Source of the DNA: Scatophagus argus | Lineage: Eukaryota > Chordata > Actinopteri > Scatophagidae | Assembly: GCF_020382885.2 (NCBI RefSeq) | Contig: NC_058497.1 | Location: forward strand, 17,972,330 to 18,036,329 | Direction of reading: 5' to 3' | DNA length: 64,000 nt | In this document: in pieces, positions 1 through 64,000 of the stretch | How positions within the stretch are numbered: position 1 is the first letter of the stretch | Layout of the letters: each line of letters begins with the position of its first letter | Made by a program: the position numbers and the translations under genes | Notes under the pieces: generated by a model | Told to the model about the DNA's origin: nothing | Seen by the model: only the letters and a program-made list of their open reading frames with translations | Database searches by the model: none

Positions 1-3000
1 CTTGGGTTGGCCTGTTGATCAGTGATGATGACTATGGACTTCATGCTGCCCGATCCTTCCAATCTGACCTGGTTCAGTCTGGTAGAGGTTGTCTGGCCTA
101 TGTGGAGGTTTTACCTTGGGACAATGACCAAGATGAATTAAGAAGGATTGTGGATGTAATGAAGAAATCGACAGCTCGTGTGGTCATTTTGTTTGCAAAT
201 GAGGGTCACATGAGTAACCTCATGGAAGAGGTTGGGCATGAAATAAACTTTTTTATAACTGAATATAGTGATAAAATTAATCTTTTATTTATCACACTAA
301 TAGCTTAAAATTACAATGAGATCTTGTCCTGTTAAAATATATTTATTTGGTACTCATAGCTGTTAGTTTTAGAATGGCAAAAGTTCATTCATTCACATTC
401 CACAGACCTGTAATTATGATAAGTATAATGTTACTCATATCTTCTGGAAAACATTGGATTCCATCCATTAATGAATGAGGAGGAAAGATAACTGTGTAAA
501 CTGCACATAATTCAGAGGACTAGACACAACTTTAGTGGCATGAGAGTGTGAATTTCTATATTTATTATAATGCACAGGTGGCGAGGCAGAATGTGACAGG
601 CCTGCAGTGGATGGCCAGTGAAGCTTGGACAGCAGCTACTGCGCTCCACACTCCTCACCTCACGCCATACCTGGCTGGCACACTGGGTATCGCCATCCGC
701 CGAGGAGAAATCCCAGGCCTCAGAGAATTCCTCTTACAAACACGTCCTGACCTACACAACAACAACAGCTATGGAAACAGCATGGTGAGAGTTTAATCAT
801 GCAGTCTGATCTAGACATTACATGACTAATGTAATTTTGTCTAAAACAATACTTTGAATATATTTCAGATCAACCAGTTTTGGGAATACACATTTCAATG
901 TAGATTTGCACCACCTCCAGCAGACTGGGTAGATGCTGGGGAAGCATTATGCACTGGACAAGAAGATCTGGAAAGTGTGGAGACTGAGCTCATGGATGTT
1001 TCAGACCTCAGTTCAGAGTACAATGTGTACAAGGCTGTGTATGCACTGGCATATGCTCTCGATGACATGCTGCGCTGTGTGCCAGGCAGAGGGCCTTTCA
1101 GAGGACACAGCTGTGGCAGTTTGAAAGGACTGGAGCCATGGCAGGTATGATACCACTATGCATGCCACCTGTTTATATGGCTAAATCCTGGTGGCAATTG
1201 TTTCATGCATTATAATATTTAGAGTGTAGGACCGGACTCTATCCTCTTAGTAAACTGTGTGTTGCAATTTGATCTGATTTCTCATTTCAGTTTTCCAGTT
1301 GTTGTGAGGATTATTTACGCTTACGTACATAAGAAAAAAAAGATTGAATGGATAAAAACCTTTGTGCTGATTTTTGAGTTGAAAAATAAATTATTCTGTG
1401 CTTATATGTTTCACATCTTCATATTGCAAAAGCATAGAGCAAGGTAAAGAGTCATGGTTTTAAATGGCAGGAACGTTTCTAAACTGGAGCTGTGATCCAC
1501 AATCCTTATTTCAGACATACAGCATAATGTGACCTCTTTAATGTCTTCATAGTTCATAAGCGCAGGATGCATTCTGATGACTTAGTGTTGTACTGTTGTA
1601 TTCATTGTAGTCATGCATACATTATACATTGTATGTTGTATAATTCTCTTTGGTTTTTCTCTATCCATTATTCTGATATTCACATAGCTGGTGTATTATT
1701 TAGATAAGGTCAACTTCACCACATCATTTGGTGATCAAGTGACATTTGATGAGAATGGTGATGCCTTACCAATATATGATATCATGAACTGGCTGTGGCT
1801 CCCTGATGGAACCACTAAACTTCAGAATGTGGGTGAGGTTAAGAAGTCAGCCTTCAAAGGTGAAGAACTCACAATTGATGCACACAAAATCTTCTGGAAC
1901 TTTGAATCAAAAAAGGTTACTAATGATTTTTAAGACACCCATGTTGTATTCCATTGATAGCTGATTATAACATTGAAAGAAATGTAGAATAATTTTCAAT
2001 CAGTAGCATGTTGATTTCTTTTCCCAATAGCCACCCCGGTCAGTGTGCAGTGAGAGCTGTCCTCCAGGTACCCGCATGGCCAGAAAGAAAGGGGAACCTG
2101 TGTGCTGCTTTGACTGCATCCCTTGTTCTGAGGGAAAGATCAGCAATGAGACTGGTTTGTATTGAATTTTAAATATTGAAATTTGGAAATATAATATGAA
2201 CATGTATCTCAACACTGTTCCTCTTTTCACAGACTCATTGGAGTGCACCAGTTGTCCAGAGGACTTCTGGTCCAGCCCCCAGCATGATCACTGTGTTCCC
2301 AAGGAAACAGAGTTCCTCTCCTACCATGAACCTCTGGGTATTGGCCTGACAGCTGCTACATTACTGGGCACCTGTATGTGTGCTGTTGTCCTCGGCATCT
2401 TCATCTGTCATCGCAGAACACCTATAGTACGCGCCAACAATTCAGAACTGAGTTTTCAGTTATTGCTGTCACTTAAGTTATGTTTCCTGTGTTCACTGCT
2501 GTTTATTGGTCGTCCCAGACTGTGGACATGCCAGCTGAGACACGCAGCATTTGGGATCAGTTTTGTGCTTTGCATCTCATGTATCCTGGTGAAAACCGTG
2601 GTGGTTCTGGCTGTGTTCAAGGCTTCCAAGCCAGGAGGTGGAGCCAGTCTGAAATGGTTTGGTGCTATGCAGCAGAGAGGGACAGTCATGGTTCTCACTT
2701 CTATTCAGGCAGCAATCTGCACTGCTTGGATTACATCTGCCTCCCCAGTTCCCCATGAAAACACTCAATACAACAATGACAAAATAGTATATGAGTGTGT
2801 AGTTGGGTCCACAGTTGGTTTTGCAGTTTTATTGGGTTATATTGGTTTACTAGCTATCCTCAGTTTTCTGATTGCATTTATAGCAAGAAAACTCCCAGAT
2901 AGTTTCAATGAGGCCAAACTCATCACTTTCAGCATGCTGATCTTCTGTGCTGTGTGGGTGGCCTTTGTCCCTGCTTATGTCAGCTCACCGGGCAAATATG

Positions 3001-3143
3001 CAGATGCAGTGGAGGTATTTGCCATCCTGGCCTCCAGTTTTGGCCTCTTGGTAGCACTGTTTGGACCCAAATGTTACATAATCCTGCTGAGACCAGAGAG
3101 GAACACAAAGAAAGCTATCATGGGTCGAGGTATAAAGACATAA
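1..3143 (+). CDS. OlfC/V2R-type chemosensory receptor, copy 1 (5' part outside window)
   Basis: Class C GPCR expected in the olfactory epithelium. Visible exons are 4 (1-230, start cut off), 5 (578-784), 6 (869-1144), 7 (1688-1915), 8 (2031-2154) and 9 (2233-3143), all with AG acceptors and GT donors and one continuous frame. Exon 4 opens in the Venus-flytrap domain at [13 protein letters not shown], whose Tyr is the family's amino-acid-contacting tyrosine. Exon 5 reads WMASEAW and carries the acidic pocket residue. Exon 8 (124 bp, the usual size for the V2R cysteine-rich exon) and the start of exon 9 hold the cysteine-rich domain. Exon 9 holds the seven-helix domain and ends in FGPKCY plus a short tail. 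Intron 6 (543 bp) resembles that of copy 6. The intron 8 donor is GTTTGT, unlike the other copies. No disabling change is visible. Confidence 0.93.
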
Positions 3144-4686
3144 AAGCTGCACTTTATTTCAAAATAAAAGTGCTGATAAAGTGGGGCTGATGCCAAACAA
3201 TTGTGCCTGAACATGAAATTTCTGTGTATATTAACCTCCATAAACACCTGACAGAACACATAATTAAAATATATGCTACTTTCTTTGAAAAAAAGATGAT
3301 CTGTTTTCATTTGATGTCACTATTATTTGTGACCTGTCTTGAGATGATGTGGATATGCTCAACTGCTTTTTATATTGCCCACCTCAGTTTCTTCTGATCT
3401 GCCCAGCCCTTTCTGGCTTTATAAATGAAGACCCAGTCATCCTAGCATCGCTTGCAGTTTTCAGGACTTGGGGCCCTGAGGTTGTACAAGGAGTGGTCTT
3501 TTACAAGTGCAAGTTTGATGCTAGCACGGCACATCCTCCTGAGCCCATTGTTCTAGCTCAGCATGCTTCTCAGCCAACTGGACTCAAAATTAAAATAAAT
3601 AAATAAAATTATCAGAATCACAGCATGCACAGGCTCAGTACTTCAGATAAAATGGCAGTCAAGATCAGGATAGTTTCCACAGAAAAAAAAGTTACATTAT
3701 CTTCACTGGTGTAATAAGTTTTTGCAGTCTCTAAAAGCGGTATCCTTTGTCATTGCCTGTTGTATAGGGAAGCTGAGTAAAGTCATCCTGCATGAAAGAG
3801 TACAGTATGTGAAGCACTCACTATTATTATAGTGAAAGTAATTAAAACTCTTTATCAGGTTTCATGCATGTTGTACTTTACTTCACGTCTCTCACTGTGG
3901 GTGTCAAAAAATTGAAAATGCATATGAATCATAACAATATAATGAGAACATTTACAACACTGAAAATTAGACAGACAAAGGTCTAATGGGGTCATCTGTA
4001 TTTTACATATGTTTCTGGACAACTAATCATATATATTAGCTGATAAGTTATTATTTGTCAAATGCAATAGTAAATCTTAAAATAGGAAAAGGGAAAATGA
4101 GAAATATTTCATTGGACATAATGCCATCTAGTGGAGAATTGCTCCAGAGGCACAGAAAAAAATGGGACTGCACTCAGACCTCTGATGAAATGCATTTGTG
4201 TGGGTGACTGTAGTTATGTGTAAGTAGTAGGTTAGTTTGAAAAAATAAATGTGAGCTGTCTTGTGTACATTGACAACAAGGCGATCTCATATTTCATTGT
4301 TTAAAGTCTTAATCTTTGATTAATTAATGCATACACTAAGGTTTGAATTATGCCTTTTGTGAATTGAAATTGGTATTTTGTTCACGCATAAAATTTTGAA
4401 TCATACTCTGTACAAAGTGCCTCTTCTGAGACACATATTTATCTGATCAGGTATTTAAATGCAGAGTTATTCTGATGAAACTTGTTTGTTTTACAGCAAC
4501 ATAAAAAAGTACTATTTGATCTACTACATATCAGATATGTCAGACCACTTAATATGACAAAATAAATGAATGAATACATGATACTGTAATGACTAATGTG
4601 CACAAATTAGTAGACCTAATTATTACAGCCATCCACAACTTACATTTGGGGTTAGAAATATGGTCATTCAAGCATTTTCAGCCCTG
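3144..4686. other. Spacer between copies 1 and 2
   Basis: AT-rich spacer holding the 3' UTR and flank of copy 1 and the distal upstream region of copy 2. The segment around 3470-3570 (CCTGAGGTTGTACAAG and onward) recurs after copies 2-5 and is part of the duplicated unit. I see no other gene or recognisable mobile element here. Confidence 0.6.
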
Positions 4687-4733
4687 CCCCTAGTTGTGCT
4701 TATGCCCTGGTGGGTGGTGTTGAAGATTAAAAG
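4687..4733 (+). promoter_or_regulatory. Conserved promoter block of copy 2
   Basis: A 47-bp block beginning CCCCTAGTTGTGCTTATGCC and ending GATTAAAAG, found before all nine receptor copies whose 5' end is visible. TTAAAAG is a plausible TATA-like box. It ends exactly 77 bases before the ATG, so a start site some 25-30 bases downstream would leave a 5' UTR of about 50 bases. The block is essentially invariant while sequence further upstream drifts. Promoter function is inferred from conservation and position. Confidence 0.7.
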
Positions 4734-4810
4734 CTGTAAGTCAACAGAAAGGGGTTGACATACCAGTGAGACTGACTGGGCTCAGAAAAGAGGCATACAG
4801 AAGGAAAGTC

Positions 4811-7800
4811 ATGCGGGCGTTTTTAGAATTCAACTTGCTCTTGCTTATGTGTTTCATGTTGTTGTATCAGTTTGTTTCTTCTGCTGAGTCCTCCTCTCTT
4901 TCTTCCTCCTCCTGCCAGTTACAGCAACGTTTTCATTTAAATGGGATGCACAAGCCTGGAGATTTGGTTCTAGGTGGGCTGTTCCTGATCCACTTCTTTA
5001 CTGTTTTTCCTGACATGTCTTTTACATCAGAACCACAACAGCCCACCTGTCATGGGTGAGTCTGTCAGGACAGCAGCAAAAACAGAAATTGGGGATTTTT
5101 AAATATTTTTTTATCATCAAATATTACTCTTTAAACATACTGCTTATTTTTTAAGAATTATTCTCTCAACTGTCAAGAGTGTTTGCAAAACATGTACATA
5201 TATGCAGAATTTGTGTATGTCACATTTTTCATCAGTGTTTTTGTGTGTGTGTTTGTTAGTTTTGATGTTGTAGGATTTAGACGGGCACAGACCATGGCCT
5301 TTGCTATTGATGAGATCAACAGAAACTCCAACCTGCTACCTAATGTGACTCTGGGATACAGTCTTTATGATAATTGTGCTAATCCAGGGGTTGGATTTCG
5401 TGCAGCATTGTCCTTAGTCAGTGGTCAAGAGGATCAGTTTATGTTAGACGAGACTTGTGTTGGAACCCTTTCAGTACTCGGGATTGTGGGTGATTCTTCC
5501 TCTACACATTCTATTGCCATCTCAAGTGTCTTAGGCTTGTACAGAGTGCCTATGGTAAGTTTTTCACATTGCTTTTTTCAGGATGTATTTGATTGTTCTA
5601 ATTTAAATTAAAATTTGAAATCACTTGTAACCATAAAGTATCATCCTTAAAACATGAAAGAGCTTGAAAGACTTCATATACAGTGTGTTTCTTTTACAGG
5701 TGAGTTATTTTGCCACATGTTCCTGTCTGAGTGACCGGCAAAAGTTTCCATCCTTCTTCAGGACAATACCAAGTGATGCTTTCCAGGTGACCAGATATCA
5801 GCAAAATTAAATGCAAAAAGGATAGCATATGAAACATTCCTCAGACGTTTTTTTTTTTTTTTTTTTTGCAATGATAATGTCATGCCTAGGTTTTTTGTTA
5901 TGCTTTGTCTTTTGATTTCTGTCCATGTGCCATGTTCCATGTTTGTCTTGTGCTTCCATGTATTATGTTAAAGGTTTTTGTCATGTCCTGTTTTATTTTG
6001 AAAAGGGTCACTTCCCCTGTGCGTCCTGTTTTCATATAGCTTTGCTTTTAGTTTTCCTGATTACTTTCTCCCTCCTGATGTGTGTCACCTGTGTCTCGTT
6101 GTCCTGTCTATTTAGTCCTTGTCTTCCCAGTCACCTTTGTCTGAGCGTCTGCATTTTTTCCCCCCAAGCCATGCCAAGATCTGCGTTATTTCCATGTCAT
6201 GCTAGGAACCTTTTGTTGTACTTTGCCATGTTTGCCCAGGAGTTTTTGCCACAGTAGGTGTGTTATTTGAGTTTAGCTTTGTTTAATAAAAGACCATTGT
6301 TTTTGGACCTCCACCTCGCCTGCTCCTTTTGACTCTGCATCGGGGTTCATTAAATTTCTGCGTCAGCGACGCCGACATATCGTGACAGATAAATACATTC
6401 CCATGTTTATGTACCTTTGGTCATGTTCTTTTTGTCACTGGTCTCACAGAAAACTGCAAGGCAATAATTAAAGGTCCACTAAAAGGTCTAATGTTAAACC
6501 TGTTCAGCGAATTTTGAAGTGAAAAAATATTTCAGCCTGTACTTTCATCTTTTCGCGCTCAATTCACTCAGGTCCGTGCTATGATCCAGATTCTAAACCA
6601 CTTTGGCTGGACTTGGGTTGGCCTGTTGATCAGTGATGATGACTATGGACTTCACGCTTCCCGATCCTTCCAATCTGACCTTGTTCAGTCTGGTGCAGGG
6701 TGTCTGGCCTATTTGGAGGTTTTGCCTTGGGACAATGACCAAGATGAAATCAGGAGGATTGTGGATGTGCTGACGAAATCTACAGCTCGAGTGGTCATTG
6801 TGTTTGCACAGGAAACTCATATGATGAACCTCATGGAAGAGGTTGGGCATGAAACACAACTTATAGAATAAGGATTATAACTTAACATACTGATAAAACT
6901 CAACATGTTTGTATGATGTTATATAAAATAAATGTACATATATACACACACAGGTGGTGAGGCAGAATGTTACAGGCCTGCAGTGGATTACCAGTGAATC
7001 TTGGACAGCAGCTACTGTGCTCCACACTCCCCACCTCACGCCACACCTGGCTGGCACACTGGGTATCGCCATCCGTCGAGGAGAAATCCCAGGCCTCAGG
7101 GAATTCCTCTTACAAACACGTCCTGACCTACACAACAACAACAGCTATGGCAATAACGTGGTGAGAGTTTAATCATGAAATCTGATCTAGTAACTGCAAG
7201 AACAATATCATTGTTTACATCACATTATTTTGAATATATTTCAGATCAACCAGTTTTGGGAATACACATTTCAGTGTAGATTTGCACCACCTCCAGCAGG
7301 TTGGGTAGATGCTGGGGGAGCATTATGCACTGGGCAGGAAGATCTAGAAAGTGTGGAGACTGAGTTATTGGATGTTTCAGACCTCAGGTCAGAGTACAAT
7401 GTGTACAAGGCTGTGTATGCACTGGCATATGCTCTTGATGACATGCTGCGCTGTGTGCCAGGCAGAGGGCCTTTCAGAGGACACAGCTGTGGCAGTTTGA
7501 AAGAACTGGAGCCATGGCAGGTATGATATCAGATTACATGCCACCTGTTCATGTGGTTTGTTAAATGTTTATTGTAGTAGATAATTTAGAGTGTAGGATG
7601 AAACACAGTCCAGAATACTGTATGTGTTGCAGTCCAAGTTTCTCCATTTTTTCTTCTCCCAGCCTTCTTTAATTTTGCTCTAGTGTAACATCTAGTGCCG
7701 ACAAATTTCATGTAACAACTTTCGCTACCTGTTTGCTACCTGTTGTAGGGACATTTCCATCATCTATCAACTGACAAAACAGATTAGATACAGACTTTTA

Positions 7801-10170
7801 TTTTGTTTTGTTTTGTGCAGTCTGCAGAGAAATCTTTTCTGATATGTTCCAAAGCTTCTTTTAACAGCAGTATACAGCAAGGTATATATAACATGGTTCA
7901 GTGGGCAGGGCAGTCTCCTAGCTGGAAGTTTTCCTGCGTTACAGAGTGATGCAGACAACTGACAGACCAAAAGTCTCAACCACAAAAGAGTTGTTAACGG
8001 AGGTGCTGGACACAGTGCATAACATATTTTGTAAGGATGTAAACTTTGCCTGTGATCCCTTGACAAAAAAAAGATAGAACAATAAGATAAGATAAAACTG
8101 AAATGGTGGATTTTCCCTTTCATTTATGGATTATTGCATAAAAAAGTAAATGTTATACTATAGAGCTTTACCATTGTCAGATGATCACAGTTTCACCATC
8201 TTCCAACCAGAACATAATGTACACAATTTAGAAACTGTATGATAACTATATGTAAGAACTGTATGATAACTGTATGATAATTCTACTGAAAGTTTTAGGT
8301 AGAATATTTTGCAAAAATGTTATAAAGAAAATGTTTTGGTTTCAATGTTCAGCATAATCACTGTCAATGTCACCTGGACTTTCATTTAGCCGCTTATTTT
8401 TTTTTTTTTTAAAAACAAAACAACAAAACAAAACATAAAAGCTTCAAAGCTTTGAAGTTGAGTATTTACTAATACACTTAGTCTAAAAAAATATGAAAAT
8501 TTCTTTATTTTTTATGTCATCCACAGCCCTTATTTCAGACATACAGCATAATGTTTACTATTCAGTGTCTTCATATATTCATCAGTGCAGTATGCATTTT
8601 GATTACTGAAAACTAGCAATTGTTTTGTCCATTATAGTCATATACATTGTACATTGTATAATTCTTTTTTAATGTGTTCTCTTTGGTTTTTCTCTAACCT
8701 TTTATCTGATATTCATATAGCTGGTGTATTATTTGGAAAAGGTCAACTTCACCACATCATTTGGTGATCAAGTGTCATTTGATGAGAATGGTGATGCCTT
8801 ACCAATATATGATATCATGAACTGGCTGTGGCTCCCTGATGGAAGAACTAAACTTCAGAATGTGGGTGAGGTTAAGAAGTCAGCCTTCAAAGATGAAGAA
8901 CTCACAATTGATGCAGACAAAATCTTCTGGAACTTTGAATCAAAAGAGGTTACTAATGATTTTTAAGACAACGATTTTGTAGCCAAAAGAAAACTGACAC
9001 TGAAAACAGTTTAGAATAATATTCAATTAGTAACATGTTGATTTTTTCCCCCTATAGCCACCCCGGTCAGTGTGCAGTGAGAGCTGTCCTCCAGGTACCC
9101 GTGTGGCCAGAAAGAAAGGGGAACCTGTGTGCTGCTTTGACTGCATCCCTTGTTCTGAGGGAAAGATCAGCAATGAGACTGGTTAGCATACAGTTTTAAA
9201 CATTGCAGTTTAGAAATATTATACAAACACGTATCTCAAGACTGTCCCTCTTTTAACAGACTCATTGGAGTGCACCAGTTGTCCAGAGGACTTCTGGCCC
9301 AACCTCCAGCGTGACCACTGCGTTCCCAAGAAAATAGAGTTTCTCTCCTACCATGAACCTCTGGGTATCTGCTTGACAGCTGCTGCATTGCTGGGTACAT
9401 GTATGTGTGCTGTTGTCCTCGGCATCTTCATCTATCATTATACAACACCTATAATACGCGCCAACAATTCAGAACTGAGTTTTCAGTTACTGCTGTCACT
9501 TAAGTTATGTTTCCTGTGTTCACTGCTGTTTATCGGTCGTCCCAGACTGTGGACGTGCCAGCTGAGACATGCAGCATTTGGGATCAGTTTTGTGCTTTGC
9601 ATCTCATGTATCCTGGTAAAAACTGTGGTGGTCCTGGCTGTGTTCAAGGCCTCCAAGCCAGGAGGTGGAGCCAGTCTGAAGTGGTTTGGTGCTATGCAGC
9701 AGAGAGGGACAGTCATTGTTCTCACTTCTGTTCAGGCAGCAATCTGCACTGCCTGGATTGTATCTGCCTCCCCAGTTCCTCATAGAAACACTCAATACAA
9801 CAATGATAAGATTGTTTATGAGTGTGTAGTTGGGTCCACAATTGGTTTTGCAGTTTTACTGAGCTATATCGGCTCCCTGGCTATTCTCAGTTTTGTGATT
9901 GCATTTATAGCAAGGAACCTTCCAGATAGTTTCAATGAGGCCAAACTCATCACTTTCAGCATGCTGATCTTCTGTGCTGTGTGGGTGGCCTTTGTCCCTG
10001 CTTATGTCAGCTCACCAGGCAAATATGCAGATGCAGTGGAGGTATTTGCCATCCTGGCCTCCAGTTTTGGCCTCCTGGTAGCACTGTTTGGACCCAAATG
10101 TTACATAATCCTGCTGAGACCAGAGAGGAACACAAAGAAAGCTATCATGGGTCGAGGCATTCATAAATAA
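4811..10170 (+). CDS. OlfC/V2R-type chemosensory receptor, copy 2
   Basis: Nine exons: 4811-5055, 5260-5554, 5700-5786, 6572-6841, 6954-7160, 7245-7520, 8721-8948, 9058-9181, 9260-10170; 880 residues. Residues 1 to about 24 are a signal peptide. About 30-520 form the Venus-flytrap domain, with GDSSST (159-164), VSYFAT (181-186), DDDYG (Tyr234) and SESW (Glu314) at the positions that contact amino-acid ligands in class C receptors. Residues of about 540-600 are the cysteine-rich domain. Seven helices follow, then FGPKCY (854-859) and a short cytoplasmic tail. The receptor should signal at the plasma membrane of olfactory neurons. The start is the ATG shared by all copies (here MRAF instead of MWAF). 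Intron 3 carries a solo LTR, and intron 6 is the longest of the array (1200 bp). Exon 4 resembles copies 7-10 more than its neighbours. The tail ends GIHK. Confidence 0.95.
5878..6387. mobile_element. Solo LTR (Ty3/gypsy-like) in intron 3 of copy 2
   Basis: A 510-bp segment with ends TGTCATG and CGTGACA (near-perfect short inverted ends of LTR type), an AATAAA signal near 6282, and 5-bp direct repeats GATAA at 5873-5877 and 6388-6392. No internal coding region is present, so it is a solo LTR. The other copies lack it in the same intron, so it arrived after copy 2 split off. The intact target duplication suggests a fairly young insertion. Confidence 0.8.
7521..8720. other. Long intron 6 of copy 2
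   Basis: A 1200-bp intron, against 318-788 bp in the other copies. It has a poly-T/A-rich stretch near 8398-8440. Its ends match intron 6 of the other copies, so the extra length is internal. I recognise no element or gene in it. Confidence 0.5.
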
Positions 10171-10592
10171 AAGCTGCACTTAATTTCGTTGAACAGAATG
10201 AATCCTTTCACTCGAAACAACACAAGAACATAAGCAGTTACTAGTAGCAACTGTACAACAACAATGTTAACATGCTGAAAAAGCTGGGCTGATCCAGAAC
10301 AAATGTGCCTGAATCCAAAATTTCTGTGTATATTAACCTCCATAAACACCTGACTGAACACATGATTAAAATATATGTTACTTTAATTGAGAAAAGATGA
10401 TCTGTTTTCATTTGATATCATTATAATGACAAAATATGTCACTTTCTTTCTTTCTTTCTTATATGCATTTATTTGTGACCTGTCTTGAGATGATGCGGAT
10501 ATGCCCTGAGGTTGTGCAAGAAGTGGTCTTCTGCAAGTGGAAGTTTCATGCTCGCACCGCAGATCTTTCTGAGCCCATCATTTTAGCTCACC
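10171..10592. other. 3' flank of copy 2
   Basis: AT-rich 3' UTR and flank homologous to those after copies 3-6. It contains a short CTTT repeat (about 10443-10460) and the recurring segment with GAGGTTGTGCAAGAAGTGGT. No gene seen. Confidence 0.6.
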
Positions 10593-10892
10593 CTATGGTC
10601 TGACCTCACACCCTTCCCACTGCCCTTGGCTGTGGGTTACAACAAAATACTAAAAGAGTGGGACCCAGACACATCCCCTTCTTCCAGTTGACCTTGCCTC
10701 TGGGCAAACTTCAGTCGAGATTTATTCTGAGCTTTCTTCAACAGTAGTTTTCTCCCAAAAGATTTTGACTGGTGGAGAACACAGGCAAAAGCTGTCACCG
10801 AAGCATGTAACTCCTTCAGAGTAGTTATGGGTGCCTTGATGGCCTCCCTCACTGGTCTCCTGCTTGCCCTGTCACTCAGTTTGTGTGGATGG
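10593..10892 (-). mobile_element. Tc1-like DNA transposon fragment
   Basis: The minus strand between about 10640 and 10890 translates to Tc1-type transposase. MREAIKAPITTLKELHAS and then VLHQSKSFGRK correspond to the N-terminal DNA-binding region and linker of fish Tc1 transposases. It is a short decayed fragment with an internal deletion relative to the related copy at 31.7-32.5 kb. It is cut off at 10892 by the LTR-retroelement fossil. No terminal inverted repeats are visible. Confidence 0.75.
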
Positions 10893-13800
10893 TGTCAAGA
10901 ACTTTGCTCGGTGAAACTAGGACTCAAAAGCACGACTCGAATTGGTAGAGCAGAAAACAAGGTTTATTCCAGGCAGAGGTCGGGTACACAGAGAAGCAGT
11001 CAAACCAGGCAAAGGTATCCAAATCGTGAGGCAAAAAGGCAAGGTCAAAAAACTAGCAGGGATCAAACACTACAAAGCTATGACTATGACTGTGAAAAAA
11101 CGTGAGGCTGAGGACTGAGGGACTGGTTCTGACGTGTTTGACCTGGCTGACATGAAACGTGGGGTGAATCCGCATTGACCTTGGGAGCTTCAGCTGGACA
11201 GTGACTGGGATGATGACCTTGGCGATGGGAAACAGACCAACAAACCTGGGAGCGAGTTTCTTGGACTCCACCCGAAGTGGCAAGTTCTTGGTGGATAACC
11301 ACATCCTTTGACCGTTCCTGTAGCGAGGGGCGGGAGTCCGCTTACGGTCCGCGGCTGCCTTGTAGAGGTTGGACTGCCATTGGAGGTTCTGGCAGGCTCG
11401 CTCCCAGGTTTTCCTACAACGTCTCACCAAGGCCAATGCGGATGGTACTGAGGACTCCGGGTCTATGGTGGGGAATAGAGAGAGTTGGTGACCATGAACA
11501 GTATGAAATGGAGAGAAACCAGTGGAGGCAGACGGGAGTGTGTTGTGGGCAAGCTCAACCCAAACCAGTTTCTGAGACCAGGTGTCGGGATTCTGAGCTG
11601 TGGTGATACAAAGACCCGTCTCCAATTCTTGGTTGAGGCGCTCTGACTGCTCATTGGTCTATGGGTGGAAACCAGAAGAGAGGCTGACAGTGACACCAAG
11701 CAGGCTGCAGAACTCCCTCCAGAACTGCGAGATGAACTGTGGACCACGGTCAGAAACAATGTCTATGGGGAAACCATGGATTCACATGGATGGAACACAT
11801 TAGACATCATGGTCTCAGCCATTTCCTTGGCTGAGGGAAGCTTGGGAAGAGCAATAAAGTGGACCATCTTGGAGAGTCTGTCCACCACCGTCAGAAACAC
11901 TGTGTTACCATTAGAAGGGGGCAGCCCCGTGACAAAGTCCATGGAGATAGGTGACCAGGGGCGTCGCATGGGCAAGGGCCTGAGTTCTCCTGAGGGTTTC
12001 TGATGAGAAACTTTATTACTGGCACACACAGGGCAGGCATTGACATAATCTGTGACATCCTGAGTAATTTTGGGCCACCAAAAACATTGTTGTACCACAA
12101 ACAATGTCTTACCGATACCAGAGTGACAGACAGTTTTGTTAGTATGGGCGGAGATGAAGCTTTTCTTGAGGCCCTGAAATGCAGCTTCACATTCGGGGCT
12201 CCAGACAAATGGTCTGTGGGGAGAGGTCAGATCATGCAGAGGTGAGGCTACGGTGCTATAGTTACGAATAAATTTTCTGTAAAAGTTGGCAAAACCCAGA
12301 AACCTTTGAACCTCTTTGCATGACCTGGGGGTGGGCCAATCCACCACCGCAGAGACCTTCCCGGGATCCATCCTAACCTCCCCCTCAGCAAACACAAACC
12401 CAAGGAATGAGACAGAGGGTTTGTGAAATTCGCATTTCTCCGTTTTCACAAACAGTTGGTTTTGAAGCAACCGCTGAAGCCCCAAGCAGACATGGCGAGT
12501 GTGGGTCTCTTCATCAGGGAAAAAGATCAGGATGTCATCTAAATAGATAAAAACAAAAACATTAAGCATGTCACGGAGCACATCATTAACCAGGTTTTGG
12601 AAAACAGCAGGAGCATTAGTAAGACCAAAAGGCATGACAAGATATTCGTAATGGTCCGTGGGGGTGTTAAAAGCCATCTTCCATTCATCTCCTTCCCTGA
12701 TTCTAATGAGATGATATACATTACGGAGGTCAAGTTTGGTGAAAATTGTGGCACCCTCCAACAACTCAAAAGCTGTAGAGATGAGGGGAAGGGGGTACCT
12801 GTTCTTGATTGTTATGTCATTGATGCCACGGTAATCGATGCAGGGTCGGAGGGTCTTGTCCTTCTTCTCCACAAAGAAGAATCCTGCGCCGGCAGGAGAT
12901 GAGGAGGGAATAATAATATAGTGAATAATTCCGGAGGCGAGAGAATCCCTCACGTAGTCCTCCATGGCTTTGTGTTCTGGAGCGAGCTGAGAGAGAGAAC
13001 AACCTGCCCCTGGGGGGGGGGGTGCTACCTGGTAAAAGATCAGTAGCACAATCATAGGTGCGATGTGGCGGCAGGGACATGGCTTTGGCTTTACTGAAGA
13101 CCTCAGCTAAGTCATGGTAACATGGCGGCACATTAACTAGGTCTGGGTTCAAGGGGTCAGTAATAGCAGCTGGATTGCTGGACCTGCCCCAGGCAGGAAC
13201 CAGCGCATTCAGGGCCCCAAGAGGTAATCCTCCCACTGCCCCAGTCAAAGTCAGGATTATGGGCCCGGAGCCAGGGGTGACCTAAGATTACCTGATGAGT
13301 CACCGAGTCGAAAACACGGAAACTTAACTTTTCGGTGCGAGTGTCAGGAAAAATTAGCTTAACCAATTGAGTACGGTGAGTTAACACCAGAGTCAATGAA
13401 CACGGAGACCAGGAGTGAATTAGAGTCTGAAATAAACTTGACTTGTGGCTGGAACCTGACAGGGTTACCAATGACGAAGCTTCTACTCACCAGGAGCTGC
13501 TTCTTAGACTGTGCACTAGCCTTTTTGATATGGCAAGCACTCACTAAATGTCCAAGCTGTCCACAGTAGGAGCATCTTCCGTCCCGTTGTCGGCGGAGAC
13601 GCTCCTCCACTGGAAGGTGGGTACGACCCAGCTGCATGGGTTCCTCTATGGGGTGGTTGAAGGGAACCAGGCTGGACACCGACAGATGGACATGGTTTGG
13701 CCGATCCTGGGAGTCGCTCCTCCATCTGTTGTGTTGCGACGCACGAGCCCGAAGCTGGCCCCTCTCCTGGTCCCGCTCGGTGAGTCTCTTGTCAATTTTG

Positions 13801-14218
13801 ATGGCCAAGGCGATGAGTGAATCCAGATACTCTGGTAAATCAATGGGAATCAGCTGTTCTTTCACAGATTCAGAGAGTCCTTGAAAAAAAGCGTAATATA
13901 ATGTCGCATGATTCCACTCGATTTCAGCGGCGAGGGTATGGAAGTCGATAGCATAGTCTGAAACCCTGCGTTTGTAATAATGAGTAATGAGTATTGACCT
14001 GGCGGCTTCCCTGCCTGGCGTGGTGTGTTGAAAAACCTGCTTGAGGGCTCGAGTAAAACTGGTGAGGGTAGAGCAGGGTGCCGACCCGTGGCTCCATTCT
14101 GCTGTGGCCTACGCCTCTGCTCACCCTGCGAGGTGGAAGATGATGAAAGTCACCTTCGCTCGGTCCGTGGGAAAAGCCGCAGCTTGTGGTTCAAAATGCA
14201 GTTAGCACTCATTTATAC
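10893..14218 (-). mobile_element. Broken Ty3/gypsy-like LTR retroelement fossil
   Basis: Minus-strand element. Its 3' LTR end lies at 10893 (TGTCAAG on the plus strand; AATAAA-type signal nearby) and the LTR covers very roughly 10893-11100. Integrase-like sequence lies at about 11.05-12.2 kb (HHCC zinc region, core, and a C-terminal part). Reverse transcriptase/RNase H lies at about 12.2-13.05 kb ([15 protein letters not shown]), a protease-like region at about 13.15-13.45 kb, and a gag-like region with a CCHC knuckle at about 13.36-14.2 kb. The reading frame is interrupted several times (about four to six) and no 5' LTR is present, so it is dead and 5'-truncated. It interrupts a Tc1 fragment at its left end and abuts a receptor-gene remnant at its right end. 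Age: older than the solo LTR judging by decay, otherwise undated. Confidence 0.9.
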
Positions 14219-14257
14219 AACACAAAGAAAGCTATCATGGGTCGAGGTATTCAATAA
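14219..14257 (+). pseudogene. Relic of a lost receptor copy (last 12 codons)
   Basis: The sequence encodes [12 protein letters not shown] and a stop, identical to the tail of copies 3 and 4 and different from GIHK of copy 2. It is followed by about 330 bp of receptor 3' UTR and flank collinear with the sequence after copies 3-5. All upstream exons are missing and the fossil retroelement begins at once. This is the remains of an eleventh array member of the copy 3-5 type, lost by deletion or recombination. Confidence 0.85.
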
Positions 14258-14958
14258 ATAAAAGCTGCACTTAATTTCGTTGAACAGAATGAATCCTTTC
14301 ACTCGAAACAACACCACAATATAAGCATTTAATAGTGACAGAAATGTTAACATGCTGAAAAAGTGGAGCTGATGCCAAACAAATGTGCTTCAGCATGAAA
14401 TTTCTGTGTATATTCATCTCTATAAACACCTGACTGAACACATGATTAAAATACATTTCACTTTCTTTGAAAAAAGATCATCTGTTCTCATTTGATATCA
14501 TTATATGCATTTATTTGTGACCTGTCTTGAGATGATGTGGATATGCCCTGAGGTTGTGCAAGAAGTGGTCTTCTACAAGTGGAAGATATCAGTTTTCCTG
14601 CATGGAAGAATAAAGTTATATGTGTAACTGCCAAGTGTGAATAAACAAATCTTAGTTACCTTGTGTATAATCAGATTTACTTGTTGAAAATCTTACTTAT
14701 TGATAAGCACCCACTAGGAGCTGATTTCTGCTTTTGGTGTGTTGAATTTCGTCACACCTGCAAACTGTGAATTATACTGAGTACGGGGTTTTTTACTGAG
14801 ACCCATACTTATTTTATCAGGTTTTAAACTCTGGAGTGAATCTATAAAAAATTGTGTTTGAAACCAAATGCAAGCGTCTACAATTTAACATATCAGATAT
14901 GTTAGATGTATGTTACCTTAAATTTGGGAAAATGGCCGTTAAACGATTTTAGGCCCTG
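14258..14958. other. Relic 3' flank and upstream region of copy 3
   Basis: Receptor 3' UTR/flank (to about 14640) running into the usual AT-rich upstream region of copy 3. No gene or mobile element seen. Confidence 0.6.
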
Positions 14959-15005
14959 CCCCTAGTTGTGCTTATGCCCTGGTGGGTGGTGTTGAAGATT
15001 AAAAG
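14959..15005 (+). promoter_or_regulatory. Conserved promoter block of copy 3
   Basis: Same block as before copy 2, with TTAAAAG ending 77 bases before the ATG at 15083. Confidence 0.7.
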
Positions 15006-15082
15006 ATGCAAGTCAACAGAAAAGGTATGACATACCAGGGAGACTGACTGGACTCACAAAAGGGGAAAACAAGAGGAAAGTC

Positions 15083-18000
15083 ATGTGGGCATTTTTAGAA
15101 TTCAACTTGCTCTTGCTTATGTGTTTCATGTGGTTGCATCCCTCCTTTTCATATGCTGAGTCCTCCACTCTTTCTTCCTCCTTCTGCCAGTTACATCAAC
15201 ATTTTCATTCAAATGGGATGCACAAGCCTGGAGATGTGGTTCTAGGTGGGCTGTTCCTGATCCACCTCTATACTGTTTTTCCTGACATGTCTTTTACATC
15301 AGAACCACAACAGCCCACCTGTCGTGGGTGAGTCTGTCAGGACAGCAAAAAGCAGAAACTGTGGAAATTCAATCCATTTAGTCAGGTGTATTTGAAAGAA
15401 TTAGATTGCGCATTAAATCTATTATATTTTGAATAGACTGTTTATTTTGCAATATTTATGACCATTCCACTGTCATAATTTTTTTCTGAATCTTTAGTTG
15501 TGTCACATGTACATGTTGGGTGATTTAGTGTATGTTGTATTTTTCAGTAGTAACTAGTTGTATTTTTTGTGTTAGTTTTGATCTTATAGGATTTAGACAG
15601 GCACAGACCATGGCCTTTGCTATTGATGAGATCAACAGAAACTCCAACCTGCTACCTAATGTGACTCTGGGATACAGTCTTTATGATAATTGTGCTAATC
15701 CAGGGGTTGGATTTCGTGCAGCATTGTCCTTAGTCAGTGGTCAAGAGGAGCAGTTTGTATTAGCCAAGACCTGTGTTGGAACCCCTCCAGTAGTGGGGAT
15801 TGTGGGTGATTCTTCCTCTACACTTTCTATTGCCATTTCCAGTGTCTTAGGCTTGTACAGAGTGCCTTTGGTAAGTCTTACACTTTGCCTTTTCATTATG
15901 GTTTTGCATCATTTTGATTTAAATTCAAATTTAATATCAACTGTAAACTCTAAAAAGTTGAAAGAGCTTGAAAGACTTCATATACAGTGTGTTTCTTTTA
16001 CAGGTGAGTTATTTTGCCACATGTTCCTGTCTGAGTGACCGGCAAAAGTTTCCATCCTTCTTCAGGACAATACCAAGTGATGCTTTCCAGGTGATCAAAT
16101 ATCAACAAAATGAAAATGCAAAGAACAAAGCATGTCAATTTGTGTAACTCTGCTCACATTTTTTGTCACTGATTTGCCTTTCATTAAAAGAAAGCTGAAA
16201 GGCAATAATTAAAAGTCTGCTCAAGCTTTATTTTTTAACCAGTTCAGCAGGTTTTCCATTGAAAGAATATTTCAGCCTGTACTCTAATCTATTCACTCTG
16301 TATTCATTTAGGTGCGTGCAATGATTCAGATTCTATACCACTTTGGCTGGACTTGGGTAGGCCTGTTGATCAGTGACGATGACTATGGACTTCACGCTGC
16401 CCGATCCTTCCAATCTGACCTGGTTCAGTCTGGTAGAGGTTGTCTGGCCTATATGGAGGTTTTGCCTTGGGACAATGACCAAGATGAATTAAGAAGGATT
16501 GTGGATGTAATGAAGAAATCAACAGCTCGTGTGGTCATTTTGTTTGCACATGAGCGTCACGTGTTTAAGCTCATGGAAGAGGTTGGGCATTAAATAAACT
16601 TTTTGTTATAACTGAAAATAGTGATAAAATTAATCTTTTTTATTATCACACTAATAGCTTAAAATTACAATGAGATATTGTCCTGTGAATATATATTTGT
16701 TTGTTACTCTTAGCTGTTAGTTTTATCATGACATGAGTAATTAAAACAAATTCGATAAACCTGTAATTATGATAAATATAACATTACATTGCAGGAGGCA
16801 AGATAACTGTGTAAACTGCATATAATTCAGGGGACTAGACACAACTTTCGTGGCATGAGAGTGTGAATTTCTGTATTTATTATAATGCACAGGTGGCGAG
16901 GCAGGATGTGACAGGCCTGCAGTACATGATCAGTGAATCTTGGACAGCAGCTACTGCGCTCCACACTCCCCACCTCACGCCATACCTGGCTGGCACACTG
17001 GGTATCGCCATCCGCCGAGGAGAAATCCCAGGCCTCAGGGAATTCCTCTTACAAACACGTCCTGACCTACACAACAACAACAGCTATGGAAACAGCATGG
17101 TGAGAGTTTAATCATGCAATCTGATCTAGAAATTGAAACAAAAATGCATTCATTTACATCACATTATTCTGAATACATTTCAGATCAACCAGTTTTGGGA
17201 ATACACATTTCAGTGTAGATTTGCACCACCTCCACCAGGTTGGGTAGATGCTGGGGGAGCATTGTGCACTGGACAAGAAGATGTGGAAAATGTGGAGAAT
17301 GATTTCTTGGATGTTTCAGACCTCAGGTCAGAGTACAATGTGTACAAGGCTGTGTATGCACTGGCATATGCCCTTGATGGCATGCTGCGTTGTGTGCCAG
17401 GCAGAGGGCCTTTCAGAGGACACAGCTGTGGCAGTTTGAAAGGACTGGAGCCATGGCAGGTATGATATCAGATTACATGCCACCTGTTTATCTGGTGAAA
17501 TCATCTTGTCTAATATTTCTTGCAGTGTAGCATTTAGAGTGCAGGATTAATTATTATTTTATGAGAACACTTTTCATAAATTGCCAAGCAAATACTATTA
17601 GATGAAAGCATTCTTTTGTCTGCTGGTTCATACCATTGAACAGTATTGTTAGGTAGGTGTGTAAAGATGTTAAAATATTTTGAGATTTTTATTTTAAATT
17701 TGCACTTGGTGAACTCCCACACACTGGTAGGCATCAGCAACTTTTTTTCTGTTAGCTCTACAGGTGTCGTTGGAGCCAGGTGACCACTGTAACTAAACCT
17801 AACTGGACTTTTACCATGAGGACAATATGCAATATGCACTTTTAAACTAAGAACTTCACCAAAGCAGATGTTTGAGCAGGAATGTGATCTGCGTTAGCCT
17901 CTGCATCCCTGCCCAATGGGCCACTAATGACAACTTTTAGGTCTGAGCATGTAGCTGCTGGGTGCTCATCTTAGTTACATCACATCAAAAAACAATATTT

Positions 18001-19701
18001 CCTGCAGATCGTTACTGTTGGACTTAACTAACTTTACAGAGACTTTACATGCAATGTACAGTCATGAATCACACTAAAATCTAAATAGCATGATAAGGCA
18101 TCTTCAGTGTCTTCATATGTTCATGAGTGCAGTATGCATTTTGATTACTAAATACTAAATACTGCTGTGTACACTGTAGTCATATACATTGTACATTGTA
18201 TGATTCTGTTCTAATCTTTCTAACCTTTTCTTCTGATATTCATGCAGCTGGTGTATTATTTGGATAAGGTCAACTTCACCACATCATTTGGTGATCAAGT
18301 GACATTTGATGAGAATGGTGATGTCTTGCCAATATATGATATCATGAACTGGCTGTGGCTCCCTGACGGAAGAACTAAACTTCAGAATGTGGGTGAGGTT
18401 AAGAAGTCAGCCTTCAAAAGTGAAGAACTCACAATTGATGCACACAAAATCTTCTGGAACTTTGAATCAAAAGAGGTTACTAACCATGTGTCAGATTGCT
18501 TTTTTGTCTTCTTTTCTTGGCCCATGGATAATTGATTATAACAGTGTAAATGCTGAAGAATGACACATTATTGATTTTTATAGCCACCCCGGTCAGTGTG
18601 CAGTGAGAGCTGTCCTCCAGGTACCCGTATTGCCAGAAAGAAAGGGGAACCTGTGTGCTGCTTTGACTGCATCCCTTGTTCTGAGGGAAAGATCAGCAAT
18701 GAGACTGGTTAGCATACAGTTTTAAACATTGCAGTTTGATATAATATACAGATAATATGAACATGTATCTTAAGACTGTTCCTCTTTTCGCAGACTCATT
18801 GGAGTGCACCAGTTGTCCAGAGAACTTCTGGCCCAGCCTCCAGCGTGACCACTGTGTTCCCAAGGAAACAGAGTTCCTCTCCTACCATGAACCTCTGGGT
18901 ATCTGCTTGACAGCTGCTGCGTTACTGGGCACCTGTATGTGTGCTGTTGTCCTGGGCATCTTCATCTATCATCGGAGAACACCAATAGTACGCGCCAACA
19001 ACTCAGAACTGAGTTTTCAGCTATTGCTGTCACTTAAGTTATGTTTCCTGTGTTCACTGCTGTTTATCGGTCGTCCCACACTGTGGACATGTCAGCTGAG
19101 ACATGCAGCATTTGGGATCAGCTTTGTGCTTTCCATCTCATGTATCCTGGTGAAAACCGTGGTGGTTCTGGCTGTGTTCAAGGCCTCCAAACCAGGAGGT
19201 GGAGCCAGTCTGAAGTGGTTTGGCGCTATGCAGCAGAGAGGGACAGTCATGGTTCTTACTTCTATTCAGGCAGCATTCTGCACTGCCTGGATTGTATCTG
19301 CTTCACCAGTTCCTCACAAAAACACCGAATACCACAATGATAAGATTGTCTATGAGTGTGTAGTTGGATCCACAGTTGGTTTTGCAGTTTTGCTGGGATA
19401 TATCAGCTCCCTGGCTATCCTCAGTTTTCTGATTGCATTTATAGCAAGGAACCTGCCAGATAGTTTCAATGAGGCCAAACTCATCACTTTCAGCATGCTG
19501 ATCTTCTGTGCTGTGTGGGTGGCCTTTGTCCCTGCTTATGTCAGCTCACCGGGCAAATATGCAGATGCAGTGGAGGTATTTGCCATCCTGGCCTCCAGTT
19601 TTGGCCTCCTGGTAGCACTGTTTGGACCCAAATGTTACATAATCCTGCTGAGACCAGAAAGTAACACAAAGAAAGCCATCATGGGTCGAGGTATTCAATA
19701 A
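15083..19701 (+). CDS. OlfC/V2R-type chemosensory receptor, copy 3
   Basis: Exons 15083-15327, 15576-15870, 16004-16090, 16312-16581, 16893-17099, 17184-17459, 18248-18475, 18584-18707 and 18794-19701 give 879 residues. Junctions 1 and 2 are phase 2 and phase 0; exons 3-7 are all bounded by phase-0 introns; exon 8 ends in phase 1. The signal peptide is [15 protein letters not shown] onward. Exon 2 has FVLAKTC where most copies have a D-E-T-C or D-D-T-C run, and exon 5 reads [14 protein letters not shown]. Exon 6 carries [17 protein letters not shown], which marks copies 3-5 as a subgroup. The cysteine-rich exon reads TRIARKK. FGPKCY is intact and the tail ends [13 protein letters not shown]. 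The stop lies within AATAAATAAA. It appears functional. Confidence 0.95.
17460..18247. other. Intron 6 of copy 3
   Basis: A 788-bp intron shared almost base for base with copies 4 (23205-23992) and 5 (28743-29530), which supports their common recent origin. A minus-strand open frame of about 100 codons is seen in copies 3 and 4 only, and I take it as chance. No element recognised. Confidence 0.6.
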
Positions 19702-20321
19702 ATAAAAGCTGCACTTAATTTTGTTGAACAGAATGAATCATTTCACTCGAAACAACACAAGAATATAAGCAGTTAATAGTGGCAGAAATGTTAACATGCT
19801 GAAAAAGCGGAGCTGATGCCAAACAAATGTGCTTCAGCATGAAATTTCTGTGTATATTCATCTCTATAAACACCTGACTGAACACATGATTAAAATACAT
19901 TTCACTTTCTTTGAAAAAAGATCATCTGTTCTCATTTGATATCATTATATGCATTTATTTGTGACCTGTCTTGAGATGATGTGGATATGCCCTGAGGTTG
20001 TGCAAGAAGTGGTCTTCTACCAGTGGAAGATATCAGTTTTCCTGCATGGAAGAATAAAGTTATATGTGTAACTGCCAAGTGTGAATAAACAAATCTTAGT
20101 TACCTTGTGTATAATCAGATTTACTTGTTTAAAGTCTTACTTTTTGATTAGCACCCACTAGGGGCCCAATTCTCCTTTTGGTGTGTTGAATTTTGTATGC
20201 TTGTCACACCTGCAAATTGTGAATTATACTGAGTACAGAAGTTTTTTCTGAGACCCGTACATATTAATGCAAGCGTCTACAATTTAACATATCAGATCTG
20301 TTAGACCACTCAATGTGACAT
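19702..20321. other. 3' flank of copy 3
   Basis: 3' UTR and flank like those after copies 4 and 5, with an AATAAAG signal near 20052. It lacks the Tc1 fragment present after copies 2 and 5: the sequence jumps from GTGGAAG to ATATCAG (near 20025), as it does after copy 4 and the relic. Confidence 0.6.
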
Positions 20322-20567
20322 CCATCCATCCATTTTCTATACCGCTTATTCGTCAGGGTCGCGGGGGAGCTGGAGCCTATCCCAGCTGACTACGGGCGAG
20401 AGGCGGGGTACACCCTGGACTGGTCGCCAGTCAATCGCAGGGCCAACACACAAAGACAAACAACCACACACTCTCACACTCACACCTAGGGGCAATTTAG
20501 AGTAGCCAATTAACCTAATGTGCATGTTTTTGGTATTGTGGGAGGAAGCCGGAGTACCCGGAGAAAA
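20322..20567 (-). mobile_element. L2-like (Maui-type) LINE 3' fragment
   Basis: A 246-bp piece starting CCATCCATCCATTTTCTATA, with GGAGCCTATCCCAGCTGAC and GGGGTACACCCTGGACTGG, the common fish repeat I associate with the 3' end of L2/Maui LINEs. The TCCA-rich end puts its 3' end on the left, so it is on the minus strand. Direct repeats TCAATGTGACAT flank it at 20310-20321 and 20568-20579. Copies 5 and 6 keep the empty site with a single TCAATGTGACAT (near 26059 and 33295). The family name is from memory; the insertion itself is certain. Confidence 0.8.
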
Positions 20568-20703
20568 TCAATGTGACATATGAAACATAAAATTATCATA
20601 CAATACTGTAATTAATATAATGCACATTTTACAAGAACACAATCATACTAGCCAACCAGACCTTCAATTTGGGAAAATGGCCGTTGAACGATTTTAGGCC
20701 CTG

Positions 20704-20750
20704 CCCCTAGTTGTGCTTATGCCCTGGTGGGTGGTGTTGAAGATTAAAAG
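20704..20750 (+). promoter_or_regulatory. Conserved promoter block of copy 4
   Basis: Same block, 77 bases before the ATG at 20828. The L2 fragment lies only about 135 bp further upstream and has not disturbed it. Confidence 0.7.
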
Positions 20751-20827
20751 ATGCAAGTCAACAGAAAAGGTATGACATACCAGGGAGACTGACTGGACTC
20801 ACAAAAGGGGAAAACAAGAGGAAAGTC

Positions 20828-23800
20828 ATGTGGGCATTTTTAGAATTCAACTTGCTCTTGCTTATGTGTTTCATGTGGTTGCATCCCTCCTTTTCATATG
20901 CTGAGTCCTCCCCTCTTTCTTCCTCCTTCTGCCAGTTACATCAACATTTTCATTCAAATGGGATGCACAAGCCTGGAGATGTGGTTCTAGGTGGGCTGTT
21001 CCTGATCCACCTCTATACTGTTTTTCCTGACATGTCTTTTACATCAGAACCACAACAGCCCACCTGTCTTGGGTGAGTCTTTCAGGACAGCAACAAGCAG
21101 AAACTGTGGAAAATCAATCCATTTAGTCAGGTGTATTTGAAAGAATTAGATTGCGCATTAAATCTATTATATTTTGAATAGACTGTTTATTTTGCAATAT
21201 TTATGACCATTCAACTGTCATAATTTTTTTCTGGATCTTTAGTTGTGTCACATGTACATGTTGGGTGATTTAGTGTATGTTGTATTTTTCAGTAGTAACT
21301 AGTTGTATTTTTTGTGTTAGTTTTGATCTTATAGGATTTAGACGGGCACAGACCATGGCCTTTGCTATTGATGAGATCAACAGAAACTCCAACCTGCTAC
21401 CTAATGTGACTCTGGGATACAGTCTTTATGATAATTGTGCTAATCCAGAGATTGGATTTCGTGCAGCATTGTCCTTAGTCAGTGGTCGAGACGAGCAGTT
21501 TATGTTAGATGACACCTGTGTTGGAACCCCTCCAGTAGTGGGGATTGTGGGTGATTCTTCCTCTACACATTCTATTGCCATTTCCAGTGTCATAGGCTTG
21601 TACAGAGTGCCTTTGGTAAGTGTTACACTTTGCCTTTTCATTATGGTTTTGCATCATTTTGATTTAAATTCAAATTTGAAATCAATTGTGAACCCTGAAA
21701 AGTTGAAAGAGCTTGAAAGACTTCATATACAGTGTGTTTCTTTTACAGGTGAGTTATTTTGCCACATGTTCCTGTCTGAGTGACCGGCAAAAGTTTCCAT
21801 CCTTCTTCAGGACAATACCAAGTGATGCTTTCCAGGTGACCAAATATCAACAAAATGAAAATGCAAAAAACAAAGCATGTCAACTTGTGTAACTCTGCTC
21901 ACATTTTTTGTCACTGATTTGCCTTTCATTAAAAGAAAGCTGAAAGGCAATAATTAAAAGTCTACTCAAAGTCTGTTTTTCAACCTGTTCAGCAGGCTTT
22001 CCATTGAAAGAATATTTCAGCCTGTACACTAATTCTTTCACTCTGTATTCATTTAGGTGCGTGCTATGATTCAGATTCTAAACCACTTTGGCTGGACTTG
22101 GGTTGGCCTGTTGATCAGTGATGATGACTATGGACTTCACGCTGCCCGATCCTTCCAATCTGACCTGGTTCAGTCTGGTAGAGGTTGTCTGGCCTATATG
22201 GAGGTTTTGCCTTGGGGCAATGACCAAGATGAATTAAGAAGGATTGTGGATGTAATGAAGAAATCAACAGCTCGTGTGGTCATTTTGTTTGCACATGAGC
22301 GTCACGTGAATAAGCTCATGGAAGAGGTTGGGCGTTAAATAAACTTTTTGTGATAACTGAATATATTGATAAAATTAATCTTTTTTTTAATCACACTAAT
22401 AGCTTAAAATTACATTGAGATATTGGCCTGTAAATATATATTTATTTGGTACTCTTAGCTGTTAGTTTTAGAATGACATGAGTTATTAAAACAAATTCGA
22501 CAAACCTGTAATTATGATAAATATAACATTACATTGCAGGAGGCAAGATAACTGTGTAAACTGCATATAATTCAGGGGACTAGACACAACTTTCGTGGGA
22601 TGAGAGTGTGAATGTCTATATTTATTATAATGCACAGGTGGCGAGGCAGAATGTGACAGGCCTGCAGTGGATTACCAGTGAATCTTGGACAGCAGCTACT
22701 GCGCTCCACACTCCCCACCTCACGCCATACCTGGCTGGCACACTGGGTATCTCCATCCGTCGAGGAGAAATCCCAGGCCTCAGGGAATTCCTCTTACAAA
22801 CACGTCCTGACCTACACAACAACAACAGCTATGGAAACAGCATGGTGAGAGTTTAATCACGCAATCTGATCTAGAAATTGCAGCAAAAACGCATTAATTT
22901 ACATCACATTATTTTTAATATATTTCAGATCAACCAGTTTTGGGAATACACATTTCAGTGTAGATTTGCACCACCTCCACCAGGTTGGGTAGATGCTGGG
23001 GGAGCATTGTGCACTGGACAAGAAGATGTGGAAAATGTGGAGAATGATTTCTTGGATGTTTCAGACCTCAGGTCAGAGTACAATGTGTACAAGGCTGTGT
23101 ATGCACTGGCATATGCCCTTGATGACATGCTGCGTTGTGTGCCAGGCAGAGGGCCTTTCAGAGGACACAGCTGTGGCAGTTTGAAAGAACTGGAGCCATG
23201 GCAGGTATGATATCAGATTACATGCCACCTGTTTATCTGGTGAAATCATCTTGTCTAATATTTCTTGCAGTGTAGCATTTAGAGTGCAGGATTAATTATT
23301 ATTTTATGAGAACACTTTTCATAAATTGCCAAGCAAATACTATTAGGTGAAGGCATTCTTTTGTCTGCTGGTTCATACCAGTGAACAGTATTGTTAGGTA
23401 GGTGTGTAAGGATGCTAAAATATTTTGAGATTTTTATTTTAAATTTGCACTTGGTGAACTCCCACACACTGGTAGGCATCAGCAACTTTTTTTCTGTTAG
23501 CTCTACAGATGTTGTTGGAGCCAGGTGACCACTGTAACTAAATCTAACTGGACTTTTACCATGAGGACAATATGCAATATGCACTTTTAAACTAAGAACT
23601 TCACCAAAGCAGATGTTTGAGCAGGAATGTGATCTGCGTTAGCCTCTGCATCCCTGCCCAATGGGCCACTAATGACAACTTTTAGGTCTGAGCATGTAGC
23701 TGCTGGGTGCTCATCTGAGTTACATCACATCAAAAAACAATATTTCCTGCAGATCGTTACTGTTGGACTTAACTAACTTTAAAGAGACTTTACATGCAAT

Positions 23801-25449
23801 GTACTGTCATGAATCACACTAAAACCTAAATAGCATGATAAGGCATCTTCAGTGTCTTCATATGTTCATGAGTGCAGTATGCATTTTATTTACTAAATAC
23901 TAAATACTGCTGTGTATACTGTAGTCATATACATTGTACATTGTATGATTCTGTTCTAATCTTTCTAACCTTTTTTTCTGATATTCATGCAGCTGGTGTA
24001 TTATTTGGATAAGGTCAACTTCACCACATCATTTGGTGATCAAGTGACATTTGATGAGAATGGTGATGTCTTACCAATATATGATATCATGAACTGGCTG
24101 TGGCTCCCAGATGGAACAACTAAACTTCAGAATGTGGGTGAGGTTAAGAAGTCAGCCTTCAAAAGTGAAGAACTCACAATTGATGCAGACAACATCTTCT
24201 GGAACTTTGAATCCAAAGAGGTTACTAACCATGTGTCAGATTGCCTTTTTTGTTTTTTTTTTTCTTGGCCCATGGATAATTGATTTTAACAGTGTAAATG
24301 CTGCAGAATAACACATTATTGATTTTTATAGCCACCCCGGTCAGTGTGCAGTGAGAGCTGTCCTCCAGGTACGCGCATTGCCAGAAAGAAAGGGGAACCT
24401 GTGTGCTGCTTTGACTGCATCCCTTGTTCTGAGGGAAAGATCAGCAATGAGACTGGTTAGCATACAGTTTTAAACATTGCAGTTTGATATAATATAGAGA
24501 TAATATAAACATGTATCTTAAGACTGTCTCTCTTTTCATAGACTCATTGGAGTGCACCAGTTGTCCAGAGAACTTCTGGCCCAGCCTCCAGCGTGACCAC
24601 TGTGTTCCCAAGGAAACAGAGTTCCTCTCCTACCATGAACCTCTGGGTATCTGCTTGACAGCTGCTGCGTTACTGGGCACCTGTATGTGTGCTGTTGTCC
24701 TGGGCATCTTCATCTATCATCGGAGAACACCAATAGTACGCGCCAACAACTCAGAACTGAGTTTTCAGCTATTGCTGTCACTTAAGTTATGTTTCCTGTG
24801 TTCACTGCTGTTTATCGGTCGTCCCACTCTGTGGACGTGCCAGCTGAGACATGCAGCATTTGGGATCAGTTTTGTGCTTTGCATCTCATGTATCCTGGTG
24901 AAAACCGTGGTGGTTCTGGCTGTGTTCAAGGCCTCCAAACCAGGAGGTGGAGCCAGTCTGAAATGGTTTGGTGCTATGCAGCAGAGAGGGACAGTCATGG
25001 TTCTTACTTCTATTCAGGCAGCATTTTGCACTGCCTGGATTGTATCTGCCTCACCAGTTCCTCACAAAAACACTGAATACCACAATGATAAGATTGTCTA
25101 TGAGTGTGTAGTTGGGTCCACAATTGGTTTTGCAGTTTTGCTGGGTTATATTGGATCACTGGCTATCCTCAGTTTTCTGATTGCATTTATATCAAGGAAT
25201 CTCCCAGATAGTTTCAATGAGGCCAAACTCATCACTTTCAGTATGCTGATCTTCTGTGCTGTGTGGGTGGCCTTTGTCCCTGCTTATGTCAGCTCACCAG
25301 GAAAATATGCAGATGCAGTGGAGGTATTTGCCATCCTGGCCTCCAGTTTTGGCCTCTTGGTAGCACTGTTTGGACCCAAATGTTACATAATCCTGCTGAG
25401 ACCAGAGAGGAACACGAAGAAAGCCATCATGGGTCGAGGTATTCAATAA
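20828..25449 (+). CDS. OlfC/V2R-type chemosensory receptor, copy 4
   Basis: Exons 20828-21072, 21321-21615, 21749-21835, 22057-22326, 22638-22844, 22929-23204, 23993-24220, 24332-24455 and 24542-25449; 879 residues, no stop or frame break. It is the closest relative of copy 3 in exons and introns. Distinctive residues are NPEIGF and MLDDTC in exon 2, LPWGND instead of LPWDND in exon 4, LGISIRRGE in exon 5 and IDADNIFW in exon 7. The pocket residues DSSST, YFAT, Tyr of DDDYG and Glu of SESW are all kept, as is FGPKCY. The tail ends [12 protein letters not shown] with the stop inside AATAAATAAA. Same role as copy 2; ligand unknown. Confidence 0.95.
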
Positions 25450-26193
25450 ATAAAAGCTGCACTTAATTTTGTTGAACAGAATGAATCCTTTCACTTGAAA
25501 CAACACAGGAATATAAGCAGTTAAAAGTGGCAGAAATGTTAACATGCTGAAAAAGCGGAGCTGATGCCAAACAAATGTGCTTCAGCATGAAATTTCTGTG
25601 TATATTCATCTCTATAAACACCTGACTGAACACATGATTAAAATACATTTCACTTTCTTTGAAAAAAGATCATCTGTTCTCATTTGATATCATTATATGC
25701 ATTTATTTGTGACCTGTCTTGAGATGATGTGAATATGCCCTGAGGTTGTGCAAGAAGTGGTCTTCTGCCAGTGGAAGATATCAGTTTTCCTGCATGGAAG
25801 AATAAAGTTATATGTGTAACTGCCAAGTGTGAATAAACAAATCTTAGTTACCTTGTGTATAATCAGATTTACTTGTGTAAAGTCTTACTTTTTGATTAGC
25901 ACCCACTAGGGGCCCAATTCTCCTTTTGGTGTGTTGAATTTCGTATGCTTGTCACACCTGCAAATTGTGAATTATATTGAGTACAGAAGTTTTTTCTGAG
26001 ACCCGTACATATTAATGCAAGCGTCTACAATTTAACATATCAGATCTGTTAGACCACTCAATGTGACATTTGAAACATAAAATTATCATACAATACTGTA
26101 ATTACTATAGTGCATATTTTATAAGAACACAATCATAACAGCCAACCAGACCTTCAATTTGGGAAAATGGCTGCTAAACGATTTTAGGCCCTG
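25450..26193. other. Spacer between copies 4 and 5
   Basis: 3' flank of copy 4 and upstream region of copy 5. It matches the copy 3-4 spacer but lacks the L2 fragment, giving the empty site near 26059. No gene seen. Confidence 0.6.
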
Positions 26194-26240
26194 CCCCTAG
26201 TTGTGCTTATGCCCTGGTGGGTGGTGTTGAAGATTAAAAG
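26194..26240 (+). promoter_or_regulatory. Conserved promoter block of copy 5
   Basis: Same block, 77 bases before the ATG at 26318. Confidence 0.7.
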
Positions 26241-26317
26241 ATGCAAGTCAACAGAAAAGGTATGACATACCAGGGAGACTGACTGGACTCACAAAAGGGG
26301 AAAACAAGAGGAAAGTC

Positions 26318-29300
26318 ATGTGGGCATTTTTAGAATTCAACTTGCTCTTGCTTATGTGTTTCATGTGGTTGCATCCCTCCTTTTCTTATGCTGAGTCCTC
26401 CCCTCTTACATTCTCCTGCCAGTTACATCAACATTTTCATTCAAATGGGATGCACAAGCCTGGAGATGTGGTTCTAGGTGGGCTGTTCCTGATCCACCTC
26501 TATACTGTTTTTCCTGACATGTCTTTTACATCAGAACCACAACAGCCCACCTGTCTTGGGTGAGTCTTTTGGGACAGCAAAAAGCAGAAACTGTGGAAAA
26601 TCAATCCATTTAGTCAGGTGTATTTGAAAGAATTAGATTGTGCATTAAATTTATTATATTTTAAATACACTGTTTATTTTTGCAATGCTTATGACCATTC
26701 AACTGTCATAATTTTTTTCTGAATCTTTAGTTGTGTCATATTTACATGTTGGGTGATTTATTGTATGTTGTATTTTTCAGTAGTAACTAGTTGTATTTTT
26801 TGTGTTAGTTTTGATCTTATAGGATTTAGACGGGCACTGACCATGGCCTTTGCTATTGATGAGATCAACAGAAACTCCAACCTGCTACCTAATGTGACTC
26901 TGGGATACAGTCTTTATGATAATTGTGCTAATCCAGAGATTGGATTTCGTGCAGCATTGTCCTTAGTCAGTGGTCAAGAGGAGCAGTTTATGTTAGATGA
27001 CACCTGTGTTGGAACCCCTCCAGTAGTGGGGATTGTGGGTGATTCTTCCTCTACACATTCTATTGCCATCTCCAGTGTCTTAGGCTTGTACAGAGTGCCT
27101 TTGGTAAGTGTTACACTTTGCCTTTTCATTATGGTTTTGCATCATTTTGATTTAAATTTAAATTTAATATCAATTGTGAACCCTGAAAAGTTGAAAGAGC
27201 TTGAAAGACTTCATATACAGTGTGTTTCTTTTACAGGTGAGTTATTTTGCCACATGTTCCTGTTTGAGTGACCGGCAAAAGTTTCCATCCTTCTTCAGGA
27301 CAATACCAAGTGATGCTTTCCAGGTGACCAAATTTCAACAAAATGAAAATGCAAAAGACAAAGCATGTCAACTTGTGTAACTCTGCTCACATTTTTTGTC
27401 ACTGATTTGCCTTTCATTAAAAGAAAGCTGAAAGGCAATAATTAAAAGTCTACTCAAAGTCTATTTTTCAACCTGTTCAGCAGGTTTTCCATTGAAAGAA
27501 TATTTCAGCCTGTACTCTAATTCTTTCACTCTGTATTCACTCAGGTCCGTGCTATGATTCAGATTCTAAACCACTTTGGCTGGACTTGGGTTGGCCTGTT
27601 GATCAGTGATGATGACTATGGACTTCATGCTGCACGATCCTTCCAATCTGACCTGGTTCAGTCTGGTCGAGGTTGTCTGGCCTATATGGAGGTTTTGCCT
27701 TGGGACAATGACCAAGATGAATTAAGAAGGATTGTGGATGTAATGAAGAAATCAACAGCTCGTGTGGTCATTTTGTTTGCAAATGAGCGTCACGTGAATA
27801 AGCTCATGGAAGAGGTTGGGCATTAAATAAACTTTTTGTTAAAACTGAATATATTGATAAAATTAATCTTTTATTTATCACACTAATAGCTTAAAATTAC
27901 AATGAGATATTGCCCAGTAAAAATGTTTGCCTGTAAAAAATTGTTTGGTACTCTTAGCTGTTTATTTTAGAATGACATAATTTATTCAAACAAATTCCAC
28001 AAAGCTGTAATTATGACAAGTTTTAAATTTAGTCATATCTTCTGGAAAACACGGGATTCCATCCATTAATGAATGAGGAGGAAAGATAACTGTGTAAACT
28101 GCATATAATTCAGGGGACTAGACACAACTTTCGTGACATGAGAGTGTGAATTTCTGTATTTATTATAATGTACAGGTGGCGAGGCAGAATGTGACAGGCC
28201 TGCAGTACATGATCAGCGAATCTTGGACAGCAGCTACTGCGCTCCACACTCCCCACCTCACGCCATACCTGGCTGGCACACTGGGTATCGCCATCCGTCG
28301 AGGAGAAATCCCAGGCCTCAGGGAATTCCTCTTACAAACACGTCCTGACCTACACAACAACAACAGCTATGGAAACAGCATGGTGAGAGTTTAACTACAA
28401 AATCTGAACTAGACATTACATGACTAATGTAATTTTGTATAAAACAGTACTTTGAATATATTTCAGATCAACCAATTTTGGGAATACACATTTCAGTGTA
28501 GATTTGCACCACCTCCAGCAGACTGGGTAGATGCTGGGGGAGCATTATGCTCTGGACAGGAAGATATGGAAAATGTGGAGAATGACTTCTTGGATGTTTC
28601 AGACCTCAGGTCAGAGTACAATGTGTACAAGGCTGTGTATGCACTGGCATATGCCCTTGATGACATGCTGCGCTGTGTGCCAGGCAGAGGGCCTTTCAGA
28701 GGACACAGCTGTGGCAGTTTGAAAGAACTGGAGCCATGGCAGGTATGATATCAGATTACATGCCACCTGTTTATCTGGTGAAATCATCTTGTCTAATATT
28801 TCTTGCAGTGTAGCATTTAGAGTGCAGGATTAATTATTTTTTTATGAGAACACTTATCATAAATTGCCAAGCAAATACTATTAGGTGAAGGCATTCTTTT
28901 GTCTGCTGGTTCATACCATTGAACAGTATTGTTTGGTAGGTGTGTCAAGATGTTAAAGTATTTTCAGATTTTTATTTTAAATTTGCACTTGGTGAACTCC
29001 CACACACTGGTAGGCATCAGCAACTTTTTTTCTGTTAGCTCTACAGATGTTGTTGGAGCCAGGTGACCACTGTAACTAAATCTAACTGGACTTTTACCAT
29101 GAGGACAATATGCAATATGCACTTTTAAACTAAGAACTTCACCAAAGCAGATGTTTGAACAGGAATGTGATCTGCGTTAGCCTCTGCATCCCTGCCCAAT
29201 GGGCCACTAATGACAACTTTTAGGTCTGAGCATGTAGCTGCTGGGTGCTCATCTTAGTTACATCACATCAAAAAACAATATTTCCTGCAGATCGTTACTG

Positions 29301-30987
29301 TTGGACTTAACTAACTTTAAAGAGACTTTACATGCAATAAACTGTAATGAATCACACTAAAACCTAAATAGCATGATAAGGCATCTTCAGTGTCTTCATA
29401 TGTTCATGAGTGCAGTATGCATTTTATTTACTAAATACTAAATACTGCTGTGTATACTGTAGTCATATACATTGTACATTGTATGATTCTGTTCTAATCT
29501 TTCTTACCTTTTTTTCTGATATTCATATAGCTGGTGTATTATTTGGATAAGGTCAACTTCACCACATCAATTGGTGATCAAGTGACATTTGATGAGAATG
29601 GTGATGTCTTGCCAATATATGATATCATGAACTGGCTGTGGCTCCCTGACGGAACAACTAAACTTCAGAATGTGGGTGAGGTTAAGAAGTCAGCCTTCAA
29701 AAGTGAAGAACTCACAATTGATGCACACAAAATCTTCTGGAACTTTGAATCAAAAGAGGTTACTAACCATGTGTCAGATTGCTTTTTTGTCTTTTTTTCT
29801 TGGCCCATGGATAATTGATTATAACAGTGTAAATGCTGCAGAATAACACATTATTGATTTTTATAGCCACCCCGGTCAGTGTGCAGTGAGAGCTGTCCTC
29901 CAGGTACCCGCATGGCCAGAAAGAAAGGGGAACCTGTGTGCTGCTTTGACTGCATCCCTTGTTCTGAGGGAAAGATCAGCAATGAGACTGGTTAGCATAC
30001 AGTTTTAAACATTGCAGTTTGATATAATATACAGATAATATGAACATGTATCTTAAGACTGTCACTGTTTTCATAGACTCATTGGAGTGCACCAGTTGTC
30101 CAGAGGACTTCTGGCCCAGCCTCCAGCGTGACCACTGTGTTCCCAAGGAAACAGAGTTCCTCTCCTACCATGAACCTCTGGGTATCTGCTTGACAGCTGC
30201 TGCATTGCTGGGCACCTGTATGTGTGCTGTTGTCCTGGGCATCTTCATCTGTCATCGGAGAACACCTATAGTACGCGCCAACAACTCAGAACTGAGTTTT
30301 CAGCTATTGCTGTCACTTAAGTTATGTTTCCTGTGTTCACTGCTGTTTATCGGTCGTCCCACACTGTGGACATGTCAGCTGAGACATGCAGCATTTGGGA
30401 TCAGCTTTGTGCTTTCCATCTCATGTATCCTGGTGAAAACCGTGGTGGTTCTGGCTGTGTTCAAGGCCTCCAAGCCAGGAGGTGGAGCCAGTCTGAAATG
30501 GTTTGGTGCTATGCAGCAGAGAGGGACAGTCATGGTTCTTACTTCTGTTCAGGCAGCATTCTGCACTGCCTGGATTGTATCTGCCTCCCCAGTTCCTCAT
30601 AAAAATACTCAGTATTACAACGATAAGATTGTTTATGAGTGTGTTGTTGGGTCCACAATTGGTTTTGCAGTTTTGTTAGGTTATATCGGCTTCCTGGCTG
30701 TCCTCAGTCTTTTTATTGCATTTATTTCAAGGAATCTTCCAGATAGTTTCAATGAGGCCAAACTCATCACTTTCAGCATGCTGATCTTCTGTGCTGTGTG
30801 GGTGGCCTTTGTCCCTGCTTATGTCAGCTCACCAGGAAAATATGCAGATGCAGTGGAGGTATTTGCCATCCTGGCCTCCAGTTTTGGCCTCCTGGTAGCA
30901 CTGTTTGGACCCAAATGTTACATAATCCTGCTGAGACCAGAGAGGAACACAAAGAAATCTATCATGGGTCGAGGCAACGATACATAA
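26318..30987 (+). CDS. OlfC/V2R-type chemosensory receptor, copy 5
   Basis: Exons 26318-26559, 26809-27103, 27237-27323, 27545-27814, 28176-28382, 28467-28742, 29531-29758, 29867-29990 and 30077-30987; 879 residues. Exon 1 is one codon shorter than in copies 2-4 ([10 protein letters not shown]) and shares this with copy 6. Exon 5 reads QYMISESW as in copy 3. Exon 7 has TTSIGDQ where all others have TTSFGDQ. The fifth-helix region ([16 protein letters not shown]) differs most from its neighbours. The tail is [13 protein letters not shown], a C-terminus shared with copy 6 rather than with 3 and 4. FGPKCY and all pocket residues are present. It appears functional. Confidence 0.95.
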
Positions 30988-31729
30988 AAGCTGCACTTAA
31001 TTTCACTGAACAGAATGAATCCTTTCACTTGAAACAACACAATAATATAAGCAGTTAAAAGTGACAGAAATGTTAATATGCTGGAAAAGCGGGGCCGATG
31101 CTGAACAAATGCGCTTCAGTATGAAATTTCTGTCTTAATTTACCTCCATAAACATCTGACTGAACACATGATTAAAATACATTTCACTTTCTTTGAAAAA
31201 AATATCTGTTTTCATTTGATATCATTATTGTTTGTGACCTGTCTTGAGATTATGTGGATATGCTCAACTGTTTTTGTATTACCCACCTCAGTTTCCAAAC
31301 ATCAAATGTCACAAAGTGTGACATCATGTCTCCGTCTGTCCCTCCAGTAACATTGCCCCTTTCCCAGGCTATTTCTACTGCTGCCACTCTCCACCTGTCC
31401 ATCAGTTCCCCTCAGACAGTTCATGTCCTTCTTGGTCACCTTATTTTAATCAACACACTCAATTCACCTGGTCTGCTCAGCCCTTTCCGGATTCGTGAAT
31501 GAAGAACCAGGTTTCTTAATATCAATTCAGGATGTGGGGTCCTAAGGTTGTGCAAGAAGCGGTCTCCTACAAGTGGAAGTCTCATAACCACACTGCAGAT
31601 CTTCCTGAGCCCATCATTTTAGCTCAGCCTATGGTCTGACCTCACACCCTGCCCACTGCCCTTGGCTGTGGGTTACAACCAAATACTAAAAGACTGACAA
31701 CCAGAAACATCCCCTACAAGGCATATATT
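30988..31729. other. 3' flank of copy 5
   Basis: Receptor 3' UTR and flank. A 17-bp inverted repeat TGTCACA-AAG-TGTGACA is at 31307-31323 and has counterparts after copies 6-9. No gene seen; the short open frames at 31168-31502 differ between copies and are not supported. Confidence 0.55.
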
Positions 31730-32455
31730 TTACCTTCTACCTTTACAAGCCTTCCAGGACCTGCTGCTGAGAAGCAGTTCATGGTGATGTGCAGGATTTA
31801 GTGTCTGCGAAACAATGTGTCCAGTCTGACGGTCAAAAAGCTGTATTTTGGTCTTGTCAGACCAAAGAACCTTCTTCCAGTTGACCTTGCCTCTGGGCAA
31901 ACTTCAGTCGAGATTTATTCTGAGGTTTCTTCAACAGTAGTTTTCTCCCAAAAGGTTTTGACTGGTGGAGAACTCAGGCAAAAGCTGCCACTGAAGCATG
32001 TAACTCCTTCAGAGTAGCTATAGGTGCCTTGATGGTCTCCCACACTGGTCTCCTGCTCGCACCGTCACTCGGTTTGTGTGGATGGCCTGCTCTCGGCAGA
32101 TTTACACATGTGATATTCCTTCCATTTCTTAATGATGGATTTAACTAAACTGCAGGGGATGTTCAGTAATTTTTTTTCTTGGATCCATCCTCTGACTTAA
32201 ACATTTCAATAACCTTTTCCCTTTTCTCAGAGTTGTTTGGGGTGTTCTTTAATCTCCATGGTGTAATTGTAACCAGGAACACTGACTTTACTGATTAACC
32301 ACTGACTGGACCTTCCAGACAAAGAAGTGTTTATGCAACAGTCACTTAGGACACATTCACTGCACATTGACTGATCTGAATTTAACTTATAGTGAGACTA
32401 CTAGCATCAAATGAGTTTAGTCAACTAAAAGGGGGTGACAATTTAGGCAATATTG
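31730..32455 (-). mobile_element. Tc1-like DNA transposon fragment
   Basis: The minus strand matches fish Tc1-type transposase DNA: a helix-turn-helix segment (about 32085-32250), the linker giving an LHQSK-like run (about 31950-31985) and the beginning of the catalytic part near 31815-31860 (TGGTCTGAC-type sequence). It is longer than its relative at 10593-10892 and shares the same left flank, so both derive from one insertion copied with the receptor unit. Many frame breaks; the rest of the catalytic domain and the terminal repeats are missing. Confidence 0.75.
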
Positions 32456-32486
32456 ACATATTGTCCTTTTTAAGTTATTTTGTTTT

Positions 32487-32874
32487 TGTCAACCCCTCCA
32501 CACCTCTAGCTGTGCTGCGGTTCCTCTTTATGTTCTGTCTTGCACGGGTCGTTCTTAGCTGATGAGCTGCACCTGGGCCAGTGCCTTGAAAAGGCCTCTG
32601 GCCTTCAGTCTCTCGTGCTTCTGCTTCGTTGATCCACACGTGCTGTGTGGTTGCTGCGGTGTTGCAGGCTTTTTGTTTTGTTTTGTTTTGTTGTTTGTTT
32701 TGTTTTGCATTCATGCACTCACACATCACCATGCAGGCCTACACTACTGCTACTGACACTGATTGCTGTGATTGTTATTTGGCGATTTGTGATATTACTT
32801 AATAAATTTAATTTATTTGGAGTTATCCTCTCTGCTTCTGTTCTTGGTTGCAGCCTTTGAGCCGGGTTGTAACA
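32487..32874. mobile_element. Possible solo LTR
   Basis: About 390 bp bounded by TGTCAACCC and GGGTTGTAACA, which are imperfect inverted ends of LTR type, with an AATAAA signal near 32800 and a T/G-rich tract (32668-32707). I cannot find a matching target duplication, so the exact ends and the identity are uncertain. No coding content seen. Absent from the other spacers. Confidence 0.4.
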
Positions 32875-33430
32875 AAATCCAAATTATATTGACTGCGATT
32901 TCAGTTATTAAAGCAATAAAAGGGAAAAAACATCCAAGGGAGTGGATGATTTTATTAGCACGGTAAGGGAAAACAGAGTAAAGTTATCCTGCATGGAAGA
33001 GTAAAGTTATATGTGTAATTGCTAAGTGTGGATAAAAGAAATTTTAGTTACCTTGTGTATAATCAGATTTACTTTTTGATAAGCGCCCACTAGGGGCCGA
33101 TTTCTCCTTTTGTTGTGTTGAATTTCATATGCTTGTCACACCTGCAAATTGTGAATTATACTGAGTACAGGGGTTTTTTCTGAGACCCACACTTATTTTA
33201 TCAGATTTTAAACTCTGGAGTGAATCTATAAAAACTTGTATTTTAAACCAAATGCAAGCATCTACAATTTAACATATCAGATATGTTAGACCACTCAATG
33301 TGACATTCGAAACATAAAATTATCATACAATACTGTAATTAATATAATGCACATTTTACAAGAACACAATCATAATGGCCAACCAGACCTTCAATTTGGG
33401 AAAATTGGCGTTAAACGATTTTAGGCCCTG
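32875..33430. other. Upstream region of copy 6
   Basis: AT-rich spacer resembling the region upstream of copies 3-5, including the empty L2 target site near 33295. No gene seen. Confidence 0.6.
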
Positions 33431-33477
33431 CCCCTAGTTGTGCTTATGCCCTGGTGGGTGGTGTTGAAGATTAAAAG
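33431..33477 (+). promoter_or_regulatory. Conserved promoter block of copy 6
   Basis: Same block, 77 bases before the ATG at 33555. Confidence 0.7.
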
Positions 33478-33554
33478 ATGCAAGTCAACAGAAAGGGTAC
33501 GACATACCAGGGAGACTGACTGGACTCACAAAAGGGGAAAACAAGAGGAAAGTC

Positions 33555-36500
33555 ATGTGGGCATTTTTAGAATTCAACTTGCTCTTGCTTATGTGTTTCA
33601 TGTGGTTGCATCCCTCCTTTTCATATGCTGAGTCCTCCCCTCTTACATTCTCCTGCAAGTTACATCAACATTTTCATTCAAATGAGATGCACAAGCCTGG
33701 AGATTTGGTTCTAGGTGGGCTGTTCCTGATCCACTTCTTTACTGTTTTTCCTGACATGTCTTTTACATCAGAACCACAACAGCCCACCTGTCATGGGTGA
33801 GTCTGTCAGGACAGCAAAAAGCAGAAACTGAGGAAAATCAATCCATTTAGTCAGGTGTATTTGAAAGAATTAGATTGCGCATTAAATCTATTATATTTTA
33901 AATACACTGTTTATTTTTTAATGTTTATGAATTCAGCTGTCATACATTTTTTCAAAATCTTTAGTTGTGTCACATTTACATGTTGGCTGATTTAGTGTAT
34001 GTTGTATTTGTCACTAGTAACCAGTTGTATTCTTTCTGTTAGTTTTGATGTTGTAGGATTTAGACGGGCACAGACCATGGCCTTTGCTATTGATGAGATC
34101 AACAGAAACTCCAACCTGCTACCTAATGTGACTCTGGGATACAGTCTTTATGATAATTGTGCTAATCTAGAGATTGGATTTCGTGCAGCATTGTCCTTAG
34201 TCAGTGGTCGAGAGGAGCAGTTTTTGTTAGACGAGACTTGTGTTGGAACCCCTCCAGTAGTGGGGATTGTGGGTGATTCTACCTCTACAAATTCCATTGC
34301 CATCTCCAGTGTCTTAGGCTTGTACAGAGTGCCTATGGTAAGTTTTTCACATTACCTTTTCAGGATGGTTTTGCATCATTTTGATTTAAATTCAAATTTA
34401 ATATCAATTGTAAACTCTAAAACGTTGAAAGAGCTTGAAAGACTTCATATACAGTGTGTTTCTTTCACAGGTGAGTTATTTTGCCACATGTTCCTGTCTG
34501 AGTGACCGGCAAAAGTTTCCATCCTTCTTCAGGACAATACCAAGTGATGCTTTCCAGGTGACCAAATATCAGCAAAATGAAAATGCAAAAAGCAAAGCAT
34601 GTCAACTTCTGTAGCTCTGCTCATTAAAAGAAAGCTGAAAGGCAATCATTAAAAATCTACTCAAAGTCTATTTTTCAACCAGTTCAGCAGGCTTTCCATT
34701 GAAAGGATATTTCAGCCTGTACTCTAATCCTTTCACTCTGTATTCTCTCAGGTGCATGCTATGATTCAGATTCTAAAACACTTTGACTGGACTTGGGTTG
34801 GCCTGTTGATCAGTGATGATGACTATGGACTTCACGCTGCCCGATCCTTTCAATCTGACCTGGTTCAGTCTGGTCGAGGTTGTCTGGCCTATTTGGAGGT
34901 TTTACCTTGGGACAATGACCAAGATGAATTAAGAAGGATTGTGGATGTAATGAAGAAATCGACAGCACATGTGGTCATTTTGTTTGCACATGAAGGTCAC
35001 ATGAGTAACCTCATGGAAGAGGTTGGGCATTAAATACATTTTTTTATAACTGAATATAATGATAAAATATTTTTTTTGTTTATCACAGTAACAACTTAAA
35101 ATTACAATGGGATATTGTCCTGTTAAAATATATTTATTTGGTACTCTTAGCTGTTAGTTTTAGAATGACATGAGTTATTAAAACAAATTGCACAAATCTG
35201 TAATTATGATAAGTATGATGTTACTCATATCTTCTGGAAAACATGGGATTCCATCCATTAATGAATGAGAAGGAAAGATAACTCTGTAAACTGCACATAA
35301 TTCAGGGGACAAGACACAACTATACTGGCATGAGAGTGTGAATTTCTATATTTATTATAATGCACAGGTGGTGAGGCAGAATGTGACAGGCCTGCAGTGG
35401 ATTACCAGTGAAGCTTGGACAGCAGCTACTGCGCTCCACACTCCTCACCTCACGCCATACCTGGCTGGCACACTGGGTATCGCCATGCGTCGAGGACAAA
35501 TCCCAGGCCTTAGGGAATTCCTCTTACAAACACGTCCTGACCTACATCATAACAGCAGCAACTATGGAAACAGCATGGTGAGAGTTTAACTACAAAATCT
35601 GAACTAGACATTACATGACTAATGTAATTTTGTATAAAACAGTACTTTGAATATATTTCAGATCAACCAATTTTGGGAATACACATTTCAGTGTAGATTT
35701 GCACCACCTCCAGCAGACTGGGTAGATGCTGGGGGAGCATTATGCACTGGACAGGAAGATATGGAAAGTGTGGAGAATGACTTCTTGGATGTTTCAGACC
35801 TCAGGTCAGAGTACAATGTGTACAAGGCTGTGTATGCACTGGCATATGCTCTTGATGACATGCTGCACTGTGTGCCAGGCAGAGGGCCTTTCAGAGGACA
35901 CAGCTGTGGCAGTTTGAAAGGACTGGAGCCATGGCAGGTATGATACCACTATGCATCCCACCTTTTTATATTCCTAAATTCTGGTGGCAATTGTTTCATG
36001 CATTGTAGCATTTAGAGTGTAGGATTGGACTCTGACAGGGATGTTTCTAAACTGGAGCTGTGATCCACAATCCTTATTTCAGACATACAGCATAATGTGA
36101 CCTCTTTAATGTCTTTATAGTTCATAAGTGCAGGATGCATTCTGATGACTTAATGTTGTACTGCTGTGTTCATTGTAGTCATGCATACATTATACATTGT
36201 ATGTTGTATAATTCTCTTTGGTTTTTCTCTATCCATTATTCTGATTTTCACATAGCTGGTGTATTATTTGGATAAGGTCAACTTCACCACATCATTTGGT
36301 GATCAAGTGTCATTTGATGAGAATGGTGATGCCTTACCAATATATGATATCATGAACTGGCTGTGGCTCCCTGATGGAACAACTAAACTTCAGAATGTGG
36401 GTGAGGTTAAGAAGTCAGCCTTCAAAGGTGAAGAACTCAGAATTGATGCAGACAAAATCTTCTGGAACTTTGAATCAAAAAAGGTTACTTCTGATTTATT

Positions 36501-37711
36501 AGACACCCATATTGTATTTCAATGATAACTGATTATGACATTGAAAGATGTGTAGAACAATTTTCAATCAGTAGCATGTTGATTTCTTTTCCCAATAGCC
36601 ACCCCGGTCAGTGTGCAGTGAGAGCTGTCCTCCAGGTACCCGCATGGCCAGAAAGAAAGGGGAACCTGAGTGCTGCTTTGACTGCATCCCTTGTTCTGAG
36701 GGAAAGATCAGCAATGATACTGGTTGATATTGAGTTTTAAATATTGCAATTTGGAAATATAATAAAAACATGTATCTCAAGACTGTTCCTCTTTTCATAG
36801 ACTCATTGGAGTGCACCAGTTGTCCAGAGGACTTCTGGTCCAGCCTCCAGCGTGACCACTGTGTTCCCAAGGAAACAGAGTTCCTCTCCTACCATGAACC
36901 TCTGGGTATTGGCCTGACAGCTGCTGCCTTGCTGGGCACCTGTATGTGTGCTGTTGTCCTGGGCATCTTCATCTGTCATCGGAGAACACCGATAGTACGC
37001 GCCAACAACTCAGAACTGAGTTTTCAGCTATTGCTGTCACTTAAGTTATGTTTCCTGTGTTCACTGCTGTTTATCGGTCGTCCCACGCTGTGGACATGCC
37101 AGCTGAGACATGCAGCATTTGGGATCAGTTTTGTGCTTTGCATCTCATGTATCCTCGTAAAAACTGTGGTGGTCCTGGCTGTGTTCAAGGCCTCCAAGCC
37201 AGGAGGTGGAGCCAGTCTGAAGTGGTTTGGTGCTATGCAGCAGAGGGGGACAGTCATGGTTCTTACTTCTATTCAGGCAGCAATCTGCGTTGCTTGGATT
37301 ACATCTGCCTCCCCAGTTCCCCATGAAAACACTCAATACTACAATGGCAAAATAGTTTATGAGTGTGTTGTTGGGTCCACCATTGGTTTTGCAGTTTTGC
37401 TGGGTTATATTGGATCACTGGCTATCCTCAGTTTTCTGATTGCATTTATAGCAAGGAAACTTCCAGATAGTTTCAATGAGGCCAAACTCATCACTTTCAG
37501 CATGCTGATCTTCTGTGCTGTGTGGGTGGCCTTTGTCCCTGCTTATGTCAGCTCACCGGGCAAATATGCAGATGCAGTGGAGGTATTTGCCATCCTGGCC
37601 TCCAGTTTTGGTCTCTTGGTAGCACTGTTTGGACCCAAATGTTACATAATCCTGCTGAGACCAGAGAGGAACACAAAGAAAGCCATCATGGGTCGAGGCA
37701 ACGATACATAA
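33555..37711 (+). CDS. OlfC/V2R-type chemosensory receptor, copy 6
   Basis: Exons 33555-33796, 34043-34337, 34471-34557, 34752-35021, 35368-35577, 35662-35937, 36256-36483, 36599-36722 and 36801-37711; 880 residues. Exon 1 is the short form of copy 5; exon 5 is one codon longer than in any other copy ([11 protein letters not shown]) and reads MRRGQIPG. Exon 7 ([15 protein letters not shown]) matches copies 7-10, while intron 6 is only 318 bp and resembles copy 1. Exon 4 begins [13 protein letters not shown], where the others have FGW. In exon 8 the usual PVCCFDC is PECCFDC, a Val-to-Glu change next to a domain cysteine, and its donor is the weak GTTGAT. The frame is open throughout. Probably functional but the most divergent of the intact copies. 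Confidence 0.94.
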
Positions 37712-38637
37712 AAGCTGCACTTAATTTCACTGAACAGAATGAATAATTTCACTCGAAACAAAACAAAAATACAAGCACTTAATAGTGACAGCAATGTTAA
37801 CATGCTGAAAAAGCGGAGCCGATGCTGAACAAATGTATCTGAATATAAAATTTCTGTGTATATTAACCTCCATAAACAACTGTCTTAACACCAAATTAAA
37901 ATATATGTTACTTTCTCTGTAAAAGGATGATCTGGTTTCATTTGATATCATTATGAGCATTTATGTGAGATTTGTCTTAAATGATAGGGACTTTCTCAAC
38001 TGTTTTTATAATGCCCACCTTCAGTTTCCAATTATCAAATGTCACAACGTGTGACATCATGCCTCTATCTGTCCCTCCAGTCACATTGCCACTTGCTCAG
38101 GCCGCTTTACTGTCGCTCTCCATCTGTCTACTTCTTCCTCACATACATTTCACATCAATGTTGCTCACCTTATTCTTATCAACACACTGACCTCATATGA
38201 ACTACAAAATATTTCCTGTGTCAATGCTTTGTTTATGGGGAAGCCAAATAAAGTCATCCTGCATGGAAGAATATGTGTAAGCCACTAAAGTCTGATTTCT
38301 GCATTTATTGAGTTGCATTTCATATATTTGTCTCACATACAAATTTGAAGTGTACTCAGTACAAACGGGATCTTCTGAGACTCATATTTATCTGATAAAG
38401 TATCAAACTGCAGAGTAATTCTGAAGAAACCTCTGTGTTAAACCAAATGCAAGAAGATGTTTTGCAGGAAGATGAAAAGTACCACTCTATCTATAACTCA
38501 ACATATTTAGTACATCTGACCACTAGGACATTTGAAAAAAAAAAAAAAAAATAATAAAACAAAACAAAAAATAATTGGCACGAAAGACTGTCAAGAATAT
38601 AATTTACATTTTATGCATGCAGGGATTTTAGGCCCTT
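37712..38637. other. Spacer between copies 6 and 7
   Basis: 3' flank of copy 6 and upstream region of copy 7. Inverted repeat TGTCACAACGTGTGACA at 38040-38056; A-rich run at 38536-38575. No gene or recognisable transposon. Confidence 0.6.
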
Positions 38638-38684
38638 CCCCTAGTTGTGCTTATGCCCTGGTGGGTGGTGTTGAAGATTAAAAG
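38638..38684 (+). promoter_or_regulatory. Conserved promoter block of copy 7
   Basis: Same block, 77 bases before the ATG at 38762. The bases just before it read GGCCCTT instead of GGCCCTG. Confidence 0.7.
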
Positions 38685-38761
38685 CTGCAAGTCCAAAGAA
38701 AAGGGATGACATAACAATAAAACTGATCGGGATCAGAAAAGGGTCAAACAGGAGAAAAAGC

Positions 38762-41243
38762 ATGTGGGCTTTTTCACAGTTCAATCTCCTCTTGCTTGTG
38801 TGTTTCATGTGGTTGTATCCTTCATTTTCTTATGCTGAGTCCTCCACTCTTCCTTCCTCCTCCTGCCACTTACAACGACATTTTCATTTAAATGGGATGC
38901 ACAAGCCTGGAGATGTTGTTCTAGGTGGACTGTTCCCGTTCAATTTCTTTACTGTCTTTCCTGACTTGTCTTTTACATCAGAACCACAACAGCCCACCTG
39001 TCATGGGTGAGTACGTCAGTACGTCACTGGAGAAAACTGGTTCCCTTAATGGAATCTATTTTTTATGATCAAATATTGCTCTTTAAACATTTTGCTGATT
39101 TTGTAATAATTGTCACTATTCAAACTGTTCTAACTGTTGGAAAAATCTGCAGTGGTGTAATGTGTACATGCTGATAGAGTCAGTATATGCTGTATTTGTC
39201 ACTATTAACCACTGGCATTCTTTGTGTTAGTTTTGATGTTGTAGGACTTAGACGGGCACTGACCATGGCCTTTGCTATTGATGAGATCAACAGAAACTCC
39301 AACCTGCTACCTAATGTGACTCTGGGATACAGTCTTTATGATACCTGTGGCAATCTAGGGATTGGATTTCGTGCAGCATTGTCCTTAGTCAGTGGTCAAG
39401 AGGAGCAGTTTGTATTAGACGAGACCTGTGTTGGAACCCCTCCAGTAGTGGGGATTGTGGGTGATTCTTCTTCTACTCGTTCTATTGCCATCTCCAGTGT
39501 CTTAGGTTTGTACAGAGTGCCTATGGTAAGTTTTACACTTTACCTTTTCAGGATGGTTTTGCATCATTTTGAATTAGTGACAAATCTGATATCACATAAC
39601 CATGAAGGAATAATCCTTAAACAGTTGATGGAGCTTGAAAGACTTCATACACAGTGTGTTTCTTTCACAGGTGAGTTATTTTGCCACATGTTCCTGCCTG
39701 AGTGACCGACAAAAGTTTCCATCCTTCTTCAGGACAATACCAAGTGATGCTTTCCAGGTGAGGGAATATCAGCAAAATGAAAATGCAGCAAAATAAAAAA
39801 AAGCATGTTAAAGATGTGTAACACTAGTGACATTTTTTGTCACTGATGGGATTGTTTGGTGTCACAGCAAGCTGAAAAGTAATAATAAAGCTTGTTCAGC
39901 AGGTTTTCCATAGAAAGAATATTTCAGCCTGTACTCTAATCCTTTCACATTCTGTATTCTCTCAGGTGCGTGCTATGATTCAGATTCTAAACCACTTTGG
40001 CTGGACTTGGGTTGGCCTGTTGATCAGTGACGATGACTATGGACTTCACGCTGCCCGATCCTTCCAATCTGACCTGGTTCAGTCTGGTGCAGGGTGTCTG
40101 GCCTATTTGGAGGTTATGCCTTGGGACAATGACCAAGATGAAATCAGGAGGATTGTAGATGTGATGAAGAAATCGACAGCTCATGTGGTCATTGTGTTTG
40201 CACAGGAAACTCACACGATTAACCTCATGGAAGAGGTTGGGCATGAAACAAAACATATAAAGATTATAATGTAATATAGCTACAAAGTTCAATATTTTGT
40301 GTGTTACACTGAAAGATTAAACTTACCATAAGATATTGGCCTGTGAACAATATGTTATTTTAAATATGTCATACTTTCTGTTTGGTAAAAGGTTTGTCCA
40401 TTTGTGATGATACGTATAACTTTGTTCATAACTTGCATAACAGACAGGGCTTCCATCCATTAATGAATGAGGAGGCAAGATAACCTGTGCATAATTCCGA
40501 GGAATAGACTGTACTTTAGTGGCATGAAAGTGTGAATTTCTATATTTATTATAATGTACAGGTGGTGAGGCAGGATGTGACAGGCCTGCAGTGGATTACC
40601 AGTGAAGCTTGGACAGCAGCTACTGCGCTCCACACTCCCCACCTCACGCCATACCTGGCTGGCACACTGGGTATCGCCATCCGTCGAGGAGAAATCCCAG
40701 GCCTCAGGGAATTCCTCTTACAAACACATCCTGACCTACACAACAACAACAGCTATGGAAATAGCGTGGTGAGAGTTTAATCATTTAATCTGAACGAGAC
40801 ATTACAGGAATTGTGTAAATGTGTTAAAGAGATATTTTGAATACATTTCAGATCAACCAGTTTTGGGAACACATATTTCAGTGTAGATTTGCACCACCTC
40901 CAGCAGCCTGGGTAGATGCTGGAGGAGGATTATGCTCTGGACAGGAAGATCTACAAAGTGTGGAGACTGAGTTCATGGATGTTTCAGACCTCAGGTCAGA
41001 GTACAATGTGTACAAGGCTGTGTATGCACTGGCATATGCTCTTGATGACATGCTGCACTGTGTGCCAGGCAGAGGGCCTTTCAGAGGACACAGCTGTGGC
41101 AGTTTGAAAGAACTGGAGCCATGGCAGGTATGATACCACTGTGGACACCACCTGTTTATTTAGCTAAATTATGGTGCTGATTGTGTCGTGCATTATAGCA
41201 TTTCGAGTGTAGGATTACAGGAGGAGTACAGTCCTATCAGAGG

Positions 41244-41281
<38 letters not shown>

Positions 41282-42940
41282 TGCTGCAAACCGAGCTGTT
41301 ATCCACTAACCTTACATAAGACATCTAGCATAATGTGACCTCTTTATTGTATTTATGTGTTTGTAACTACAGTATGCATTCTTACTTAATACTACGTACT
41401 ACCGTGTTCATTGTACACATTGCCTGTTGCGATTGTATTCTGATTCAGTCTGTCTTTGGCTTTTCTCTATCGATTATTCTGATATTCACACAGCTGGTGT
41501 ATTATTTGGAAAAGGTCAACTTCACCACATCATTTGGTGATCAAGTGTCATTTGATGAGAATGGTGATGTCTTACCAATATATGATATCATGAACTGGCT
41601 GTGGCTCCCTGATGGAACAACTAAACTTCAGAATGTGGGTGAGGTTAAGAAGTCAGCCTTCAAAGGTGAAGAACTCAGAATTGATGCAGACAAAATCTTC
41701 TGGAACTTTGAATCCAAAAAGGTTACTTCTGATTTATTAGACATCTACTTTTTAGCACAAGGATAATTGATGATAGCAATGTAAATGCTGCAGTATAATA
41801 CAATATTGATTTTTTGCTCCCCAATAGCCACCCCGGTCAGTGTGCAGTGAGAGCTGTCCTCCAGGTACCCGCATGGCCAGAAAGAAAGGGGAACCTGTGT
41901 GCTGCTTTGACTGCATCCCTTGTTCTGAGGGAAAGATCAGCAATGAGACTGGTTAGTATACAGTTCTGAACATTGCAATTTGAAAATATAATAAAAACAT
42001 GTATCTCAAGACTGTTCCTCTTTTCACAGACTCATTGGAGTGCACCAGTTGTCCAGAGGACTTCTGGCCCAACCTCCAGCATGACCACTGTGTTCCCAAG
42101 AAAACAGAGTTCCTCTCCTACCATGAACCTCTGGGTATTGGCCTGACAGCTGCTGCCTTGCTGGGCACCTGTATCTGTGCTGTTGTCCTCGGCATCTTCA
42201 TCTGTCATCGGAGAACACCTATAGTACGCGCCAACAACTCAGAACTGAGTTTTCAGCTGTTGCTGTCACTTAAGTTATGTTTCCTGTGTTCACTGCTGTT
42301 TATTGGTCATCCCAGGCTGTGGACATGCCAGCTGAGACATGCAGCATTTGGGATCAGTTTTGTGCTTTCCATCTCATGTATCCTGGTAAAAACTGTGGTG
42401 GTTCTGGCTGTGTTCAAGGCCTCCAAGCCAGGAGGTGGAGCCAGTCTGAAGTGGTTTGGTGCTATGCAGCAGAGAGGGACAGTCATGGTTCTTACTTCTA
42501 TTCAGGCAGGAATCTGCATTGCCTGGATTGTATCTGCCTCCCCAGTTCCTCATAGAAACACTCAATATTACAATGATAAGATTGTTTATGAGTGTGTAGT
42601 TGGGTCTACAGTTGGTTTTGCAGTTTTGCTGGGATATATTGGCTTACTAGCTATCCTCAGTTTACTGATTGCATTTATAGCAAGGAATCTCCCAGATAGT
42701 TTCAATGAGGCCAAACTCATCACTTTCAGCATGCTGATCTTCTGTGCTGTGTGGGTGGCCTTTGTCCCTGCTTATGTCAGCTCACCGGGCAAATATGCAG
42801 ATGCAGTGGAGGTATTTGCCATCCTGGCCTCCAGTTTTGGCCTCCTGGTAGCACTGTTTGGAGCCAAATGTTACATAATCCTACTCAGACCAGAGAGGAA
42901 CACAAAGAAAGCTATCATGGGTCGAGGCATCGAAACATAA
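38762..42940 (+). CDS. OlfC/V2R-type chemosensory receptor, copy 7
   Basis: Exons 38762-39006, 39231-39525, 39671-39757, 39966-40235, 40562-40768, 40852-41127, 41494-41721, 41828-41951 and 42030-42940; 880 residues. It is the first member of the copy 7-10 subgroup, with [29 protein letters not shown] and [12 protein letters not shown]. Exon 2 has [10 protein letters not shown], against YDNCAN in the other copies. The exon 5 pocket segment is still the PHLTPYLAG form. The class C FxPKxY motif at the end of helix 7 reads FGAKCY (GCC at 42863-42865). Helix 3/loop variants include IGHPRLW. The frame is intact; whether FGAKCY supports normal surface expression or signalling is open. Confidence 0.95.
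41246..41278. repeat. GT microsatellite in intron 6 of copy 7
   Basis: Uninterrupted (GT)n dinucleotide run, present at the same place in copies 8, 9 and 10, so it was in their common ancestor. Confidence 0.9.
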
Positions 42941-44562
42941 AAACTGTCATTACATACACTGAGCACAACGAATCAATTCTCTCTGAACAAACTGAAAAAA
43001 ATGCAGGCTGTTGCCAATAGTAAGAGCAACGTTAACATGTTGAAAAAGTAGAACTGATGCCAGTCAAATGTACTTGAATATGATATGTCTGTGTATTTTG
43101 ACCAAATTAGACACCTAACTGAACACCTTCTTGAAATTTATTTCACTTTCTTTGAATGCATCTATTTGTGTCCTGTCTTGAGATGATGTGGATATGCTCA
43201 ACTGTTTTTATATTGCCCACCTCAGTTTCCAGTTATCAAATGTCACAACGTGTGACATCATGCCTCTATCTGTCCCTCCAGTCACATTGCCACTTCCTCA
43301 GGCCGCTTTACTGTCGCTCTCCATCTGTCTACTTGTTCCTCAAATACATTTCACATCAATGTTGCTCACCTTATTCTTATCAACACACTGACCTCATATG
43401 AACTACAAAATATTTCCTGTGTCAGTGCTTTGTATATGGGTAAGCCAAATAAAGTCATCCTGCATGGAAGAATATGTGTAAGCCTTCAGTGATATTATAT
43501 TAAAGTAAGTGAGAAAACTCCTTTAAAGGTTTCATGCAACACCATGTTGTACTTTGCTACTTGTCTCTCACTGTGGGTGTCAGCAGGTTGAATAACACTG
43601 TCATGAGAAAAATGACTGCGCTGAAAATGAGACAGACAGCACGTTACTGGGTAACCTGTGTTCGACAACTGACCGTATCAAACATATGAGAAGTTATTAT
43701 CTGCCAGAATGATACAACAGTCGTTCATCAAACTGGCACAGCACCATGATAAGTTGTGGGAAGATATATTATTTTACCACATACCGCCATCTAGTGGATG
43801 ACTGCTCCAGCCCACAATGTCGGACAAAGGCCACTCATGTCTCCATTGTAAAAGACAAAGGCACTCTGGCCTCTCTCATGAAATGCATTTTTTGTGAGGT
43901 GCTGCAGTTATGTGTAACTGGTAGGTGAGGCTGAGAAAACAACAAATTTCAGCTGCCTTGTGCACAGAGGCAATAAAGAGCTCTCAGATTCATTTTATTA
44001 ACCCTTTCATGTTCACTCCATGAAAAAAACAACAGAATTTTTTTTTGTTTGTTTTTGTGTTTTTCATGTTATGGGGAACTAATTAGGAGAACCAACTCTA
44101 CCAAATGGTTGAGTAGACAGTCAAATGGTTAAAATTTATTAACTATTGATGGTGAAATGCACACACTACAGTCTGATTTCTGAATGTATTAGTTTGCATT
44201 TCATATATTTGTCTCACATACAAATTTGAAGTGTACTCAGTACAGACGGGATCTTCTGAGACTCATATTTATCTGATAAAGTATCAAACTGCAGAGTAAT
44301 TCTGAAGAAACCTCTGTGTTAAACTAAATGCAAGAAGATGTTTTGCAGGAAGATGAAAAGTACCACTCTATCTATAACTCAACATATTTAATACATCTGA
44401 CCACTAGGACATTTAAAAAAAAAAATCAATGAAACAAAGCAAAAAATAACACGAAAGACTGTCAAGACTATAATTCACATTTTAGTAGACCTCAATCATT
44501 ACCGCCATACACAACTTAAATTTGGGATCAGGAATGTGGCCATGCAGGGATTTTAGGCCCTG
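42941..44562. other. Spacer between copies 7 and 8
   Basis: 3' flank of copy 7 with the inverted repeat TGTCACAACGTGTGACA at 43241-43257, then an upstream region nearly identical to that of copy 9. It holds the empty sites for two later insertions: the retroposon tail (near 43090) and the LINE (near 43843). No gene seen. Confidence 0.6.
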
Positions 44563-44609
44563 CCCCTAGTTGTGCTTATGCCCTGGTGGGTGGTGTTGAA
44601 GATTAAAAG
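44563..44609 (+). promoter_or_regulatory. Conserved promoter block of copy 8
   Basis: Same block, 77 bases before the ATG at 44687, still intact although the gene carries a stop codon. Confidence 0.7.
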
Positions 44610-44686
44610 CTGCAAGTCCAAAGAAAAGGGATGACATAACAATAAAACTGATCGGGCTCAGAAAAGGGTCAAACAGGAGAAAAAGC

Positions 44687-47183
44687 ATGTGGGCATTTTC
44701 ACAGTTCAATCTCCTCTTGCTTGTGTGTTTCATGTGGTTGTATCCTTCATTTTCTTATGCTGAGTCCTCCACTCTTCCTTCCTCCTCCTGCCACTTACAG
44801 TGACATTTTCATTTAAATGGGATGCACAAGCCTGGAGATGTTGTTCTAGGTGGCCTGTTCCTGTTCAACTTCTTTACTGTCTTTCCTGACTTGTCTTTTA
44901 CATCAGAACCACAACAGCCCACCTGTCATGGGTGAGTCTGTCAGGGCAGCAGCAACAAACAGAAACTGGAGAAAATTGGTTCCCTTAATGGAATCTATTT
45001 TTTATGATCAAATATTGCTCTTTAAACATTTTGCTGATTTTGTAATAATTGTCACTATTCAAACTGTTCTAACTGTTGGAAAAATCTGCAGTGGTGCAAT
45101 GTGTACATGCTGATAGAGTCAGTATATGCTGTATTTTTCAGTAGTAACCACTGGCATTCTTTGTGTTAGTTTTGATGTTGTAGGACTTAGACGGGCACTG
45201 ACCATGGCCTTTGCTATTGATGAGATCAACAGAAACTCCAACCTGCTACCTAATGTGACTCTGGGATACAGTCTTTATGATAACTGCGCCAATCTAGGGA
45301 TTGGATTTCGTGCAGCATTGTCCTTAGTCAGTGGTCAAGAGGAGCAGTTTGTATTAGACGAGACCTGTGTTGGAACCCCTCCAGTAGTGGGGATTGTGGG
45401 TGATTCTTCTTCTACTCGTTCTATTGCCATCTCCAGTGTCTTAGGCTTGTACAGAGTGCCTATGGTAAGTTTTACACTTTACCTTTTCAGGATGGTTTTA
45501 GCATCATTTTGAATTAGTGACAAATCTGATATCACATAACCATGAAGGAATAATCCTTAAACAGTTGATGGAGCTTGAAAGACTTCATATACAGTGTGTT
45601 TCTTTCACAGGTGAGTTATTTTGCCACATGTTCTTGTCTGAGTAACAGGCAAAAGTTTCCATCCTTCTTCAGGACAATACCAAGTGATGCTTTCCAGGTG
45701 AGGGAATATCAGCAAAATGAAAATGCAGCAAAATAAAAAAAGCATGTTAAAGATGTGTAACACTAGTCACATTTTTTGTCACTGATGGGATTGTTTGGTG
45801 TCACAGCAAGCTGAAAAGTAATAATAAAGCTTGTTCAGCAGGTTTTCCATAGAAAGAATATTTCAGCCTGTACTCTAATCCTTTCACATTCTGTATTCTC
45901 TCAGGTCCGTGCTATGATTCAGATTCTAAACCACTTTGGCTGGACTTGGGTTGGCCTGTTGATCAGTGATGATGACTATGGACTTCACGCTGCCCGATCC
46001 TTCCAATCTGACCTGGTTCAGTCTGGTGCAGGGTGTCTGGCCTATTTGGAGGTTATGCCTTGGGACAATGACCAAGATGAAATCAGGAGGATTGTAGATG
46101 TGATGAAGAAATCGACAGCTCATGTGGTCATTGTGTTTGCACAGGAAACTCACACGATTAACCTCATGGAAGAGGTTGGGCATGAAACAAAACATATAAA
46201 GATTATAATGTAATATAGCTACAAAGTTCAATATTTTGTGTGTTACACTGAAAGATTAAACTTACCATAAGATATTGGCCTGTGAACAATATGTTATTTT
46301 AAATATGTCATACTTTCTGTTTGGTAAAAGGTTTGTCCATTTGTGATGATACGTATAACTTTGTTCATAACTTGCATAACAGACAGGGCTTCCATCCATT
46401 AATGAATGAGGAGGCAAGATAACCTGTGCATAATTCCGAGGAATAGACTGTACTTTAGTGGCATGAAAGTGTGATTTCTATATTTATTATAATGCACAGG
46501 TGGTGAGACAGAATGTGACAGGCCTGCAGTGGATTACCAGTGAAGCTTGGACAGCAGCTACTGTGCTGCACACTTCCGATTTTATGCCATACCTGGCTGG
46601 CACACTGGGTATCGCCATCCGTCGAGGAGAAATCCCAGGCCTCAGGGAATTCCTCTTACAAACACATCCTGACCTACACAACAACAACAGCTATGGAAAT
46701 AGCGTGGTGAGAGTTTAATCATTTAATCTGACTGAGACATTACAGGAATTGTGTAATTATGTATAAAAGAGATATTTTGAATACATTTCAGATCAACCAG
46801 TTTTGGGAACACATATTTCAGTGTAGATTTGCACCACCTCCAGCAGACTGGGTAGATGCTGGAGGAGGATTATGCTCTGGACAGGAAGATCTACAAAGTG
46901 TGGAGACTGAGTTCATGGATGTTTCAGATCTCAGTTCAGAGTACAATGTGTACAAGGCTGTGTATGCACTGGCATATGCCCTTGATGACATGCTGCGCTG
47001 TGTGCCAGGCAGAGGGCCTTTCAGAGGACACAGCTGTGGCAGTTTGAAAGAACTGGAGCCATGGCAGGTATGATACCACTGTGGACACCACCTGTTCATT
47101 TAGCTAAATTATGGTGCTGATTGTGTCGTGCATTATAGGATTTAGAGTGTAGGATTACAGGAGGAGTGCAGTCCTATGAGAGG

Positions 47184-47222
<39 letters not shown>

Positions 47223-49173
47223 CAAACCGAGCTTCTATGTTTTTAGCTTTCATAGCCTTCCTTGTTGTTAGTAGCAATGAATTTCATGTATCACCTTTGA
47301 AATGCATACACACTACAGTTTTCCAGTGTTCATGGGGACATTTCCATCCCATTCCTTTATAAAACAAAGGTGGATGAAGACTTGCAGTCATGTTGCTATC
47401 AGGAGAAACATTTGCATGCTTTGCTTGTTTGTTTCGCATGTTCATATTACAACAGCATACACAAAGGAAGATTCATTAAGTTTCAGAGGCCAGGGCAGTT
47501 TCCAAGATGGAGCTGTTATCCACTAACCTTACATCAGACATCTAGCATAATGTGACCTCTTTATTATATTTATGTGTTCGTAACTACAGTATGCATTACG
47601 TACTACTGTGTTCATTGCAGTCATATATATTGCATGTTGCGATTACGTTCTGATTCAATCTGTTATCTTTCCCTTTTCACTATCTATTATTCTGATATTC
47701 ACACAGCTGGTGTATTATTTGGAAAAGGTCAACTTCACCACATCATTTGGTGATCAAGTGACATTTGATGAGAATGGTGATGCCTTACCAATATATGATA
47801 TCATGAACTGGCTGTGGCTCCCTGATGGAACAACTAAACTTCAGAATGTGGGTGAGGTTAAGAAGTCAGCCTTCAAAGGTGAAGAACTCAGAATTGATGA
47901 AGACAAAATCTTCTGGAACTTTGAATCGAAAAAGGTTACTTCTGATTTATTAGACATCTGCTTTTTAGCACATGGATAACTGATTACAGCAACGTAAATG
48001 CTACAGTATTGACTTTTTTTTTTTTTTCTTCAACAGCCACCCCGGTCAGTGTGCAGTGAGAGCTGTCCTCCAGGTACCCGCATGGCCAGAAAGAAAGGGG
48101 AACCTGTGTGCTGCTTTGACTGCATCCCTTGTTCTGAGGGAAAGATCAGCAATGAGACTAGTAGGTATTCGATTTTAAACATGCAGTTTAAAAATATAAT
48201 GTAAACATGTATCTCATGAGCATCACTTCCCCTATGTGTCCTCACTGTCCCTCTTTTCATAGACTCATTGGAGTGCACCAGTTGTCCAGAGGACTTCTGG
48301 CCCAGCCTCCAGCGTGACCACTGTGTTCCCAAGGAAACAGAGTTCCTCTCCTACCATGAACCTCTTGGTATTGGCCTGACAGCTGCTGCATTGCTAGGCA
48401 CATGTATCTGTGCTGTTGTCCTGGGCATCTTCATCTATCATCGCAGAACACCAATAGTACGCGCCAACAACTCAGAACTGAGTTTTCAGCTATTGCTGTC
48501 ACTTAAGTTATGTTTCCTGTGTTCACTGCTGTTTATCGGTCGTCCCAGACTGTGGACATGCCAGCTGAGACACGCAGCATTTGGGATCAGTTTTGTGCTT
48601 TCCATCTCATGTATCCTCGTAAAAACTGTGGTGGTTTTGGCTGTGTTCAAGGCCTCCAAGCCAGGAGGTGGAGCCAGTCTGAAGTGGTTTGGTCTTTTCC
48701 AGCAGAGAGGGACAGTCATGGTTCTTACTTCTGTTCAGGCAGGAATCTGCACTGCCTGGATTGTATCTGCCTCCCCAGTTCCTCATAGAAACACTCAGTA
48801 TTACAGTGATAAGGTTGTTTATGAGTGCGTCGTTGGGTCTACAGTTGGTTTTGCAGTTTTGTTGGGATATATTGGCTTACTAGCTGTCTTCAGTTTACTG
48901 ATTGCATTTATAGCAAGGAACCTTCCAGATAGTTTCAATGAGGCCAAACTCATCACTTTCAGCATGCTGATCTTCTGTGCTGTGTGGGTGGCCTTTGTCC
49001 CTGCTTATGTCAGCTCACCGGGCAAATATGCAGATGCAGTGGAGGTATTTGCCATCCTGGCCTCCAGTTTTGGCCTCCTGGTAGCACTGTTTGGAGCCAA
49101 ATGTTACATAATCCTACTCAGACCAGAGAGGAACACTAAGAAAGCCATCATGGGTCGAGGCATCGAAACATAA
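44687..49173 (+). pseudogene. OlfC/V2R-type receptor, copy 8, with premature stop in exon 1
   Basis: Exons 44687-44931, 45170-45464, 45611-45697, 45905-46174, 46500-46706, 46792-47067, 47707-47934, 48037-48160 and 48263-49173. All splice sites and exons 2-9 are open, but codon 39 in exon 1 is TGA (44801-44803) where copies 7, 9 and 10 have CGA (Arg), a typical CpG transition. Translation would stop just after the signal peptide. A restart at Met46 would lack that peptide. Otherwise it is almost identical to copy 9: SDFMPYLAG in exon 5, [12 protein letters not shown] in an intracellular loop, FGAKCY, and an exon 8/9 junction coding NETN with a GTAGGT donor. Very recent loss, or a polymorphic or sequencing-derived stop. 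Confidence 0.88.
47186..47219. repeat. GT microsatellite in intron 6 of copy 8
   Basis: Pure (GT)n run at the same position as in copies 7, 9 and 10. Confidence 0.9.
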
Positions 49174-49326
49174 AAACTGTCATTAAATACACTGAACACA
49201 ATGAATCAATTCTCTCTAAACAAACCGAAAAAAATGTAGGCTGTTGCGAAGAGTAAGAGCAATGTTAACATGTTGAAAAAGTAGAACTGATGCCAGTCAA
49301 ATGTACTTGAATATGATATGTCTGTG
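49174..49326. other. 3' UTR region of copy 8
   Basis: Short 3' flank up to the retroposon tail, collinear with the sequence after copies 7 and 9. Confidence 0.55.
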
Positions 49327-49456
49327 AGTTAGTGCGCATGCGTCGATACGTGTGCAGCCTGTTACAGACGCTCCCGATCTTTCTCACTGTTTTTTTTTTT
49401 TTTTTCAAGAATTTCCCTCCAGGGATTAATAAAGGAATTCTGATTCTGATTCTGAT
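49327..49456 (+). mobile_element. Short retroposon tail (SINE/LINE 3' end) after copy 8
   Basis: A 130-bp insert starting AGTTAGTGCGCATGCGTCG, with a T run, CCCTCCAGGGATTAATAAAG and a terminal TTCTGATTC repeat, the form of a 3'-end retroposon. Copy 7's flank has the empty site (near 43090). The same insert is at 55717-55845 after copy 9. I cannot assign the family securely. Confidence 0.65.
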
Positions 49457-50926
49457 TTTGACCAAATTAGACACCTAACTGAACACCTTCTTGAAATTTA
49501 TTTCACTTTCTTTGAATGCATCTATTTGTGTCCTGTCTTGAGATGATGTGGATATGCTCAACTGTTTTTATATTGCCCACCTAAGTTTCCAATTATAAAA
49601 TGTCACAACGTGTGACATCATGCCTCTATCTGTCCCTCCAGTCACATTGCCACTTCCTCAGGCCGCTTTACTGTCGCTCTCCATCTGTCTACTTGTTCCT
49701 CAAATACATTTCACATCAATGTTGCTCACCTTATTCTTATCAACACACTGACCTCATATGAACTACAAAATATGTCCTGTGTCAGTGCTTTGTATATGGG
49801 GAAGCCAAATAAAGTCATCCTGCGTGGAAGAATATGTGTAAGCCTTCAGTGATATTATATTAAAGTAAGTGAGAAAACTCCTTTAAAGGTTTCATGCAGC
49901 ACCATGTTGTACTTTGCTACTTGTCTCTTACTGTGGGTGTCAGCAGGTTGAATAACACTGTCATGAGAAAAATGACTGCGCTGAAAATGAGACAGACAGC
50001 ACGTTACTGGGTAACCTGTGTTCGACAACTGACCATATCAAACATATGAGAAGTTATTATCTGCCAGAATGATACAACAGTCGTTCATCAAAATGGCACA
50101 GCACCATGATAAGTTGTGGGAAGATATATTATTTTACCACATACCACCATCTAGTGGATGACTGCTCCAGCAGCACAACAATGTCGAACAAAGGCCACTC
50201 ATGTCTCCATTGTAAAAGACAAAGGCACTCTGGCCTCTCTCATGAAATGCATTTTTTGTGAGGTGCTGCAGTTATGTGTAACTGGTAGGTGAGGCTGAGA
50301 AAACAACAAATTTCAGCTGCCTTGTGCACAGAGGCGATAAAGAGCTCTCAGATTCATTTTATTAACCCTTTCATGTTCACTCCATGAAAAAAACAACAGA
50401 ATTTTTTTTTGTTTGTTTTTGTGTTTTTCATGTTATGGGGAACTAATTAGGAGAACCAACTCTACCAAATGGTTGAGTAGACAGTCAAATGGTTAAAATT
50501 TATTAACTATTGATGGTGAAATGCACACACTACAGTCTGATTTCTGAATGTATTAGTTTGCATTTCATATATTTGTCTCACATACAAATTTGAAGTGTAC
50601 TCAGTACAGACGGGATCTTCTGAGACTCATATTTATCTGATAAAGTATCAAACTGCAGAGTAATTCTGAAGAAACCTCTGTGTTAAACTAAATGCAAGAA
50701 GATGTTTTGCAGGAAGATGAAAAGTACCACTCTATCTATAACTCAACATATTTAATACATCTGACCACTAGGACATTTAAAAAAAAAAATCAATGAAACA
50801 AAGCAAAAAATAACACGAAAGACTGTCAAGACTATAATTCACATTTTAGTAGACCTCAATCATTACCGCCATACACAACTTAAATTTGGGGTCAGGAATG
50901 TGGCCATGCAGGGATTTTAGGCCCTG
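49457..50926. other. Spacer between copies 8 and 9
   Basis: Near-identical to the copy 7-8 spacer. Inverted repeat TGTCACAACGTGTGACA at 49601-49617; empty LINE target site near 50209. No gene seen. Confidence 0.6.
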
Positions 50927-50973
50927 CCCCTAGTTGTGCTTATGCCCTGGTGGGTGGTGTTGAAGATTAAAAG
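50927..50973 (+). promoter_or_regulatory. Conserved promoter block of copy 9
   Basis: Same block, 77 bases before the ATG at 51051. Confidence 0.7.
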
Positions 50974-51050
50974 CTGCAAGTCCAAAGAAAAGGGATGACA
51001 TCACAATAAAACTGATCGGGCTCAGAAAAGGGTCAAACAGGAGAAAAAGC

Positions 51051-54000
51051 ATGTGGGCATTTTCACAGTTCAATCTCCTCTTGCTTGTGTGTTTCATGTG
51101 GTTGTATCCTTCATTTTCTTATGCTGAGTCCTCCACTCTTCCTTCCTCCTCCTGCCACTTACAGCGACATTTTCATTTAAATGGGATGCACAAGCCTGGA
51201 GATGTTGTTCTGGGTGGCCTGTTCCTGTTCAACTTCTTTACTGTCTTTCCTGACTTGTCTTTTACATCAGAACCACAACAGCCCACCTGTCATGGGTGAG
51301 TTTGTCAGGACAGCAGCAACAAACAGAAACTGGAGAAAATTGGTTCCCTTAATGGAATCTATTTTTTATGATCAAATATTGCTCTTTAAACATTTTGCTG
51401 ATTTTGTAATAATTGTCACTATTCAAACTGTTCTAACTGTTGGAAAAATCTGCAGTGGTGCAATGTGTACATGCTGATAGAGTCAGTATATGCTGTATTT
51501 TTCAGTAGTAACCACTGGCATTCTTTGTGTTAGTTTTGATGTTGTAGGACTTAGACGGGCACTGACCATGGCCTTTGCTATTGATGAGATCAACAGAAAC
51601 TCCAACCTGCTACCTAATGTGACTCTGGGATACAGTCTTTATGATAACTGCGCCAATCTAGGGATTGGATTTCGTGCAGCATTGTCCTTAGTCAGTGGTC
51701 AAGAGGAGCAGTTTGTATTAGACGAGACCTGTGTTGGAACCCCTCCAGTAGTGGGGATTGTGGGTGATTCTTCTTCTACTCGTTCTATTGCCATCTCCAG
51801 TGTCTTAGGTTTGTACAGAGTGCCGATGGTAAGTTTTACACTTTACCTTTTCAGGATGGTTTTAGCATCATTTTGAATTAGTGACAAATCTGATATCACA
51901 TAACCATGAAGGAATAATCCTTAAACAGTTGATGGAGCTTGAAAGACTTCATACACAGTGTGTTTCTTTCACAGGTGAGTTATTTTGCCACATGTTCTTG
52001 TCTGAGTAACAGGCAAAAGTTTCCATCCTTCTTCAGGACAATACCAAGTGATGCTTTCCAGGTGAGGGAATATCAGCAAAATGAAAATGCAGCAAAATAA
52101 AAAAAGCATGTTAAAGATGTGTAACACTAGTGACATTTTTTGTCACTGATGGGATTGTTTGGTGTCACAGCAAGCTGAAAAGTAATAATAAAGCTTGTTC
52201 AGCAGGTTTTCCATAGAAAGAATATTTCAGCCTGTACTCTAATCCTTTCACATTCTGTATTCTCTCAGGTCCGTGCTATGATTCAGATTCTAAACCACTT
52301 TGGCTGGACTTGGGTTGGCCTGTTGATCAGTGACGATGACTATGGACTTCACGCTGCCCGATCCTTCCAATCTGACCTGGTTCAGTCTGGTGCAGGGTGT
52401 CTGGCCTATTTGGAGGTTATGCCTTGGGACAATGACCAAGATGAAATCAGGAGGATTGTAGATGTGATGAAGAAATCGACAGCTCATGTGGTCATTGTGT
52501 TTGCACAGGAAACTCACACGATTAACCTCATGGAAGAGGTTGGGCATGAAACAAAACATATAAAGATTATAATGTAATATAGCTACAAAGTTCAATATTT
52601 TGTGTGTTACACTGAAAGATTAAACTTACCATAAGATATTGGCCTGTGAACAATATGTTATTTTAAATATGTCATACTTTCTGTTTGGTAAAAGGTTTGT
52701 CCATTTGTGATGATACGTATAACTTTGTTCATAACTTGCATAACAGACAGGGCTTCCATCCATTAATGAATGAGGAGGCAAGATAACCTGTGCATAATTC
52801 CGAGGAATAGACTGTACTTTAGTGGCATGAAAGTGTGATTTCTATATTTATTATAATGCACAGGTGGTGAGACAGGATGTGACAGGCCTGCAGTGGATTA
52901 CCAGTGAAGCTTGGACAGCAGCTACTGTGCTGCACACTTCCGATTTTATGCCATACCTGGCTGGCACACTGGGTATCGCCATCCGTCGAGGAGAAATCCC
53001 AGGCCTCAGGGAATTCCTCTTACAAACACATCCTGACCTACACAACAACAACAGCTATGGAAATAGCGTGGTGAGAGTTTAATCATTTAATCTGACCTAG
53101 ACATTACAGGAATTATGTGTAATAGTGTAATTATGTATAAAAGAGATATTTTGAATACATTTCAGATCAGCCAGTTTTGGGAACACATATTTCAGTGTAG
53201 ATTTGCACCACCTCCACCAGACTGGGTAGATGCTGGAGGAGGATTATGCTCTGGACAGGAAGATCTACAAAGTGTGGAGACTGAGTTCATGGATGTTTCA
53301 GACCTCAGGTCAGAGTACAATGTGTACAAGGCTGTGTATGCACTGGCATATGCCCTTGATGACATGCTGCGCTGTGTGCCAGGCAGAGGGCCTTTCAGAG
53401 GACACAGCTGTGGCAGTTTGAAAGAACTGGAGCCATGGCAGGTATGATACCACTGTGGACACCACCTGTTCATTTAGCTAAATTATGGTGCTGATTGTGT
53501 CGTGCATTATAGGATTTAGAGTGTAGGATTACAGGAGGAGTGCAGTCCTATGAGAGGACTGTGTGTGTGTGTCTGTGTGTGTGTGTGTGTGTGTGTGTCT
53601 GTGTGTGCTGCAAACCGAGCTTCTATGTTTTTAGCTTTCATAGCCTTCCTTGTTGTTAGTAGCAATGAATTTCATGTAGCACCTTCGAAATGCATACACA
53701 CTACAGTTTTCCAGTGTTCATGGGGACATTTCCATCCCATCCCTTTATAAAACAAAGGTGGATGAAGACTTGCAGTCATGTTGCTATCAGGAGAAACATT
53801 TGCATGCTTTGCTTGTTTGTTTCGCATGTTCATATTACAACAGCATACACAAAGGAAGATTCATTAAGTGTCAGAGGCCAGGGCAGTTTCCAAGATGGAG
53901 CTGTTATCCACTAACCTTACATCAGACATCTAGCATAATGTGACCTCTTTATTATATTTATGTGTTCGTAACTACAGTATGCATTACGTACTACTGTGTT

Positions 54001-55564
54001 CATTGCAGTCATATATATTGCATGTTGCGATTACGTTCTGATTCAATCTGTTATCTTTCCCTTTTCACTATCTATTATTCTGATATTCACACAGCTGGTG
54101 TATTATTTGGAAAAGGTTAACTTCACCACATCATTTGGTGATCAAGTGACATTTGATGAGAATGGTGATGCCTTACCAATATATGATATCATGAACTGGC
54201 TGTGGCTCCCTGATGGAACAACTAAACTTCAGAATGTGGGTGAGGTTAAGAAGTCAGCCTTCAAAGGTGAAGAACTCAGAATTGATGCAGACAAAATCTT
54301 CTGGAACTTTGAATCGAAAAAGGTTACTTCTGATTTATTAGACATCTGCTTTTTAGCACATGGATAACTGATTACAGCAACGTAAATGCTACAGTATTGA
54401 CTTTTTTTTTTTTTTTTTCTTCAATAGCCACCCCGGTCAGTGTGCAGTGAGAGCTGTCCTCCAGGTACCCGCATGGCCAGAAAGAAAGGGGAACCTGTGT
54501 GCTGCTTTGACTGCATCCCTTGTTCTGAGGGAAAGATCAGCAATGAGACTAGTAGGTATTCGATTTTAAACATGCAGTTTAAAAATATAATGTAAACATG
54601 TATCTCATGAGCATCACTTTCCCTATGTGTCCTCACTGTCCCTCTTTTCATAGACTCATTGGAGTGCACCAGTTGTCCAGAGGACTTCTGGCCCAGCCTC
54701 CAGCGTGACCACTGTGTTCCCAAGGAAACAGAGTTCCTCTCCTACCATGAACCTCTGGGTATTGGCCTGACAGCTGCTGCATTGCTAGGCACATGTATCT
54801 GTGCTGTTGTCCTGGGCATCTTCATCTATCATCGCAGAACACCAATAGTACGCGCCAACAACTCAGAACTGAGTTTTCAGCTGTTGCTGTCACTTAAGTT
54901 ATGTTTCCTGTGTTCACTGCTGTTTATTGGTCGTCCCAGACTGTGGACATGCCAGCTGAGACACGCAGCATTTGGGATCAGTTTTGTGCTTTCCATCTCA
55001 TGTATCCTCGTAAAAACTGTGGTGGTTCTGGCTGTGTTCAAGGCCTCCAAGCCAGGAGGTGGAGCCAGTCTGAAGTGGTTTGGTCTTTTCCAGCAGAGAG
55101 GGACAGTCATGGTTCTTACTTCTGTTCAGGCAGGAATCTGCACTGCCTGGATTGTATCTGCCTCCCCAGTTCCTCATAGAAACACTCAGTATTACAGTGA
55201 TAAGGTTGTTTATGAGTGCGTCGTTGGGTCTACAGTTGGTTTTGCAGTTTTGTTGGGATATATTGGCTTACTAGCTGTCTTCAGTTTACTGATTGCATTT
55301 ATAGCAAGGAACCTTCCAGATAGTTTCAATGAGGCCAAACTCATCACTTTCAGCATGCTAATCTTCTGTGCTGTGTGGGTGGCCTTTGTCCCTGCTTATG
55401 TCAGCTCACCGGGCAAATATGCAGATGCAGTGGAGGTATTTGCCATCCTGGCCTCCAGTTTTGGCCTCCTGGTAGCACTGTTTGGAGCCAAATGTTACAT
55501 AATCCTACTCAGACCAGAGAGGAACACAAAGAAAGCTATCATGGGTCGAGGCATTGAAACATAA
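51051..55564 (+). CDS. OlfC/V2R-type chemosensory receptor, copy 9
   Basis: Exons 51051-51295, 51534-51828, 51975-52061, 52269-52538, 52864-53070, 53166-53441, 54095-54322, 54428-54551 and 54654-55564; 880 residues, open throughout. It is the intact twin of copy 8, with CGA at codon 39. Exon 3 reads CLSNRQ (others CLSDRQ), shared with copy 8. The exon 5 pocket segment is [10 protein letters not shown] instead of [10 protein letters not shown]. The exon 8 donor is GTAGGT, a better match than the GTTAGC of most copies, and makes the junction residue Asn instead of Asp (NETN). The helix 7 motif is FGAKCY (GCC at 55497-55499). Probably a working receptor whose ligand range may differ from copies 1-7. 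Confidence 0.95.
53561..53608. repeat. GT microsatellite in intron 6 of copy 9
   Basis: (GT)n run interrupted by two CT units, the same interrupted form as in copy 10 but not copy 8. Confidence 0.9.
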
Positions 55565-55716
55565 AAACTGTCATTAAATACACTGAACACAATGAATCAA
55601 TTCTCTCTAAACAAACCGAAAAAAATGTAGGCTGTTGCCAATAGTAAGAGCAATGTTAACATGTTGAAAAAGTAGAACTGATGCCAGTCAAATGTACTTG
55701 AATATGATATGTCTGT
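55565..55716. other. 3' UTR region of copy 9
   Basis: Collinear with the 3' UTR of copy 8; no separate feature seen. Confidence 0.55.
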
Positions 55717-55845
55717 GAGTTAGTGCGCATGCGTCGATACGTGTGCAGCCTGTTACAGACGCTCCCGATCTTTCTCACTGTTTTTTTTTTTTTCAAGAAT
55801 TTCCCTCCAGGGATTAATAAAGGAATTCTGATTCTGATTCTGATT
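55717..55845 (+). mobile_element. Short retroposon tail after copy 9
   Basis: Same insert and same junctions as at 49327-49456, differing mainly in T-run length. It was duplicated with the receptor unit and not inserted twice. Confidence 0.65.
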
Positions 55846-56603
55846 TTGACCAAATTAGACACCTAACTGAACACCTTCTTGAAATTTATTTCACTTTCTT
55901 TGAATGCATCTATTTGTGTCCTGTCTTGAGATGATGTGGATATGCTCAACTGCTTTTATATTGCCCACCTAAGTTTCCAATTATAAAATGTCACAACGTG
56001 TGACATCATGCCTCTATCTGTCCCTCCAGTCACATTGCCACTTCCTCAGGCCGCTTTACTGTCGCTCTCCATCTGTCTACTTGTTCCTCAAATACATTTC
56101 ACATCAATGTTGCTCACCTTATTCTTATCAACACACTGACCTCATATGAACTACAAAATATTTCCTGTGTCAGTGCTTTGTATATGGGTAAGCCAAATAA
56201 AGTCATCCTGCGTGGAAGAATATGTGTAAGCCTTCAGTGATATTATATTAAAGTAAGTGAGAAAACTCCTTTAAAGGTTTCATGCAACACCATGTTGTAC
56301 TTTGCTACTTGTCTCTCACTGTGGGTGTCAGCAGGTTGAATAACACTGTCATGAGAAAAATGACTGCGCTGAAAATGAGACAGACAGCACGTTACTGGGT
56401 AACCTGTGTTCGACAACTGACCATATCAAACATATGAGAAGTTATTATCTGCCAGAATGATACAACAGTCGTTCATCAAACTGGCACAGCACCATGATAA
56501 GTTGTGGGAAGATATATTATTTTACCACATACCGCCATCTAGTGGATGACTGCTCCAGCGGCACAACAATGTCGGACAAAGGCCACTCATGTCTCCATTG
56601 TAA
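55846..56603. other. Spacer after copy 9, up to the LINE
   Basis: Collinear with the spacers after copies 7 and 8; inverted repeat TGTCACAACGTGTGACA at 55989-56005. The LINE target duplication ATTGTAA occupies 56597-56603. Confidence 0.6.
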
Positions 56604-59600
56604 GTCAAGTCAAGTCAACTTTATTTGTATAGCCCATTTTTATAAGCAGTTTGTCTCAAAGGGCTTAACATAACATCAGCAACATCCTCTGCCCTTCGAC
56701 CCTCAAATCGACTAAGGAAAAACTCCCAGAAAAACCTTTAACAGGAAAAAATGGAAGAAACCTCAGGGTGAGCAACAGAGGAGGGATCCCTCACCCAGGA
56801 CGGGCAGACGTGCAATGGATGTTGTACAGGCAGGAAAGCAATTAACAACATGAGAAATGACATTACTAAAAAGATAAGTAAAACAAAATCTCAACTGTTT
56901 AGTTTCACTTTTTGCTACCACCTCAATATGATTTTAACATTTCACAAGTTATAAGAAAATTATAGTAATGAAAATTATAATGAACTGCTGTAACATTCAT
57001 GTATTCTTTTTTTATGTGCTGTTGAAAATCACTATCCTATCAGTTCGATTTCGGCCCGTAGGGAGAACCACCCCGCCGATAGTCGGTACACAGAGGAATG
57101 ACAGGCAGATGTCAACAATACACATTGGGTTGGTCATAGAGCCGGCTACAGTTCAACTTGAAGATCTGGATGGAGAGATACCTGCAGAAAGATACAGAGA
57201 GAGAGAGAGAGAAAGGGAGGGAGAGACACAAGACTACGAGGAGCACTGGACACACAGTTGGTGACATAAAATAATGAACTGCATGTTAATCTGACGAGGG
57301 GAGAGGATAGAAGAGGAAAAGGAGGAGGGGAAACTGCTTGGTGGATCATGTTTGTGTCCCCCGGCAGCATAGGCCTAAAGCAGCTTAGCTATGATAGAGA
57401 TTTAAAGATTAACAGTTAGTCAGACCTATTCTACCTGTGGCTATATATCATGAGGTGACTGTAACTATGCCTACCAGCCCTACACACTTTATTTGGTGCT
57501 AACTATATGCTTTACTAAACAGAAAGGTTTTAAGTTTAGTCTTAAAAGTGGAGGTGGTGTCTGCCTGTCGAACTCAGATTGGCAACTGGTTCCACAGTAG
57601 GGGTGCCTGATAGCTAAAGGCTCGTCCTCCCGTTCTACTTTTATGAATTCTGGGAACTGTAAGTAAACCTGCACTCTGTGATCTGAGTGATCTATTGGGA
57701 ATATATGGGACTATTAGATCCTGCAGGTATGATGGGGCGAGTCCATTTAGGGCCTTATATGTAAGTAGGAGAATTTTAAAGTCTATTCTGAATTTTACCA
57801 GAAGCCAGTGAAGAGAAGCTAAGATGGGGGAGATATGATCCCTTTTACTGATTCCTGTTAAAACTCAAGCTGCTGCATTCTGGATCAGCTGCAGGTTATT
57901 AATAAGTAATTTGGACATCCTGACAATAGTGAGTTGCAGTAGTCCAGCCTAGAAGTAACGAAAGCATGGACAAGTTTTTCAGCATCACTCTGAGAGAGGA
58001 CACTCCTAATCTTAGCAATATTACGGAGGTGAAAGAGGTCTTAGAGGTCTGTTTAATGTGATGAATAAATGACACGTCCTGATCGAAGATCGTACTGGAG
58101 GCCAAAGTAATGCCGTCCAGAGAGAGAATATTATCAGCTATTCTATTTCTAAGGTGTTTGGGGCCTAGAACAATGATCTCAGTTTTGTCTGAGTTTAATA
58201 ATAAAAAATTGGAGGTCATCCAGTCCTTTATGTCCTTAAGACATGCCTGGAGTCTGGCTAACGACTCTGTTTCTTCAGGCTTTAAGGATAAGTACAGCTG
58301 AGTGTCATCAGCATAACAATGAAAGTTTATGCCATGTTTCTGAATAATATTTCCTAGAGGGAGCATGTATAAGGTGAACAGGATCGGCCCAAGCACTGAA
58401 CCTTGTGGAATACCAAGGCTAACCCTTATATATGAAGAGGAAACATTATTAATTTGAGCAAAGTGAAATCTATCTGTTAAATATGATTTGAACCAGCGTA
58501 GCGCAGTCCCTGTGATCCTAGTCTCATGTTCTAATCTGTGTAATAAAATGCTGTGATCTACAGTATCGAAAGCAGCACTAAGATCTAGCAAAACAAGTAT
58601 GGAGACAAGCCCGCGGTCTGATGCCATGAGGAGGTCATTTGTGACTTTAACCAGTGTTGTTTCTGTGCTGTGATGGGCTCTGAAACCAGACTGAAACATC
58701 TCAAAGAGACTGTTCCTGTGTAGGTGATCAATCAACTGATTTGCAACACACTTTCGAGTATTTTAGATAAGAACGTGAGGTTGGATATCGGCCTATAGTT
58801 TGCTAAGATGTCTGGGTCAAGTGAAGGTTTTTTAAGTAAAGGTCTAATGACGGCGGTTTTAAACGCCTGTGGTACATAACCTGTTGTTAAGGATAAGTTG
58901 ATCTGATCTAAGAAGGAAACGCCAATCAAGGGAAAGACGTCCTTGAGGAGCTTAGTTGGGATGGGGTCTAAGAGACATGTAGTTGGGTTAGATTTGTTAA
59001 TGCTGGAGGTCAGCTCGGGGAGGTCTATGGGCAGGAACCTGTCCAGAGATGGAGTAGGATTAAAAGAGATTTCTAGAGATGGCACTATATTGGCTATTCT
59101 GGGAAGATCTTTATTGATTATTTCTCTAATGTTATTGATTTTATTGGTGAAGAAACTCATGAAGTCTTCACTACTAAGAGCTGCAGGAATACAAGGCTCA
59201 ACAGAGCTGTGACTCTTGGTCGTGGGTTGTTCTTGTTTTTCTCTATTAATGTTGAATAATAGGCAGTTCTGGCTTCACGAAGGGCCTTTTTGTATGCCAA
59301 TAGACTGTCTTTCCAGGCTCTCTGGGATTCAGCTGATTTGGAGGAGTACCACTTCCTCTCCATCCGTCTTGATGTTTGTTTAAGTGTTCATATATTTGAA
59401 TTATACCAAGGAGCTAGCCTCCTATGATTTGTAACCTTCTTTCTCAGTGGGGCAACTATATCTAAAACTGTGTGCAACGTGGCTGCAGTGTTATTAACAA
59501 AAGAATCAATTGCTGCAGGAGTAACATTTAAATCAGTACGGTCTGTTGTACTGGTACATGGTGCTGAGGGGAGCTGTGATGGGATTGCATCCCTAAATCT

Positions 59601-60083
59601 GTCTACACTATCTTCAGAGAGGCATCTGGTGTAGTAGGCCTTTTTGTTGTGTGCTGTAAAGTCTTCTAGAGTTAGTTCAAAAACTACAAGTGAATGGTCT
59701 GAAAGGAGAGGGTTTTGAGGGGCAACTAACAGGTTCTTAGTTTCTAGGCCGTAGGTGAGAACCAGATTGAGTGTGTGATTGTGGCAGTGTGTTGGTTCAT
59801 TCACTATCTGAAGGAAACCTATTGAATCTAAGAGTGAACTAAAGGCTGTCTTAAGACTGTCAGAGTCAACATCCATATGAATGTTAAAGTCATCTACTAT
59901 AATGACTATATCTGTACTGAGCACTAAACTACATAAGAAGTCAGAAAACTCAGACACGAACTCTGAGTAAGAAGCAGCAGGTGGGCGATACACAACAACT
60001 AATAAAACTGGCTTTTCTGACTTCCAGTTTTGGTGAGACAGGCTGAGAGTGAGACTCTCAAATGAGCTATAGATAGAAAAAGA
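56604..60083 (-). mobile_element. 5'-truncated CR1/L2/Rex1-like LINE
   Basis: Non-LTR retrotransposon of the Jockey superfamily, 3480 bp. The 3' end is at 56604 with a short GTCAA repeat tail, the 3' UTR to about 57498, and the ORF2 stop near 57499. Reverse transcriptase follows: a C-terminal region with a broken SRLDYCN-like segment near 57.9 kb, YADDTQLY and GIPQGSVLGP at about 58.3-58.45 kb, LDLSAAFDTVDH near 58.58 kb and PLLKKPSLDPDILANYRP near 58.8 kb. The endonuclease C-terminal half is at 59.4-60.05 kb (DDFNIH, LSDHSLV). ORF2 has several frameshifts, one near 58740, and lacks the endonuclease N-terminus, so it is dead. The target duplication ATTGTAA is at 56597-56603 and 60084-60090. 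The spacers after copies 7 and 8 keep the empty site. A GA-rich microsatellite sits near 57198-57225. Confidence 0.92.
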
Positions 60084-60090
60084 ATTGTAA

Positions 60091-60641
60091 AAGAAAAAAG
60101 GCACTCTGGCCTCTCTCATGAAATGCATTTTTTGTGAGGTGCTGCAGTTATGTGTAACTGGTAGGTGAGTCTGAGAAAACAACAAATTTCAGCTGCCTTG
60201 TGCACAGAGGCGATAAAGAGCTCTCAGATTCATTTTATTAACCCTTTCATGTTCACTCCATGAAAAAAACAACAGAATTTTTTTTTGTTTGTTTTTGTGT
60301 TTTTCATGTTATGGGGAACTAATAAGGAGAACCAACTCTACCAAATGGTTGAGTAGACAGTCAAATGGTTAGAATTTATTAACTATTGATGGTGAAATGC
60401 ACACACTACAGTCTGATTTCTGCATTTATTGAGTTGCATTTCATATATTTGTCTCACATACAAATTTGAAGTGTACTCAGTACAAAGGGGATCTTCTGAG
60501 ACTCTGAGAAAAAAATCTTCTCAGAAAAAATAATTGGCTGTCATGAATATAATTCACATTTTAGTAGACCTCAATCATTACCGCCATACACAACTTAAAT
60601 TTGGGATCAGGAATGTGGCCATGCAGGGATTTTAGGCCCTG
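60091..60641. other. Upstream region of copy 10
   Basis: Continuation of the receptor spacer interrupted by the LINE. From about 60410 it matches the upstream region of copy 7 (TGCATTTATTGAGTTGCATT) and not that of copies 8 and 9. No gene seen. Confidence 0.6.
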
Positions 60642-60688
60642 CCCCTAGTTGTGCTTATGCCCTGGTGGGTGGTGTTGAAGATTAAAAG
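60642..60688 (+). promoter_or_regulatory. Conserved promoter block of copy 10
   Basis: Same block, 77 bases before the ATG at 60766. Confidence 0.7.
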
Positions 60689-60765
60689 CTGCAAGTCCAA
60701 AGAAAAGGGATGACATCACAATAAAACTGATCGGGCTCAGAAAAGGGTCAAACAGGAGAAAAAGC

Positions 60766-63700
60766 ATGTGGGCTTTTTCACAGTTCAATCTCCTCTTGCT
60801 TGTGTGTTTCATGTGGTTGTATCCTTCATTTTCTTATGCTGAGTCCTCCACTCTTCCTTCCTCCTCCTGCCACTTACAACGACATTTTCATTTAAATGGG
60901 ATGCACAAGCCTGGAGATGTTGTTCTGGGTGGACTGTTCCTGTTCAACTTCTTTACTGTCTTTCCTGACTTGTCTTTTACATCAGAACCACAACAGCCCA
61001 CCTGTCATGGGTGAGTACGTCAGGACAGCAGCAACAAACAGAAACTGGAGAAAATTGGTTCCCTTAATGGAATCTATTTTTTATGATCAAATATTGCTCT
61101 TTAAACATTTTGCTGATTTTGTAATAATTGTTACTATTCAAACTGTTCTAACTGTTGGAAAAATCTGCAGTGGTGCAATGTGTACATGCTGATAGAGTCA
61201 GTATACGCTGTATTTTTCAGTAGTAACCACTGGCATTCTTTGTGCTAGTTTTGATGTTGTAGGATTTAGACGGGCACTGACCATGGCCTTTGCTATTGAT
61301 GAGATCAACAGAAACTCCAACCTGCTACCTAATGTGACTCTGGGATACAGTCTTTATGATAACTGCGCCAATCTAGGGATTGGATTTCGTGCAGCATTGT
61401 CCTTAGTCAGTGGTCAAGAGGAGCAGTTTGTATTAGACGAGACCTGTGTTGGAACCCCTCCAGTAGTGGGGATTGTGGGTGATTCTTCTTCTACTCGTTC
61501 TATTGCCATCTCCAGTGTCTTAGGTTTGTACAGAGTGCCTATGGTAAGTTTTACACTTTACCTTTTCAGGATGGTTTTGCATCATTTTGAATTAGTGACA
61601 AATCTGATATCACATAACCATGAAGGAATAATCCTTAAACAGTTGATGGAGCTTGAAAGACTTCATACACAGTGTGTTTCTTTCTCAGGTGAGTTATTTT
61701 GCCACATGTTCCTGCCTGAGTGACCGACAAAAGTTTCCATCCTTCTTCAGGACAATACCAAGTGATGCTTTCCAGGTGAGGGAATATCAGCAAAATGAAA
61801 ATGCAGCAAAATAGAAAAAAAGCATGTTAAAGATGTGTAACACTAGTGACATTTTTTGTCACTGATGGGATTGTTTGGTGTCACAGCAAGCTGAAAAGTA
61901 ATAATAAAGCTTGTTCAGCAGGTTTTCCATAGAAAGACCATTTCAGCCTGTACTCTAATCTTTTCACATTCTGTATTCTCTCAGGTCCGTGCTATGATTC
62001 AGATTCTAAACCACTTTGGCTGGACTTGGGTTGGCCTGTTGATCAGTGACGATGACTATGGACTTCACGCTGCCCGATCCTTCCAATCTGACCTGGTTCA
62101 GTCTGGTGCAGGGTGTCTGGCCTATTTGGAGGTTATGCCTTGGGACAATGACCAAGATGAAATCAGGAGGATTGTAGATGTGATGAAGAAATCTACAGCT
62201 CGTGTGGTCATTGTGTTTGCACATCAGAAGCACACGATTAACCTCATGGAAGAGGTTGGGCATGAAACAAAACATATAAAGATTATAATGTAATATAGCT
62301 ACAAAGTTCAATATTTTTTGTGTTACACTGAAAGATTAAACTTACCATAAGATATTGGCCTGTGAACAATATGTTATTTTAAATATGTCATACTTTCTGT
62401 TTGGTAAAAGGTTTGTCCATTTGTGATGATACGTATAACTTTGTTCATAATTTGCATAACAGACAGGGCTTCCATCCATTAATGAATGAGGAGGCAAGAT
62501 AACCTGTGCATAATTCCGAGGAAAAGACTGTACTTTAGTGGCATGAAAGTGTGATTTCTATATTTATTATAATGCACAGGTGGTGAGACAGAATGTGACA
62601 GGCCTGCAGTGGATTACCAGTGAAGCTTGGACAGCAGCTACTGTGCTGCACACTTCCGATTTTATGCCATACCTGGCTGGCACACTGGGTATCGCCATCC
62701 GTCGAGGAGAAATCCCAGGCCTCAGGGAATTCCTCTTACAAACACACCCTGACCTACACAACAACAACAGCTATGGAAATAGTGTGGTGAGAGTTTAATC
62801 ATTTAATCTGACCGAGACATTACAGGAATAGTGTAATTATGTATAAAAGAGGTATTTTGAATACATTTCAGATCAGCCGGTTTTGGGAACACATATTTCA
62901 GTGTAGATTTGCACCACCTCCAGCAGACTGGGTAGATGCTGGAGGAGGATTATGCACTGGACAGGAAGATCTAGAAAGTGTGGAGACTGAGTTCATGGAT
63001 GCTTCAGACCTCAGTTCAGAGTACAATGTGTACAAGGCTGTGTATGCACTGGCATATGCCCTTGATGACATGCTGCGCTGTGTGCCAGGCAGAGGGCCTT
63101 TCAGAGGACACAGCTGTGGCAGTTTGAAAGAACTGGAGCCATGGCAGGTATGATACCACTGTGGACACCACCTGTTCATTTAGCTAAATTATGGTGCTGA
63201 TTGTGTCGTGCATTATAGGATTTAGAGTGTAGGATTACAGGAGGAGTGCAGTCCTATGAGAGGACTGTGTGTGTGTGTCTGTGTGTGTGTGTGTGTGTGT
63301 GTGTCTGTGTGTGCTGCAAACCGAGCTTCTATGTTTTTAGCTTTCATAGCCTTCCTTGTTGTTAGTAGCAATGAATTTCATGTATCACCTTTGAAATGCA
63401 TACACACTACAGTTTTCCAGTGTTCATGGGGACATTTCCATCCCATTCCTTTATAAAACAAAGGTGGATGAAGACTTGCAGTCATGTTGCTATCAGGAGA
63501 AACATTTGCATGCTTTGCTTGTTTGTTTCGCATGTTCCTATTACAACAGCATACACAAAGGAAGATTCATTAAGTTTCAGAGGCCAGGGCAGTTTCCAAG
63601 ATGGAGCTGTTATCCACTAACCTTACATCAGACATCTAGCATAATGTGACCTCTTTATTATATTTATGTGTTCGTAACTACAGTATGCATTACGTACTAC

Positions 63701-64000
63701 TGTGTTCATTGCAGTCATATATATTGCATGTTGCGATTACGTTCTGATTCAATCTGTCATCTTTCCCTTTTCACTATCTATTATTCTGATATTCATCTAG
63801 TTGGTGTATTATTTGGATAAGGTCAACTTCACCACATCATTTGGTGATCAAGTGACATTTGATGAGAATGGTGATGTCTTACCAATATATGATATCATGA
63901 ACTGGCTGTGGCTCCCTGATGGAACAACTAAACTTCAGAATGTGGGTGAGGTTAAGAAGTCAGCCTTCAAAGGTGAAGAACTCAGAATTGATGAAGACAA
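60766..64000 (+). CDS. OlfC/V2R-type chemosensory receptor, copy 10 (3' part outside window)
   Basis: Visible exons are 60766-61010, 61249-61543, 61689-61775, 61985-62254, 62580-62786, 62872-63147 and 63801 to the window end (200 of 228 bases). Frame open so far. Exons 1-3 and their introns follow copy 7 (CLSDRQ, GGGCTTTTTCAC start region), while exon 5 ([10 protein letters not shown]) and intron 6 with the interrupted GT repeat follow copy 9. Exon 4 is distinctive (AHQKHTINL) and exon 6 reads [19 protein letters not shown]. The exon 2 acceptor is GCTAG where others have GTTAG, and exon 7 starts TTG where others start CTG (both Leu). The cysteine-rich and seven-helix exons lie beyond the window. 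Confidence 0.93.
63266..63313. repeat. GT microsatellite in intron 6 of copy 10
   Basis: (GT)n run with CT interruptions, same form as in copy 9. Confidence 0.9.

Follow-up and report, generated by a model that had tools for sequence, protein, structure and literature searches.

Each complete copy of a tandemly arrayed class C receptor gene in the window (the whole 64,000-nucleotide stretch of Scatophagus argus DNA analysed here) has nine coding exons, three of its introns lying inside the third coding exon of the six-exon plan described for this family. We consider the best explanation, with a probability of roughly 0.85, to be that the ancestral third coding exon acquired three spliceosomal introns, a change that would have taken the gene from six to nine coding exons before the young local array was formed. 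The extra introns would be removed by ordinary GT-AG splicing, most likely without any special function of their own, and the protein would have the architecture usual in class C receptors, in which a Venus flytrap domain for the ligand is combined with a cysteine-rich domain and seven transmembrane helices.

Using the exons of the copy at 15083-19701 as BLAST queries and building gene models with splice-site checks, we found ten OlfC/V2R-type class C receptor genes in the window, all on the plus strand, of which eight are complete (copies 2-9) and one is cut at each window edge:

1..3143, plus strand: copy 1, exons 4-9, with exon 4 cut by the window start
4811..10170, plus strand: copy 2, complete
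15083..19701, plus strand: copy 3, complete
20828..25449, plus strand: copy 4, complete
26318..30987, plus strand: copy 5, complete
33555..37711, plus strand: copy 6, complete
38762..42940, plus strand: copy 7, complete
44687..49173, plus strand: copy 8, complete, with a stop codon in exon 1
51051..55564, plus strand: copy 9, complete
60766..64000, plus strand: copy 10, exons 1-7, ending inside exon 7 at the window end

The exons of the complete copies measure 245, 295, 87, 270, 207, 276, 228, 124 and 911 bp (stop included), with three variants: copy 6 has an exon 5 of 210 bp, copies 5 and 6 share an exon 1 of 242 bp, and copies 3 and 4 have an exon 9 of 908 bp (copy 1, like the remaining complete copies, has 911 bp there). 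The original prediction had assigned nine exons to all ten copies, which holds for the eight that are seen whole, copies 1 and 10 being cut by the window edges; its sizes for the exons outside the split region (about 245, 295, 228, 124 and 911 bp) are right apart from the exon 1 and exon 9 variants just given. Introns begin with GT and end with AG throughout the array (75/75). Mean dS among copies 2-9 is 0.116 (range 0.024-0.159; 28 pairs), which marks the copies as young duplicates, and the ten therefore amount to one evolutionary observation. In copy 8, exon 1 (44687-44931) holds an in-frame stop and the remainder of the frame is open; this gene may be a recent pseudogene, or the stop may be a polymorphism or a sequence error.

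Other elements lie between the genes. The segment at 14219-14813, between copies 2 and 3, matches the final 36 bp of the template for exon 9 together with the downstream flank of other copies (94.5% match to 19663-20265); it is likely what is left of an eleventh copy, next to a retroelement. On the minus strand at 11056-13106 are retroelement open reading frames with reverse transcriptase, integrase zinc-binding and Tf2-1-like SH3 domains, an element that we take to be Ty3/gypsy-like. A further minus-strand element at 57902-60188, presumably of the non-LTR kind, has open reading frames in which a reverse transcriptase domain was identified and a match to an endonuclease stayed under its cut-off.

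The identity of the receptors was assessed on the spliced copy 3 protein, in which the domains ANF_receptor (91-495), NCD3G (538-591) and 7tm_3 (606-857) follow one another in that order, all above the cut-off, and for which the best solved relatives are calcium-sensing receptors (E ~1e-217). The best reading of the genes is nevertheless the OlfC/V2R type, given the tandem array, the signature motif and the usual features of the family; the choice of OlfC over CaSR draws on the array and on those features. An eight-residue amino-acid signature of OlfC (S, S/T, R, D, Q, Y, G, D/E) is set out in the available part of the zebrafish study (PMC1764893). All eight residues are present in copies 2-10, and the truncated copy 1 shows only Y, G and E; within the strings GDSSST or GDSTST, a serine aligns with CaSR Ser147 in 9/9 copies. 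The ligands would probably be amino acids. The signature residues are parted 1/4/2/1 over exons 2, 3, 4 and 5, with Q as the last codon of exon 3.

The region singled out at the start, 16004-17459, coincides to the base with exons 3 to 6 of copy 3 and the introns between them; the structure of this copy is as follows:

15083..15327, plus strand: exon 1, signal peptide and start of the ligand domain, phase-2 end
15576..15870, plus strand: exon 2, phase-0 end
16004..16090, plus strand: exon 3, 87 bp, first piece of the block, with four of the eight signature residues
16091..16311, plus strand: extra intron A, 221 bp, phase 0, GT-AG, AG/GT flanks
16312..16581, plus strand: exon 4, 270 bp, second piece of the block, with the signature Tyr-Gly
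16582..16892, plus strand: extra intron B, 311 bp, phase 0, GT-AG, AG/GT flanks, donor gttggg
16893..17099, plus strand: exon 5, 207 bp, third piece of the block, with the signature Glu
17100..17183, plus strand: extra intron C, 84 bp, phase 0, GT-AG
17184..17459, plus strand: exon 6, 276 bp, fourth piece of the block, ending at the shared junction WQ/LVYYL
18248..18475, plus strand: exon 7
18584..18707, plus strand: exon 8, phase-1 end
18794..19701, plus strand: exon 9, transmembrane domain, to the stop

As had been predicted, the block consists of four exons of 87, 270, 207 and 276 bp that sum to 840 bp (843 bp in copy 6, owing to its longer exon 5), and three phase-0 GT-AG introns part them in every testable copy, that is, every copy with both ends of the intron within the window (9/9 at exon 3/4, 10/10 at exon 4/5 and 10/10 at exon 5/6). 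The first of the extra junctions reads SDAFQ/V and the third GN(S/N)(M/V)/I. The residues given for the junctions needed correction. At the second, copy 3 reads LMEE/VARQD and not LMEE/VVRQN; VVRQN is found in copies 2, 6, 8 and 10, VVRQD in copies 7 and 9, and VARQN in copies 1, 4 and 5. The methionine placed before the third junction is present in copies 1, 3, 4, 5 and 6, but is valine in copies 2, 7, 8, 9 and 10. The AG/GT flanks described for the first two extra junctions are there, and the third junction lacks them. Copy 2 differs from the rest in the lengths of two of these introns: its intron A is 785 bp (5787-6571) against 194-221 bp in the other eight copies, and its intron B is 112 bp (6842-6953) against 311-361 bp in the other nine.

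Judged from the DNA, the three extra introns look genuine, and their removal from the RNA is what we would expect. All 29 instances across the array begin with GT and end with AG (29/29), each would introduce at least two in-frame stops on read-through, and 21/29 have a length that is not a multiple of three (A 7/9, B 10/10, C 4/10). Compared pairwise between copies, introns A, B and C have mean identities of 0.84, 0.78 and 0.81, and exons 3 to 6 of 0.975, 0.932, 0.937 and 0.950. The alignment of the spliced copy 3 protein with CaSR is ungapped at the first and second extra junctions, and a four-residue difference in length lies a few residues upstream of the third. The donor of intron B, gttggg, which we take to be a weak match to the usual donor consensus, is identical in 10/10 copies.

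To see whether the introns are additional, copy 3 was aligned with the CaSR chain 8wpg (taken as human), numbering being by offset to chains starting at residue 26. The junctions between exons 1/2, 2/3, 6/7, 7/8 and 8/9 fall at CaSR 62 (phase 2), 164/165, 459/460, 536/537 and 578 (phase 1), and the three extra junctions at 193/194, 282/283 and 347/348. Three of the CASR junctions, presumably at c.185, c.1377 and c.1732, agree with those of copy 3, and the extra introns all lie inside c.493-1377 of CASR, presumably a single exon with its end at c.1377. The two remaining CASR junctions are documented in the available parts of two reports, one at c.492 (splice variant c.492+1G>A, with c.491A>G falling in Gln164; PMC10901938) and one at c.1608 (splice variant c.1608+1G>A, with exon 5 skipped; PMC9449487). 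The phases at the five shared junctions, positioned here against CaSR, are 2, 0, 0, 0 and 1, as in the OlfC plan of six coding exons; that plan's stipulation of no further coding introns is broken by the three extra ones. For zebrafish, the accessible text of Alioto and Ngai (2006; PMC1764893) states that every full-length OlfC gene is made up of six coding exons and that the phases are strictly conserved. It also states that gene models were edited to keep intron positions and that variation reported earlier was ascribed to errors of assembly or prediction, so that the six-exon statement holds partly by construction. In the portion available, a review gives the exon number as six in T1R genes and as about six in V2R genes (PMC12294341). 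The flytrap region is described elsewhere as one in which exon prediction is difficult (PMC9018814). The prediction that the introns are additions to a six-exon plan is thus borne out by the match of the other five junctions to CASR and by the reported structure of zebrafish OlfC genes.

The ends of the introns bear no mark of a gain mechanism. AG/GT flanks had been offered as a mark of intron gain; they do occur at the first two junctions, but splicing itself favours AG/G at exon ends and we give them little weight as proof that introns were inserted there. In the copy 3 block AGGT is present at 6/840 positions, and two of the three extra junctions use one. An origin by local tandem duplication of exon ends was also considered and set aside: comparison of intron ends with the facing exon ends gave 1.2-3.9 matches in 12 for the extra three introns and 1.7-4.9 for the other five, where chance gives 3, although the trace of an old gain could have faded since. 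Introns A-C compared with the window gave one 29-bp match only (E 6e-4), from intron A of copy 2 to intron 7-8 of copy 9; no Rfam family of RNA genes reached threshold within the window, and a search for fish relatives in viral contigs and prokaryote genomes confirmed none.

Three other accounts of these data were weighed. That the segments are mis-framed exon sequence, or the copies decayed pseudogenes, would fit the stop in exon 1 of copy 8, but seven of the eight complete copies have no internal stop, the coding sequence is under purifying selection (dN/dS 0.35; 0.44 for exons 3-6 together) and the intervening segments combine stops and indels with conserved splice sites; we regard this account as scarcely credible. 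Another question is whether nine exons were ancestral for fish OlfC genes or for class C receptors, the three introns then having been lost in zebrafish and in CASR. Identity across copies in the five other introns is 0.70-0.86, and the extra introns therefore do not look younger; having diverged between copies to the same degree as the older introns, they give this idea some encouragement. It would, however, call for all three to have been lost in CASR and also across the zebrafish subfamilies, all of them six-exon in the available account (PMC1764893), and T1R genes are likewise listed with six exons in what is accessible of the review (PMC12294341), so that we hold ancestry of the nine-exon form to be unlikely. 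Gain is the parsimonious reading, given the structure of CASR, of T1R genes and of zebrafish OlfC genes; both the direction of change and its timing are inferred. The proposal that they predate the array is upheld by their presence in every testable copy of a set of close duplicates.

It is also conceivable that the introns are adaptive, in that they part the residues of the binding pocket into small exons that could be exchanged by gene conversion or unequal crossing over. The distribution of the eight signature residues over four exons is what such a module would look like, and exchange does appear to occur. Copy 6 is the nearest neighbour of copy 5 in intron C, where the two are identical, and in exon 6 (28383-28742 for the two together), while elsewhere copy 5 is nearest to copy 1 (intron B) or to copies 3 or 4 (most segments), exons 3 and 8 giving ties; the tract at intron C and exon 6 is likely the result of gene conversion with copy 6. 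Yet young arrays that lack such introns commonly undergo gene conversion too, and this single clear tract, the one examined, covers exon 6 and no signature residue. Exon 3 (16004-16090 in copy 3), which carries four signature residues, is moreover the most constrained piece rather than a diversifying one, with dN/dS of 0.06 against 0.38-0.62 in exons 4-6. An adaptive role accordingly strikes us as very improbable. We place at the same low level the wider proposition that three clustered introns arose, in one fish clade, within a single OlfC exon whose structure has otherwise been stable since the common ancestor with CaSR, and that the split pocket now shapes exchange among members of the array. 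Gain before the array, with ordinary splicing and no special function, remains the reading that we prefer.

Extra introns in OlfC genes are not reported in the available portions of the open literature on V2R/OlfC structure, and the accessible parts of PMC10116579, PMC10392011, PMC6953650, PMC7934567, PMC6588630 and PMC2728731 contain nothing on OlfC exon number; PMC1601972 touches on junctions there but gives no exon count. The nine exons may already be present in public gene models. A group of fish sharing them would provide a rare-change marker for the placement of OlfC subfamilies and a vertebrate example of clustered intron gain, one that could be dated with existing genomes. There may also be a practical consequence, since gene counts that assume a single large third exon could mistake nine-exon genes for fragments. 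The expected mode of action of the receptor would be unchanged by the extra introns.

Among known systems, human CASR shares with the genes in the window five junctions that coincide in codon and phase (two of them taken from papers), and differs in presumably having one exon (c.493-1377) where they have four. Zebrafish OlfC genes are alike in being class C receptors with the amino-acid signature motif, arranged in a tandem array of one orientation, and the five-junction phases are common to both, the positions having been compared with CASR and not with zebrafish sequence. They differ in their reported six coding exons, against nine here, the three extra phase-0 introns all falling in the third ancestral coding exon. 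Within fish chemosensory receptors there are precedents for new introns. The available text on the V1R-type genes ora3 and ora4 describes intron gain in ray-finned fish (PMC4132921), which is the same kind of event in a fish chemosensory receptor family, although in another receptor class and from an intronless ancestor. Likewise, odorant receptor genes with unexpected introns are described in the accessible parts of reports on the grenadier anchovy (PMC5387026) and cichlids (PMC4122780), those introns lying in genes that usually have a single exon.
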